From positions 75,635,012-75,699,011 of the forward strand of contig JAOWCC010000577.1 in the NCBI GenBank assembly GCA_030867875.1: DNA of 64,000 nucleotides, read 5' to 3'. Made by a program: the position numbers and the translations under genes. Origin of the DNA: Actinernus sp. WN-2022. Lineage: Eukaryota > Cnidaria > Anthozoa > Actiniaria > Actinernidae. The notes below the pieces were generated by a model. It did no database searches and was not told where the DNA came from. It saw nothing but the letters and a program-made list of their open reading frames with translations. Shown here one piece after another: positions 1-64,000 of this stretch; the stretch's first letter is position 1; each line of letters begins with the position of its first letter.

Positions 1-54
1 TGTTAATATATGCTTAGCCCTGATATAATACCTATAACTACAATCCTTTAACGT

Positions 55-242
55 AATGCATAAATACGATAAATGAACTATAGTAGTAAATAATACCTTA
101 TAAACACGTTTCTCTAATATGACGTTGAAATGTAAAAATATGATTAAAAAATAGTACAACAAAACTGCTTTAATCCGGAAAAAGCGGTAGAAACCGATCA
201 TTTAATATAATGTATAAATACAATAAATGAACTATAGTAGTA
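55..242. repeat. Pair of 35-bp direct repeats
   Basis: A segment reading ATAAATACGATAAATGAACT and onwards at about 58-92 recurs with few changes at about 210-242, roughly 150 bp later. No coding potential is seen. It may be part of a larger dispersed repeat whose second copy abuts the fold-back element at 237-400. Confidence 0.55.
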
Positions 243-400
243 TCGTAACTAGCGTGTTTTGGACCACGTTGCATTTTGTTTTTGTTTTTTCATCTAATGG
301 ACCCCGAACGAAGTGAGGGCTGAACGAAGTGAGGATGTCCATTAGATGAAAAAATAAATAAAAATACAACGTGGGCCAGAACCGCTAGTTACTATACTAC
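237..400. mobile_element. Fold-back MITE-like palindrome (164 bp)
   Basis: The left arm, starting GTAGTATCGTAACTAGCG, is mirrored by a right arm ending CGCTAGTTACTATACTAC. The arms are about 65 bp and imperfect, with a core pairing TCATCTAATGGA against TCCATTAGATGA around a short GAACGAAGTGAGG direct repeat. This is the structure of a small fold-back or MITE element. No ORF and no confident target duplication were found. Confidence 0.65.
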
Positions 401-1605
401 TTAATATAAGTTATTATATTTTGCGTGTGAAGAGAAGAAACGGTTCTGCTTATCGGGATGTCAGTCTATAGTATATTGAAGTTAATTTATCCATCCGGAA
501 TTTGTGCAGCCCGCCCTAACTAAGCTTATAACTTTATATTAAAGGGACACTGTCAAGCCCAAAATTATCAACTTTCTCATGATGAAATACAAAATAATAA
601 CTACTTAGATTAGCAGAGTATTGTCTCCAGGTATACTGGAACAAATATGAGACAATTCTGGTTCACCGGCATTACGGTATACCGGATTCTATTACTGAAG
701 AATGTATTCACTTGCTTTAAGATGCCGTTGCTGTACATACATTGTACCACAGACATTTGAACGGCAATGCAATGGTAGTTTTGTTTCTATTAGATAAAAA
801 CTATTTACGCATGCAAAGCTCGGAAATAGTTACTATTTAGTCCAATATCGTCTCAGTAATGTAAGTTTATATCGAAAAAGCAGAGTTGTTTATTTGACTG
901 AAGGGGGTAAATTTTTGAGGAGTATTATTTTGCGGGAGTTTTTTTTCTGCGGGAACTTATTTTTGCCGATAGAGGCAATCCGCAAAATCCGCGAAAATTA
1001 TAACCCGCAAAATGTTCGCGCTACACGGTATATGCGGATAACTATTTAAATAGTCTCTACTTTGTGAGGAAGTTAGCATGTAAATGCTTATGTATTAATG
1101 GGTGAAAATAATTCGAAAGTACGAAATAATATCATGAGAATAACCCGGAAGATCAATGTTCCACGAGTACAACCGTGTCTCCTGGTGCGCAAGTAGAGAC
1201 TGGTAACTACAGTACTGTAACTCGGTCAGCGGCAACGCTCATGAGTATATCAGGTTTCGGCGGTCGAACGAAGTTCAACGGTTCCACGTCCATGATCGAT
1301 GAATATTTACGCAGTTCTGAGCGGTCTTCGATGGATTTACACAAGGTTAGCTAGTTTAAGAGTTTTGGAACCAAGCTAAGAACTCATCAAGACGTCGATT
1401 GAACCGTGAATGGCTATTTATGGGCTGGTATATTTGGAGGAAAACAAAACACTAAGTACAGTTCGAAGATGTTAGACGGTAAGTCAGTTTTAATTAAAGT
1501 AATTCCTAATTTACCTTCAAGTAGATATGTTGATCAGCAGGTCCCTTGATATTACTAACAAAAAGTAAATGAGTATTTCATGGACGAACTTACTATGCAA
1601 AAACA
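401..1605. other. Gene-empty AT-rich stretch
   Basis: No protein with recognisable motifs is seen on either strand. A purine/pyrimidine patch near 900-1020 repeats the word GCGGG-GTTTTT-like with TTTTTGCGGG-type variants, which looks like a decayed repeat. I see no RNA gene and no convincing promoter. Confidence 0.5.
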
Positions 1606-1745
1606 GTGGCGCAGTGGTTCTCGTCTGTGGCCTAGGTTCGATCCCCGGTAGCGGCGCCATATCAGCATATAATGATATATGAGTCAAATGTGTTGGTATC
1701 TCGCCCTTGCATCCGAGTGTTTTTCTCCGGTAGTGATTTTTCAAA
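1606..1745 (+). mobile_element. tRNA-derived SINE-like fragment
   Basis: The segment starts GGCGCAGTGGTT, like a polymerase III A box, followed by GGTTCGATCCCCGG, a near-perfect B box. Downstream lies a tail region with GTGTTTTTCTCCGGTAG, a body motif common in invertebrate tRNA-derived SINEs. No cloverleaf with a plausible anticodon arm can be folded, so it is read as a SINE head and body and not as a functional tRNA gene. It is probably 5' complete and degenerate at its 3' end. Confidence 0.55.
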
Positions 1746-3894
1746 ACCCTAACCTGTATGTACATGTATGTAGATTAATAAACATCGCGGTATTGATAGC
1801 GTTTCCTATCTGATTTTCCTGGTACATGTCTGAGGGCAATATGTTTTTCCACCTTCTGTTTCAATAAGTTTGAAGCTGTAGAATATATTCTGCAGTGCAT
1901 GAAAGTGTGAGCTGTAGAAGTTGTAGAAGGCTATATATAGATTTTCGACCTGGTCGTCACCTATATATGCAGCTACATTGTATGGTGGCCAAGGTTCTTC
2001 CGGCAAACGAAGGATAATAATGCATTTCTCTTTTCGGGAAATAATTCGTAAATGCCGAAAGTTTTGCACGCTTTCTCCAAAGCCATGTCAAGAGGTGTGA
2101 GGAACAGAACAGGGAGGAGGGAGAAACGGCTAAAATATGTATAGAGGGTGAAATGTCCAGAAATATTAGGGGGGGGGGGGAGAAAATGGGATCTACAGTA
2201 ATGTTTTAGAAAGATTTTTTTTAAACGCACTAGGGAGGAGGGAGATCCCACTACCAGTTCCTCTCTGTTCTATCAAGTCTGTCCGTATCTTCCGCCTTAT
2301 TGGTTTCACCTTCAAACTCAATACCTCAATTCTCTAAAAATGAAACATTCACTCTGATGAAAATGACATCAGGAACACTGTTTCTGCCAAAGGCCATCAG
2401 ACGGCGAGGAGAAGGAAGTGTACGGATAACCTTGTACCATCTGAAAATCAGGCTATGATCAGATTTCTAAAACAATACATAATGTTTGTTTTAACTTTGT
2501 GAAGGAATAAAGTTGGTAATTACATGCAACATATCCAAATTCCCGACAATATTTGAGATAATTTAGTTGTGATCTAAACAGGATGTGTTGATTTTTTTGT
2601 GGGAAATCCACAAGGACTGACAGTAGCCATGAGTTTTCATTTAAAACATCTGAATCGGAATGTTTTTTTTTCTTGAAGAATGAATTCAATTTACTCTTTT
2701 CAAGTCTTTTAGAATAACATATCGTACAACTCTTAAATTGTGATGCAACTATGTGTAGCTTAAAAAAAAAAGAATTTGAACCTTTGGTCCTACCTGAAGG
2801 TTCATTTATCTTATGTTTTTGTCAAACATGACTCAATAGTAAAAGGGTTTCATCTGATAATGCAATGATATATGACTTTTTTTAGCCTGAGAGAAACAAA
2901 AGGGGGAAAGCACAGTAAACAAAATTAAATGCTCCAAAAAAGAGAGCCTTTGATATATTTGGCATAAAGTGACAGTATTGTAGTTACTGTAGTTTCACTA
3001 CATGTATAGCATTATTGTCTTCATTCACAAGCCTGCTTTTAAACAGGGAACATATGCTGTACATGATTTGTACAATGTTAAAGAAACATTTGTTGCAGCC
3101 TTTTTAATAGTGTTTATACAATTAGAACGAGAAACTTACTGCCTTTATCTAAATTTTAGTTTAAATCTTTCATTCTTGATGTAATTTTCTTGCTACAAAT
3201 AAATTGTTGTTGATGATTAAAGTACCATATGATCATTATATCTAGTGGCAAAAGCAAGTTGAATATATCTACAGAGTAAATCAGGATATTAATTGAAAGT
3301 AAATTGTTAATGCAGTGCTGCACCTGAGGGTAAATTGAATTATGTATATAAGTCTGTTATTTACTGTATTTAAATGTTTATATATGTTAGACTCTGTTCT
3401 ATTGATAATTTATCATTTCATACTGTTCTGTTATTTATTCGAATATTATATTAACAATTTCAAATGTAAAAGAAAGTCATGATACAATTAAATATGAATA
3501 ATTACAAAGCTTACCAACTTTGTTATCTTAATTCGTACATTTCAGTGTGGGTGAATTTCAGTCTTAATTCTGACCATCTTCCCAAAAGTGCATTAAATGG
3601 TCCAATATACATGTAGACATTTTGTTTGCGTCCAATCAGCCCTCTTATGATATACTGAATCCAGAATAGCTCCTCAAATGGGTACCAAAATAGCTAATTT
3701 GTGGGGCTATTTCAGCCCCCCTCCCCCCAAAAAAATCAAATTGATTCCACTGTTTTTTTAAATCAGTACTTAGGCCGGGTCTATTTAGGACTAAAATGCC
3801 TCCTCAAATGGGTACCAAAACAGTCACACGGTATTTCGCTTATATCCCAGGGGCACTGTTAATGGAATCACACCTACATGTACATCTACATCTA
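1746..3894. other. Intergenic DNA without a supported gene
   Basis: Only short random ORFs occur. Visible features are a G-run at about 2169-2182, two copies of an AGGGAGGAGGGAGA word (about 2113 and 2232) and a direct repeat CTCAAATGGGTACCAAAA at about 3674 and 3801. Nothing here supports a gene. Confidence 0.5.
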
Positions 3895-4654
3895 ATAATT
3901 GGTATTTACAAACTATTTCCAAAGTAATCTGTTTGTATTTACAAACTATTTACAAATTAATGTTTTAATTTACAAACTATTTCCAAATTAATGTTTTAAT
4001 TTACAATCTATTTCCAATCTTCTTTTTCGTATTTACAAACTATTTCCAAATTAATCTGTTTGTATTTACAAACTATTTACAAATTAATGTTTTAATTTAC
4101 AAACTATTTCCAAATTAATCTGTTTGAATTTACAAGCTATTTCCAAACTTCTTGTTCGTATTTACAAACTATTTCCAAATTAATCTGTTTGAATTTACAC
4201 ACTATTTCCAAACTTCTCGTTCGTATTTACAAACTATTTCCAAATTAATCTGCTTGAATTTACAAACTATTTCCAAATTAATATGTTTTAATTTACAAAC
4301 TATTTCCAAACCTCTTGTTCGTATTTCCAAACCATTTCCAAATAAGGCCCAGTAAAATGGCAACAAAAAACTAGATTGATTTCCAAAATATTTTCAAGTA
4401 AGTTAAATTATGATTTCCAATGTATTTCCAAAGATATATCGATACAATTTCCAAACTACTTCCAAAGAATCGAGGTTATTTCCAAATTGTTTCCAAACAA
4501 CCTTCGCTCCCATTGCACTTGATTTCCAACTTATTTCCAGTGAAGTCCATACCTTGGAAATGTCCGTTTTTCTTGGAAATTTAGATTTACAATAAATTTC
4601 CAAACTATTTCCAAATTATTTACATACTATGGAAATCGGTTGAGTTTTCCAGTG
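3895..4654. repeat. TTTCCAAA-rich minisatellite array
   Basis: About 760 bp is built from degenerate units containing TTTACAAACTATTTCCAAA, with variants spaced roughly 30-35 bp apart up to about 4350. Looser TTTCCAAA words follow to about 4640. The array ends precisely where homology to the P1 Polinton capsid gene begins (about 4655). The spacing is irregular and there are no conserved spacers, so it is a degenerate minisatellite. Confidence 0.8.
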
Positions 4655-5715
4655 CACTAGGAGAAAACATTGTCTTGATCCCAGGTAGCCTTGCACTCTT
4701 GGCTGACCTTGTGTTGTCTGGTGGACACGCCAACAACAGGGTGGTGCAAAATGTTGGACGCTGTCTGGTCTCGCGTCGAGTTTGTAAAATGGGAGCTGAG
4801 ATAATAGAGGACCTTCCTCGGCCAGATCTACTACAGGTATATTCCGATCTATATTTTCATACCAAGGAGCGAAAATCTCGGATTCAACAAGATATTCAGG
4901 TAGAGAACGTGAACAAGCTACGCTCGAAGGCTGGTGACGCAAGCTCTTTGAATGCTGGAGAAAATGCGCCCCTGGCTGCATATGGATCGAAATATTGAAT
5001 CCCACTGGAAGTTGACATTCTGACACAACATGGAGCTCTGTATCCCCACGCCCTACGTGACACTATTTCATTTGAGTTGACTCTAGCACCTGCTGTCGAC
5101 ATAGTGGTTGGATCGGACTCCACCAAGATAGGCACATACAAGCTCGACAATATCCAGATGGAGTATGTGGTCATTGAGAACGAAACTCTCGCCACGCAAG
5201 CACAGGACGCATATACTACATAGACTAGGCGAGATTTCGGAAAATCGTAAGTCATGAGGCATTTCTTAGTAAAAGTTGGCGACAGGTGCGTTTTTATGTA
5301 ATTTTTGATGCTGAATCCGAATTGTATTGTCGCCAACGCTGATTTTGCGTTTTTTAGCGGGAAAATGACGTCACAACTTTTGCGCAATAGTAAATCTGAA
5401 GTTAAAAGATTTAAAACGTTTGAGGACATTTCTTATCGAATTTCATCACATTTGAATCTTGAATCACAAATATCTTTCATGTTTTTGTTGATTGCGAGAA
5501 AAATGAATAAATTAAGGGTTCTCATGACGTCATATGGTGACGTCATAGGCGATCATAAATCCTACTGTAGGTTATCATTGAATGTCTAAATAACGTGAGA
5601 AAAATGCCGAATATACTACTGCTTAATTACAAAGCAATATTGTGCGCCCGGGAGGCGAAATAATATGAAAACTCGTACATTTTGCTGGTATGGTAGCAAC
5701 GCTGCACTACACTGT

Positions 5716-8700
5716 TTACTTCTCGCATTTGTTCTTGCAGGAAATGTTTTGGTTCGCAGAGCAGCTGCAAACGCCAGTACAGAACAATTTTGCTTTCTTG
5801 CAGCCACAGCCCAGAGTCGTGCACCCGCTTTTACAAGAGCAGCATATGATCTCCTTGCATGCGTTCGGGATAGGTTCCTTTGTCATAAGGAGTGGAACAA
5901 GTTTACTGTCGCCATCTGTCACCCATCCCATTCCGTCTGGGTTTGGCAGGGAAGGTTGCTGACATGAAGCTTGTTTCCATATCAGTGCTTGGTAGTGCAC
6001 GCGTTTGATGTGCAGCTCCAGTGCGTCCTTTGTCGGGGGTAATGCTTCGGGTTTCGCGGTCTTCGAAAATAGAAGAACCCGTGCATCGTTCGCAGATTCA
6101 ATGTTCCCACATTTGTAAACTGCGCAGATGAACTTCTCGGCATCCCTGATCTTGTTGACCGTCACCTCTCCTTCACCTAGCGACGCGAGAAGGTGGTGTT
6201 TCTCTATAAAGATCTTCCACGCTGACACTTTGGTGTGGTTGCAGATATACGATGTTGTGTCGCAGCCAGTCAGCGCGTGGAAAGGGAGGAGCGCGGACAG
6301 TGATCCTGCCGGGAGATTGTCGCTAATAGCCGTGATATTAAAGAACTTGCGCTTGGCCGCTGTTCCAGCCATCATCCACACATTTGCAGCTGGAATATTC
6401 GGCGAATGCGCCACTAGAAGTAAAAGTACGTCGGTATCTCTTGCCGACACAACTACCGTGTCGCAATTGTTGGCGATGGAGTGTAGAATCAGTCTAGTAT
6501 CGGCCTCTTCGTGATCTGCACAAAACACTGAAGGATCAACCACTTGGTTAGACGACTGCGCTTCTTTCCGATCTGTGAATCCACCAGCGACAACAATGAC
6601 TTTGTCTTGCGGTGCGTTTGTAATCAAATGCTCGGATACGAATCTGGCCAAGTCTGCCTTGTTCTCTGGTAAAGCTAAAAAGTTTGACCAGTTGTTCGGG
6701 AGCGGAACGTGCTTGTTCTCAATAACACGACGAATGGGGCGAATATTTCTGGTACGCCGTTCTCTCGTGCCTGCTTTGATTGAACTCTTATCATATCTAT
6801 CAAACACTACGTGGATCTGCTGATAATGCAAACCTGCTCTTAATACTGCAGCTTGGAAGCTATCTGCATAGGCTCCGAACGTTTGGGCGTCGGCAGGCTT
6901 TCCTATTGCTGCCACTAACGCCATTCCGTCTATCAGCAAGCACGCACTCCCTTGCAACTCGATCGCATTCGGACACTCCATTCCCTTGGTAAGAACATCA
7001 GCCAATAGCGCTTTCTGGCCGGTTCTAAGTTTACCATTCGTCTCTGCCAGTGATATCGGAACTGGCATTAACTCGTGCGAAAGGACATTAAGCAAATCTA
7101 CTTGTCGACCAGCTCCATAAGCAACGATAAGACGCTGTAAAACACTCCTGTCTGCCCGTAAAATTGTGTTCTTTTCCTTCTCTTTACTTCCTTTGACGAC
7201 TTGATATAATGTGTCGAAAGTAAGAGCATTGTTCTTGTGCATTGCGTCCGAGAACTGAACCTTGGTTTTCTCTTGTTCGTCATTAGGTTGCTGTGCCTGT
7301 TGAAGCGGTGCAATCAACCGTTGCTGCACAAAAACTTTGACCTGTTTCTGTCCTAGATCTTTCGCGCCTAATAGTGACTCCTGAATCTTGTCGGTGACAA
7401 GATCTTTGGTAGCAATGTTATAAAGACAATCTGGATGAGATGTCGGTGAAAACAAGTTATGCTGCTCCAAGACGGAAACCAGTGATTCCTCATCCTTATT
7501 GTCGCGAAGAATCCTCCCTGGTGCAGACTCGTTGTGAGAAAACGTGTCTTCTTGTAGTAGTCCAAACATGTCATGAGTTTTCTCGGCTATCTCCGACCGC
7601 AAATTATATGAAAGGGCCCACCTAGGAAATTCCAATTTTTTAAAAGAGAACATAATAAATTAATATGCCATCCAGTACAGGAACTAAATAAATATGTATT
7701 ATAAACCAAGCTCTTCAACTCACCTGCTCAAGGCTGAAGATGTCTTGGTTATGCCGACGATTCCACCTCCTCGTTTACCGATTCCGTTCAGCCACTCAAG
7801 ACTGTGGTCAGCGCTCACCTCGTTGAACTTGCCCTCGCTCCACTTAACAACGAAGTTACCCTTCTGGAACTCCTGTAGAACTTCATGCGGCAGCTGCTCC
7901 ATATCCGCGATAAAAACCGATCCCCACTTGGCGTAATTCAGATGGTCGTATCTGAAAAAGTGTGGAAGCATGCAGCGGAAGCTATCCAAATACAACTCCC
8001 AGTTGCCCTCCCGTTGCGCGCGGGTAAAATCAAGTAGGGTAGACACCATCTCAATATAGCTCCACCAAAACTGAAAGTTTACATTTTCCTGAGACTTCTG
8101 CGCCACGAACGCATCAAACACCGTTTGAAATTCTGGGGACTTCAAAGATGTAATCAGCTCATTGACTTGCGCTGAAGACAATAGATGCGAAATCTGCCGA
8201 GCAAGATCAGCGTTCGACCTTTCACAAGATCTTAGTAACAACGGCATCAACATGCGCCATAATGCTTGCAGTGTTATCTTATGCGCGCGCATTGCTCTTT
8301 TATATGCCTTGCCGTTCATCACATGCTCAGCTGCATTTGGTCCAAGGAGATCACTCTCCACCCACGAATCAACAAGCCCCGATCCCTTCATATGATCTCC
8401 AATCGTCTTAAGAAAGTTCATAGATATATGGAGACCGCCGAGTTGTACGACAAGTCTCTCTTGATATTGTGGAACTTGCCATTTCAACTCGACTAACTTG
8501 CAGTACAGCGCTTGATCTACGGTGATAATAGTGTAGCGCTGTCCAAGCGCGGCGGACACATGCATACATTTCTTAACGACTGTGTTCAAGGTGTCCATTT
8601 CGTGCGCGGGTGCTTGAATGATTGGCATGTACCCCACCTTTGTTACTTCTGGTTGTTCTTCTCGTGATAACGACTGGTTAAACCCCGTCCATCCCCTACT

Positions 8701-10464
8701 GATAACGCCTTTGCATCGTAACATGTTCAATGCCAAATCCGTTGCTTTGGCAGCTTGCTTAGCTCCTTTGTTGTCTTGAGCCACATACCACGTCGTTTTA
8801 ACTGCCTTGATAAAGACAGGGTTGCTTTTTCTCACATCAATCGCTTCAATCTTATCTAACGATTCCGGAACACTAAGGCTGCGTTTCTTGGACGGACTTA
8901 CACCGTCAAGTAATGACATATTTTCCGTCCCGCGTTGCCATGCGGCAATTTGTGTTGCGTGAAATGTGTTTTTACCGTCCATCGTTTCATCTAAAATGTC
9001 AATGTTATCGGCAGAGAAGTGCACAAACCTGCCTTGCACCAGATTTGGCGGAATTACAGTACCACTCTCTTCATCTAAAGTCTTTAGAACACTCTCAGCT
9101 AAACCTGTGTCAACTTGAAGAATTTGGTCGTAACTCAGAATGTGGCCTGCCTTGTGGAAAAGTTTTACCAGATCTTTGGACCTTGTGACTTGGTGAAGGG
9201 TGCTCCCTAGTCCAATGTGCTTGGGTGTCCATTTCTTTCCATTGCTTACTCCGTAGACGATGTCTTGAGCAACAGCAACCGCTTTGCTACGCACCTCAGC
9301 CTCTTTCTCCTCGATCGTTTCCTCGTCTAGAAGTCGTTCACCGCCGAACAAAAGATGTAAAAACAGTTGCAGACTTTCGGGAACGCAATCACTGGCATCG
9401 AGCGCGCTGATATTCAGCCCTTGGTAACCAGGGGTTTCTCTTAGGTCAGCGCGTATCCTCAGCGCAACATGAACAAGCGACAGAAATATATCGCCATCTT
9501 GTTGGTGATAACCTGGCAGAGCGTGCAATTCGTCATCTTCGTCAGCTGGACTCTGACTTACTATCTGGGACAGAGCCATGTTGACGCACTTCTTGGGAAT
9601 GAGCAGGGTGTGTCGCTCAGAAGGCCCCCTATCAAGTGACTGCACACACTCTACAATGTCCCCAACCAAATGCATGAGTTTATCTTTGAATGTTGCCCTG
9701 CGACTTATAAAAGAAGGGGGGATCGTAATTCCCGCCTTTTCAGCCAGAGTGGTATATCTATCCCATACATCATTAAGTTTGATAACATGGCCCTTGTCAG
9801 CCGCATACTCTAATTCCCCGCGCAGCCAAACCAATGCTAAGTCATTGTCTTTCATTTCACTCTTTATCTTATCCCTGGATCTCTTGAATGCACTAAAGCA
9901 TGATAGGTGGTACTTGCCTTCGGCCGCTATTAGATCCGACACGCCCGCTAATCGAACGCGTAGTTTATAGTTAAACTTAGCAATCTCGATAATTTGTTCA
10001 CTCATCTTAAATGTCATAACTGACGATAAGCGCTCCTTCGTGTGAACCTGACAGAAAGCGCATTTGTCCCAGTCGACCTGTTCTGTTTGGCTGCGCGTCT
10101 TACTACGCGGACTTGAGATCAGTTCAGCAGTCGCATCACTTTTGTCAAACTTTTGCTGTAAGCGCTGAATTTTATCCTTGCTTGTAAACAGAGAATAGCA
10201 CTTGGCATGCCAAACAATTGAAACCTCAGTATTACCTATGATTTCTTCCAGCCGACTGATTGTTTCCCTGTTCTCGACATCTCTACACTTGGTCCGCAAA
10301 TTCATGGCCTCGCGAACTACGGTTCTGCTATAGTCATAAGCCGCTCTCAAATTATCATCTCTATGACGCCGCTGGCAGAAAATACACGCCTTTAAATCGA
10401 CTTCTGAAGGTCTTTTTAACGCTAAAACGGGATCCATCGTTGCAGCTCGAACGTGAAAGACCAA
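5716..10464 (-). CDS. Academ-like transposase / XPG-like nuclease / CXC fusion (two exons)
   Basis: Exon 1 (10,464-7724) carries two CxxC...HxxC modules (CIFCQRRH and CAFCQVHT start them) and then a transposase core with likely catalytic Asp in HFSADNIDIL (about residue 486), Asp in ITVDQALY (about 650) and an acidic residue in WVESDLLGP (about 705). A 102-bp intron (7723-7622, GTGAGT...CCTAG) joins it in phase to exon 2 (7621-5716). Exon 2 carries an XPG/PIN-like nuclease (LLIDGMALV, DHEEADTRLIL, VVSARDTDVLLLL) and a C-terminal cysteine-rich CXC module. The product would be about 1548 residues with no stop or frameshift, so this copy may be functional. The alternative of two separate genes is less likely because the splice sites and phase fit. 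Confidence 0.78.
7622..7723 (-). other. Spliceosomal intron of the Academ-like gene
   Basis: The donor reads GCAG|GTGAGTT and the acceptor TTTCCTAG|GTGGGCC on the minus strand. Removing the 102 bp joins the frame through an Arg-Trp junction that matches the conserved transposase-to-nuclease linker. Confidence 0.75.
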
Positions 10465-11250
10465 GCAAACAAGAAAACTGATAGAAGAGATTTCCCACGC
10501 CGACTAATTAAGTAAACAAACACTGGCGAGACAATGATGCCAGAAAAATCCTCACTTTAAAAAATAGAAGCAGATGTATTACTCGCGTAATAACCAAATT
10601 CAATCGAGATTCAATTTTAAAGTTTCAATTTTAAAAACTTAAAAGTTAACATTTAATGAACTTAAAAGTTTCCTAAATCAGACGATGGAAATTTATTATC
10701 GCAAATTTATTTCAAGTCTTCTTCATATTTTCCTTTGAAAAGGTGTAATATATTATATCAAGATAGCAATAAAGCTTTTCAAATATCTTTTACAAATTAG
10801 ACAAGCGCGACTAGAAATTTCATTTCATTGAATCAAAACAGCCAGGGCGCCGCCAACATTCTTTCATATTTTTGTAAATATGAAATGTAACGCCCCCTAA
10901 TATTGTAAAACGTTTTAAAATAGTTTCAAACTCAAATTGTAAATAAGTATTTTGCTCTGCTAGTTGCTAAAAGTTTACTAGAATTTTATAAGACTAAAAT
11001 TGCCACCTTCACTAGACACAAAAACAGCACTGAGGGAAATACGACTTTATGCTTGCATTTCCGGTTATAAGGGTTTGGTCTTTACATATATTTTTTTTAT
11101 TGAATTGGTAAATTCGTGCTCTACACAAATCTTATTCTTTTCTTCCGTTTTGAGCTTTTTTTTTCAATTCACAACAACATAATGACGTTTTGCGGTTTGG
11201 AAATAAAAACGTACAAGAAAGACAATGTCACTTTAACTGTCAATCATTAT
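10465..11250. other. Non-coding right arm of the Academ-like element
   Basis: This AT-rich region lies between the transposase start and the right terminal inverted repeat. It should hold the promoter, but no clear TATA box or initiator can be singled out. No ORF of interest is seen. Confidence 0.5.
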
Positions 11251-11978
11251 GACGTCATTTTCCCGCTAAAAACGGAAAATCAGCGTTGGCGACCACGAAA
11301 TTCGGATTCAGCGTCAAAAATCACACAAGAAGACACCTGTCGCCAACTTTTACTAAAAAATGCCTCATGCACTCTAAATATTGGACTTCTTGAATTTTTC
11401 GCCTAGTCTAACAGGCGCTGTCTTCCTGTTCAACCACGCTGTTCACTTCAAAACCGTACCTATCAACAAGGTGTCCGATACTCTGGTGTCTCAGAATGTC
11501 AACGTCACACGGCGATCCTTTGCTGGACTACTTCTCCTCTTCGTGGCACCACACACCGCAGGTACCCGGGACAGCGAGGCATTTGCCAATCCAGGTATTT
11601 CTAAGGTCGAGATAGATGTCAATGGAATTCCAAATAGTCTCTTCCCAGGAGGTATGCTACCACCAGACTTCTGGGAGGCTGTCAAGGGATGGTTTGTCCC
11701 AATTGCACATCTGGAAGACAAACAGGGACAAGCTCCGCAAGTGACCCCATGGAAATTCTACCAAAACAAATTTGCCATCCTGGTTGACTGTCGCACAGCA
11801 AAGGATCCAGTTGTCCATGGTGATGGCTTGGGCCAAATGGGTAGTGGAAAAGACATCGACATCCGTATTCATAGGATTGCAGATAAAATCGTTGGCACTA
11901 TAAACATGCACATCTTCGTACTGGCAGATGCTCAGCTCACGGTATTGAATGGAGCCCTACAGAATATAACATATTAAC

Positions 11979-12608
11979 ATGGATGCCTTGGTAGAACATA
12001 TCCCATTCAATGCCCTCGTAGTAGGACCTACAAACTGTGGAAAAACGGCTTTTCTCGTGGAGCAGCTTCGTGGTGCATTTCGTGGCAAGTTCGACTACAT
12101 AGTATTGATCTGTCCCACATATGCCCACAGCAAAACCTATCGTGGATTTGCCCATCGAGACCCTCGTTTCTTTGTTATGTCACCTCCGCAGGATGCTATC
12201 AATGCCGCACTGCATGTTTGTGCCACATTTTGGAAAGGGACCAATACCCTACTCATCCTCGACGATTGTGCTGCCTCAAAGGATGTAAAAAGAAGAACTG
12301 ACAAGCTCGTGGAACTGGCCTTTTCTGCTCGTCACATTGGTATTTCTGTTTGGGTGCTCACCCAACAACTCACGAGTATCTGCAAACCTTTCCGCGAAAA
12401 CGTAGCCATGGTAGTGGCCTTTCATACGGCGTCAGCTCTGGATGGAAAAAGGCTCTTCGAGGACTACGGCGGAGGCGTAGAGGTGGATGAGAAAAAGACG
12501 TTGGTCTCGGAGCTCCAGGCCCACAAGTTTGCTCGCATATGCTTTTGTTTAAGACATCCCTTTGCAGTCGTATTAGAGCTGCCTGCACCTGAAGTATATC
12601 ATGGATGA
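11979..12608 (+). CDS. P1 A32/FtsK-like genome-packaging ATPase
   Basis: This 209-residue P-loop ATPase is of the type that packages Polinton, adintovirus and NCLDV genomes into capsids. Walker A is GPTNCGKT (about residues 16-23), Walker B is LLILDDCA (about 88-95), and VWVLTQQ follows as a sensor-like segment. The start lies one base after the capsid stop. The stop overlaps the next gene's start in ATGGATGA (8 bp). The ORF is intact and 206-209 residues long in all three copies, making it the best-preserved gene of the set. Confidence 0.88.
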   Translation: MDALVEHIPFNALVVGPTNCGKTAFLVEQLRGAFRGKFDYIVLICPTYAHSKTYRGFAHRDPRFFVMSPPQDAINAALHVCATFWKGTNTLLILDDCAASKDVKRRTDKLVELAFSARHIGISVWVLTQQLTSICKPFRENVAMVVAFHTASALDGKRLFEDYGGGVEVDEKKTLVSELQAHKFARICFCLRHPFAVVLELPAPEVYHG

Positions 12609-13203
12609 CGAAATAGCTGCCATATTAGGTGAGGACTTAACAGGTCCACCCAAGTCAGAGGCAATCAATTCGGATGCCATCGTAACCGATTCCTCTGAAA
12701 AGGATCATCGGGAAGAACTTGCTATTTTGGCTGTGACAGGTACCACAAAAGAATATCTAGGGGAAAATTTCTCTCTAGGAGACATTTCTAGACTAACTGA
12801 GGAAGATGTAGAGCGGTTACATAGAAGGTACCAGGCCGTTCGAGCTAAGCAAATAACAGAGTGTCTAGTCGATGGTGCAATGCGGCTAGCTACTCGTGTA
12901 GTTGCTCACCTAGTTACTCTAGATGATCAACAAGCCCTTCTTAAGGACCTACACGAAGACCGCCTAGTTCGCAACGAGATCTGTGCTGCGGCGGGCTTGT
13001 TGTCTCTTAAAGCAGGACGCTTCGTGGCTCTAGCTAGTGCCGCGTTACACGTAGCTGGTGACGTAGTTATTTCTATAAATCAACCTATTGAAGACATACT
13101 ACCTATTGATATATCTCAACAATATGGATCAGATCACTATAAATCCCTGCAACAAGATGGCGGAACAGATGGATCGGATCACTGCAAACTCCCTGACGAC
13201 TGA
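12601..13203 (+). CDS. P1 conserved ~200-aa protein next to the ATPase
   Basis: An unrecognised 200-residue protein with homologues at the same place in P2 (26,475-27,092) and P3 (41,690-42,262). Conserved stretches are GEDLTGPP near the N-terminus, TGTTKEYLG, FSLGDIS, RRYQAV and a helical C-terminal half with LVRNE and AGRFVALAS. It is probably alpha-helical. The TGPP motif is conserved but no catalytic signature is visible. It overlaps the ATPase by 8 bp upstream and the next gene by 47 bp downstream in another frame. A capsid-associated or assembly role is only a guess from position. Confidence 0.75.
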   Translation: MDDEIAAILGEDLTGPPKSEAINSDAIVTDSSEKDHREELAILAVTGTTKEYLGENFSLGDISRLTEEDVERLHRRYQAVRAKQITECLVDGAMRLATRVVAHLVTLDDQQALLKDLHEDRLVRNEICAAAGLLSLKAGRFVALASAALHVAGDVVISINQPIEDILPIDISQQYGSDHYKSLQQDGGTDGSDHCKLPDD

Positions 13204-13405
13204 GAAAAAAGATCCCAAGCGTGTCGCTGCTGAAAAAGCCTTGGCAGAAAGCAACCGCCGTGCTAGAGAGGCATTGAATCGCGAGTTGATGCGCGAAGGT
13301 GAAGAGGCATTGAATCGTGAGGCGGTGTGCGAAAGTAAGGTGGCTGAATCCAGCTGGTTCAAGAACGTGTCTACCAACACCGCACTAATTGGGACAGAAA
13401 CGTAG
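13157..13405 (+). pseudogene. P1 small Lys/Glu-rich membrane protein, truncated by inversion
   Basis: This starts MAEQMDRITANS and continues with a charged helical region and a KNVSTNTAL segment. In P3 (and recognisably P2) the equivalent segment is followed by a glycine-rich transmembrane stretch (VGVGTALVGAYYQY in P3). Here similarity stops at about 13,389, exactly at the breakpoint where minus-strand capsid sequence begins, and a few unrelated codons lead to a stop at 13,403-13,405. The membrane segment is therefore lost. The start at MAEQ is chosen by comparison with P3 (MEEQTDRITAD). Confidence 0.7.
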
Positions 13406-13524
13406 AGAGTCTCTCCTGGGTTGGCACATGATGGTGTGAAAGTGAGTCTATAGGTGATGCGTCGAGCTTTGAGCCCAAGAGGCTCTCTGAGTGCTTGTGC
13501 GGGAACTAACTTTGACGATATCAT
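13390..13524 (-). pseudogene. P1 major capsid protein N-terminal remnant
   Basis: Minus-strand codons starting MISSKLVPAQ and ending near TLYVSVP match the first ~45 residues of the P2 capsid protein. The rest of the gene lies on the plus strand from 4657. The break falls between a Val-Pro and the LGEN segment. It marks the right breakpoint of the P1 inversion and retains the divergent arrangement with the coiled-coil gene to its right. Confidence 0.75.
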
Positions 13525-13564
13525 ATTCAATGTGTATATAACAAAGCTTATATAAGCCTTCAAT
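13525..13564. promoter_or_regulatory. Divergent capsid / coiled-coil gene promoter (P1)
   Basis: Only about 40 bp separate the divergent starts. It contains GTGTATATAACAAAGC and CTTATATAAGCC, TATA-like words on both strands. P2 (28,982-29,040) and P3 (44,107-44,135) keep similarly short AT-rich gaps with TATATA words, so it is a plausible bidirectional late promoter. Confidence 0.5.
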
Positions 13565-14480
13565 ATGGAGGTTGATTGGGGACATCGACGCAACTGACGA
13601 GACTCAGTTAATTCCAGATGATGATGATGATGACGACTACATGCATAGCCTACTCTAACCCGGTTCAGACGAAGAGGGTGGCGAGAAAATACCTATGCAC
13701 CAAATGGGGACAACTGATGGAGAAAGTAGCCAACCAGAAGCAAACAAAGAGACTTCATTCACGACAAATCCAAATGAAGCTGCTCAAATTCTTGGTCTAA
13801 ACAATCTTAGGAAAACATATCCAGAACTGAACGAAAACTTGTTAATATTATCCTCATCCAAGGAAGGAAATATTCTTATCGAGGTTCGCAACATAAAGAA
13901 GGGTGGTTGGGGAAAACCAAAGCAGTTATTCAACCAGGATGGTAGCATCCGCAAAGACGTAGCGGGCTTAAAAGGCTTCAAACTTGCCATGGGAGTGGGT
14001 GACGAAGTTCTTACGCAAAACGATACAAAGATCGAAGACCTCGTAAAAGACACTATGGTGGATAAGGCTATAATCGAAGATCCTTCCACATCTGAGGTGG
14101 AGGAAACTCAAACACTCGAGAAAGAAAATGAGACCATCAAAGAGCATATGTCGATGAGGGATAGGATAAAAGCTATTTTCAAGAAGTATGGGGTAACAAT
14201 TACTTCCGTCTTACTAGCAGCTGGGGCTGTGATTGGTATCATAGTTTCCATGCTGACGAAGAGCCTGGCTAGTGTAGCAAGTGGTGTCGGTAAGGGTTTG
14301 AAGGCAATAGGAAAAAAGCTGGGGCAGATTCTACCTGGGATGGTTGGAGCAATTGCTAGCTTCTTGTTTCGCACTGCAGGCGAGGTCGTAGGATTCTTGG
14401 CAAAGAACGCCTGGCTGTTGATTGTAGCTGTAGTTGTGTTCGTAGTAGAGCGATATAAGTCGGGACGACGAACGCGTTAG
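13565..14480 (+). pseudogene. P1 coiled-coil / membrane-active virion protein candidate
   Basis: An uninterrupted frame runs from 13,695 to 14,480 (261 aa), but the 5' part (ATG at 13,565) is frame-disrupted, with an Asp-repeat from GATGATGATGAT. Conserved features are a charged helical middle, IKAIFKKYGV followed by a hydrophobic segment, a Gly/Lys-rich amphipathic stretch (GLKAIGKKLGQILPGM), and a C-terminal hydrophobic helix ending in a basic tail. The pattern recalls membrane-lytic capsid proteins such as adenovirus pVI, but that is an analogy only. Its stop overlaps the convergent tail-anchored gene by 4 bp. Confidence 0.7.
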
Positions 14481-16266
14481 CGAAATAACAACCAAGCGGC
14501 TCCGGCTGCAGCAATCGATACCACTGCCAGATTGGTCTCATGCGCTGTGACTTGTGGCGCAGTTACTTTGCTGTTGGTAGGTTGCTGTACCTGAGACACG
14601 TGCATTGCAGTATGCTTCGCAACATTTGGTAAGTTTTTCTTTGGGTGAGGTCCTAGCATAGGTGGAGGAGGTGTTTTTTTGCTATCCATATTTACATCGT
14701 CGTTTGCACCCAGCTTCATATCTTCACGGGCATTCTTGAGGTTGTTATTGTAGCCTACCTGGAGCCACACACCAGGAGCAAGCGCGTAGTTCAACCGCAC
14801 GTGGGCATTCCCAATGGCATCCTCGTATCTTTTGATGCTAGCCGAAATATTGGTGTTCACAATGGAGGCCTCCAGCAGGATATGAAAGATTCGTCTGCTC
14901 TCATTTGCTTGACCAGTGGAACCGAGGATTGTACCACGTACTTCAGCCTGGGCTCCAAGCACACAGTAGACATAGGCTTCCACAGTTTGGTTCAACCGAC
15001 CACGACCAGCTACTGTCAAACCTTAGTGGATGTTAGCCTTGGATGGCACAAACATTTTCCACTGTTCAGCTGCTTCTAGGTTCTCTATGCGCGACCTACC
15101 AGCATCTAGTTCCGCATCGGGGTCTCTCCTACGGAACGCTGTAAGCTCTGCATCGTCGTTCCAAGCGGGGTTTGTGCTCCAGCGATTGTCTGGGGCAATC
15201 AACCACGTGGACGACGGTCCAAGTCCTCCCATACGCCCCTTTCGAAACCGAAAGTCTGCCTTGGTGGGGATCCCGAATTCTCTACATATTTTGTTGTACG
15301 CGGATTTGATATGCGGATTGTTGTACGGCATCCAAGTAGGAGTTCCAGGGAGTGAGGCATGCATCTCCTGCAGTATACTCCTCGTAGTATAGTAGATGTG
15401 AAATCGGAGGAAGGCAGCAACGCGAAGAGGTAAATCTCTAAGCATTCCAACCGAAATACCACAACCCTCTGGGGCCAGAAATAACTATTGGGACCTGCAA
15501 CCCACTTGTGCACATCAACAGCCTTTCCACCGTTAGGTTTACGACCGCCATAAACCACAACAGAGCTTCTAAACACGTCTGGCACTTTTGCAACAAAGAA
15601 CCCATGGTCGTCGACGTAAATGTCTAGATTGGTTAGCTGAAAAGGCTTTCCCCACATTCTCTGGGGCCAGAAATAACTATTGGGACCTGCAACCCACTTG
15701 TGCACATCAACAGCCTTTCCACCGTTAGGTTTACGACCGCCATAAACCACAACAGAGCTTCTAAACACGTCTGGCACTTTTGCAACAAAGAACCCATGGT
15801 CGTCGACGTAAATGTCTACATTGGTTAGCTGAAAAGGCTTTCCCCACATGTTGTCAGCTAGTGGAAAGCGAATTTTCCTATCTTTGTCCGCTAGCAGTAG
15901 GGTATATGGGAAACCTCCCTTCATACCGTGCAGTGCATCATCAATACGTTTTTGAATGGTGAAAGGTAGCTTGGAGACATCATCGCCATAGACCACATAG
16001 CTAGAATTCCCGTCTCGAAATAAAACGCTTGTCGAATATTTATCTCCATCTATGTCCGTGGATGCATAAAACTGGTGGGGGTCGGCCTCTGGGTAGCGCT
16101 TCCGGAACTTCCCCAACAGATTGGAATTCAGTGTTGCGATCCTCTTATTTTCATCGGCAAGTAGAGCGGTCTGCTCAGCTTTTGAAAGCCTTGGGCCGCC
16201 CCTGGCAATCTCCGCCATGTCCTCGGCAGATAGACCATCATCTTTGTCTGACACAACGAGAGGCAT
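14477..16266 (-). pseudogene. P1 tail-anchored Polinton protein (~530 aa), broken
   Basis: The N-terminus starts MPLVVSDKDDG and runs through HQFYASTDIDGD, SYVVYGDDVSKLP, DIYVDDHGFFVAKVPDVF, LRFHIYYTT, RFRKGRMGGLG and RGRLNQTVEAYV, to a single hydrophobic C-terminal helix ending WLLFR, a tail-anchor topology. A 192-bp in-frame tandem duplication (15,467-15,658 and 15,659-15,850) is followed by a frame change near 15,460, and another frameshift lies near 15,020. Homologues are at 30,091-31,705 and split at 45,142-51,076. I do not recognise the function; the position between the coiled-coil and penton-like genes suggests a virion component. Confidence 0.7.
15467..15850. repeat. 192-bp tandem duplication (two units)
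   Basis: Units 15,467-15,658 and 15,659-15,850 are almost identical (I see one difference, CTAGATTGG against CTACATTGG). The unit is 64 codons long, so it keeps frame within the tail-anchored gene. Near-identity implies a recent event or an assembly duplicate. Confidence 0.9.
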
Positions 16267-16334
16267 CGTATTGAAGTGTACGTATGTACATATACATACA
16301 GTTGATACCTTTAATATCAAACTTGAAGTTTAAT

Positions 16335-16964
16335 ATGGTGATCTTAAATGTCACGGTCTACTTTGATCAACCGCTTCTTATCCATAATATTTCGCTAGTC
16401 GAGATCACTCTTGAGAACAGTTGGTGGAACCTAGCAGAGCAGGCTTCGTTCACGTGGGATTTCCTGGGGTTTCCATATCTTATCCAAGCGGGGCACCACA
16501 ATATGGCAAGCATTCAACGATCCTTAAGACCCGCAGTCAATGATGGTATCATAGATTTCTACAAACGGGAGACTTGGCACATAACAGTTAAGAAACCAAT
16601 CCAGTTCAGTAAGAATCTCTGTACACTGCTGGGTGTAGAAGGTAATGAAGAGGGGAAGAGTGTATCACTCAAAGTAGGTAACCAAGAGCTGTTGCTCCAA
16701 AATATCCACACTGCGTATGTCCACTGCGATGTGGTGGATTCTGGCTTCTCACTTCTCGAGGAAAAGCCGTCGAAAGTCTTGGCTAGCTTAGAGATCAAAG
16801 AAGGTGAGGTGTTTTCAAAAATGACACATACTCTAGTCAACCCCCAAGCAGTCCGAGCTCTAGGGACAATGAGAAACAGCCTTCGCCTGACAGTTCGCGA
16901 TGAGAAAGGCAATATCATAGACTTCCATGGTCGACCTATACGCTACGTATTGAAGATTGAGTAA
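16335..16964 (+). CDS. P1 penton-like minor capsid protein candidate
   Basis: A 209-residue intact ORF starting MVILNVTVYFDQP. The C-terminus (LTVRDEKGNIIDF then a short strand ending LKIE) is the typical end of single-jelly-roll Polinton/adintovirus minor capsid (penton) proteins. Compared with P2 it lacks about seven residues after MVILNVT (an in-frame deletion). It is divergent from the tail-anchored gene, 68 bp away, and followed after 35 bp by the late-domain gene. The start was chosen by alignment with P2 and P3; an upstream ATG at 16,284 is probably not used. Confidence 0.7.
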   Translation: MVILNVTVYFDQPLLIHNISLVEITLENSWWNLAEQASFTWDFLGFPYLIQAGHHNMASIQRSLRPAVNDGIIDFYKRETWHITVKKPIQFSKNLCTLLGVEGNEEGKSVSLKVGNQELLLQNIHTAYVHCDVVDSGFSLLEEKPSKVLASLEIKEGEVFSKMTHTLVNPQAVRALGTMRNSLRLTVRDEKGNIIDFHGRPIRYVLKIE

Positions 16965-16999
16965 GCTATAGCTATATACATAGCAAAGCTATAGATATA

Positions 17000-17593
17000 A
17001 TGGCAAGTGATTATTCGGTTCAAACCCTTCCGACAGCACCACCGATTTATCCTACGCTATCTGGAGAGAATTTTCGCCTGCAAAAGGTGTGTGAAACGCT
17101 TGCGTGCATTGAATCCCAAGAAAAACACTATGAGGGCGTACGTAAAAAGTATGCCCGTGCGCAGGGAATTGTCCACGGTATCGCTGTGGCCACAGGTAGC
17201 CTTAGTGTGCTTTTATCGGGAGGAGGCTTAGTAGTCGCTCTCTCCGGCTTTGGTGTTGTGGTTGGCCTAACCCTCGGTGTTATTGGCGGGATCTGTGGGG
17301 TAATTTCAGCCTATACAGCTGTTGGGGCTAAAAATCTTGGAATAAAAGTTTCTAAGCATGAGAAAACCACTATGTTAGCTAGAGCGAAAGCAAATACACT
17401 TCGTGATCTCGTGTCAAAAGCCTTGCGTGATGAGAAAGTGTCTGACTCTGAGTTCACTCTCATACTTGCCGAAGCAGAAAAATACGAGGCTATGAGGGTT
17501 GAAATTCGCCATAAAGCTTTGGGCAAGGATGAAAAAAGCGTGGAACAAATTCGGAAAGAGCTTCGAAAAGAGCTGCGAGCAAAGTTGGATTAA
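17000..17593 (+). CDS. P1 late-domain (PTAP/YPxL) membrane-hairpin protein
   Basis: A 197-residue protein. The N-terminus has PTAP at residues 11-14 and YPTL at 17-20, short linear motifs that in budding viruses bind Tsg101 and ALIX. Then come a basic helical region (EKHYEGVRKKYARAQ), a long glycine-rich hydrophobic hairpin (about residues 52-108), and a charged helical C-terminus (RKELRKELRAKLD). Homologues in P2 and P3 keep both motifs although other N-terminal residues vary. No enzyme signature is seen. I infer a virion or host-membrane protein that could recruit ESCRT. Coding beyond the stop is discussed separately. Confidence 0.8.
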   Translation: MASDYSVQTLPTAPPIYPTLSGENFRLQKVCETLACIESQEKHYEGVRKKYARAQGIVHGIAVATGSLSVLLSGGGLVVALSGFGVVVGLTLGVIGGICGVISAYTAVGAKNLGIKVSKHEKTTMLARAKANTLRDLVSKALRDEKVSDSEFTLILAEAEKYEAMRVEIRHKALGKDEKSVEQIRKELRKELRAKLD

Positions 17594-17685
17594 AGATTGA
17601 TATTTCCTACGAGAAAAGCGAGAAAGGGACTTATCTTAATTTCACAAAGACAAAACAATGCAGCGAACGGAACTTCCTCAAGTAA
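17584..17685 (+). other. Conserved -1 frame peptide after the P1 late-domain gene
   Basis: In the -1 frame overlapping the stop, codons for KIDISYEKSEKGTYLNFTK continue for about 20 residues. The same -1 frame after the P2 gene (33,049-33,130) encodes a matching KIDISYERNRRGFYFNFTK with conservative changes. Either both copies share an old frameshift that cut off a C-terminal extension, or this is a separately translated or frameshifted tail. Confidence 0.5.
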
Positions 17686-17821
17686 CGGCTAAATAATCCT
17701 CTCAGGTGGAAAAGTGTAGCGCATAGGCCACAGCGATATGTACCTCCGCTAAAGTGAGCTGAAGGTGCTTAACGAGGCTGTTCTTTTATGAGGGTAAAGC
17801 GTATCGCAGGCAGGTGTTTCT
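17686..17821. other. Short spacer between late-domain and zinc-ribbon genes
   Basis: No gene is seen. The facing genes are convergent here, so a polyadenylation region is expected, but no AATAAA is present in this spacer. Confidence 0.4.
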
Positions 17822-18121
17822 CTAATTTGCCTTCGGGATAGTTATTTTCAATTCATCTAACACCTTTGCAAAGCCCTTCTTAGTACGGCGTTTTAACTCC
17901 CAGAGGCGATGGCGCTGTGTTTGTCCGCACTTCGAGCAAAGACCGTAACTCGTAAGGCAGCCACGACCACACTTCGAACATGGGGTGGGTGACGTGCTAC
18001 CACCTCGTATCTGGAAATTATGCTGGGCGCAGTACTCTGTCTTCGAACGACCTAGACTCCTTATACACCCCGTATCCTTCCCAAGCATCAACCAACAACT
18101 ACAAGTACCTTTCTCCGTCAT
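17822..18121 (-). CDS. P1 zinc-ribbon protein (99 aa)
   Basis: A small basic protein with CSKCGRG...LCSKCG (two CxxC knuckles, about residues 55-73) preceded by further Cys/His (CAQH), and a basic helical C-terminus with RRTKKGF and VLDEL. The homologue in P2 (22,258-22,551) has CRVCG and CRPCG. It reads inward from the right end of P1, as the P2 copy reads inward from its left TIR, so it belongs to the terminal early-type genes. A nucleic-acid-binding role is inferred from the ribbon and its charge only. Confidence 0.65.
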   Translation of the reverse strand: MTEKGTCSCWLMLGKDTGCIRSLGRSKTEYCAQHNFQIRGGSTSPTPCSKCGRGCLTSYGLCSKCGQTQRHRLWELKRRTKKGFAKVLDELKITIPKAN

Positions 18122-18187
18122 TCGATATACTTATATGAGGCCTTTATCTAATTGGAACGCAGAATCGATATTCTTGGGGTAGCAACC

Positions 18188-18494
18188 CTAGTAGTATGGC
18201 GGGGAGTATAAATTATACCCGCTAATTTTACTGTCCACAAATCGTTTGATGGCCCCGACCTCAATATCTTTTTTGGTCTTTGTTGAAATTTTGACCACAA
18301 GGTGTGTTTATTGTACCCAATTACAACATCTATGGTATTCCAGAGATAATAAGTTGGGATTTGGTACAATAAACACACCTGTTGGGGTCAAAATCTCAAC
18401 AAAGGCCAAAAAAAGATAGTGGGGGAGGGGCCATCAACCGATTTGTGGACAGTAAAATTTGCTGGTATAATTTTACTCCCCGCTATACTACTAG
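18188..18494. mobile_element. Fold-back MITE with ~155-bp arms
   Basis: The left arm (18,188-18,342, starting CTAGTAGTATGGCGGGGAGT) and right arm (18,343-18,494, ending ACTCCCCGCTATACTACTAG) pair along almost their whole length with scattered mismatches. Shared inner words are TTTTACTGTCCACAAATCG and GGTGTGTTTATTGTACC. There is no coding content. It lies about 70 bp beyond the zinc-ribbon start, where the P1 terminal repeat would be expected. Confidence 0.8.
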
Positions 18495-18691
18495 TGGGAA
18501 AAAAGAATGCAGAGGGAGACCTCGATTTTGCCGAGGATAAGATAAAGGAGTATAAACAGTATGATCAAATGGTGTACACACACAGCAAGGAGATCCTAGA
18601 CACCATGAAACAGGGTGAATTTATTACCAAAGAGGATGCAGTAGCAGCCATAAACCAACTATCTACATCAAAGCTTCGATCATACAAGTAA
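18495..18691 (+). other. Unrecognised ORF fragment (C-terminal ~60 residues)
   Basis: An open frame from the MITE edge encodes a charged helical tail (EDKIKEYKQYDQMVYTHSKEI ... KEDAVAAINQL) ending at TAA 18,689-18,691. It looks coding in composition and could be the end of a P1 gene or a host exon interrupted by the MITE. No homologue is seen elsewhere in the window. Confidence 0.35.
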
Positions 18692-18777
18692 GTTTAATAA
18701 TATGTACATGTTTATGTCTAAATGTTTTTCTTACATATATGTGACCACACACGGGAAAACGTACCTTAACGAAAATC

Positions 18778-19065
18778 CGTTCGAACGGCAAAATAAACGA
18801 CAACGAACGCTTTTAAAAACCGTTCGAACGGTTTCTCAAAGCGATCGAACGGTCGGTAAAAAAAATTGAACACCCACGCTAAATTTTCGAACGATTTCCT
18901 GCAGCCGTTCGAACGGCTTGGTGTAAGCGTTCAAAAGGCCTGATTTAAAACTCGAACGACTTGTCCTGATCGTTCGAACGGATTGCCCTGACCGTTCGAA
19001 CCCGTTCGAACGACTTGCCCTAAATTAATGTTCGAAAAGTTCAACATAATCATTCAAACGCTTTC
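18778..19065. repeat. CGTTCGAACGG palindromic minisatellite (left array)
   Basis: The 11-bp core CGTTCGAACGG and variants recur about ten times at irregular 20-45 bp spacing, often followed by ATTGC or ACTTGCCC. The core is self-complementary. A shorter array of the same family lies at 35,036-35,125, beyond the other end of P2. No coding potential is seen. Confidence 0.8.
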
Positions 19066-19535
19066 GCATTAATATTTACACGACTACCGAACGGTATGAA
19101 TTCTACCAAACTTTAACAAAGGCTTTGAATTTCGTCGAACTTTGAGTACATTTACCGTAACGAGAAATATTATATAAAAGAGAAATATAAAAGAGAATGA
19201 ACGACACGGTTGAATTCAGTGGCGGCGCAGGATTGAAGTGCGAAGAAGCGAACTGATTCATTACATTAATTTTAGCTCCATACTGAGTAAAGTTTGCTGT
19301 TTTGGGGGTGTTTTGTTTACATATCGGTGAGCATTTTCAACCTTTATTCGAAAATGCTTTGAGTCAGTTGTAAACAATGTATACTCGGTATTTTGAATCG
19401 GGTAGTCTTCGTGAAATCTCTAATTCTAAAGACTTAGATTGAGCATTCGACGGCTGTGTGAAAATGCTTTCCAATTGCCAAATAAACGGACAATGAACAA
19501 AAAACGATCGCTGAAAGAATGAATTGCTAAATGTA
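19066..19535. other. Gene-empty spacer
   Basis: The stretch has no supported ORF, RNA gene or repeat between the palindromic array and the TA-flanked element at 19,536. Confidence 0.45.
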
Positions 19536-20372
19536 TCAGTCAATTCCAAACTCGTGCATGCCACCTCCGGGCCACCCCCGGGCATTTGAACATTTTGAAA
19601 AAAATTCCATCAAATGCCCCACTACCAAGGCAGAAAAAATGTTCAAATGCCCCACCAGTTTTTCATCCAGGCTGTTCAATGCCCCACCATCGGCGACCGG
19701 ATCAGAAAATTTTACAAGGCAAAAGACTATTGACAAATAAATGAAATCATTGTTTTATTCACAATCTCTGACTCAAGCAATTCACAGGAAACACCGACGG
19801 TGAAAACCACCTGCAACCGGTCAGGGATGAGAACAATCATTTCTACCGGCTCGATCGTTCTTGGTTTCAGTTATATACTCTATAATAAACGTATTAATGG
19901 TTTGAAATTGAATATGTTAGCTTATGTTCTTGGTTTTACCGATATAATAATTAAGTTTTTAACTCGCGCGCTGTCGAGGGTCGCAGCAAATTCAACTTAT
20001 CACAAATCTTGTCACGCACTTAATATTACGCAGTCGGTCAAAGTTCATAAAGCAAAACGTTTATAGGTTTAAACATAAGCAATTTACCTCTGAAAGTGGC
20101 CTTCAAATTTGGCAGGTTTACTCTATCAAGCCTCTACAAATGCGCAATCATTATCCTGGAATTCCTCGAAGACACGTACGTTCGCCATTTCGACGCGAGC
20201 GATGCGAATTTGTAGACAGAAAGAATGTATTTTTTGAACACCGATCAAATGCCCGCCCCTGAGGGCTTAGATACTCGTCAAATTCCCCACCCTCGGAAGC
20301 AAGCATCTGATCAAATGCCCGGGTGTGGCCCGGCCGGGGGGGGGGGGGATGCACGGGTTTGGAATTGACTGA
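19536..20372. mobile_element. Non-autonomous TA-flanked TIR element (837 bp)
   Basis: The ends are inverted: TCAGTCAATTCCAAACTCGT at the left, and on the opposite strand at the right TCAGTCAATTCCAAACCCGT, extending about 55 bp through GGGCCACxCCCGGGCATTTGA. TA dinucleotides flank both ends (19,534-19,535 and 20,373-20,374), the duplication expected for Tc1/mariner-type transposition. The interior has no transposase; it contains short repeats of AAATGCCC(C)AC and a G-run at about 20,336-20,348. Confidence 0.72.
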
Positions 20373-21039
20373 TATAAAACACGTTCACAGTGCCAATTTC
20401 AGCTCGTCGTTTCCATACTAATGATCGTGAGACTGCTTTCCTCTTATTGGTCAAACTCCTCAAGTGTGACAAATTACTACAGGAGAAATATGTGACACTG
20501 TCACGCGTCTGTGGTTTTACGCTTTGGCACGCGTTGTTGATAAGACTTTAGATCAACATGAGAGTCCACAAACGATTTTAGAGGGCAGATAACAATAACT
20601 ATTGCGTTCCGTGTATAACTAAACCCTCTTAATGATAATTCTTTCCTTATAAAATTATCTGGGAGTAACTGAAAACTTATCGACTTGCCATGACCAGTCG
20701 GTAGGATATGCTCAATCAGTCGCTCGATCAGTCGGTGATGTTAAACAAACCTCTGGAACCAGGGTAGAACTATAAAGCCTACATTGTACGTGGACAAAAT
20801 CGGTTTAGTCAATTCGCTATTAAAAGGTTTCTCGGGTGTCAATCAAAAGGAAATAGTCTGGCATAGAGCTAGAGGCCAGAGGCTCGTCGCTTCGCGACTC
20901 AGGTTCACGCTTGTGCATTCCATGCTTGTCTGGTTCTTGACACAACCACACTAGGGTGCACGGACGTGTGACAGATTTCCCGGAATTTATACATACACCA
21001 AACAGATTCTCAACTTACTCTAAACAGTGAAATGTTTAC
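20373..21039. other. Spacer left of P2
   Basis: I see no supported gene. The stretch ends at the P2 target duplication. Confidence 0.45.
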
Positions 21040-21044
21040 CAAAT
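21040..21044. other. P2 target-site duplication (left), CAAAT
   Basis: CAAAT here and at 34,777-34,781 immediately flank the P2 terminal inverted repeats. A 5-bp duplication fits retroviral-type integrase insertion, though Polintons are usually quoted as making 6 bp. Confidence 0.8.
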
Positions 21045-21600
21045 AGTAGTATATACAATGGGGGTTCTAATTCACGTCCTTTTATAAGCCCCCATTAGTC
21101 CCCCGCTAAGGACCACCACCCACACACATGTTCCTTATATAATCCCTCCTGATCCCCCCATTGATATCCATAGCCAACACATATTCTCCTTATATAAGCC
21201 CCTTTTATTCCCCCAGTAAGAACTACCACCAACACACATTTAATGTGACCATTAAGAAACCCTAATTAGAGATATGGTACCATCATATTATGAGGCGATA
21301 TCACAGCTACTATATCGAAACATCGGAAGTATACTATGGCTAATATATTGTACCTTCCTATAGAAATCCTGACTAAGATCGTAGAGTATGCCGGTCCTAC
21401 ATCATTTGCAAGCATCTCTTTGACTTCAAAACATCTAAATGATGCAGCATCTCTAGCACGCTACAAAAACGTAGATCGAGAGTTCCTAAGACAAGTACTC
21501 ATTTTTGGTCTTAGGTCTGTTTGTAATGATAATGAGCGAGACAATTTGGCTAGGATCTTCGATATTTCCAAGAATGACGTATGCTACGACGATAACGACG
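21045..21600. repeat. P2 left terminal inverted repeat
   Basis: The 556 bp match the reverse complement of 34,221-34,776 with only about five mismatches seen by eye. The outer 200 bp hold three imperfect ~60-bp repeats, each with CCTTATATAAgCCCC-like and ACCACCxACACACAT words. The inner part contains the promoter and first ~88 codons of the F-box gene. The terminus is AGTAGTATATACAATGGGGG. Confidence 0.92.
21243..21296 (+). promoter_or_regulatory. Putative promoter block of the F-box gene
   Basis: ATGTGACCATTAAGAAACCC is followed by TAATTAGAGATATGGTACC and an AT-rich stretch. Nearly the same 50 bp recurs before the zinc-ribbon gene (22,198-22,251) and, through the TIR, at 34,527-34,580. Conservation before two unrelated coding regions suggests a shared promoter. 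Confidence 0.55.
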
Positions 21601-22031
21601 ATAGCGACTATAGCGATAATTATATGCTAGTCGTTGCTTGCGAAAATGGCCATCTTGATATCGCTAAGTGGCTCGTTAAACATTTACGGATTACCACAGA
21701 TAGCTCCTATGGTGAGGCACTTTTATACGCCTGTGGAAATGGTAATCTTGATGTCATTAAGTGGCTCATAGAGTACTTCCAGGCCACCATAGATTATATC
21801 GACGAGTGCGATGCACTTTGCTACGCCTGTAGAAATGGTCATCTCGATGTCGTTAAGTGGCTCATTGAACACTTCCAGTTCACCACAGAGCATATCTACG
21901 AGTGCAATGCACTTTACTACGCCTGTGAAAATGGACATCTTGATGTTATTAAGTTGCTTTATGAGCACTTCCAGTTTACTTTAGAGTATATCTTGGAAAT
22001 GACCATCTTGCTGTCGTTAGTGGCTCATTGA
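21336..22031 (+). pseudogene. P2 F-box / ankyrin-repeat protein
   Basis: The N-terminal F-box-like segment (LYLPIEILTKIVEYAG, then FASISLTSKHLND, residues 5-36) precedes ankyrin-like repeats of ~32 residues with the pattern YACxNGHLDVxKWLIEHF (four or five units from about residue 100). F-box/ankyrin proteins, common in large DNA viruses, couple targets to SCF ubiquitin ligases, so a host-interaction role is inferred. The frame shifts near 22,000, within a further repeat, so the protein ends after MTILLSLVAH. The 5' half lies in the TIR and is mirrored at 34,075-34,485. Confidence 0.75.
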
Positions 22032-22197
22032 GCAATTCCAGCTCCCCCCATTTCCCATTTCAACCAAAACGGTCAATTCATTAGAATGACAGCCGTCAAT
22101 ACATACCCATTAAGAATTTAGTTTAAAACGATAAGAAAACAAAAAAAGAAAACTGGACGTCTCCAGACCCATCATCCACTCACTAAGAACTACACTT

Positions 22198-22251
22198 AAT
22201 GCAACCATTAAGAAATCCCTATTAGAGATATGGTACCGTTATATTATAAGC
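22198..22251 (+). promoter_or_regulatory. Second copy of the shared promoter block
   Basis: This repeats the 21,243-21,296 block (CCATTAAGAAATCCCT, TTAGAGATATGGTACCGTTA) just 6 bp before the zinc-ribbon ATG at 22,258. Confidence 0.55.
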
Positions 22252-22257
22252 CATAAA

Positions 22258-22551
22258 ATGCGAGGACATAATCAGTGCCGATGGTTAACAATTGGCAGGA
22301 GAACTATTTGTGGTAAGAGTTGTTTATTTGAGTGCTGTAAGCAACATCGACACCAGATCAGAGAAGGATCGTTTGAGCCATACCCCTGTCGTGTGTGTGG
22401 AGTTGGGACTCAAGCAGAGACGCGACTTTGTCGCCCGTGTGGTAATGTAACCGCACAGATAAACCTGATGCGTAAAGGTAGGAGGGCTAGAAAACGCTTC
22501 AACGATGTATTGACTGAACTTGTTACAACGAATCTCCCTATTAAAGAATAG
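22258..22551 (+). CDS. P2 zinc-ribbon protein (97 aa)
   Basis: An intact 97-residue protein with CRVCGVG...LCRPCG (about residues 43-62), upstream Cys/His pairs (CCKQH), and a basic C-terminal helix (RKGRRARKRFNDVL). It is homologous to the P1 protein at 17,822-18,121. It lies downstream of the shared promoter block and reads away from the left TIR. It is probably an early, nucleic-acid-binding regulator by analogy only. Confidence 0.7.
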   Translation: MRGHNQCRWLTIGRRTICGKSCLFECCKQHRHQIREGSFEPYPCRVCGVGTQAETRLCRPCGNVTAQINLMRKGRRARKRFNDVLTELVTTNLPIKE

Positions 22552-23745
22552 ATATACTAATAATATAATCGTAGTAACTAAGGCATACAACAATTATCAG
22601 AGAGACGTACTAGATGTATATGAACAGGCGCGCATCATCCTTGATGAACCGATCCCCGAAATGGAAGAAAAACGTTTAAGACGACCATTACTTCCAAAAA
22701 GATATGTGGCATTGCCAAAACCCAAACCACGTAGAAAACGTAACGCTATCCTTGCAGAGTTTGACCCCATGCAGCGCAATTCCCCCCACTAGTATTCAAA
22801 CGCACTAAATGGGTCATTGGTAAGTTCTTACGAGGCTGGCAGATGGATGTTCCAGAGGGCCACGAATTTGGTGCCGACCCAATGGCCTTCTTAGATGGTG
22901 TACGCCACACAATACGTGAAAAGCTAGAGGAAGAGATTGTCTGATGAACAACTCAGTGTTTGGTAAGACAATGGAGAATCTGCGTAAGCGCGTGGATGTG
23001 AAGCTGGTGCGTGCAAGAGAGGAGGACAAGCTTCGGCGGCTGATATCAAGTCCAACATTTGCTAGATCGAATATCTTTGATGATGGCCTTGTAGCACTAC
23101 ACATGCATAAAAGCAGGCTCGTGCTGAACCGCCCCGTTTACGTTGGTATGAGCATCCTTGACCTATCCAAACACCTGATGTACGACTTCTACTACAATCA
23201 ACTTCAGCCCCAATATGGTAATCGATGTGAACTTCTCTACACAGACACAGATTCGCTATTGCTTGAGATCCAAACCGAAAACGTCTACGAAGACATGATC
23301 TCAAATGCAGACCTATACGATACAAGTGATTACCCAAAAAACCATCCACTATACGACACTACCAATAAGAAGGTTCTTGGAAAGATGAAGGATGAGTGCG
23401 TAGGCGTTGCCATCGTAGAGTACGTTGGACTTCGACCTAACATGTATTCGATCGTATGCGCAGACACCAAGGAGATTCGCAAGGCTAAAGGAGTACGGAA
23501 GTATGTTGTGAAGAAGCACATGCGACACGAGCAGTATAAGGAGTCTCTTTTCGATAGGAAGACCTTCAGACATGGAATGAATATGCTGCGAAGCATTGGC
23601 GCCAGATCTATGGTCTGCGAGTTAATAAAATCTCACTTTCGCCCCTGGACACAAAACGTTGGATTTCCGAAAATGGAATCGATACCCTAGCCCATGGGCA
23701 TAAAGATATACTTACAGAGCAGGAGAACTTCACCGACTTAGCTTA
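22550..23745 (+). pseudogene. P2 protein-primed DNA polymerase B, internally deleted and frameshifted
   Basis: The C-terminal half is clear from 22,944: motif B region (MNNSVFGKTMENLRKR) and motif C (LLYTDTDSLLLE) of protein-primed family B polymerases. The preceding frame (about 22,550-22,943) has a plausible N-terminal piece with DPMAFLDGVRHTIREKLEEEI, with a frameshift near 22,785. The exonuclease domain and motif A are absent, so a large internal deletion joins the N-terminus to just before motif B. A second frameshift near 23,605 displaces the C-terminus, which in the other frame runs to 23,745. It cannot be an active polymerase. Confidence 0.8.
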
Positions 23746-24742
23746 AGATCCCATTCGGAGGTAGTTCGGTATCCGGTGGTACGACTTGTAGCTCTTCACG
23801 CACAAATCCACGTGAAACCTGTGAATCATACAAATAATACAGAACTGGCTGACCAGAAGAAACCATACTACGTGAAATATTATATGTTTCCAAACTCCAT
23901 ATACGGTCGGTAGCACGCCTTCGTCCACCTTCTAGCTCACCAGGAGCGTATAGATATCGAACGTTTATGTTGAATGGCAGCCTTTTCTCTTTGAGACCAA
24001 CTAGGCGTATCCGTTCGTCCCGAACCCGTGCTGGTTCTGCCGGGTTTGATTCGATTCCTTTGGAACTCGCAATTGCTATGGACGGTTGTTTTCCTGTCAA
24101 ACGCGTAGGTTCGTTGTTCAAAGCTCTTACGACTGCAGGTAAGCGAGCCACCCATTCGACAGATCTATCGTCCTTTCCCTGCGAAGCAAGCACCATTTCT
24201 TGAGCATATTGATGCCCAAATAGCCTTTCAGATAGGGTTCGGTTGAATCGCTCAACAATTGCTTGATCTCTATGGATATCCACACGTCCACGTGGAGTAA
24301 CGGCACCCATGAACTCACGGCCTGGATCGACTTGTAAACGTTTTGGCCATGTCAGTGGACTTCGCTCGTAGATTCGCTCAAATGCCGCAGCAACTTCTTT
24401 AGCTTCTTTAGTGGCTAATGGCTCGGCTTCTTTATATCTGGATGCGACATCCACAACTGTAAGTGCATATTTGTATAGTTTTCGTCCACGCCCAGGACGA
24501 TCGTGCGGAAGAAAGAGCAGATCGGCTTGATGCACCTCGTTTGGCGTAGAGACATTGAATTTAGGTCTTGGAACGTATTGAGGAGCCGGTAAATAGATCT
24601 GCCATATGGCTTGTTTTTCCAACCACGTCCGAGTCACATCTTCGGATGCGTTGGCCGCAGTGGCAAGATGTTTAATCGCCGCGAATCCTTTCCAGTAGCC
24701 TTTTGGGCTATAGTAGATATTTGCGAGTACCTTTCTATCCAT
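23738..24742 (-). pseudogene. P2 retroviral-type integrase, catalytic spacing shortened
   Basis: A 334-residue Polinton integrase: an N-terminal helical segment, the RNase H-fold core with Asp74 (EVHQADLLFL), Asp139 (LQVDPGREFMG) and Glu164 (AIVERFNRT), and a C-terminal chromodomain-like module (LEGGRRRATD ... GFVREELQVVPP). The frame is open, but only 24 residues separate the second Asp from the Glu, against 34 in P3. A 10-residue in-frame deletion therefore removed part of the core and probably inactivates it. It overlaps the PolB end by a few bases tail-to-tail. Confidence 0.82.
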
Positions 24743-25232
24743 ATATTGGTATAAGGTCTAAGTACCCACCCTTTATATGGAGCAGTCTTTTGATCTGGCG
24801 AGACGTTTGGTTCCACCCGAAATCTATCGTCTTCGTATTTTCGTTGATGAGAAAGTCTAAAAGGTGTTCGTGTCCTAGTAGTAAACCTATTTCGGATTCG
24901 CTACATATCGTGTTGTTCAAAAGCTCAGTTGAGCAAACCACTGCGCTGCGAAGGTTTAAGATTACGTCCCTCATAGGAGTTTTCATTTTTAGATTTACTA
25001 AGTCTACCGACTCCACCTCAGTTAGATTATCGTCTTTTAGCGATTTAAGATCCACCGACTCTACCTCGCCTTCGAAACCTAACTCGGTTAGGAGCGAATT
25101 CGTACAATATGAAATAGGGGAGTTGGGAGCAAATAAAGCATAAGTGGTGATGAAGTTTCCAGTTCCCTTAGCCTTCACATTAACGTGTATGATATACTTT
25201 TCAGGGCTCACGAGGGGATCTTTCATTTTCAT
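24735..25232 (-). CDS. P2 retropepsin-fold-like protein without catalytic Asp
   Basis: A 165-residue protein resembling the DUF1758/Pao-type aspartic peptidase fold: TYALFAPNSPISYCTNSLLTEL where active members have ALxDSGSxxSFIxxxLaxxL, and later IGLLLGHEHLLDF, like the LLIG-D-hL flap-side motif. The Asp-Ser-Gly triad is replaced by Pro-Asn-Ser, so peptidase activity is not expected. The P3 homologue (39,948-40,454) has Pro-Lys-Ser there. An internal degenerate repeat of VESVDL is visible. It overlaps the integrase start by 8 bp. The function is unknown. Confidence 0.62.
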   Translation of the reverse strand: MKMKDPLVSPEKYIIHVNVKAKGTGNFITTYALFAPNSPISYCTNSLLTELGFEGEVESVDLKSLKDDNLTEVESVDLVNLKMKTPMRDVILNLRSAVVCSTELLNNTICSESEIGLLLGHEHLLDFLINENTKTIDFGWNQTSRQIKRLLHIKGGYLDLIPIYG

Positions 25233-25317
25233 TTTAAGTTGCCCCTACTATGAACGTACGCATACGTTTATTCAAATCGATGTAAAAACCGCTCGATTTT
25301 TTTTTGTTCCTTTATTA

Positions 25318-25738
25318 TAGCCATCGACTGGCAACGTATCCTATCGCGAGCGATCCACCACCTACGAATACCAATTCAGCAGTTCTATGTGAACTAGGTG
25401 GTCGATAGTAATCGGAGAAATTAGGCCTTTTCAGATCCTGCGGACGTATGTGGTCTAGCTTGGTTCGTATTGAATAAGGAGGAAGCTCGATCCAAATTGG
25501 CTAGTTCTTCGCGAGAGTAGCGCTTCAGACGTATCTGCGATTGTATCCAGTTGGACAATTTTTGTCGATTCTCCTGGTAAGTAGCCCAATCAGCTTGATA
25601 TTTCTCGAGGGCTTTGTCGTGTCTTTCAGCCTCTATGGCCAACAAGTCTGGATCTTTACCATCAATCGCTTTTTGGGCGTAGTGCGCGGCTATACCTGCG
25701 ACGGAAAAAGCCACCGCGGTACCAATCGCCGCACCCAT
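25318..25738 (-). pseudogene. P2 small N-terminally anchored coiled-coil protein, frameshifted
   Basis: A hydrophobic glycine-rich N-terminus (AIGTAVAFSVAGIAAHY) is followed by a charged helix. The frame breaks at about 25,425. Beyond it another frame keeps a conserved tail with SDYYRPPSS, FVGGGSL and ASRWL at the end, exactly as in P3 (40,665-41,096). The intact form would have a membrane segment at each end with a coiled coil between. No family is recognised. Confidence 0.65.
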
Positions 25739-25744
25739 GGCGCG

Positions 25745-25978
25745 TTACTCAACAGGCTTCCAATACCCCTTGTTCTCGAGGTATTTCATTGCTGCAAGGC
25801 TTCCCGCTAATACGGCAGTCCACTTCGCGTAGTTTGTGACTGAAGCTGAAGGGTCGTTAAGCATGGACTCTTTGGTTATTTTTTTCGCTAAAAACCCAAT
25901 GCCTGCCGCTAGTCCAGATAATACGACGGCGTCCTGTAATGTTTTCATCAACGTATTCTCTACCATCATACGCACCAT
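25745..25978 (-). CDS. P2 small membrane protein (77 aa)
   Basis: Two hydrophobic stretches (AVVLSGLAAGIGFLA and TAVLAGSLAAMKYL) flank a conserved hinge, MLNDPSASVTNYAKW. The P3 homologue (41,105-41,326) keeps MLNDPPAS and KWTAVLAGS. It probably has two transmembrane helices. It lies 7 bp from the neighbouring coiled-coil gene in a tightly packed minus-strand row. Confidence 0.65.
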   Translation of the reverse strand: MVRMMVENTLMKTLQDAVVLSGLAAGIGFLAKKITKESMLNDPSASVTNYAKWTAVLAGSLAAMKYLENKGYWKPVE

Positions 25979-26004
25979 TCATTATGTTATGACTTCAAAT
26001 GGAC

Positions 26005-26354
26005 TTACTCCATTGTAGACCTTACGCGTGTTCGTTCCGAATGGGTAGGCCGTGCGTCTTCAGTGTTTTTCGGTGATACCACTCGAGACCCAGCATTGTA
26101 TTGGTAGTATAGACCTACTAGCGTAGCGCCTACGCCAATAGCTGTGAGTGTAGTATTGGCAGATAAGTTATCGAACCAGCCTTCGTTCTCGCATCCAGGT
26201 ACACCGCTTTGTTGAGCCTCCTCTTTCTCACGAAGAGCCTCTCTACCAAGGCGATTGTTTTCTGCCATTTTTCTCCCAGCCCCAACGCGGTTTGGATTTT
26301 TTCCTTAGGCGCGGGCTTCGGGTCCGTATTAGTAATTTGATCAACTTCAGCCAT
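26005..26354 (-). pseudogene. P2 Lys/Glu-rich membrane protein, frameshifted
   Basis: The first frame starts MAEVDQITNTDPKPAP; after a shift near an A-run at about 26,295 the second frame continues with charged helix (LREKEEAQ), then WFDNLSANTTLTAIGVG and a short hydrophobic segment ending LYYQY. It is the P2 counterpart of 41,377-41,745 (P3) and 13,157-13,405 (P1). Probably a single membrane-spanning protein with a charged N-terminal arm. Confidence 0.65.
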
Positions 26355-26399
26355 AGCTTATTATAACTTCGTTATGGTTAGCTTCAATACGTTAACATT

Positions 26400-26485
26400 A
26401 TGTTAATTACGCTAAAGATTACGCTAATTACGCTAAAGATTACGCTAATTACGCTAAATATTACGCTAATTACGCTAAAGATTCT
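26400..26485. repeat. ATTACGCTAA tandem repeat
   Basis: About four copies of a 21-bp unit (ATTACGCTAATTACGCTAAAG) lie at the 3' end of the ~205-aa gene, whose stop codon falls inside the repeat. Confidence 0.85.
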
Positions 26486-27092
26486 TCAAATTTGAATATG
26501 CCCCAAGTACTTCATCGCTTTGTGGGGTAGCCACTTCATATTCGCTGACTTCGGCATCCTGTTCCGCCGACATATAATGGCTAACAATATGACAAAAGGC
26601 ACTAGTTAGTGCTACAAATGGGCCTGCTGTGTAGGACAATGATCCAGCCAGGGCAGATATCTCGTTTCGGACTAAGCGGTCTTCTTGTAGATCTTTCAAC
26701 AGTTCTTGTTGAGAATCTATAGGCACCGCACATGCGACTACACGAGTTGCTAGACTTAGTGCTCTATCCACTAAGCAGTTATTTATTTGCTTTGCTATGA
26801 CGGCTTGGTATCTACGATATAGGCGTTCTATGTCTTTATCAGGTAACTTAGAAATGTCCCCAATAGAAAAATCCTTCCCTAGATATTCTATTGTCGTACC
26901 AGTCACAGCTAGAATAGAAAGAGCTTCCCGATAGTCACCTATTTTTATGCTGCGATCTTCATCGGTGGTATGGCGACAAGCTTCACATGTAGCTCCGCTA
27001 CGTACAGCTCTACTGCGGGTTATGGGTGGAGGACCTGTCACATCCCCACCTAGTACGTCTTTGAGGGCTTCATCCATATCCATATTCGACAT
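26475..27092 (-). CDS. P2 conserved ~205-aa protein next to the ATPase
   Basis: This is the counterpart of 12,601-13,203 and 41,690-42,262. The N-terminus has DVTGPPP, then a P2-specific CEACRHTT insertion, ILAVTGTTIEYLG, FSIGDIS, RRYQAV and LVRNE. The last residues run into the ATTACGCTAA repeat, so the C-terminus has probably been replaced. It starts 1 bp after the ATPase stop. No known family; mostly helical. Confidence 0.7.
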   Translation of the reverse strand: MSNMDMDEALKDVLGGDVTGPPPITRSRAVRSGATCEACRHTTDEDRSIKIGDYREALSILAVTGTTIEYLGKDFSIGDISKLPDKDIERLYRRYQAVIAKQINNCLVDRALSLATRVVACAVPIDSQQELLKDLQEDRLVRNEISALAGSLSYTAGPFVALTSAFCHIVSHYMSAEQDAEVSEYEVATPQSDEVLGAYSNLKNL

Positions 27093-27093
27093 G

Positions 27094-27720
27094 TTATAGT
27101 ATGTGGTGGTATATCACAGGAGCAGGTAACTCTAACACAACAGTAAAAGGACTTCGTAAACAAAAGCATAGACGAGAGAACTTGTGGGCCTTGAGCTCAG
27201 ATTGCAACTTTTTTTCCTCTATACCTTCGCCGTAGTCCTCGACAAGTTTCTTACCATCTATAGCCGACACCAAATGAAAGGCCACTACTATGGCTATATT
27301 TTCACGAAAAGGTTTGGAGATACTTGTGAGTTGCTGGGTGAGCACCCAAACCAAAATACCAATATGGCGAGCAGGAAAGCCCAGTTTCGAAAGATTGCTA
27401 GTCCTTCCTTTTACATCCTTTGAAGCGGCACAATCATCTAGGATGAAGAGAGTATTGGTTCCTTCGTAGTAGGTGGTACACACCCCCAATACCGCATTGA
27501 TGGCATCCTGTGAGGGTGATATAACGCGAAATTTTTTGTCGCCTATAGCGAAGCCGCGATAGGTTTCGTTGTGGTCATATGTGGGGCATATCAATACGAT
27601 GTAGTCAAATTTTTCACGAAAGGCTCCGCGAAGCTGTTCCACAAGAAAAACCGTTTTTCCACAATTCGTTGGCCCCACAATCAGGGCATTGAATGGGATT
27701 CGTTCTACTAGTGCGTCCAT
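27094..27720 (-). CDS. P2 A32/FtsK-like packaging ATPase
   Basis: 208 residues, with Walker A GPTNCGKT (about 16-23), Walker B LFILDDCA and the VWVLTQQ segment. It is intact and co-linear with the P1 and P3 copies. It would pump DNA into preformed capsids. The last residues (VIYHHIL) differ from the shared YHG ending because the overlap with the next gene is lost here. Confidence 0.88.
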   Translation of the reverse strand: MDALVERIPFNALIVGPTNCGKTVFLVEQLRGAFREKFDYIVLICPTYDHNETYRGFAIGDKKFRVISPSQDAINAVLGVCTTYYEGTNTLFILDDCAASKDVKGRTSNLSKLGFPARHIGILVWVLTQQLTSISKPFRENIAIVVAFHLVSAIDGKKLVEDYGEGIEEKKLQSELKAHKFSRLCFCLRSPFTVVLELPAPVIYHHIL

Positions 27721-27733
27721 TTAAAGTTATACG

Positions 27734-28981
27734 TTAGTATTTAATATTTAACAGCCCCCCACGTTCAATAGTTGCCTGCGCATCAGCAAGCACAAATATA
27801 TGCATATTAACAATTCCTAAGTCACCCTTACGATGAATCCTTAGCTGTAGATTTTAACCACTGCCTATTTGGGCCAGACCATCTCCATGAGTATTACTAT
27901 CTTTAGAGGTACGACAGTCAATGAGTACAGCGAACTTGTTCTCGTAAAACTTTTGCGGTGTCATGGATGTAGTGGCTGTCGTTCCGACACCTGTACAAAA
28001 CCAATTCTTTGCTGACTCCCAAAAGTCTTCTGGTAGCATCCCAGCAGGAAAGAGATCGTTAGGGCGTCCATTTACGTCCATCTCAACCTTGGTGATACCC
28101 GGATTTACGAACTTCTCACTGTCTCGGATGCTTGCAGTATGTTGCTTCACAAAGAGAAGAAGAAGTCCAGTTAATGAGCGACGAAGGATGTTTACGTTTG
28201 CAGATACTAGTGTGTCGGTTGGTGTGTTGACTAAAATGGTACTGAAGTATGCGATGTGGTTGTACATGAAGTCTTTACCAAAATCGTAGACTTGCTTGGT
28301 CTGCACTGCAAGAACGGAACTATCGATGGTTTGATATTCGAGCTCGATGTTTGTGAGCTGATATGTACCTATTTTCGTGCTGTCAGATCCAACTATTATG
28401 TCTATGGCTGGTGCTAGAGTCAATGCGAAGGATAAGACTTCGTGTAGTGCGTGTGGATAAAAGACGCCGTAGGTCGTGATAATATCGTGATCAATAGGTA
28501 TTCTGTACTTACTACCATATACAGCCAGTATCGCATTGTCAGTCGCATTCGAAGTGACTGCATCTCCGGCCTTGGAGCGAAGTTTGTTCACGTTGCTGGA
28601 TTGAATACCCTGTGATATACTTGCCTCTCGTTTTGGCTTAGATAGATAGAGATCTCTATATACCTGTGGTAGATCTATCCTAGGACAATTTTCTAAGATA
28701 TCGAGATTCATTTTTGTGACCCGCTGCGATACCAAACAGCATCCGACGTTGGCCACCAGATAGTTGTTGGCATGACCTCCAGATAGAGTGATATTGGCTA
28801 TGAGTGCCAGACTATCAGGTACTAGAAGTCTGTTTTCGCCGAGCATGGGAACATCAACTCTCAAAGTCACACCTGGATTGGCCATTGCGGGGTTGAAATT
28901 CATCGGATAGATAGCACGTCTGGCTTTGAGAGATTCGCCCTCTCTAGGAGCGTGATCAGGATGGAGCTTTGATGATATCAT
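27734..28981 (-). pseudogene. P2 major capsid protein (hexon-like) with a premature stop
   Basis: The start MISSKLHPDH was chosen over an upstream Met by comparison with P1 and P3. The frame is open for 375 residues through NITLSGGHANN, YRDLYLSK, YGSKYRIPIDHD, HGVFYPHAL, IIVGSDSTKIGTY and GLLLLFVKQHTASIRDSE. A TAA at 27,854-27,856 replaces what is Lys in P3, and the same frame continues for about 40 more residues (VNMHIFVLADAQ) to a stop at 27,734. Losing the final strands would be expected to harm the second jelly roll. The start is divergent from the coiled-coil gene 59 bp away. Confidence 0.82.
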
Positions 28982-29040
28982 GTTTCCTACCACACAAATT
29001 GAATATTAAACCCTTATATATGTTAGGAGATATCTTCAAT
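28982..29040. promoter_or_regulatory. Divergent capsid / coiled-coil promoter (P2)
   Basis: The 59-bp gap contains CCCTTATATATG and GAATATTAAACCC. It has no room for separate promoters, so bidirectional transcription is likely. Confidence 0.5.
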
Positions 29041-30090
29041 ATGGGATCGAAGTGGCGTGAGGAAGATGCGGACGTAGAAGATAAGGATGAAGCTAGCGCT
29101 AAAAAACACCGCGAATACGCTGAACGCGAAACCCTGACTAATATGCGTGAGCAGATGGAGACCTCGTTCCCAACCGCACCAGATGGCGAGGCTATAGAAA
29201 TGAAAACCCTACGCGACTATACTGCACAGGGCACTAGGCCAAAAGATAACCAGGCTGAAACATCATTCATCGAGGTGAGGAGGGGTATGGTATTCACCGA
29301 TCGAATCGCAAGAGAAACAAGTGAGGATTTGGTTAAGACAATAAGGGATTTCTACCCAGACGTAGGCATACGTGGTACGTTAGAGGTATCTATCACGCCG
29401 GATGGCAGAATCGAGCTCCATGCGATGGATAGCAAAGAGAAGCCTATACCTTTGACCTCTAAGAAAGGAGAAATATACAAGAAGATGGGTAAGGACCTCA
29501 AAAGGGCTCTAGGGCCTACGCGAGAAGAGGCAGACAAGGAAGTCGAACAGGCTGAACGACAGCTAAAAGAGCATATCGAGAATGAGGAAGAGATATTTCA
29601 AGACCCTAAGTCAACTCCAGCTCAGAAAGAAGCAGCTAAGAATGAGATAATCGATGATCAAAATAAAATAGATGACCTCGAACGTCAAAAAGAAGCCCTC
29701 CAAAAAAGTATGTCACTGCGATACCGTATCAAAGCTATTTTCAAGAAGTACGGGGTTGGTGTAACTGGCGTGGTGGTCGCAGCAAGCACTGTGATTGGCG
29801 TCATAGTTTCCAAGTTGTTGAATAGTCCAAATAATACCCCAGATGATGATGGGATGTTTGATAAAATAAAAGAAGCAACGAAAAAGGGGTTAAAGGTGGC
29901 TGGAAAGGGACTAGAGGAAATAGGAAAGAAGCTGGGAGAAATCCTACCTAAAATGCTTGGACCAATTGTGAGCTTTCTATTTAGTATGGCTGGCAAGGCC
30001 GTGGGGTTATTAGCACAGAATGTTTGGCTGTTAATCGTGGCCGTAGTCGTAATCGTAATAGAGCAGTATAAATCATTGGAACGACGATAA
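29041..30090 (+). CDS. P2 coiled-coil / membrane-active virion protein candidate
   Basis: 349 residues and intact. The acidic, charged N-terminal half has long heptad-like stretches (about 160-222: EADKEVEQAERQLKEH and similar). MSLRYRIKAIFKKYGV starts at residue 224, followed by a hydrophobic segment (about 241-263), a Gly/Lys amphipathic stretch (KVAGKGLEEIGKKLGEILPK) and a C-terminal hydrophobic helix ending EQYKSLERR. It abuts the convergent tail-anchored gene with no gap. A pVI-like capsid cement or membrane-disrupting role is inferred from layout, not from family membership. Confidence 0.72.
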   Translation: MGSKWREEDADVEDKDEASAKKHREYAERETLTNMREQMETSFPTAPDGEAIEMKTLRDYTAQGTRPKDNQAETSFIEVRRGMVFTDRIARETSEDLVKTIRDFYPDVGIRGTLEVSITPDGRIELHAMDSKEKPIPLTSKKGEIYKKMGKDLKRALGPTREEADKEVEQAERQLKEHIENEEEIFQDPKSTPAQKEAAKNEIIDDQNKIDDLERQKEALQKSMSLRYRIKAIFKKYGVGVTGVVVAASTVIGVIVSKLLNSPNNTPDDDGMFDKIKEATKKGLKVAGKGLEEIGKKLGEILPKMLGPIVSFLFSMAGKAVGLLAQNVWLLIVAVVVIVIEQYKSLERR

Positions 30091-31705
30091 TCAGCGAAAC
30101 ATCATCCATGTAGATGCGGCCGCCACGATAGCCACAACTACTAAGTTAGTTTCGTGGGTGGTAATCACGTTTGCAACCTGCGTTGGTGGCTTTGTGGATT
30201 GCTTCGACGTCTCTTCCGAAATGTGTTTGCTGGCCGCAGCCGCATGTTTTGATGGTTTTTTATGCACTTCATTGATGCCATTGATTCCGAGCTGCATATC
30301 TTTGCTGACTATCTTGAGGTTATTGTTATACCCCATCACAGGTTTGAAACGTAGGTCCATGTTTCCTGGAAGAAACCATACTCCGGGAGTAACTGCATAA
30401 TTGAGGCGCATATTGTCGTCTCCAATGATCTTTTGAAAACGCTTTATGCTAGCGGCGATTCCTCCTGGTGCTACGATTTCGTCTTCGAGCAGAGAAAGAA
30501 ACTTATCACGAACCTCCTTCGCATGTCCAGACTTACCAAGTATTGATCCTATTGCTAGGTTCTGTGCTCCAAGTACGCAAATCACGTATGCCTCAATGCT
30601 TTGGTTTAATCGGCCGCGACCAATGACTGTCAATCCCGGATGGGTGTTAGCTGTGGCTGGAACAAATTGCTTCCACTGCTCAGCTGCCTCTTCGTTTATG
30701 ATGCGCGTCCTTCCAGCGCCGAGCTCTTTATCAGGGTCTCCACGAAGGTATGCCTTCATTTCGTACTCATCGCCAAAAGTAGGGTTTACATTCCACCGCT
30801 TAGCTGCCAGTATCCATGTGGATGTGGTGCCCAGGCCTGTCATACGCCCTTCTCGGAACCGAAAATCAGTTTTTAGAGAAATACCAAAATCTTTACAAAT
30901 TCGGCGGTAAACCGCTCTGCTGTGGGGGTTGTTCCAAGCAGTCCATAGTGAGGTTCCAGGAAGCGGAGCACCTATTTCCTGTAGGATTTTACGAGCCGTA
31001 AAATATATGTGAAACCTTAGCAGTGATACGACGCGCCTTGGTAGATCTTCCAGCATCTCAATGTAGATCCCACAGCCTTCTGTGGCTAGAAACATAGCAA
31101 AGTTGACCTGTTGTGGCCAGAAATTAGGGCCTCGTAGCCACTTATAAATGTCAACCATCTTACCCCCTGTGGGGCCTCCACCAGCTCCACCACCATATAA
31201 CATAACGAGGTCTGAAAAGATGTCTGGGACACCTACAGTGAAGTAACTATCCTCATTAACATAAATGTCTAGATCTTGGGAGTTGAAAGGATTTTTTACC
31301 CCATAAATCGGATGTCCAATCCAGCGGAAGGCGCATTTTCCTGGACTTGTCTGCTAATAGTAGAGACTGTGGGAAACCCCCAACCGTAACGTGTTTGTGT
31401 ATGTCATGTGGTGCATTATCGGGTTGGGTCTGGCGTTTTTCAGTTGCCTTGTGTTGCCGCTCATCTTGTACCCTCTCGTAGACTGCTTTGGTACGAAGGG
31501 CTATGTTAAGCGCCCGGCCTGTGTCTCCAAGCCAGCCCATCAACTTACCTCCTCCATCTATCGTAGTAGGGCCTTCCTCTGTGAACACACGGTGGGACAT
31601 CCCACAGTAAATGAAATCGACGTTATCCCCACCACTAGGTTCAAAGTATCTGAACGTAGCATCCGGAAATAGATACTTGAACTGCTGCCAAGCCTTATCT
31701 GCCAT
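30091..31705 (-). pseudogene. P2 tail-anchored Polinton protein (~535 aa), one frameshift
   Basis: The N-terminal piece (31,705 to about 31,290) starts MADKAWQQFKYLFPD and ends at LWGKKSFQL, where the frame shifts. The rest continues through DIYVNEDSYFTV and FWPQQVNFAMF to RGRLNQSIEAYVICVLGAQ, ending in a single hydrophobic helix and WMMFR. It has the same layout as P1 and P3. The C-terminal anchor with almost no lumenal tail suggests post-translational insertion. Function unknown; probably a virion or membrane-scaffold protein. Confidence 0.72.
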
Positions 31706-31747
31706 GCTTATTGAACATATGATATTAAAGTAAACTCGAAGTTTAAT

Positions 31748-32407
31748 ATGGTAATCTTAAATGTCACCTGTCCTACGGCTGACCATACGGTCTACTTTGA
31801 CCGACCTATTCTTATCAATAATATTTCGCTAGTCACTATTAGTCATAATTGGTGGAACCTAGCTGAGAAAGGGAGCTTTAAGTGGGATGACAATAGTGTG
31901 GTGTTTCCATACGAAATTATGGCGGGGCATTATAGTACAGAAACCTTGATAACCTACTTCGATCCCGCAGTTAAGACTGGTTTCTTGAAATTCATAGACC
32001 ACCCATTTAGGAAATATTGGATTATTGAGGTCAAGAAACCAATCCAGTTCACTAAGAATATCTGCGATTTGTTTGGTATCAAAGTAAATAAAGATGCGAC
32101 AGACTATGTGACTATCGATGTGGGGAAATACACCCTGGTGCCACACGATATTCATTATGCATATATCTACTGCGATGTGGTAGATTCCGACTTCTCACTT
32201 CTTGAGGAAAAGCCATCTAAAATCCTATATGTTCTTAATATGGGGTCCCACAAGTTTAACAACACGACTTACTACCCCCAAACTCTCCTACCCATTCGAG
32301 CCCTAGGAACAATGCGGAGCTACATTCGCCTCACAGTTCGCGATGAGAAAGGCAATATCATAGACTTCAATAAGCAGCCTATACATTTCGTATTGAAGAT
32401 TGAGTAA
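31748..32407 (+). CDS. P2 penton-like minor capsid protein candidate
   Basis: 219 residues and intact, starting MVILNVTCPTADHTVYFD. The C-terminal LTVRDEKGNIIDF plus a final LKIE strand is characteristic of single-jelly-roll Polinton pentons. KKPIQFTKNICDLFGI is conserved with P1 and P3. It is divergent from the tail-anchored gene by 42 bp and followed by the late-domain gene after 31 bp. Confidence 0.72.
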   Translation: MVILNVTCPTADHTVYFDRPILINNISLVTISHNWWNLAEKGSFKWDDNSVVFPYEIMAGHYSTETLITYFDPAVKTGFLKFIDHPFRKYWIIEVKKPIQFTKNICDLFGIKVNKDATDYVTIDVGKYTLVPHDIHYAYIYCDVVDSDFSLLEEKPSKILYVLNMGSHKFNNTTYYPQTLLPIRALGTMRSYIRLTVRDEKGNIIDFNKQPIHFVLKIE

Positions 32408-32438
32408 ATCATATAATATATAGTAAAGCTATAACATA

Positions 32439-33059
32439 ATGGCAAGCGATTCGAATCAACTACTTCCAACGGCACCACAGCTCTATCCACAGCTCGGCCC
32501 AGGGGAACGGAGTGACACTGGAAAGAATTTTCGGTTGCAAACAGTCCGAGATACGCTTTCAGATATCGAAACTCAAGAAAAACACTATGAAGGTGTGCGT
32601 AAGAAATACGCCCGCGCACAAGGAATTGTCCATGGTGTCGCTGTGGTAACAGGAGGTCTATCCGTATTATTATCAAGTTCTGGATTGGGAGTTGCTCTAA
32701 CTGGGATTGGAATAGTGATTGGTCTACCGCTTGGTGTTATCGGTGGACTCTGTGGATTAATTTCAGCATCTACAACTGTGGGGGCTAAAAAGATCGGAAA
32801 AAAAGTTTCTAAACATGAGAAAACCGCTATGTTAGCTAAAGCAAAAATTAATACGATTCGTGATCTAGTATCGAAGGCCCTTCGCGATGAAAATATATCT
32901 GACTCAGAATACGGTCTCATCCTCGCTGAAGCAGATAAATACGAGATTATGAGGTCTGAAATTCGCCGAGAGACTTCGATGAGTGAAAAAAATATGGAAC
33001 AAATTCGAACCGAAGTGCGAAAGGAAATGCGAGAAAAACTTGGCAGTCTAGTGGGATAA
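32439..33059 (+). CDS. P2 late-domain (PTAP/LYPxL) membrane-hairpin protein
   Basis: 206 residues and intact. PTAP lies at residues 10-13 and LYPQL at 15-19, matching the Tsg101- and ALIX-binding late-domain consensus used by retroviruses. A P2-specific insertion (GPGERSDTGK) separates them from the conserved NFRLQTVRDTL helix. EKHYEGVRKKYARAQ, a glycine-rich hydrophobic hairpin (about 65-115) and a charged C-terminus follow. Codons in the motifs differ synonymously from P1 (CCAACGGCACCA against CCGACAGCACCA). Budding or membrane recruitment is inferred. Confidence 0.82.
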   Translation: MASDSNQLLPTAPQLYPQLGPGERSDTGKNFRLQTVRDTLSDIETQEKHYEGVRKKYARAQGIVHGVAVVTGGLSVLLSSSGLGVALTGIGIVIGLPLGVIGGLCGLISASTTVGAKKIGKKVSKHEKTAMLAKAKINTIRDLVSKALRDENISDSEYGLILAEADKYEIMRSEIRRETSMSEKNMEQIRTEVRKEMREKLGSLVG

Positions 33060-33130
33060 AAATAGATATATCCTATGAAAGAAACCGGCGTGGATTTTAT
33101 TTTAACTTCACTAAGGGCGAAATAGTATAA
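33049..33130 (+). other. Conserved -1 frame peptide after the P2 late-domain gene
   Basis: The -1 frame spanning the stop encodes KIDISYERNRRGFYFNFTK before TAA at 33,128-33,130, matching the P1 peptide at 17,593-17,650 in the same relative frame. Confidence 0.5.
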
Positions 33131-33800
33131 ATTACCGTGTTGTTTTGGTTCATATGCAAATTTCTGTCGGTACGCAGGTGGTATTGATGGCGCAATACTC
33201 GTGGTATTGATGGCGTCATATAGACCACGGGGCCGGCACGCAGGTGACAACTCGTGATGTTGATGGCGCAATAGAGATCATGACTCATCACTATCGGCAT
33301 TGTCGTTTACCTATGGAGCACGGAAGGTTTCTCGCGCTCGTTAGAGACTTAAATGGCGTTCTTGATCAAGTTAGGGGAGTTCATAGACACGGTAAAGGCT
33401 AAATTGACCGGAGAAGAATTCATACCATCTTGCCGAGACCCACACGGAACTAATTGGACAAGAACTCGCGATCGACCGACCGACAAAGAGGAAAATGCCA
33501 CTCGAAGAGGTGAAAGCCTAAACGTCGAGCGTTAAATGGACTTCACAGGAATCGAAGAATACGTGAAATCATAGACTGCTTCGAAAGCATCAAACTAATT
33601 TCTAAGACCCTCAAAGGTAACCAGAAAAAAAAACGTGTCGCAAATTTAGGATGTACGGCGGAGTCGAATATCTTCGTTCACAGTTGGTGAATCATTTTAT
33701 GTTCCTTGTCTTTTTTACACGAGTAATAGTTTAAAAATTTGTTTAAAAATTTCCTAGAGATGAATTTCGACGTTTAAATCGTAAACGGCTGATACAAGGC
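33131..33800 (+). other. P2 right-end region with a possible decayed PLA2-like ORF
   Basis: A word GGTATTGATGGCG repeats with variants at about 33,178-33,275. A 60-codon ORF at 33,353-33,535 has FIPSCRDPHGTNW where parvovirus-type phospholipase A2 domains of some Polintons have a PG..CGPGT..L pattern. The match is weak, and a downstream frame with FESIKLISKTLKGN would be its displaced tail. Nothing here is certain. Confidence 0.25.
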
Positions 33801-34010
33801 GTTTTGGAAGTAATTATGTAAAAAAGCGGTCATTGTCGGACCGGTTTGGTAATTATGTAAAATTATGTGAAAAAGCGGTCCGACAAGGACCGGTTTGGTA
33901 ATTATGTAAAAAAGCGGTCCGGCAAGGACCGGTTTGGTAATTCAGTATAAATTATGTAAAAAAGCGGTCCGACAAGGACCGTTTTCATAATTTGACATAC
34001 AATAAAAACT
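33801..34010. repeat. Hairpin-bearing tandem repeat GCGGTCCGACAAGGACCG
   Basis: Three to four units of roughly 40-55 bp each contain AAAAAGCGGTCCGACAAGGACCG, a perfect short stem-loop (CGGTCC / GGACCG), followed by GTTTGGTAATTATG. An AATAAA lies directly beyond at about 34,001-34,006. The hairpins with a polyadenylation word suggest a 3'-end processing region, but this is unproven. Confidence 0.7.
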
Positions 34011-34074
34011 ATTTGTGTACATAGCACGTTGAAGTTGTTTTATTGACCCCCAGTTTTGCTTTTGGGTTCTTTCT

Positions 34075-34485
34075 TTATCGGGATTTTTTCTTCTCGTGTA
34101 TTTCACTATCGCTAGTTAGACCGTGTCTCATATAGATGGGCTCAAAGTGGGAATTGTAAGCAATCAACTCATTGATAAAACGCACGACCGAACCCTTATG
34201 TATATCACATCGTTTAACAACGTCGTTATCGTCGTAGCATACGTCATTCTTGGAAATATGGAAGATCCTAGCCAAATTGTCTCGCTCATTATCATTACAA
34301 ACAGACCTAAGACCAAAAATGAGTACTTGTCTTAGGAACTCTCGATCTACGTTTTTGTAGCGTGCTAGAGATGCTGCATCATTTAGATGTTTTGAAGTCA
34401 AAGAGATGCTTGCAAATGATGTAGGACCGGCATACTCTACGATCTTAGTCAAGATTTCTATAGGAAGGTACAATATATTAGCCAT
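34075..34485 (-). pseudogene. Mirror-image truncated F-box gene at the P2 right TIR
   Basis: The first ~88 codons repeat the left F-box gene (MANILYLPIEILTKIVEYAG...) because they lie within the TIR. At the inner TIR edge (34,221) the frame runs on into unrelated sequence for about 48 codons (VVKRCDIHKGS...). It has an F-box but no ankyrin repeats. It could be transcribed from the same TIR promoter, giving a bare F-box protein. Confidence 0.7.
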
Positions 34486-34776
34486 AGTATACTTCCGATG
34501 TTTCGATATAGTAGCTGTGATATCCCCTCATAATATGATGGTGCCATATCTCTAATTAGGGTTTCTTAATGGTCACATTAAATGTGTGTTGGTGGTAGTT
34601 CTTACTGGGGGAATAAAAGGGGCTTATATAAGGAGAATATGTGTTGGCTATGGATATCAATGGGGGGATCAGGAGGGATTATATAAGGAACATGTGTGTG
34701 GGTGGTGGTCCTGAGCGGGGGACTAATGGGGGCTTATAAAAGGACGTGAATTAGAACCCCCATTGTATATACTACT
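34221..34776. repeat. P2 right terminal inverted repeat
   Basis: Reverse complement of 21,045-21,600 over 556 bp, ending GTATATACTACT at 34,776. Visible differences from the left arm include CTCAGG for CTAAGG, GGCACC for GGTACC and one Asp-to-His codon in the F-box gene. Confidence 0.92.
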
Positions 34777-34781
34777 CAAAT
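34777..34781. other. P2 target-site duplication (right), CAAAT
   Basis: Matches the left CAAAT at 21,040-21,044. Confidence 0.8.
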
Positions 34782-35035
34782 ATATATTATAATGTTCGGA
34801 GTTATTCTTATTCATTTCAAACCAAAGACAGATAGATCAGTATCTCGAATTATACCGTCAACTGATTTGCATACAATTAGCTTCCAGAGTAATGTTTGCT
34901 TCGAAATTTTAGAAATTCAAAATTAATAAGCACTAAAGGAAATGTTTTGGAGGGTTATTTTACTTAATGGCATAGTTTCCATGAGTAAAATGCTTTCATT
35001 GGGTGAGTCGATTGCCATGAGATCGCACTGTGGCG

Positions 35036-35125
35036 TTCGAACGGATTGCTTGTGGCATTCGAACGGTTGTTTGTAGCGTTCGAACGGCCACATGAAACTT
35101 TCGAACGGATTGAGTGGATCGTTTA
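35036..35125. repeat. CGTTCGAACGG palindromic minisatellite (right array)
   Basis: Four or five copies of GCGTTCGAACGG-like units spaced about 22-24 bp, with ATTGCTTGTG-type spacers. It is the same family as 18,778-19,065. Confidence 0.8.
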
Positions 35126-36035
35126 AACGGGCTAGGAAAAAATCCAAAAATTGGAGTTATTTTTGATAAAACGATATCCATGTCCTTACATATTAAGAGC
35201 ATATGTAAATCTGCCTTCTACCATCTAAGGAACATCGCTCGTATTAGGAAATACTTATCACTCATGACCACTGAGAAGCTTGTGCATGCATTCGTGACAT
35301 CCAAGTTAGATTCTTGTAATTCACTGTTGTACGGACTACCAAAGAATCAAACACATAAATTACAATATGTACTTAATGCGGATGCACGTCTTATATCCTG
35401 TACACGTAAATATGATGATGTCACCCCTGTCCTTATTCAACTGCACTGGCTACCAATAGAACAACGGATTATCTTCAAGATTCTACTTTTAACCTTCAAG
35501 GCACTAAATGGACTTGCACCTAATTATATAATGGAAATGATTAATCACTACAAGCCTACCAGAAACCTAAGATCATCCAATGCTTTTTACTTACAAGTAA
35601 AATACAATCTAAAAACATACGGAAGTCGTGCCTTTTCTGTTACAGCTCCTCATTTATGGAACAAACTGCCCATAAACATAAGAAAGTCTTTGTGTCTCTC
35701 GAAATTCAAATCTCAGTTAAAAACTTATCTATTTAAACTTTCTTATAACTTAAATTAACTCATGCAGGGCCTGTAACTTGAATATTTTTTATCATAATGT
35801 TTTTATATTACATGTTATGTCTATTTTTTAGATAAGTTAGAATTTTTTATCAGTCATTAGTATAGCAAAGGGTTTTCTATTTCATTTTCTATATTATATT
35901 TTATGTGCTTTTATTAGATTAGTTAGGTTTTTATAACTTTTTTAAACTTCAGATTGTTACTATTTTAATTATTGTAAAGCGCTTAGAACAGTTTGGATAA
36001 GCGCTATATATATATAAGTGTTATTATTATTATTA
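35126..36035 (+). mobile_element. L2/CR1-like retrotransposon 3' fragment
   Basis: The open frame to 35,758 encodes the post-palm C-terminal region of a non-LTR reverse transcriptase: IGVIFDKTISMSLHI, then KLDSCNSLLYGLP, LHWLPIEQRIIFKILLLTFKAL, LRSSN and LWNKLPINIR, ending YLFKL. The 3' end has GCGCTTAGAACAGTTTGGAT, GCGCTATATA and a short (ATT)n run at about 36,020-36,035, the usual L2/CR1 3' tail. It is 5' truncated, so it is dead on arrival. Confidence 0.8.
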
Positions 36036-36039
36036 ACGC

Positions 36040-36716
36040 TCCCCATTGCTTCTCTACACTCCACATAAATATTAGAAGTCTCAAGAAACACTTCAATGAC
36101 TTTACAGAGTATCTTATCCACCATTTATTTAACTTTTTCTGTCATTGCTTTATCAGAAACATGGTTAGATTATTATATGAACCATGAACTTGAGAAAGTT
36201 CTTAAATGGATTAATGCTAATAACCTCTCTCTTCACCCAGATAAAACTAAATATATATTCTTCCATCCTAGTAAAACAAAAGTTAATCTCGATGATCTTA
36301 ATATTCGATTGATGTGTAAAATTTGTAAAAGGTGTAAAATTAATAAGACTCCACAGACTAAATTCCTAGGTATTATCATTCACCAACAGCTATCCTGGAC
36401 TGCTCATATTCAAACTATTACTTCCAAAATTTCTAAAACAATTGGGATTATATCCAAATCTCGACAATTGTTTCGAAAAGCCACTCTCTCCGTTTTATAT
36501 AGCTCGCTTGTTTTGCCATACTTACAATGCTGCATTTTAACCTGGGCAGCAACCTATAAGTCACACCTACAACCTTTATTACTTTGTCAAAAAAAAGTTG
36601 CTCGTATAATAACTCACTCTCCTCCACTCGCACATATTAATACATTTTTTTCTTATGCAAGACCACCATTCCTAAGCCTTGATTTTTCATGTGTGAGTAT
36701 AAACTTTGTTAACTGA
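36040..36716 (+). pseudogene. Second L2/CR1-like fragment, endonuclease joined to RT C-terminus
   Basis: The frame begins with endonuclease N-terminal residues (LHINIRSLKKHFNDF, then VIALSETWL after a frameshift) and passes directly, without most of the EN and RT palm, into KVLKWINANNLSLHPDKT, KFLGIIIHQQLSW and later RT thumb residues. An internal deletion of well over 1 kb is implied. Confidence 0.7.
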
Positions 36717-36808
36717 TTTTGATAATATTGCTAATGTTCTATTCTAAATATAAAATAAATGTATACTTTTATTGAAAATATGATGTAAGCAGTTTATTCT
36801 ATTTTCAG

Positions 36809-36901
36809 CTTCGCTCGCAGATCCTACATGGAGCGTTCATTGCTGTTGCTGTGTTTAAACAGTAATGTCATCATATCAGAGGATCAGATACCAATGATCA
36901 G
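36809..36901 (+). other. Candidate internal exon of an unknown cellular gene
   Basis: TTCTATTTTCAG precedes and GTGAGT follows a 93-bp segment open in one frame (FARRSYMERSLLLLCLNSN...). Both splice sites are strong. No domain is recognised. Confidence 0.45.
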
Positions 36902-37299
36902 GTGAGTATAAGTTTGATTTTCCACTGGCTGAGGAAAGAATAGTCCCCCCCCCCCCCAATTGTAAAGGGTTTAAAGGATTCAGTCTCAAGGAATTGATCA
37001 ACAAAGTAAACAACTCAGGCACAATTCCAAGGCCGAAAAGGACAAAACAAAGAGAAGTAGCAGTAGTGCATAACAAAAGATATGGAAGCATTATGATAAG
37101 ATGGACATGACATTGTCAAACAGACACAAACGTCAACCTCCATATTTGGCTGACTCTGACAGAAAGCAGCACTGTGGATAACATTACCCATTCTAATCCA
37201 GATAATGCTTCCAAACATAGCCATGCCATTTATGTAAGTTAAGGAAAGCTGAATTTTGTATTTAGAAAGCTTTTGTAGATACATCTGCCAGCTATACTG

Positions 37300-37505
37300 T
37301 CTTATAAATAAGAAGTATGGGCAAGGGAGAAGTTACATGCAGAAGTGTGATACCTGTGATTCTGAAATGGAGATTTATACCAAAGTGTCCATGAATCAGA
37401 CACAGGTTTGGTGAGCGTGTATATTGAAGATGATGAATTCTACTGCCCTCACTGTGTTGGGACTAAATATGCGACATATCAGGACCAAGAGAGTAAAGAA
37501 ATAAT
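37300..37505 (+). pseudogene. Possible zinc-finger exon remnant before P3
   Basis: One frame gives KCDTCDSEMEIYTKV and another FYCPHCVGTKYATY, together resembling CxxC...CxxC treble-clef or PHD-like knuckles broken by a frameshift. It ends in TAA at about 37,507. P3 homology starts right after. Weak call. Confidence 0.25.
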
Positions 37506-37519
37506 ATAAAGTTGCAGTC

Positions 37520-38824
37520 TTGAATTCGGAAATGTATTGGGCTATGAGTCAATATCTACCAACAGGAGGGTTTGAGTGGTGCCTACCAACAGAAGAACAA
37601 ATCATCCAGCACGCAAGCAATTCAGATAAGGGTTACATCCTCGAAGTCGACCTTGAATATCCTAGAGAACTTCACAACGCACACAACAGCTATCCGCTAG
37701 CTCCCGAGAGAATGCAAGTGGATAAAGCTTGGTTCTCAGAGTATCAAACTGATCTATTTGAGGAACTATACAAAGGCAACGGATCTTTGAAAGCAGAAAA
37801 GCCCGTGCCCAACCTATATGACAAAGAACGATATGTGCTCCACTACCGCAACCTACAACTATACTTATCTCTAGGTATGCGTTTGAAAAAGATCCACAGA
37901 GCACTACGATTCAACCAATCCCCATGGATGGAGCTATACATACGAATGAATACAGAGCTACGAAAACAAGCGAATAGCACTTTCGAGCAAGACCTCTACA
38001 AACTGATGAACAATAGCGTATTTGGCAAAACAATGGAAAATCTACGAAAGCGTGTAGATATCGAACTAGTGCGCTCTTCAGAAGGAATCAGACTACAGCG
38101 TCTCTTGAATAAACCTAGCTATGCTCGCTCCACAATCTTTGACGACGACCTAGCCGCCGTGCACAACTACAAAAGCAAGTTACTACTAAACCGCCCGGTA
38201 TATGTTGGAATGTCAATTCTAGATCTCTCCAAACATCTGATGTACGACTTCTACTATAACGAGCTCAAGAAGCAGTATGGACAACGATGTAATCTACTAT
38301 ATACAGATACCGACAGTCTATTGCTATATATTGAAACTGAAGACATCTATGCAGACATGGCTATCAACAAACATCTCTATGATACGAGCAACTACAGCAA
38401 GGGCCATCCGCTGTATAACATAGATAACAAGAAAGTACTTGGCAAAATGAAAGACGAATGTGGAGGTATTCCCATTGTGGAATATGTTGGACTACGATCA
38501 AAGCTCTACTCGATCTTGAAAGCAAATGGCGGCGAGATTCGTAAAGCTAAAGGCACTAAGAAGGCAGTTGTGAAACATCGTATTCGTCATGATCAATACA
38601 AAGAGTACTTACTAGATAAGAAAGTATTTCGCCATGGGATGGATATGCTTCGAAGCGAAGGGCACAGGATGTATGGTATGCATATGAATAAAGTATCTCT
38701 ATCACCATTTGACTCTAAGCGCTGGATTTCAGCAAACGGAATCGATACACTAGCCTATGGGCATAAAAACACCATTCCAGAGGAGTTAAACTTAGACGAT
38801 TTTATTTGCGAGCTGCTATCCTAG
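37520..38824 (+). pseudogene. P3 protein-primed DNA polymerase B, C-terminal ~430 residues
   Basis: The open frame starts just beyond motif A (VDLEYPRELHNAHN is the post-motif-A segment), keeps motif B (KLMNNSVFGKTMENL) and motif C (LLYTDTDSLLLYI), and ends WISANGIDTLAYGH...DFICELLS. The exonuclease and TP-binding regions are missing. No stops lie within the remaining part. It overlaps the convergent integrase by 23 bp at its end. Confidence 0.85.
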
Positions 38825-39847
38825 ATCTGTTGGATACGACGAGAATCCCCTTTGGTGGTAGTTCAGTATCTGGCGGAACCACTTGTAGCTCTTCACGTAC
38901 GAATCCCCGCTTTGGTGCGTCATTTCCCAGATAGTACAGAACTGGTTGGTTCAAAGATATCGCACTACGTGAAACTATATATGTCTGTAAACTCCACACA
39001 GGATCAGTTGCTCGCTTTGCTCCACCTTCCAACTCTCCAGGCGCATAGAGATATCGAACTAGAACATCAAACGGTAAACGCTTTTCTTCTAATCCAACAG
39101 TCCGCGAATATGTAGGTACTTTCACATCCACCTGCTGTGCCAATACTGTGTTCGAAGGCTCCTTCCCCGTAAGTCGAGTCACTTCGTTATTCATGGCTTT
39201 GATAACTTCTGGAAGTCGCAACACCCATTCTCTACTACGCGCATCTGATCCTTCCAAAGCGAACACCATCTCCTGTGCATATTGGTATCCAAACAATCTC
39301 TCAGCTAGTGTTCTATTCGCTCGTTCGACGAATCCTTGTGCCCTGTGGTTACCAACCTCACCTCGTTGGACTTTCGTACCATGTTGCTCCAAGGTTCCAG
39401 ACATACGCCCCATGAATTCCCTACCAGGATCGACTTGCAACGTTTTTGGCCACGTTAATGGACTACGCTTGTAGATTCGTTCGAAAGCTGCAGCCACTTC
39501 GCCACTATCTTTTGAGGCTAAGGGTTCGGCCTCTTTATATCTAGAAGCCACGTCAATTACCACTAAAGCATATTTATAGAGCTTTCGTCCCCGGCCAGGT
39601 CGATCTGAGGTAGAAAGATCGAATTGGCTTGGTGAACCTCGTTGGGTTTCGATACAGTCCAATGTGGTCGTGGGATATATCGTGGTGGTTGTTGGTATAT
39701 CTGCCATAGTGCTTGTTTCTCTAACCAACTCTTAGCTGCGTCTTCCTTTGCTGCCACTGCTAGCTTGCCAATTGCAGCGTAACCTTTCCAGTATCCCTCA
39801 GGACCATAGAAGATATTCGCAAGGAGAGCATCCATCGTATATAGCAT
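38802..39847 (-). pseudogene. P3 integrase, frameshifted and lacking the first catalytic Asp
   Basis: The N-terminal frame starts at 39,847 (MLYTMDALLANIFYG) and shifts at about 39,605. The rest of the core is open through LQVDPGREFMG and FVERANRTL, with 34 residues between Asp and Glu, and a chromodomain-like C-terminus. At the first catalytic position the sequence is EVHQANSIF, Asn in place of the Asp of P2 (HQAD). Two independent lesions make it inactive. Confidence 0.82.
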
Positions 39848-39947
39848 AACGAAGAGGCCCTAATACGAAGACAAAAAAGAAGAATAAAGACTAGTCTAGC
39901 CAACTAGTTGTTATTCTTTTTTTTTTGCATTGATTTATTCTAAACCA

Positions 39948-40454
39948 TCACACATATATGGGACAAAGGCCAATGCACCCAATATGGAGCAGACCTTTGA
40001 CTTGGCGGGGCTCTTTGTTCCACTTAACAATCACCTTTTTCTCATTTTTCATAGCGAAGTTTACAATATGTTCGTACCCTATCACTAAATCTATTTGGGA
40101 TCCATTAGGCAAAGCGTTGAAAACCCACTTAATGTCCATCACGCCGTTTAAGAGTTCAGTCGGGCAAATCACCGCACTGTTAAGGTTGAAGAATTCACCT
40201 TCCTTAGGAGTTTGCAATTTTAGGTTTACTGACTCTACCTTGATTGGACTATCTGTGTTTACGTGTTTAAGATCTACTGACTCTACCTCACCTTCGAAAC
40301 CCAACTTGGTTAGGAGCGAATTGGTACAATATGAAATAGGAGATTTGGGCACTATTAAAGCATAAGTATTGATGAAGTTTCCAGTTCCTTTAACCTTCAC
40401 CTTAACCGATGTGGCGAATACGATACTTTCTTTAGTTCGTGTGGGGTTCTTCAT
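39948..40454 (-). CDS. P3 retropepsin-fold-like protein without catalytic Asp
   Basis: A 168-residue homologue of 24,735-25,232. KVKVKGTGNFINTYALIVPKS aligns with the strand leading to the active-site turn of DUF1758-type peptidases, with Pro-Lys-Ser where Asp-Ser-Gly is expected. SQIDLVIGYEHIVNF matches the second LLIG-type motif, and PRQVKGLLHIG the C-terminal strand. Independent copies agree in lacking the Asp, so this appears to be an old, stable non-catalytic derivative. Confidence 0.62.
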   Translation of the reverse strand: MKNPTRTKESIVFATSVKVKVKGTGNFINTYALIVPKSPISYCTNSLLTKLGFEGEVESVDLKHVNTDSPIKVESVNLKLQTPKEGEFFNLNSAVICPTELLNGVMDIKWVFNALPNGSQIDLVIGYEHIVNFAMKNEKKVIVKWNKEPRQVKGLLHIGCIGLCPIYV

Positions 40455-40518
40455 TTTCCGATATATACATACGTATGCGTTCCTTCAAATGGACGCAGAA
40501 AACCAACTTTGCGCTATA

Positions 40519-40625
40519 CCTAGTAGTAGCCTAGTAATTACCTAGTAACCTAGTAGCGATCTAGTAATAACCTAGTAATCTAGTAGTAGCCTAGTAAGTA
40601 ATTGCCAATAATTTCCTAGTAACTT
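40519..40625. repeat. CCTAGTA microsatellite-like array
   Basis: About ten imperfect copies of CCTAGTAAT / CTAGTAGTAG lie between the pseudo-protease and the next small gene. Non-coding. Confidence 0.8.
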
Positions 40626-40664
40626 CAACGAACGTAAAAAAGCTCGTTTTTTTAAAAAGCATAG

Positions 40665-41096
40665 CTATAGCCAGCGACTAGCAGCATAACCACCGCCTAG
40701 CATTCCACCTCCAACAAAGATCAACTCACCAATCTTCTGAGCACTCGAAGGTTGATAGTAGTCGGATAGGCGAGGTTTTTTTGCTTCGAGTAGTTTCAGT
40801 TTCTGACGTAACTTGTCGGATTGCACTAAAGCACGGTTGGTTTCCTTTTGCATATCGGAAGCAGCATGCTCCATGCCTTCCTGTTCTTGAGCATGGTCGT
40901 ATACTCTTTGAAGTTCCTTCTCGTAGGCCATCCTAGCAGCTGCGAGTTTCTCGTTGGCCCTATCGTCTCTCTCTCGTTCTATAGCAATTCTTTCGTCTTT
41001 TCCAGAAAGCATCTTAGCGATTATGTTCCCACCACTGAATGCCGCTGCATTCCAAACAGCTCCTAAAACGGTCATTCCGATTCCAAACAATGCCAT
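40665..41096 (-). CDS. P3 double-anchored coiled-coil protein (143 aa)
   Basis: The N-terminus is hydrophobic (FGIGMTVLGAVWNAAAFSGG), the middle a long charged helix (about residues 35-110), then RLSDYYQPSS, and a C-terminal FVGGGMLGGGYAASRWL segment. The frame is intact, and the P2 homologue is frameshifted in the tail. The topology suggests two membrane contacts with a coiled coil between. No known family. Confidence 0.68.
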   Translation of the reverse strand: MALFGIGMTVLGAVWNAAAFSGGNIIAKMLSGKDERIAIERERDDRANEKLAAARMAYEKELQRVYDHAQEQEGMEHAASDMQKETNRALVQSDKLRQKLKLLEAKKPRLSDYYQPSSAQKIGELIFVGGGMLGGGYAASRWL

Positions 41097-41104
41097 TATA
41101 CGTA

Positions 41105-41326
41105 CTATAAATCAGCTGGTATGTATTTTTTGTCCTCGAGATATTGCTTTGCAGCTATGCTACCAGCTAACACGGCCGTCCACTTAACGTAATTCACTAT
41201 AGAAGCAGGAGGATCGTTTAGCATAGGTTCCTTAACGACCTTTCTTGCAACCCAACCAATACCCGTAGCAAGCCCAGTAACTATAGCAGCATCAGTTACC
41301 GCTTTCATCAATTTAGTCTCTACCAT
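41105..41326 (-). CDS. P3 small two-helix membrane protein (73 aa)
   Basis: Intact counterpart of 25,745-25,978. AAIVTGLATGIGWVA and WTAVLAGSIAAKQYL hydrophobic segments flank MLNDPPASIVNYVK. The spacing to its neighbour is 8 bp. Confidence 0.68.
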   Translation of the reverse strand: MVETKLMKAVTDAAIVTGLATGIGWVARKVVKEPMLNDPPASIVNYVKWTAVLAGSIAAKQYLEDKKYIPADL

Positions 41327-41376
41327 CCTACTATGACATATAACCTATGGTCCTAGTCTTCAAATGTCGTACCACC

Positions 41377-41745
41377 CTACTCCATATCCGGCAATGCTGC
41401 CTTCGTAGTCTCTACTGGACTCGCGGGTCGTATCGTACTGGCGTCCTTAGAGGTATCGTCTCTGTATCTTCTATATTGATAGTACGCCCCTACCAATGCA
41501 GTACCTACGCCAACAGCTGTTAGAGCAGTGTTTTTAGACACGTTTTTTTGCCAGCTTCCTCCAACATCGGTTTCTTTCGACGATTCTTTTTCACTCTCTA
41601 ACTCCCGCTTTTGAGCCTCTCTGGCAAGTTTGTTGCTTATCGCCAATGCTTTTCCAGCAGCAACACGCTTTTGATTTTGTTCTTTTTTCTCAGTCGGTGA
41701 AGTCTTCGGAGGATCTGCAGTTATCCGATCTGTTTGTTCCTCCAT
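41377..41745 (-). CDS. P3 Lys/Glu-rich membrane protein
   Basis: The start at MEEQTDRITAD is chosen by comparison with P1. A charged helical N-terminal half is followed by WQKNVSKNTALTAVGVG and a short hydrophobic span ending YYQYRRY, then a Ser/Thr-rich tail. It is the only intact version of this gene in the window. Its start overlaps the preceding gene by about 56 bp in another frame. Confidence 0.7.
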   Translation of the reverse strand: MEEQTDRITADPPKTSPTEKKEQNQKRVAAGKALAISNKLAREAQKRELESEKESSKETDVGGSWQKNVSKNTALTAVGVGTALVGAYYQYRRYRDDTSKDASTIRPASPVETTKAALPDME

Positions 41746-42262
41746 CTTGCTTCGATATAGTAGGTGTATGTGAAGGTTCAATAGGTGTCGTAGCAGAGCT
41801 ACTAGGAATAACTATGTGACCAGATACGTGGAACAAGACGCTAGCTAGCGCTACCAAGCGACCTGCTTTAAGTGATAACAAGCCAGTTGCAGAACTGATC
41901 TCGTTACGGATTAGATGGTCTTCTTGTAGGTCTTTGATCAGTGCTTCTTGAGAATCTATAGGGACTAGGTAAGCAACTAATCGGGTAGCTAGACGCATCA
42001 CACCATCGACTAAGCTTCCTGTTATTTGCTGAGCTAGAACGGCCTGATATCTTCTATATAATCTATCTACTTCTTTTTCAGGTAGTTTAGCAATATCTCC
42101 TAGAGAGAATTTTTTTCCTAGATAATCCTTTGTTGTGCCAGTAGCTGCTAAGATTGCAAGTGCTTTCCGGCTGTCTGTTGCAGATGAACACGCTTCCTCT
42201 GTTTTAGGTGGTGGGCCTGTTACATCCTCACCTAGTAGCTCAAGTATTTCTTTATCATCCAT
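41690..42262 (-). CDS. P3 conserved ~190-aa protein next to the ATPase
   Basis: 190 residues: MDDKEILELLGEDVTGPPP, TGTTKDYLG, FSLGDIA, RRYQAV, LIRNE and AGRLVALAS. Homologous to 12,601 and 26,475. Its ATG overlaps the ATPase stop in ATGGATGA, as in P1. Mostly helical; no enzyme motif. Confidence 0.72.
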   Translation of the reverse strand: MDDKEILELLGEDVTGPPPKTEEACSSATDSRKALAILAATGTTKDYLGKKFSLGDIAKLPEKEVDRLYRRYQAVLAQQITGSLVDGVMRLATRLVAYLVPIDSQEALIKDLQEDHLIRNEISSATGLLSLKAGRLVALASVLFHVSGHIVIPSSSATTPIEPSHTPTISKQDGGTNRSDNCRSSEDFTD

Positions 42263-42875
42263 GATACGATGTAGGTGCGGGTAGCTCTAACACTACTGCA
42301 AAAGGATGTCGTAAACAAAAGCATATGCGAGCAAACTTGTGAGACCGGAGCACTGCTCGTAACTTACCGCCTTCTTTTGAGCCTCCATAGTCCTCGAACA
42401 GCCTTTTTCCATCTATAGTCGACGCGGTGTGAAAGGCAACTACGACAGCTACGTTTTCGCGGAAAGGTTTGCATATACTTGTTAATTGTTGGGAGAGCAC
42501 CCAAACTGAAATACCGATATGGCGAGCAGAGAATGCCAAATCCACAAGCTTGTCGGTTCTTCTTTTTATGTCTTTTGAGGCGGCACAATCATCTAGAATC
42601 AATAGTGTATTGGTACCTGCCCAAAAGGTAGCACAAATATGCAATGAGGCATTGATAGCATCCTGTGGTAGAGATACGATGTAGAAGTGTGGATCTCGAT
42701 TGGCAAATCCACGATAGGTTTTGTTGTTGGCGTACGTGGGGCAAACTAATACTATATAGTCGAACTTACTACGAAATGCTCCACGAAGCTGCTCTATGAG
42801 AAATGCTGTTTTCCCACAGTTTGTTGGACCTACTATGAGTGCGTTGAATGGGATGTGTTCTACCAGGGTATCCAT
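42255..42875 (-). CDS. P3 A32/FtsK-like packaging ATPase
   Basis: 206 residues and intact, with Walker A GPTNCGKT and Walker B LLILDDCA. The ATG overlaps the capsid stop as TAATG (42,873-42,877). This tight stop/start coupling is seen with a 1-bp gap in P1. Confidence 0.88.
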   Translation of the reverse strand: MDTLVEHIPFNALIVGPTNCGKTAFLIEQLRGAFRSKFDYIVLVCPTYANNKTYRGFANRDPHFYIVSLPQDAINASLHICATFWAGTNTLLILDDCAASKDIKRRTDKLVDLAFSARHIGISVWVLSQQLTSICKPFRENVAVVVAFHTASTIDGKRLFEDYGGSKEGGKLRAVLRSHKFARICFCLRHPFAVVLELPAPTSYHG

Positions 42876-44106
42876 TAGTATGTTATACTCTGTAGTGCTC
42901 CGTTCAATATCGTGAGCTGAGCATCTGCAAGGACGTAGATATGCATGTTTACGTTTCCACTACCTTTTGTGGGCCTATGTATACGAATGTCGATGTCTTT
43001 TCCACCACCTGTTTGCGCCATACCATCACCATGAACAGCGGAATCTTTTGCTGTGCTACAATCAATTAGAATGGCGAATCTGTTGTTGTGAAATTTGGTA
43101 AGAGTCATAGAAGTAGTGAATGTGGCAAACCATCCTTTTGCAGCCTCCCAGAAATCTGGTGGTAGCATACCTCCTGGAAAGAATCTGTTTGGAACCCCGT
43201 TGACATCTACCTCTATCTTCGAAATACCAGGATTTGAGAATGCTTCGCTATCCCGCGTACCAGCGGTATGTGGATCCACGAATAGTAGAAGTAGCCCAGC
43301 AAAGGATCGTCGTGGAACATTGATGTTCTGAGATACCAAAGTATCTGATGCCTTGGCGATAGGTACGGTCTTGAAGTGAACAGCGTGGTTGTATAGGAAA
43401 GCAGTACCTGTTTCGTATGCGTTAAGTGCATGCCTAGCTAGAGTTTCATTTTTGATTGCTTCATATTCTAACTGTATGTTGTTAACCTTGTACGTACCTA
43501 TCTTTGTGGAGTCTGATCCAACCACTATGTCGATGGCGGGTGCTAGAGTCAACTCGAATAAAATAGTGTATTGTAGGGCGTGGGGATATAGAACTCCATG
43601 TTGTGTCATAATATCAACATCCAACGGAATTCTATATTTAGAACCATATGCAACTAGGAGCGCGTTTTCTCCAGCATCCGAAGTACCTGCGTCTCCAGCC
43701 TTCGAGCGTAGCTTGTTTGCGTTCCCTGATTGGATACCTTGTTGTGTTCTAGCTTCTCTCCCCTGCGTAGATAGGTATATATCGGAATATGTCTGTAGGA
43801 AATCTGACCGAGCAATGTCTTCTACTATTTCAGCACCCATTTTGCAAACTCGATGTACTACCAAGCAGCGTCCGACGTTGGCTACCACACGATTATTGGC
43901 ATGTCCACCAGACAATGCAATGTCACCCAATAGTGCTAAGCTACCAGGTACTAGTACGATGTTTTATCCTAGTGTTGGTACTTCCACATAGAGTGTCTCT
44001 CCTGGGTTGGCAGATGATGGGGTGAAAGTTTTCCTAGGGTTCGTGGAGCTTTTAGTGCTCGAGGCTCTCTTCGTGCTCGTTCGGGAACAAGCTTCGACGA
44101 TATCAT
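42875..44106 (-). pseudogene. P3 major capsid protein (hexon-like), 5' lesions
   Basis: The start MISSKLVPER at 44,106 is conserved, but the frame shifts at about 44,035 and a TAA occurs at about 43,966, where P1 has GAA (LGEN). From there the frame is open: ALSGGHANNRVV, VGRCLVVHRVCKMGAE, YGSKYRIPLDVD, HGVLYPHAL, IVVGSDSTKIGTYKV, DPHTAGTRDSEAF, and a C-terminus ending VLADAQLTILNGALQSITY, giving the complete C-terminus that P2 lacks. Confidence 0.8.
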
Positions 44107-44135
44107 ATTGAATATAGCAAGATATATAGTTCAAC
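44107..44135. promoter_or_regulatory. Divergent capsid / coiled-coil promoter (P3)
   Basis: Only 29 bp separate the divergent ATGs, including CAAGATATATAG. It is the P3 version of the bidirectional gap seen in P1 and P2. Confidence 0.45.
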
Positions 44136-45145
44136 ATGGCTTTTGAGGGTGAGGTAGACTTTGACCCTTTTACCGAAGAAGGTCAAGCTGACGTCAATGA
44201 GGATATCGATGACGAAGAATGGGGTTTGCTGGAACCACGTGGTAAGGAGAACGAAGATAGTTGGATAAAAAGAGTAGGGAAAAGGCTAGGACGAAGATCG
44301 AAACGCACGTGGAATGAGTGGTGGAAGAATAGGGATGAATGGGGAACCAGCCAACTGGATTACATCGAATTGAACAATCTAGGTGAAGAGGGACAAAGCA
44401 GTCACAGTCAAACCGCGGAAACGTCATTCGCCGAAAGACCCGATGGTAATGAAATAGCATGGAAATATGTCGAGAAGAAATTTCCAACAGCAGACCGATG
44501 GGGTAAGAATAGTAAGATCGAGGTAAAATTGGGTAATAGATACGAGGTAGAGGTAAAACTAAAACAAAAACGCGCAGTGTGGCACACTCTGGTTGATCAC
44601 GAGGGTAATATTGACACAAAAATGCTCGAGAAAAGTAAGTTGATTAGAACTGCTCTAGGAGCCTCAATAGATGGATACGTAGAAAGCCCTGTGGAAACCA
44701 TACGACACCAAGATCGATCAGCTCAACACAGACAACGCAGCAGATGAGGAAACCATCCAAGATACTTCTAAATCTCCGAAGGAAAAGCAGGAGGCCCAAG
44801 ATAGGATAGAAACCAGGGAACGAGAGGTGCAAAGGCTAGAGCAAGAAACCGAAGCCATCAATGAGAGTATGTCTCTACGCGATAGAGCAACAGCTATTTT
44901 CAAAAAGTACGGTCTTAACGTGGTTAGTGTACTTGCTGTAGCAGGTACCGTGATTGGAGTCATAGTTTCCGTGATGACGAAGACCTTGCTAAAATCGCAA
45001 AAACCTACTACCTACTATGATTGGTGGAATTGTTAGCTTCATATTTAGTATGGCTGGTAAAGCTGTAGAAGCCGTAGGAAAGAATGCTTGGCTATTGATT
45101 GTAGCCGTAGTGGTGTTCGTAGTAGAGCAATACAAACGACGCTAG
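44136..45145 (+). pseudogene. P3 coiled-coil / membrane protein, two lesions
   Basis: The first frame (44,136-44,747) is very acidic then basic at the N-terminus (VDFDPFTEEGQADVNED, RVGKRLGRRSKRTW). A shift near 44,690 moves the coiled coil and MSLRDRATAIFKKYGL to another frame. A second shift near 44,990, together with loss of the Gly/Lys amphipathic segment, leads to SFIFSMAGKAVEAVG and the C-terminal anchor (VEQYKRR). The stop overlaps the convergent gene by 4 bp (45,142-45,145). Confidence 0.7.
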
Positions 45146-47013
45146 CGAAACAACAACCATGCAGATCCCGCTACAGCAATAGCTACCACTGCTAGATTGA
45201 TCTCGTGTTGTTGAGTAGGATTTGGTAAGTGCTTTGGTATAGTGGTACCGCTATGTGTGGACGGTGGAGCTTGTGGCTTTGCGCTGTGTGGTAATTGTTT
45301 CTTTTGGGTGGTTCCTTCCATATCTGGTGGTTTGGGTTTGGTTTTTAGACCCTCCCCATTAACATCGTTTACACCTAACACCATATCTTTCGTAGCGTTC
45401 GGGGTTGGATTCTTAAAACCATCCTTCTTGCTGAGGTAGTAATCAAGATTGCTTGGCAGTAACCGCACCCCTACAGCTATTGCTAGTTCTAGCCTCTTAT
45501 GTGTAGTTAGTACGAGTAGCTTATAGTTATCATAGCGTTTCTTAAGATCGTCTTCAAGAATCGCGCCTTTAACCAATTTTTAAACATTTCTCTAACGTTG
45601 TGTTGGGCTACGATAGATCCATCTAAGTCGCTTTGAGCACCTAGAATACAATATGCAAAGGCCTCGGCCGATCGAGTCAACCTACCCAATCCAGCATCCG
45701 TCAACCCCTTCCCGATTGGTGGCGTAAACCAATTAGTCCAGTAATTTTAGGTCGAAAATTAGGTCAACCTGAAACAAATTGCAACAGAAGATGTTTCAAC
45801 GGATTCGGGTAGTGTTAACTATCGTCTATAACATATCCAAAATCGGCAAAAATCGGTCCATGCGAAAGTGCCGAAATAAGACGGTTAAGATGTGACATAT
45901 TTTACACTGCATGAAAACGAGGCTGAACCAAAAATAATGAAAGCGCTTCGATTAAAGACCTTTAACATTAAATAATACCTTTTTTTCTTCAAAATAACTC
46001 TCAAGTAGATAAATAGATGAATTCTAGTCCAGACATGAAATAAACAATAGAGGAACAAAGGTGTTTTTAGTGACGCGCCAAGTGTAAATCAATTGCCGAC
46101 TCCATATGTTCAAGGCTGATTCTTGATTCTAATCTTCTACTCCTTTAAAAAGCTCCACATTCGTACAACAATGAGCTTGATCAAGTATGTAAAGTTAAAT
46201 CTACTTTGTTCATAGTACTTGATAAATTGATTGTGAGCCGAAATGTGGAAGTAGCTGTCAGAATTATGCAGAATGTGCAAAGACACACAGTGATATTATA
46301 TTCCTAGCCTAGGGATATATTCAGAGTGTAGCCGACCGAGGCCGAAGGCCGAGCGACCGGAGCCGAGCGACCAGGCTATTATATTCCAACATTTGAATTA
46401 TTTTTGGTTAATAGAAATTCAACAAATACCGTACATTGCCCCAATTCCGTCCGGTTTTTGCGTTAATCATTATAACTTATATTACAAATAAAGCAGTGAT
46501 CTCGAAATTAGCCCTAATTCCGTCCGGTTCGCCTCTCCATGATTTGGTCTTATTTTCCCGGTATTTTTCGTCTTATTTCAACTAGAAACTAATGTGATTA
46601 ATTGTCGAAATATTCAGAGTGAAGAATAATATATATTGGGACCCCTGTTTGACAACGATTGCGCCCACGACGAGAACTGACTTGATGTTTACATCCCGAT
46701 CGCTCGTTGCCGTTATTGGTACGTTTCACTTCAAGGTGGTCCGCATTGTAGTCAGTGCAAGGCTTTTCATTTGTTTAATTTTACGTGCGTGAGGCAAACA
46801 ATACAAATTAGTTCAAATACTATAAACCGAAGACGTAATTCGATAACAGGTTTCGAAGAAAGCATACAATTTTAAAACAAGCCAATTACAAGTCAATATT
46901 GTATGCTTTATCTAACTGGACGAAATAAGGAATAACTAGACTAAAATATATAAAGTTTCGCAATTGTAATCAAATTCCGAAATTAAAACGAATGATAATA
47001 TTTTTTTATCTCG

Positions 47014-49018
47014 GTGAAAGATAGTCATTTAGATTTTATCTCTACCAAAAATGAGCATTTCAAGTTCTTTACTTTGCGCGAAAACAATTTTATGAGAGGC
47101 TACCATGTGGTTAGACGCAGCGACCGCTATTGGGCAGGCCCCTCTACAGACTTGGTCATCGAACAAGTGCTAATGCGGTGCATGAAGACCACAGGAGGAC
47201 TAACAAAGGGGAGGGGCATGACAGAGCGCCAACGTTTGACATGGTTATTATCCAGACCGGCCTGCGCTGAGACCAGTAATGCCATGCAAGAGTACACGGG
47301 TGTTGTGTATAACTCTGGTGAACAGAACAAAGACGTATCCACAGGAAGACAAGAACGTGACACGAAGGACACAATCACGATTCTGCGTGTCTTGGCTGAT
47401 AAGAACCCTTTCGCGCCTACTCCGGGGTCGCTGAGGAGTATAATGAATGTCAACGCTGAGGCCCAAGTCAACGTGGATCACGCGCACGCGATTGGCAAAG
47501 AAATACTCACGTCGATGGTGGGGCAGCCAGCGACGGAGTACACGTTTAGACGCAAGGCACTCGCGATCACCCTTGGCGCCACGTCTTCTGTTCGTATAGA
47601 CAACGAACAAGTCCATGTCGATCCTCAATTACTGTTCCAGCGGCTTGTTCTCGCTTGTAACAACGTAGGCGATATGGAGCAAGTGTTCCAATATGAGCTA
47701 TGCACATACCCGACGGCGTTATTTGAAGCTCCCAACCTAATGCCGGCACCCGGCCAACAAGCCAGCTCTTGCTGATGCACTGTGGTCACTGGTAGGAGGA
47801 GTACACGAGACTCCACTGCAGAACGAGAGCACGCAGTATGTGCTAGACGGCGGAGCCCTCATCCACAGATGTCCTTGGCCAAAACCAGGAACGGCAACGG
47901 ACGATGAGATTTGCCAGCTCTACTGCAGATATGTCAAGCGGAAATATGGCCAGCCCTCCATTGTGTTTGATGGCTACAATACACTTACGACCAAGAGCAT
48001 GACACAACAGAGACGGGCAGGAAACAAGAAAGGAGCGACGGTGACCCTTACATCTGACATGAAAGTGACCATGAAAAAGGAGCAATTCCTCGCTAACTCA
48101 AAGAATAAGCAGCAGCTAATTGAGTTGTTACGTCAGAAGCTGTCCGAGAATGGGTGCACCACTCTCCAAGCTGACGGAGATGCAGATGTGTTAATTGTTA
48201 AGACGGTAGTGGATAAATCTAAGACCGAGCATACTAAACTGGTGGGAGATGACACTGACCTTATCGTCCTACTGTGCTACTATTACGATGTGACAGACTG
48301 CGATCTCATCTTCCGACCTGAGCCAAAAGCCAACACCCGAAGCCGCATCTGGACGATGAAGCATGTGAAGAACAAACTCGGGGATGAATTGTGCAATAAT
48401 CTTCTGTTCCTTCACACGCTGCTAGGGTGCGACACCACGTCCCGAGTCTACGGGCTAGGAAAGGGCGCCGCGGTCAAGAAATTCGCAGAGAGCGCATATT
48501 TCCGAGAGCAAGCTGCTGTTTTCGATCGTGATGACGCATCAGTTTCTGACGTGGCCGAAGCCGGCGAGAACGCACTCGTGATGTTTTACAGTGGCAATAG
48601 AGGAGACAACCTTGATCAGCTCAGGCACAAGAAGTACTGCGAGAAACTTGCCAGCAGGAAAGCTCATGTTCAGCCCCAAAGTCTCCCTCCTACATCATCA
48701 GCAGCCAAGTTTCACTTCATGAGAGTTTATGTTCAGGTGAGACAATGGAAGGGCAACGAGTGCGACACGGATGAAGCGCAACGATGGGGGTGGAAAGCGG
48801 CCCAGGATCAACTGCTGCCCGTCATGTTAGACAAGCCTGCTGCTCCGGAGTATCTGCTGCGCATCATCAGATGCAACTGTTCTTCAGACTGCAACACCCT
48901 ACGATGCACATGCCGTAAGAATGGCCTTGATTGCTCTCCCGCGTGCGGCCAGTGCAGAGGCGACAGCTGCACCAACTCCACCCCGCAGGAGCCCGAAGAT
49001 GACGAAGTGTCCGGTTAA
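47014..49018 (+). pseudogene. Academ-like element 2 nuclease/CXC gene, 5' truncated and frameshifted
   Basis: The first frame (47,014-47,775) carries the conserved linker (VVRRSDRYWAGPSTD, GGLTKGRGMTE, DPQLLFQRLV, YELCTYPTALF). A shift near 47,745 moves ANKPALADALW and the XPG/PIN-like nuclease (YVLDGGALIHRCPW, DGDADVLIVKT, LVGDDTDLIVLL, LLGCDTTSRVYGLG) into the next frame, ending in a CXC module (CNCSSDCNTLRCTC). The zinc-binding N-terminus and DDE catalytic core are missing, so it cannot transpose itself. Confidence 0.78.
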
Positions 49019-49021
49019 ATT

Positions 49022-49114
49022 AATTTATTTAGATACTTTCATCTGGCTCGCTAAACATATATGCTACACAGAAATATGTTTAGCGAGCCAGATGAAAGTC
49101 TCTAAATAAATAAT
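49022..49114. terminator. Strong stem-loop right after the Academ-like 2 stop codon
   Basis: Arms TTTCATCTGGCTCGCTAAAC and GTTTAGCGAGCCAGATGAAA are perfect complements within a longer ~36-bp stem (TTATTTAGAtACTTTCATC...), with a ~12-nt loop. It begins a few bases after TAA at 49,018. It could form a transcript 3' structure or be a separate fold-back insertion. Confidence 0.6.
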
Positions 49115-49733
49115 TAACAGCGTTGTATATTTACTTAAGGAATATTCTGACATTTTTGAGGACTTAAAAAAGAACCAGAACGCTCGTACAGTTTTATGAT
49201 TATTATTGCACGAATTAGAGTGCAAACAATATACCCGTACATCTAAATAGTGATAATAGATACTGATTACTTCTTTTAGCATCCAACTAGCGGCATTTGT
49301 TGCCATTTAGTAGAAATTGTGATAATCAGTGATATTTATCACGCAATCTAGATTCACGGGTCGTTTGGCACTTGACTTCTCGAGCCATTGGCATTGCGGC
49401 ATTCTATTATCAGCTTTACTCGTATTCCAATACTATATGTACATGAACAGAGGTCGGGTCTGTTTTGAAGGTGTTCAGTATCAAAACGAAATTTCTTGTG
49501 ATTATTGGAAACTCTCTAGAGCTTTCATAGATAATCTATATCATCATGATAGCTCAAATAAGAAACGTTACAATTCCGGGAACGAGTGGAATTGACCGCC
49601 TTGCTTGTATCCTCTGTATCCTGAAAGAAATGTCATGTAAATAGCCGTAGCACATCTTAGATTGTACATAAAAGCATACAACTAATCCCTGATACATTAT
49701 TTTTATATCACAGGGCAAAAAAGTACACAAATG
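49115..49733. other. Non-coding 3' part of Academ-like element 2
   Basis: AT-rich, with no supported ORF, leading to the subterminal and terminal repeats. Confidence 0.5.
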
Positions 49734-51100
49734 TGGCACTATATCAGAGAAATAAAACTACTTCCGGTTCTAGCCTCGTTTTCATGTCGCACCAGAGCTC
49801 GTGTTTCAGGCTTTATAAAATAATGCGATTTTCACGGTTTTCGCATGCTCCGATTTTTGCCGATTTTTCTCCAGATGTTCTAAAGAGTATCTGGAACAAT
49901 ATTATGAAGAAAAACCTTCTGTTGCAATTTGTTACAGGTTGAGCGGTAAGTTTACTGGACTAAATTGTATTGTTTCTCCGCATGAGAATTCTCGATGTAT
50001 GAGATATGCCATTTTCCCCCCTCATCTGGAAATTTATACCCATTATCATTTGGCCAATTACGACTTTCTTTATTGTGGTAATAATCAACATTGCGAATAG
50101 TTCCTTTATTAACTAAGTATGCATATATATCTCCTAGTCCATGATTCCTACCACCTTTCAATCTGAAGTCTGGTGTTCGAGATAAACCAAACTCTATGCA
50201 TAATGTCTCAAGAGCTGCTTTGCTGTATAGGTTATCGGTTTGCTTGAAAGCAGAGTCACCAGGTAGAGGATCTCCATTAGTACCACCAAGTTCACGCAGA
50301 ATTCTTCGTATTGTAAAATATGTGTGAAATCGTAGGAACCCTTGAACAATGGGTGGATATGTTTTGAAAATAGGGTCGAACAACGACACTCCACATCCAG
50401 AAGTTGCACACCACGTAGCGAAATTTAACTGTTGAGGCCAATATTTGAAATATGGACCTGATAACCATGCATGAAACTCCTTTGCTGTCGTATGCTTTAC
50501 AACGGTCTCCTTGAATATGTTCGGGACACCTGCTTCGAACGTTTTCGTAGGCGTGACGTATATCCATAGATTAGTAAGATCAATATCTTGTGCTTTTTCG
50601 GTATCTGGGACCGCTGTGACAGGATATTACACACTTTTGTCTAGTGTCAACGTAGATGGGAAACCACCAATCATCCCATGTAATGTATTGTCGATACGTT
50701 TTTGAATAGCCGCGGGTAGCTTGGAGACATCATCGCCATAGACCACATAGCTAGAATCCCCATCTCGAATTATGATGCTTGTTGAATATCTATCTCCATC
50801 TATGTTCGTGGAGGCATAGAACTGGTGAAAATCTGCATGTGGGTATCTTTTCTTGAACTTCGCCAACAGATTAGCATTCATTGTTGCGACCTTTTTATTT
50901 TCCATAGCTTCTCTATCTCTCCGGGCTCGATCCTTATCCTTTTTATTTTCTTCAGCTTCTCTATCTCTACGGGCTTGATTCTTCCGCAAATTGGCATTCG
51001 GCCTTGGGGTCTCATCGTCTCTCTCGCTCTCTCCCGGACTTGGATGGTAGCTGAAAATACCTCCGTGCCTCCTCATATTGAAGATATAGAGATTACTTCA

Positions 51101-51234
51101 TGGTTGGTGAGCGCGTACGATTTTTATTCACGAGTTGTGAAAGAATCACAAACGAACGAGCGAGTCCTCGAGCGAGTGAGTTTGTGATTCTTTCACAACA
51201 AGTGAATAAAAATCGTACAAGCGAACCAACCATC
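51101..51234. repeat. Perfect-looking fold-back, 54-bp arms
   Basis: The left arm (ATGGTTGGTGAGCGCGTACG, then ATTTTTATTCAC and GTGAAAGAATCACAAAC) is mirrored at 51,181-51,234, with a 26-bp loop containing GAGCGAGTCCTCGAGCGAG. Few mismatches are seen. It lies at the 3' side of the recombinase gene. Confidence 0.85.
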
Positions 51235-51395
51235 AAACAATAAGTCAATGAGTTTTATTCACTCAAAAGTATAAAAGTTCAACATTTTCTTTTCAAAGTT
51301 TTTGCAAAATGAAAAAAAAAGGAAATCATAAAGCAGCTAAATTTACTTTTAACTATTCAAAATAATGATTAATGTTATTTAAAGTCAAGTCAAGC

Positions 51396-52449
51396 TCACT
51401 CATCATCACTGTCGACCAAAGGCCTCACTCTCTTCCATCGTGTCGATGCTTCAGCAGTAGCTAAGTTAGATTCCTCTAGTGTGAACTTTGGTGATTGATT
51501 AACTGTGTTTATGTTGATGGAAAAATGGCCACCTTGAATGACAGCCCCGCTGAATAAAGCCATAGATTGCTGTGAGTCAGAAGTGGATGGAGATATGGCT
51601 GGATTAATATTAGCAGTTTCGTACGAGGATGTCTTTGTTGCTGTACCAGCTATAGCAGTGCTAAGAACTTTGGACATGTGCATTTGCTGTTTTGTTGACA
51701 CTTTGCTGTAGTTTTCTATGCTCTTTAAGTTTTTATGTCCTGATAGTTGAGCGATATGAGTCGGTGGAATACATTATCGCTTAGAGTTTGAATCATAGTC
51801 TTTCTACTGCTGTGATTTCGGAGGCGGTCGTTGTTGATTCCTGCTTTTTGAGCCATAGTTTTCATGAGACTGTTAAGTTTGTTTATGCCAATAGGACTAC
51901 ACTTGAACCAGTCTTTCGTTTCAAGCGAATCTGCCTTTAAATTGTTATTGACAGCTAGATAAAAAGGAGAATCGTCTTCCTTCATTTTCTCAGGTCTCTT
52001 CTGAGCGAAGAGCTTGTAGACCACTACAGGACCTTTTTCTGATCCGTCGGTAGCAAACATTTTAGGCGGCATTGACCTTTTCCTTTTTTCTTTAGCTCTT
52101 TCTGTTTGAAGAGAAGGACTTTCCTTGTCTTCTCAAATACGAGGTCATTCATGATACTGGCGGAGTAGCTTTTCTTCTTCAGGTGTCGCTCAAAACTTGC
52201 TACTAAACTTCGGAGCGAAAAAGGCTCATAGTCTTTCTCATCTTTTGTCCTGACCGAAATGACAAACTCACACATGTATTCATTCAGCTCCACAGCTGGA
52301 ATTTCTTCAATTTTTCTAAGCTCATTCTTGGTTTCTAAAAACTTTTGAAGAAGCTTTATGTCTCGTTGTGTTTTTTGTACAGTGGCTTTGTTTTCTTGTC
52401 CTGAAATAAAATCAGCAACCGAACCGGCGTCAACAAATCTATCCGACAT
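51396..52449 (-). pseudogene. Crypton/DUF3504-type tyrosine recombinase, deleted and frameshifted
   Basis: The N-terminal core-binding part (52,449-52,100: TVQKTQRDIKLLQKFLETK, YMCEFVISVRTKD) is followed by a junction where the region with the first catalytic Arg should be. The C-terminal catalytic half keeps LRNHSSRKTMIQTL (His-x-x-Arg) and, after a shift near 51,770, GHKNLKSIENYSKV (His and nucleophilic Tyr). The protein ends RVRPLVDSDDE. The R1 segment is missing and two frames are needed, so it is dead. Vertebrate KCTD1/ZMYM domains derive from this class. Confidence 0.7.
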
Positions 52450-52658
52450 ATTTAATTTTGATCAAAGGCGGCTGGCCAGCTTTCGCGCCAAGGATGACGT
52501 AGTTTCCCGTACGATCATTTTTCACTAGTGAAATTTCATCGTTCGCGTCGCTTATTGGCTCTGCCTAAAAACAGAACGACTGTTTCATCACTGTCATTTC
52601 TGTGAATAAATCTCAGTACTTATAGAATAAATACATATATACAGTTTATAACTCTAAT

Positions 52659-54015
52659 ATGCTCTTATTTGTCACCACCACCTCGGCTGACCATACGGTC
52701 TACTTCGATCAACCTATTCATATCAACAACATTTCGCTAGTTGAGGTCACTTTTGAGAACAGTTGGTGGAACCTAGAAAAGATGGCTTCGTTCTGGTGGG
52801 ATACAAAGGGTGTGGGGTTTCCATACAATATCGCTATAGAACATCATGATATGGTAAGCATTCGAATATATTTAAAACCCGCAATCGATGCTGGTATCGT
52901 ACAATTAGTGAAAACCTTACCGACGAGGGGTTGGACACTAGAGGTTAAAACCCCAATCCAGTTCAGCAGAAATCTTTGCACTCTGTTGGGCGTTAAAGGA
53001 AATGAACATGGTATCATGGCGAACAATATCGTACATCATGGCCGCCGCGCATGCGTAGAATGCATTACACGTCGTTCCAAAATTAGTGAAAACAGTGAAG
53101 ACAAGGCTTACCTTTTCGCAATTTTCCAATTTGCTGCTTTAATATTTATATTTCTTGAGGTCCACAAGTTTTAAATTCAGTTAATATGCCTGCTCCTGCC
53201 CTCGACTATGATTGCTAACAAGTTGTGGATGATTAGACCGGTTCCCGATGCTCTGCTAAAAAACGACCCAAATTAGCTAAAGCCGCCATACATCTTCTGT
53301 TAAATACTGTAAAGGCCAGTCAGAAAGCTCAATTACAAAGACTTCCGAGTAGTTCATGTTTGAGGTCCACAAGTTTGAATCTGTTCTGCAGATACCAAAG
53401 TAGATTCTAACGCCAGAAAAACGAGTTGAAATACTTGCTTTGTTGGTTCCAAACGTCCTGTAAATAACTGCATTTTAACGCCAAAACTCTCCTTCCCAAA
53501 CGTACAAAGTTTAAAGGGACAGACCCTGTTACATTTCCCTTCGCGGAGGACGTTGAAAACAGCAGCTCGTCCGCCATTTTGACTGTCGATGTCCATGTAA
53601 CCTCTCCTCATTCTATAAACAGTCATCAACGGCTTTCTTTTTAAAAATAGATTTTCACGTACGCGCCCGCAATGACAACCGCTGACTGTACGAAATTGTT
53701 CGCCATGTAGACGATATGACGATCGAGGTAGGTAGTCATGAACTGACGCTACAAGATATCCACACAGCGTATGTCAACTGCGACGTGGCGGATTCCAGCT
53801 TTTCAATTCGAGATGGAAAACGATCGGAAGTCCTAGCTAGATTACAGATCCGAGGCGGAAGATTCGCAGAATCAACATATGCTTCACTACAACCACTAAC
53901 CGCCCGAGCTCTAGGGTCGATTAGAAACAGCCTTCGCCTGACAATTTGCGACGAGAAAGGCAACACCATAGACTTTCGTGGTCGACCTATTCTCTACGTA
54001 TTGAAGATTGAGTAA
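52659..54015 (+). pseudogene. P3 penton-like protein, split by a MITE
   Basis: The first part (52,659-53,013) matches P1/P2 (ADHTVYFDQPIHINNISLVEV, TPIQFSRNLCTLLGVKGNEHG). After the 0.7-kb insertion the frame resumes at 53,716 (MTIEVGSHELTLQDIHTAYV) and ends with LTICDEKGNTIDF and the final LKIE. Apart from the insertion no stop is seen, so this was a recent interruption. Confidence 0.75.
53014..53707. mobile_element. MITE inside the P3 penton-like gene (~694 bp)
   Basis: The termini CATGGCGAACAATATCGTAC (from 53,015) and, inverted at 53,707, CATGGCGAACAATTTCGTAC define a TIR element. TA lies on both flanks but the ends are offset by one base, so the target duplication is uncertain. The interior has no transposase. 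A second word GAGGTCCACAAGTTT is present at 53,157 and 53,362. Confidence 0.7.
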
Positions 54016-54034
54016 GTTATAGCATAGCTATATA

Positions 54035-54402
54035 ATGGCAAGCGATTCGATTCAAACAATTCCAACGGCACCACAGATCTATCCCCAGCTCACTGGAGAG
54101 AATTTTCGGCTGCAAACAGTCCGCGATACGCTTTCGGATATAGAAACCCAAGAAAAACATTACGAAGGTGTACGTAAAAAATATGTCCGTGCGCAGAGAA
54201 TAGTTCACGGCGCCGCTGTGGTAACAGGTAGTCTATCCGTGCTTTTGTCAAGCTCAGGCCTGGCTGTTGCTCTAACCGGGGTTGGTGTCGTGATTGGCCT
54301 GCCACTTGGCGTTATCGGCGGACTCTGTGGGGTAATTTCGGCCGCTACGACTATTGAGGCTAAAAAGCTTGGAACGAAAGTTTCTAAACATGAGAAAACC
54401 AT
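54035..54402 (+). pseudogene. P3 late-domain membrane-hairpin protein, 3' truncated
   Basis: MASDSIQTIPTAPQIYPQL opens the protein (PTAP at 10-13, YPQL at 16-19). The basic helix and glycine-rich hairpin are conserved, but similarity to P1/P2 ends at KVSKHEKT (about 54,402); what follows is unrelated. About 80 C-terminal residues are lost with the element's right end. Confidence 0.78.
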
Positions 54403-55082
54403 CAAGGTAAAAACGAAAAGCTCAATATTACAATTTCTATGAAGAAGTATTTGAGAGTAAACTGTCGCTGGTTAGAACGGATCATAAAAGTTGACGACCA
54501 TTCCTACATGTTTTGGTCGATCGAGGACGCATCACATATTTGAAAACAAACACGAGCACTGAGACTTGTTTGTTTCACATCTGACATCAGACCAATCGCT
54601 GTCTCACGATGAAGTAAAAAAGCTGAAATTGAATCTCCAGAAGATTCGGTGTGATCTCACGGCAAATTAACCAATAACGAATTAAAATATCCAAAATGTA
54701 TTCACCTGGGTGTTTTTATTTGACAGAATGGACTCAAACCAGTTTTCGCATTAGGTGAAAACTGTTCAGACCGTCAATAAAATACAAACGTTCAAAGCAT
54801 TTCATTCGGTAGTAAGATAATTTTTGGTGTGATCTCAAAGCGAAACAAACACTGCTATCGGAGCTCATTGATTATTCAAAAATGTCACACTTCTGTTCGT
54901 GCATTTGAGACTCGGACCTCATCGCCTTTTAATTCAAAATCACGCATCCCACATTAAATAAAAAGAATTTCAGAATATTCTATTTGGTAGACGTTTATCA
55001 CTTTGCCAGTATTAAAAGTTGAGAAAATTTCTCGCATTATTTAACTCTGCATTCTGCAATAAAATCACATGTCCCGCGAAGT
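54403..55082. other. Spacer to the right of P3
   Basis: No ORF of note. GTGTGATCTCA recurs at about 54,648 and 54,829 within similar surroundings (TTTTTGGTGTGATCTCA and TTCGGTGTGATCTCA), suggesting a decayed repeat. Confidence 0.4.
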
Positions 55083-55538
55083 TTGCGGCACTCTTGTTGT
55101 GAAAATGATGTGTGGAATGAGCTACACGTACAACTAGTGAGAGACTTAGAGAAGAAGGGAGTGTTATGGAGATATGGTGTCAAGCATCTGAAATTATGGA
55201 CTGACTTGATGTTAACTGGTCAAGTAGCCGGAGTTGGAGAAGAACCAGAATGGGAGCAGCATCTGGATAAAATAATCACCCCTCCAAAAAGCAAAAGAAG
55301 CTCTTCATCCACTAGCACGTCAACATCACCTTTGATGTGCAGCACAGACATTGGACAACCCTCTGGCATTATGGAGATGTTTTTCATGCAAAATCAACAA
55401 AGAATGAATGCAGAGAGTCGCAGAGCTGAAATTTTCCAGACAACACTAATGGCAATGATGTCATCCAATATTGCAATGATGCAGAATCGGGTATATTTTT
55501 ACAGTAGGTACGTTGAAGCAAACAGCTTTAAGTTTTGA
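55083..55538 (+). other. Candidate exon, Myb/SANT-like C-terminal region
   Basis: An open frame with VWNELHVQLVRDLEKKGVLW and KHLKLWTDLMLTGQVAG resembles the tail of a Myb/SANT-like DNA-binding module, followed by a Lys/Ser/Thr-rich linker (KSKRSSSSTSTS) and a Met/Gln-rich helix. Together with the SAM exon downstream it may be one cellular gene. A donor GTATAT at 55,491 is possible, but the phase to the next exon does not fit, so an exon may be missing. Confidence 0.4.
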
Positions 55539-56258
55539 AGAATGAAATGCAAACAGTGATCTAAAAACAAACTTTAGGCTTGCCATCTAGTGACTACTTC
55601 AGCTACTCATGATAATTTGGGGGCAACTGTGTATTGCCCCCTCATTCCTGGCAGGCTCTATTAATTATTCACAAAGGTAGCAGACATCAAAAGGCAAACA
55701 TGACAGTAATAAAGCTACAATCTTTTGCATGTTCTCGCCTCCCTCAAAGTCCATGTGTGAAAGTTCCAATATTTTAACTAGTAACGGTTACCATAACTCA
55801 TTGCAGGCTTTACTAATTAATTATTATGACAAGTCCAGAAATTTGTGGAAGGGAGGGGGGGTCATAAACTTTTCCATTTGTATTAAGGGGGGGTTGTATG
55901 TTTTTCCATTTGTCTGAGAGGGGGGACGTATATTTTAATATGGGTTTTCTCATTTGTTGCCAGCCCCCTCCTGTTTTAATAATTAATGGTAACTCTAGTA
56001 GTCAATACAGATTTTTGGTCGTCTCTGACAACTGGACGGCCACTAATTTTGGATCTTGATTGGTTTAGTTTTGTTCTTTATTTACTGACATACCATTTGA
56101 TTTCTGTTATAATCCCTGATTGCTTTCAACAGTGATCAGGCACCCAACAAGGGGACACTCTGTCAAGAATGAAAAGGCTTAAAAATATCAGAAGTGGAAT
56201 AAATTAATTATTTATGGCTGAGGTACAAATGTAGAAGTTAGTGATGTTTTGTTTTCAG

Positions 56259-56629
56259 ATGCCAAGTTATCCCACTCCTTAAACAGCCCATCATCTTGTG
56301 AGACCTCTCTTCACTCTTCACCATCATCACTGTTAGGTGTGGCTGGACCATCATCCTGTGGATACAAGACATCAGCTTTAGTGCCAGAACAAGAGATACT
56401 GAAAGGAAAGGATCTCAGGAGTTTTTCTTTAGAAGAGTGTTGTAACTTTCTCACTTCTTTAGGGCTTGGGCATCTAACACATGTATTTGAAACAAATCAA
56501 ATGGATGGACCTTTGCTTTTTGCTCTAACACATCCACAGTTAGGGGCTGTTATGCTTGATAGCATGGGATTAAGCTCATCTGATCAGTACTTGTTAGTCA
56601 GTGGTATTAAAGATTACGTCAAGATGTAA
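56259..56629 (+). other. Terminal exon encoding a SAM domain
   Basis: GTTTTCAG precedes the exon. A Ser-rich region leads to a sterile alpha motif domain (FSLEECCNFLTSLGLGHLTHVF, DGPLLFALT, LGAVMLDSMGLSSSDQYLLV) ending KDYVKM and a stop. SAM domains mediate protein-protein interaction, and this one has the helical pattern without obvious loss. Likely host-encoded, in one gene with 55,083-55,538. Confidence 0.6.
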
Positions 56630-56737
56630 TTAACCTTACACTCCTAAGCTTGCCAAGTAACTGTTAGTTAAGTTCATGTTCCAAGAAATATGTTGTATAC
56701 ATGTAATGCAGGCTAAATTTCATATTGTTGATGCAAA

Positions 56738-56860
56738 GGACCTTTGCTTTTTGCTCTAACACATCCACAGTTACAGGAAGTATCTAGGGGCTGTAATGCT
56801 TGGAAGCATAGGATTAATTTTGTTTATCAGTACTTGTTAGTCAGTGGTATAGTGGTGGCA
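56738..56860 (+). pseudogene. Degenerate partial duplicate of the SAM exon
   Basis: GACCTTTGCTTTTTGCTCTA and CAGTACTTGTTAGTCAGTGG repeat parts of 56,506-56,605, about 230 bp downstream, with an insertion and base changes that break the frame. A local duplication. Confidence 0.75.
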
Positions 56861-56869
56861 CTTATAACC

Positions 56870-58680
56870 CATGAAACAATCTCTAACTATTAAAATCTAA
56901 TAGTCAAATAGACACAAAAGAAAACCACAGAATTGCAGGGGAGTAGAGCAGCTTTCAAAAGAGTGTTGTAAAACCAAACGCAAATGACATACAGCCAGCC
57001 AAACACAGAAACAAGTAAACACAAAGAAGCCATTCGAGAGTTGAAGTTGTCTGTGAATGGTTTTCGCCTGAACCAATCACGCGTCAAAGCAAAACCAAGA
57101 CCAAACTAAGATTGATTTTACTCTGCAATCTGATTGGTTGATAAATAACATGCCATTTTCTTGAAAGCAAAGTAAACGCAAAACCAAATAACTTTCGACA
57201 CTAATTTGAAAACTACTCTAATACAATAATGTAGTTGCTATTACACTAAACTCTATTTCACAGGTTAAGTGCCATCACTCTATTGTAAGCAAGTGACTGT
57301 TAGTCATTAGAATGTGTTGTGTTTTTCAAAATTTCATATTCATTTTTTTTTATGGATAATAATATCATTAATGATCCCCAGAATCAAACAACCCAAGTGG
57401 ACACTTGTACAGTTGGCTGCCCATTGTTAGGAACAACATTCAAAATCGGGGATGTGGCTTATCTATGGAACACCTAGAAAGGATACCCAATATTAACACA
57501 TATTTACATGATTATTATAAACCTGTATGAAGCTTTTATAATTATGCAACGGTGCGTATATTACAATCTGGTTCAAATGGCATCCGATCGCGTAATATAG
57601 CAATTTTTGCATAATCATTGAAAAGAAATAAAGAACACTCTCATAAGACCTATTAGAATTTCGTGATATTTAAACATGATTAAGCTTATTTACCTTCCAA
57701 AACACGCTAGATGCACGCTGTCATGAGCGCTGCAAATCAAACAACCAGGCATTCTTCGCAATTTTACACATGAGAGATTGGCACTAGTTAGCATGTTCTA
57801 TGAAATTTGCTCATTTTGTTTGCAATTAAGTTTATGTATTTATCACAATATGAAGAAGTTTGACATCAAGTACAAGCGTTTATGAACTTGGACAAAATAT
57901 TTTCTATTTATTTTTTTGTATTTAAAAAAAAAGTTTTCCCTAAATTAGAGCTTCAAAACTTGGGGTGTGGCTTATGCACGGGTCTTTACGGTAGCCTGTT
58001 TGTTTCAAAAGGAGTTATTTGTTTAAAAAAAGTAAAGTAAAATGTTATATGAAGGGATAAGAGATTTCTTTCTGAGTGATACATGTAGAGTAGGATATGT
58101 ATTGTAATTATTACAATTTCACTTTGTCGAAACATAGCAAATCATGCTGCACAGTGATTTCCTTACCATTTACATGTAGCCACATGATGCAAAGTACTGA
58201 GAACAGTTATGAGGTGATATCTAAGGGTGTACAAGAACAGAATAAAAGTGTTTATGAGTTTATCTATTTAATGTCATTCTGTATTTCATTAATTGTTTGC
58301 AAGAGTTGAAAACACTAAATAAATTGTTTGCATGCATGATAAGTCCAAATAAATGTTGTTTTGACTTGAAAGATTTTCCACCCCCTGTAAAAAAAAAAGG
58401 TCTCTCCAGGGGATTTTATGGGAAAGAATCCTCAAATGAATGTAGTTGTACATTATCTCATTTACTCCTTATCCATCATCTACTTGTTTATCAATGCACC
58501 AAGAAATAACAAATTTAAATATTTAATCCAGGAGGGATAGAAAACTAATTAAAACAAAATCCAATAAATAAGGCAATAAATGTTTTTCTTTCTTAATAAA
58601 CTAGTTTGTTTTGTCGCTACTCATTTTTTACCATGTCAAAATTATCACTCAAGTCATAAAAATAAAAATAATTTTGGATC
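56870..58680. other. Gene-empty AT-rich stretch
   Basis: No gene is supported. A loose inverted pair TTTATAATTATGCAA / TTTTTGCATAATCATT at about 57,534-57,620 surrounds a ~60-bp centre and may be a decayed MITE. Confidence 0.4.
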
Positions 58681-58685
58681 TTTTA

Positions 58686-58818
58686 TTTAGAGTGCAAACA
58701 AATTAAACCCCTGAAATTGCACTAACTGTTTTGTGCTTGATAAACAAAATAAAACAATAATTGAAAGAACTAAAATTAGTTTATTGCTATTTTGCAGGGT
58801 TTTTGTTTGCACTCTAAA
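58686..58818. mobile_element. Small TIR element (about 133 bp)
   Basis: TTTAGAGTGCAAACAAA at the left and its inverse TTTGTTTGCACTCTAAA at the right enclose ~100 bp of AT-rich DNA. Likely a tiny MITE; no clear target duplication. Confidence 0.6.
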
Positions 58819-59312
58819 ACATTTATTGGAGATATCTGGCCTGAAGTCTGCAGTTTCCAAGTGAAGGATGCGTGCAGCTCTGTTATGGGCTAATTAGGAT
58901 TATTTTGTTTTGACTTTATTTTTGTGATTTTCCTCTTTGTTGGTACAAATTTAAAACTCCCCAGTCTTACCCTACACACTGGAATTCCTATAGACATTAT
59001 ACCTGAATTTCAAATTGTAAAATGTAAAAAAAATCTAGCTAATCTATATTTGATTATGCTACTAGTCTAGACAGCTGCTAGCCCCATGGCTAGTGGCTCT
59101 CAAGTTTTACTGGCCCAGAATTTTTTTTTATGGTCACTAATGAACCACTTCTAAGGTTGAGCTCCACTGCTGCACTGAAGGTGATATTACTTGGTGAAAG
59201 CTTACATGCTTGTTTTGCAATAAAATGATTACATACATCACCACTGGATCACCTCCAGTTGGTAAATAGCTGATTACCAGATGCAACAAATAATAAAATA
59301 TTATTAAAATAC

Positions 59313-59436
59313 CTGATCAAGGGCCATTTCAAAGCACCTTTGGGGATTCACTTCACACACATCTTGATGCCTTTTTAACCAAGTTTTCCCCTCTCCAAAA
59401 CTCAGTTCAATCGGATTCATATCAGGGGAGTAGGGT
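59313..59436 (-). pseudogene. Exon of a Tc1/IS630-type (DDE_3) transposase gene
   Basis: On the minus strand an acceptor (TGTAATCAG) and a donor (GATCAG|GTATTT) bracket 124 bp coding PYSPDMNPIELSFGEGKTWL, containing the final catalytic Glu of the DDE triad (NPIE), then KRHQDVCEVNPQ. The upstream exon at the window's right edge carries the second catalytic Asp. Intact splice sites imply an intron-bearing transposase-derived gene; whether it is still functional is unclear. Confidence 0.6.
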
Positions 59437-60237
59437 CTGATTACATAACAAAACTTAGTATCAAACAAAACATACTATCACTATAAAATAACATGGCAAA
59501 GAGAATGTGCAAACAATATTTTTTCATCAAAATGCATTTATGGCTGTAAAATAGGACCCCTAAAGGTGAGGCCGAGCACCCCATCATTTCAATATGCGAG
59601 TCCCCCGAGGTCCTGCTTACTCCTGTCACTCTTAATAAAATACCATGTCTTGTTTTATAATGCATGCATGGCATTTGAATACTACTACTAATGCTACTTT
59701 GGTACATTATAGCCAAGATATAAATTAATCCTGAGAGCAAACTGGCACCAGGAAAATTAGACTTCGTAATTTAACTTGCAAAAAGTATGATTAATTTTAA
59801 CAGGATTGCAACACCTCACCACTTACAGTAACTTATTTATAATTAATAGGTTCACAGCATCGTTAAAATATCGAAAGCTGTATTGATCCAGCTGTGAGCT
59901 ATCAACATATTACTGGGATGTGTAAAGTTGTAACATCTACATGTATATATTTTCAACAAAGACCTACAAGAACAATATTATGACATCCACCCCAGGAGTA
60001 AGCTGTTCGAGACAGATGGTGCAGGACAATCACAGAATTAAAAAGGAACTTTATGAGGCTGACACTTACGGTAGAAATATATAATAATAATAATAATAAT
60101 AATTACAGTTCTTTTCCGCGCATTTCGACTAGCCTCAATGCGCTTACACTTTATGGGAAAATACAATAACAATCTAATTTAATCTAATCTAATCGAACTG
60201 TAAACCATGTATACGTGGATAAAAATTGAGAAAAACA

Positions 60238-63200
60238 CTATAGATTAAATAAATATGTCTTAAGAAGAGACTTAAATTGCTTGACGGACTCAGCATTTCT
60301 GATGCTGTAAGGCAGAGCGTTCCAGAGCTTAGGCGCCGAGATTGAAAATGCGCGATCGTCATATGTGCAAGACATAGACCGAGGAACAACAAGTAAGCTC
60401 TTTGTAGATGAGCGCAAGTTACGTCGTGGGGCATATGGCATAAGAAGTTCACTTAAATAAGTTGGTACGCAACCATGTATAGCCTTATAAGTAAAAAGTA
60501 AAATTTTAAATAAAATGCGCTTAGTAATTGGCAACCAATGCAGAGCACGCAAAACAGGGGAAATATGATCCGTGCGCTTGACTCTAGTGACTAGCCTAGC
60601 AGCAGAATTTTGAATGCGCTGTAACTTATAGATGTCAGTAGTAGGTAGTCCGTATAACAAGCTATTGCAGTAGTCGAGCTTTGAAGTTATAAAAGCATGA
60701 ACTAGGCGCTCAGCACTAGGCTGGTCGAGATACTTCCTTACTCTACCAATATTACGAAGCGCTAGTGAAGCCGAACGACAGATACTATTAACCTGGCTAG
60801 ACATAGTAAGGTGATTGTCGAAAATGACGCCTAGATTTCGTGCCTCAGATGATATTGACACGGTGTGCTGACCAAAAGGGATACTAGGTATTGGTACTAA
60901 ACGAGAGAATTTAGATGTAAAATGTAAAACCTCAGTCTTAGTAGGATTACAGGTTAGCTTATTTACTAGAAAGAATGACTGAATATCATTAATGCAGTGG
61001 TTCAAGTTTGTGAGGGCAGTCTTCCTTAACAAGCTATTGCAGTAGTCGAGCTTTGAAGTTATAAAAGCATGAACTAGGCGCTCAGCACTAGGCTGGTCGA
61101 GATACTTCCTTACTCTACCAATATTACGAAGCGCTAGTGAAGCCGAACGACAGATACTATTAACCTGGCTAGACATAGTAAGGTGATTGTCGAAAATGAC
61201 GCCTAGATTTCGTGCATCAGATGATATTGACACGGTGTGCTGACCAAAAGGGATACTAGGTATTGGTACTAAACGAGAGAATTTAGATGTAAAATGTAAA
61301 ACCTCAGTCTTAGTAGGATTACAGGTTAGCTTATTTACTAGAAAGAATGACTGAATATCATTAATGCAGTGGTTCAAGTTTGTGAGGGCAGTCTTCCTTG
61401 ACATGGGGTTCATCGTTATATAGAGTTGTGAATCATCTGCGTACATTATACAATCCAAGCCGTGTGATTTAATGATATCTTGCAACGGGCCAAAGTACAG
61501 GATGAAAAGGAGGGGGCCTAAGACCGATCCTTGAGGAACCCCAGATGTGACATGTCGGGGTTTAGACTCTGTATCGCCAATCACCACCTTCTGCGTTCGT
61601 TCATTGAGGTAAGACTTAAACCAGCGAAAGACCGTTCCTGTAAAACCATACCGCACAGAGAGTCTTTCCAAGAGAATGTCATGATCTATTGTGTCAAAAG
61701 CAGCGGAGAGATCTAACAGAACCAACACTACTTCATTCTTTCCACCAACAGCACGCATGACATCATTGTGAACCCGGAGGAGCGTAGTTTCAGTACTGTG
61801 AAATTGTCTGTAGGCAGACTGGAGACTGGGGTACAGTTCATTTGCCATCAGATAATCACGTGATTGCCTCGTGGCAATGTGCTCCACTACTTTCGACAGG
61901 AATGACAGATTTGTTATTGGTCGAAAGTTCGGAAATTCTTCAGGATTTAGCGACATCTTCTTAATAGCAGGATGTAACCGGCCCTCCTTAAAGGCCACAG
62001 GAAAGACGCCGCTCTGTAGTGATGAGTTGACGATGCCCGTAATTATGGGTAATAGTTCATCGAGGCAGGCCTTCAATGTTTGTGAAGGAATAGGATCAGA
62101 TGGACACGACTTTGAAGGTGAGTCATTAATAATTTTCCGTATAGTGTTCATAGATACGACGCTAAATTCACTCCATGAAGTACCACAAGGAGGGCCAACC
62201 ATAACAGGCTTCTCAGATGTGTTGGTTGAGGTCAGGTTTCGTCGCAGTTTTGATATTTTTTCGACAAAAAAGGAGCTAAACTTTTCAACAAGTTCCTCGA
62301 CCGAGTCGTGGGTAGGAAGAGGTGGTACTGGTTTAACGTGAAACATTCCATCGATAAGACGATAAAGATCCTTCTGGTCAGTGCTTTCGATCTTACACTT
62401 GTAGTATTGAGTTTAATTTTTTTCCAGAAGAGTAGTATATCTGTGACATTGATCGCGGTAGATTTCTTTATGCACAACAAGACCAGAAGCCCGATAAGCC
62501 CTTTCGCAGCGGCGTTTCTCTCGCTTGGCCACGCGAAGTTCTTCGGTGTACCAGGGTGCGTGGGGGCGAAGGGTTATTGAACGTGACACCATAGGCGCGT
62601 GTCTATCCAAAATTTCAGACAATACATTATTATAGAGGTCCACAATCCGGCTAGTGTCCGTCAGGTCTGGATCACGTAACAGAGGAGAATTTAAGATGTC
62701 TGATCTAAAAACATCCAAGTCTATGTCCCGTAGCCGACGCTGCTTAAAATGTGATCTAGTTGCCTTTGGTCTAGCAAAAACAACCTGACACATAACAGCA
62801 CTGTGATCCGATGGTAAGTCCGATAATATAGTAAGCCCTGACAGTATACGATCACCTCGACGATCGATAATAAGGTCAAGAGTATGGCCTTTGCGATAAG
62901 TGGAACCGATAACATTTTGCTTCAACCCGGCCGACTCCAGCAGATCCTTGAAGGCGGTAGTAGAAGGATCATCGGCACACTCCATGTGGAAGTTAAAATC
63001 TCCAGCAAGCAGCAAATGTCCCGGTGTTAGTGCAACAGTTTCTAGAAGAGTAGAGAAGTCACTGAAGAACTGTGTTGGAGTCGCACGATTTTTCTTGGAA
63101 GGCGGAGGTCTATAAACAATTACTAGTCTGAGAGAAGAGCTTCCATAGCTAATATTGAGATCCATATATTCCATAGAGGAAAACATTTGACAGTCATTCT

Positions 63201-63760
63201 TTACTACGCTGAAACCCTTACGTAGGAGAACACCAACACCACCTCCAGCCCTGTTTACCCTAGGGATATGATGGAAGTCAAAATCTTTAAGAGTATTCAG
63301 TATTTCAGCGATTGTGTTGTTTTCGCGGTAATCACCAACCGTCCAAGTTTCTGTGAAAGCCAGAATATCCAGATGCTTCGAAATTACGAAATCACAGATA
63401 GAAGCAGACTTCTTATTCACAGAGTGAGCATTCCAAATTGCGAAATTTATCCGTTGTTGCCATGTAGGTTCTTCACGCTTGACATAGCATAAATTATTCA
63501 AATTTGCTCTGCAAGATGAATAACAGCGATTATCCATATTCATTGAACGAGCGACGAGAACAGGGATTCTATTAAAATTAGAACATGATTTAAGTCCAAC
63601 AGGAGTATTAGGAGTCTTGAATATCTTCGAATCCCTCAGATTATAGAGAAGACTTTCAGGGATATCGAAGTTTCCTCGTAGACCGAATAATCGTTGTCTT
63701 GAATAGCTAATTTTGTCGTTCACTGGAGAATTTAAAACCAAGTTGTTATCTGTGGTAGGA
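60238..63760 (-). pseudogene. ORF2: EEP endonuclease + reverse transcriptase, frameshifted and duplicated
   Basis: The endonuclease part contains FAIWNAHSVNKKSASI, LAFTETW, RAGGGVGVLLRKG, YRPPPS, LLAGDFNFHM and SDHSAV. One frameshift in an A-run near 62,415 separates it from the RT: FRPITNLSFLSK, DLSAAFDTIDH, GVPQGSVLGPLLF and MYADDSQLYI (catalytic Asp pair), then the LHWLPITKRI tail ending YLFNL. A 372-bp in-frame tandem duplication (60,655-61,398) repeats 124 residues after the palm. The reading frame to 63,903 includes flanking transposase sequence, so the true start is downstream of 63,760. Confidence 0.8.
60655..61398. repeat. 372-bp tandem duplication in the RT gene
   Basis: Units 60,655-61,026 and 61,027-61,398 differ at only one position that I can see (GCCTCAGATG against GCATCAGATG). 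372 bp is exactly 124 codons, so the frame stays open. Confidence 0.92.
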
Positions 63761-64000
63761 CATTCCTCCTTTCTCTCTGATAAGTTGGAACACTCTGTCT
63801 GAGTAGTGGATGGCACAATTGTCCAGTATGACGACTGAACGTCTTTCATTTTGTGCATAGGATCCAACATGTGGAATAACAAACTGCTCCATGGCAAACT
63901 CAAATTGGGCTTTATTGTAGGCTTCTACAATGGCATGAGAGGCTTTGACTCCATCCATTGCAATTGCAGCCGGTATGCTATACCTTGTACTCCTTGTGAA
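63761..64000 (-). pseudogene. Tc1/IS630-type transposase exon, runs off the window
   Basis: The minus-strand frame from the window edge reads TRSTRYSIPAAIAMDGVKAS, then QFVIPHVGSYAQNERRSVV and ILDNCAIHYSDRVFQLIREKGG. DNCAIH holds the second catalytic Asp of a DDE_3 transposase. Similarity ends near 63,760, where the retrotransposon begins. The exon with the last Glu lies at 59,313-59,436. Confidence 0.65.

Follow-up and report, generated by a model that had tools for sequence, protein, structure and literature searches.

Polintons in the genome of the actiniarian Actinernus sp. WN-2022 encode a small membrane protein, predicted to be a helical hairpin, with late-domain motifs in its tails. 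Judging from the sequences of its relatives, the near-universal motif of the family is YPx[L/I/V], of the ALIX type, and PTAP or PSAP, seen in roughly half the rows listed, is an accessory and movable addition. We consider it very probable, on this evidence, that the hairpin protein binds ESCRT in some way. The favored reading, that it would act as an ESCRT adaptor for non-lytic egress, using ALIX throughout and Tsg101 in many lineages in the manner of orbivirus NS3, is likely. As the original prediction had supposed, no description of late domains or of ESCRT recruitment in Polintons was found among the listed matches of searches in the open-licence literature, and a word search within PMC11071308 and PMC11071296 turned up neither ESCRT nor budding.

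Motif-bearing copies in the window and their Polinton setting

The window, meaning the whole 64-kb stretch of DNA that was analysed, contains three Polinton copies, P1, P2 and P3, each with a gene for the hairpin protein. The genes and their motifs are as follows.

17000..17593, plus strand: P1 hairpin protein gene, 197 aa (P0001), from translation and own-genome search
17030..17041, plus strand: PTAP of the P1 hairpin protein, a Tsg101-type late domain
17045..17059, plus strand: IYPTL of the P1 hairpin protein, an ALIX-type late domain, Y at 17048
32439..33059, plus strand: P2 hairpin protein gene, 206 aa (P0002), for which an AlphaFold model was made
32466..32477, plus strand: PTAP of the P2 hairpin protein
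32481..32495, plus strand: LYPQL of the P2 hairpin protein, Y at 32484
32616..32786, plus strand: hydrophobic hairpin tip of the P2 protein, residues 60-116 (Kyte-Doolittle 19-residue windows above 1.5)
54035..54442, plus strand: P3 hairpin protein gene, truncated, 135 aa, C-terminal part lost (the tblastn match to P2 stops at 54400)
54062..54073, plus strand: PTAP of the P3 hairpin protein
54077..54091, plus strand: IYPQL of the P3 hairpin protein, Y at 54080

Translation placed the PTAP and YPxL pairs of the three copies at the positions first proposed. Residues 10-20 read PTAP followed by [I/L]YPxL in all three, arranged as PTAP-P-IYPTL in P1, PTAP-Q-LYPQL in P2 and PTAP-Q-IYPQL in P3. The motif codons quoted in the original prediction were also correct, differing synonymously inside the motifs while neighboring residues change. 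Across seven counted motif codons, no pair of window copies showed an amino-acid change, with four, four and one silent changes for the three pairs; the other tail codons (15, 15 and 11 per pair) showed seven, five and four amino-acid changes, all of these being small numbers. The statement that the motifs were kept in three copies holds for the motifs themselves, which are intact in each; the P3 gene that carries one pair is truncated. The sequence CCNACNGCNCC has four occurrences in the window, where 0.56 would be expected, and none of 100 shuffles reached that count; three occurrences are the hairpin-protein motifs and the fourth (29170) lies in a different ORF of element P2.

The setting of the P2 hairpin gene is that of a Polinton, with long terminal inverted repeats, a packaging ATPase and a retroviral-type integrase.

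21045..34776, no strand assigned: P2 Polinton element, its terminal inverted repeats (556 nt, 99% alike) lying at 21045-21600 and 34221-34776
23738..24742, minus strand: integrase (rve) of P2, PF00665 E 3.5e-07, 30.8 bits, 1.8 below the cut-off of 32.6
27094..27720, minus strand: packaging-ATPase-like ORF of P2, A32 type, scored through the P1 copy at 11979-12608
28972..30090, plus strand: second P2 ORF, membrane-protein-like by eye, with PTAP at 29170-29181 (SFPTAPDGE, residue 67)
31748..32407, plus strand: ORF next upstream of the hairpin gene in P2, with relatives in own-genome loci

The element is flanked on both sides by CAAAT (5 bp) if its start is taken as 21045 and by CAAATA, of the 6-bp length usual for a Polinton target-site duplication, if it is taken as 21046, several offsets having been tried. 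The P1 ATPase copy scored 43.4 bits against PF04665 (cut-off 22.8) and pairs with the P2 copy as inverted repeats I4 and I6. A DTDS motif was seen by eye in the ORFs at 22944-23690 and 37532-38824, making them candidates for the protein-primed PolB; neither matched a Pfam family, and the longer one also had no match in PDB or PHROGs. The ORF at 27854-28981 is a candidate for the double jelly-roll major capsid protein by size and place alone, and profile searches with it gave no match.

The presumably minor-capsid-like ORF at 31748-32407 had a relative in all 60 own-genome loci with flanks, and in 55 of them this relative immediately precedes the hairpin gene on the same strand. The gap between the two ORFs was 19-51 bases in 43 of these 55 same-strand pairs, as measured from tblastn match ends (L001-L030 and L074-L103). 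This tight pairing of upstream and hairpin ORFs (31748-33059) suggests their joint expression. The recurrence of this same-strand adjacency in 55 of 60 loci links the hairpin gene to its neighbor and, should our assignment of that neighbor be correct, to the making of particles. The ORF at 28972-30090 may provide a second contact with ESCRT.

Several other features of the window were noted. The P1 relative (13695-14480) of the ORF at 28972-30090 contains TYPEL and lacks PTAP. An ORF on the plus strand (21336-22031) starts within the left-hand terminal inverted repeat of element P2 and encodes ankyrin repeats (PF12796, E 1.6e-24) together with an F-box (PF00646, above cut-off), a combination that occurs in poxvirus proteins. 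Sequence resembling the presumed capsid gene of P3 is split, 4655-5213 pairing with 43416-43974 and 11410-11701 with 43121-43412 as inverted repeats I2 and I5. Between the parts (window 4655-11701) lie two minus-strand ORFs of 645 and 905 aa (5716-10437), an arrangement suggestive of the insertion of a further mobile element.

Motif frequency and placement across the family

A search with the P2 protein as query returned three relatives, and a profile returned 187, of which the best 120 were used. A second profile was built from the core only, with both tails removed to keep the motifs from guiding the search; it returned 196 relatives, of which the best 120 were used and 112 were new. Each list was drawn from 8000 scored candidates. 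The resulting family set comprised 236 rows including the three window copies, with a usable N-terminal tail in 234; one homologue, P0169, is from Nematostella vectensis. YPx[L/I/V] was present in 229 of the 234 tails, as against a mean of 11.9 and a maximum of 23 in 500 shuffles, and P[T/S]AP in either tail in 128 (shuffle mean 1.1, maximum 6). The stricter YPxL was found in 177 of 234 (shuffle mean 5.5). P[ST]AP occurred in 34 N-terminal and 98 C-terminal tails, with shuffle means of 0.8 and 0.3. These excesses persisted among the 14 representatives obtained by clustering at 55% identity: YPx[LIV] was found in 14 (0.51 shuffled), P[ST]AP in either tail in 8 (0.06), YPxL in 7 (0.17), and P[ST]AP in 7 N-terminal tails (0.05) and 1 C-terminal tail (0.01).

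Among the 112 new rows from the tail-blind search, YPx[LIVM] lay within the first 48 residues in 106; P[ST]AP was found in 16, always within the first 48 residues, and was lacking in 96. A motif count made blind to the hypothesis on 23 representatives gave nine leading motifs, four of which were IY..L, YP.L, IYP and P.AP; GEN, beside the core, was another. Since 106 of the 234 rows and 96 of the 112 tail-blind new rows lack P[ST]AP, Tsg101 binding is not a family-wide trait. Some rows scored as lacking the motif carry near-misses such as ATAP and ASAP. The original prediction had named homologues without both motifs, from independent Polinton families, as its test. Three of 234 lacked both motifs, namely P0133 (IYTVL), P0189 (doubtful start) and P0191 (IYPQF), and the claim survives them; the Polinton setting was seen for window element P2, and the 233 homologues outside the window are sequences without genomic context, so that they can count only as putative members of independent Polinton families.

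P[ST]AP also changes place. Among the 234 rows, 15 had it upstream of YP, 14 downstream of YP, 94 in the C-terminal tail and 4 both downstream and C-terminally; one row had it in an N-terminal tail without YP, and it was absent from 106. Wherever it occurred in a set of 124 rows and in the 112 tail-blind rows, P[ST]AP lay within 45 residues of one end of the protein. A core-only tree shows it ahead of YP in the clade of the window copies and in some further clades, behind YP in others, and C-terminal in the largest, which amounts to at least 16 changes of P[ST]AP state and at least 11 of presence. This tree represents 233 rows by 66 representatives, leaving out P0003 (short core) and two rows without tails, and came from a quick search with 20 of 63 inner branches open. 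Three P[ST]AP placements by clade, with freely changing neighbors, are the position-independence expected of late domains.

The residues around the tyrosine bear on which host protein would read the motif. YPx[LIV] may instead be a tyrosine sorting signal, YxxPhi, for clathrin adaptors, with PTAP incidental. The residues that such signals allow at Y+3 are those seen in the family, namely L, V, I and in rare cases F (V or I rather than L in 52 of the 230 rows with YP, 31 V and 21 I). YxxPhi requires neither a P at Y+1 nor hydrophobicity at Y-1, but nearly all family members have both. Of the 230 rows with YP, 226 carry a hydrophobic residue just before Y, a better fit to ALIX than to a plain YxxPhi signal. 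A sorting signal would also leave unexplained the repeated relocation of P[ST]AP, the exchange of T and S within it, and the purifying selection described below, and we regard this alternative as very improbable. We know of no test of YPxV for ALIX; ALIX has been reported for YPXL/I, according to a title cited within PMC2397435.

Codon constraint in own-genome copies

The 1.39-Gb genome from which the window derives was searched with P2 and with P1, and the best 150 of 4910 and the best 150 of 4703 candidates, two overlapping lists, were taken. Reading of 121 genome stretches gave 113 readable N-termini (8 stretches were unreadable there), 108 distinct frames and, with the window copies included, 103 anchored frames; the anchor was missing in 5 of the 108, three of which visibly carry PTAP and YP. 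The three copies first noted are thus a small part of those that exist: P[ST]AP was present in 96 of the 103 anchored copies, YPx[LIV] in 99 and YP in 103. The seven copies without P[ST]AP, which have for example PTAS, PTSP, PTAL or, in L016, a deletion, may be decaying.

Codon counts were made on 102 rows, one short row having been dropped. For the motif codons P, T/S, A, P, Y and P, pN was 0.042 and pS 0.335 (pN/pS 0.13), whereas the two interposed x positions gave 0.544 and 0.411 (pN/pS 1.32) and the four codons just upstream of the motifs 0.367 and 0.316 (pN/pS 1.16). The two hydrophobic motif positions gave 0.141 and 0.679 (pN/pS 0.21), and 80 core codons 0.108 and 0.458 (pN/pS 0.24). The T position of the motif was occupied by T in 79 rows, S in 22 and L in 1. 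These ratios are uncorrected pairwise averages that treat the copies as independent though they are related, and the Y codon, with no silent variation, is uninformative. An earlier, smaller set of 66 rows gave pN/pS of 0.22 for the motif, 1.9 for x, 1.05 upstream and 0.18 for the core, so that the motif was no lower than the core there. Because of this 66-row result the motif is best described as constrained about as much as the core, and the neighboring positions are not so constrained. The proposed dN/dS check thus found the motifs not to be neutral, while the residues between and just before them are neutral or higher; selection on the motifs, which had been hinted at from three copies, is borne out in 102 own-genome copies as purifying selection confined to the motif codons.

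Candidates for the hairpin gene ran to several thousand in the first-look lists for this genome (4910 and 4703, of which 150 were scored in each), and the Polinton family may be greatly expanded in it. The P1 and P2 hairpin genes were found again, at 100% protein identity, at C1312:77169408 and 77187168, about 1.5 Mb from the window and 17,760 bases apart, as against 15,439 in the window. Part of the window seems to be duplicated in the assembly, since these identical copies lie about 1.5 Mb away with a different spacing.

The conserved positions were also viewed in an alignment of 59 rows, hand-picked by us from the 236 as spread over the tree and used both for the second AlphaFold model (P0046) and for a column count; the five rows without YPx[LIV] are not among them. 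Of its 200 columns 9 are fully invariant, and the motif's Y and P account for two of these, although mean identity in the other columns of the tail is 44%, compared with 61% for the core. Invariance of this kind is as strict as that of a structural contact, and the tail peptide could on this basis dock the protein onto the capsid, its likeness to late domains being coincidental; the place of the hairpin gene directly downstream of the presumed minor-capsid-like ORF in 55 of 60 loci fits such a role. Docking, however, predicts that neighboring residues and placement are held. The x positions are neutral instead, P[ST]AP switches ends, and both motifs match known ESCRT ligands, all of which makes capsid docking very improbable. 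Chance, or shared ancestry of young copies without selection, might be entertained for the three window copies, which are few and close and give small codon counts. It is contradicted by the shuffle tests, the relocation of P[ST]AP and the codon test on 102 copies, and we give it almost no weight.

Predicted structure and the ESCRT-adaptor reading

AlphaFold models were made for P2 (pLDDT 74, pTM 0.47) and for P0046, a member with a C-terminal PTAP (pLDDT 76, pTM 0.53). Confidence was middling in both, and the two belong to one family and are not independent. Both show two very long helices with a turn inside the hydrophobic stretch and a further helix afterwards, a predicted hairpin with a membrane tip; residues 60-116 of the P2 protein contain no D, E, K or R. 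In both models the N-terminal tail is unstructured and of low confidence, as is the C-terminal end with PTAP in P0046, so that the motifs lie in non-helical tails, the disordered location expected of late domains. The top three viral fold matches for both models were the uncharacterised invertebrate iridescent virus proteins A0A5B8RH66, A0A068QKD3 and S6DF61 (E 1.7e-05 to 7.2e-04, 18-26% identity). Foldseek also gave weak matches to models of orbivirus NS3 from Orungo and bluetongue viruses (E 0.09 and 0.23 with one model, 0.21 with the other). PDB fold matches were generic. The SLATT profile PF18181 matched one family member at E 0.083 (13.4 bits, cut-off 26.3), and several viral models named SLATT appeared in the fold lists, all at E above 0.008. 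Pfam Gag_p6 matched two C-terminal PTAP tails below cut-off (E 0.016 and 0.027).

Under the adaptor reading, the gene would belong to the structural gene cluster of Polintons, and the small membrane protein that it encodes would have a long helical hairpin core with its glycine-rich tip inserted in the membrane, and its N- and C-terminal ends would lie on one side of that membrane, probably the cytosolic one. With both ends on one side, P[ST]AP could swap ends. From motif identity and selection, the almost universal [I/L]YPx[L/I/V] would bind the V domain of ALIX, and P[T/S]AP, in many lineages, the UEV domain of Tsg101. Matches over cut-off to exons of both partners were found in the own genome, three for UEV in two or three places and three for the ALIX LYPxL-binding domain within 4.6 kb. 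The protein would thereby mark the membrane and call in ESCRT, and ESCRT-III would cut the membrane around or beside assembled Polinton particles; by analogy with NS3, hepatitis A virus and iridovirus budding, these may then leave the cell non-lytically in or through vesicles.

Among comparable systems, NS3, as described in PMC7409164, bridges particles to the release machinery in the non-enveloped bluetongue virus and is a two-transmembrane-segment protein with the late domains PSAP (for Tsg101) and PPRY (for Nedd4). It has PPxY and a glycosylated loop, whereas the Polinton family has YPx[LIV] and an extra long helix, and the two are likened here by analogy. In HIV-1 p6, PTAP and LYPxnL are reported to recruit Tsg101 and ALIX (PMC2651531, PMC2397435); the motifs of retroviral Gag are on a capsid and matrix polyprotein, unlike those of Polintons, which are on a separate membrane hairpin. 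Hepatitis A virus, nominally non-enveloped, is described as released by ESCRT through late-domain-like signals (PMC9410543), although it is an RNA virus with its signals on capsid proteins. The likeness to the invertebrate iridescent virus proteins is one of fold. ESCRT-dependent budding with YPXnL, ASAP and PPxY proteins, the ASAP protein binding Tsg101, is reported for another iridovirus, tiger frog virus (PMC4880917), and these are not known to be the fold-matched proteins. Nematode Mavericks are Polintons with a membrane-related gene, a putative fusogen (PMC10680173), a feature that in our reading points to a stage with an envelope; fusogens serve entry, and the passage of that article describing this one does not mention late domains.

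The tails may also bind ESCRT adaptors for some step other than release, such as nuclear egress, sealing of an internal membrane, endosomal entry or the sequestration of ESCRT against the host. Polintons probably replicate in the nucleus, which counts for nuclear egress. Herpesviruses are reported to recruit ALIX and ESCRT at the nuclear membrane (PMC3435242, PMC12456135, PMC6107581), and the iridoviruses, source of the top fold matches, are described as possessing an inner membrane (PMC10090177). A role at another step is unlikely; it differs from the adaptor reading in the step and not in the binding, and the present data do not separate such steps from release.

The egress-adaptor reading can be carried further, and we consider this extension somewhat less likely than not: animal Polintons may be enveloped or quasi-enveloped, with a dedicated hairpin egress protein that always uses ALIX and in many lineages Tsg101, with budding cut by ESCRT, and possibly with common descent with invertebrate iridescent viruses. 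According to PMC7805220, an extracellular form of Polintons was undetected at the time of its writing despite their capsid genes. A conserved late-domain protein implies that contact with the cell's membrane-cutting apparatus has been under selection, something difficult to reconcile with a purely intracellular transposon, and two peptides with two host domains offer a testable handle on whether Polintons form particles that leave the cell. Polintons would join the viruses that carry late domains as a separate dsDNA lineage. They carry the same short tags as retroviruses, kept while the surrounding letters drift, and this hints at exit by budding; if they are indeed enveloped, that would account for their passage between cells and species without known virions.
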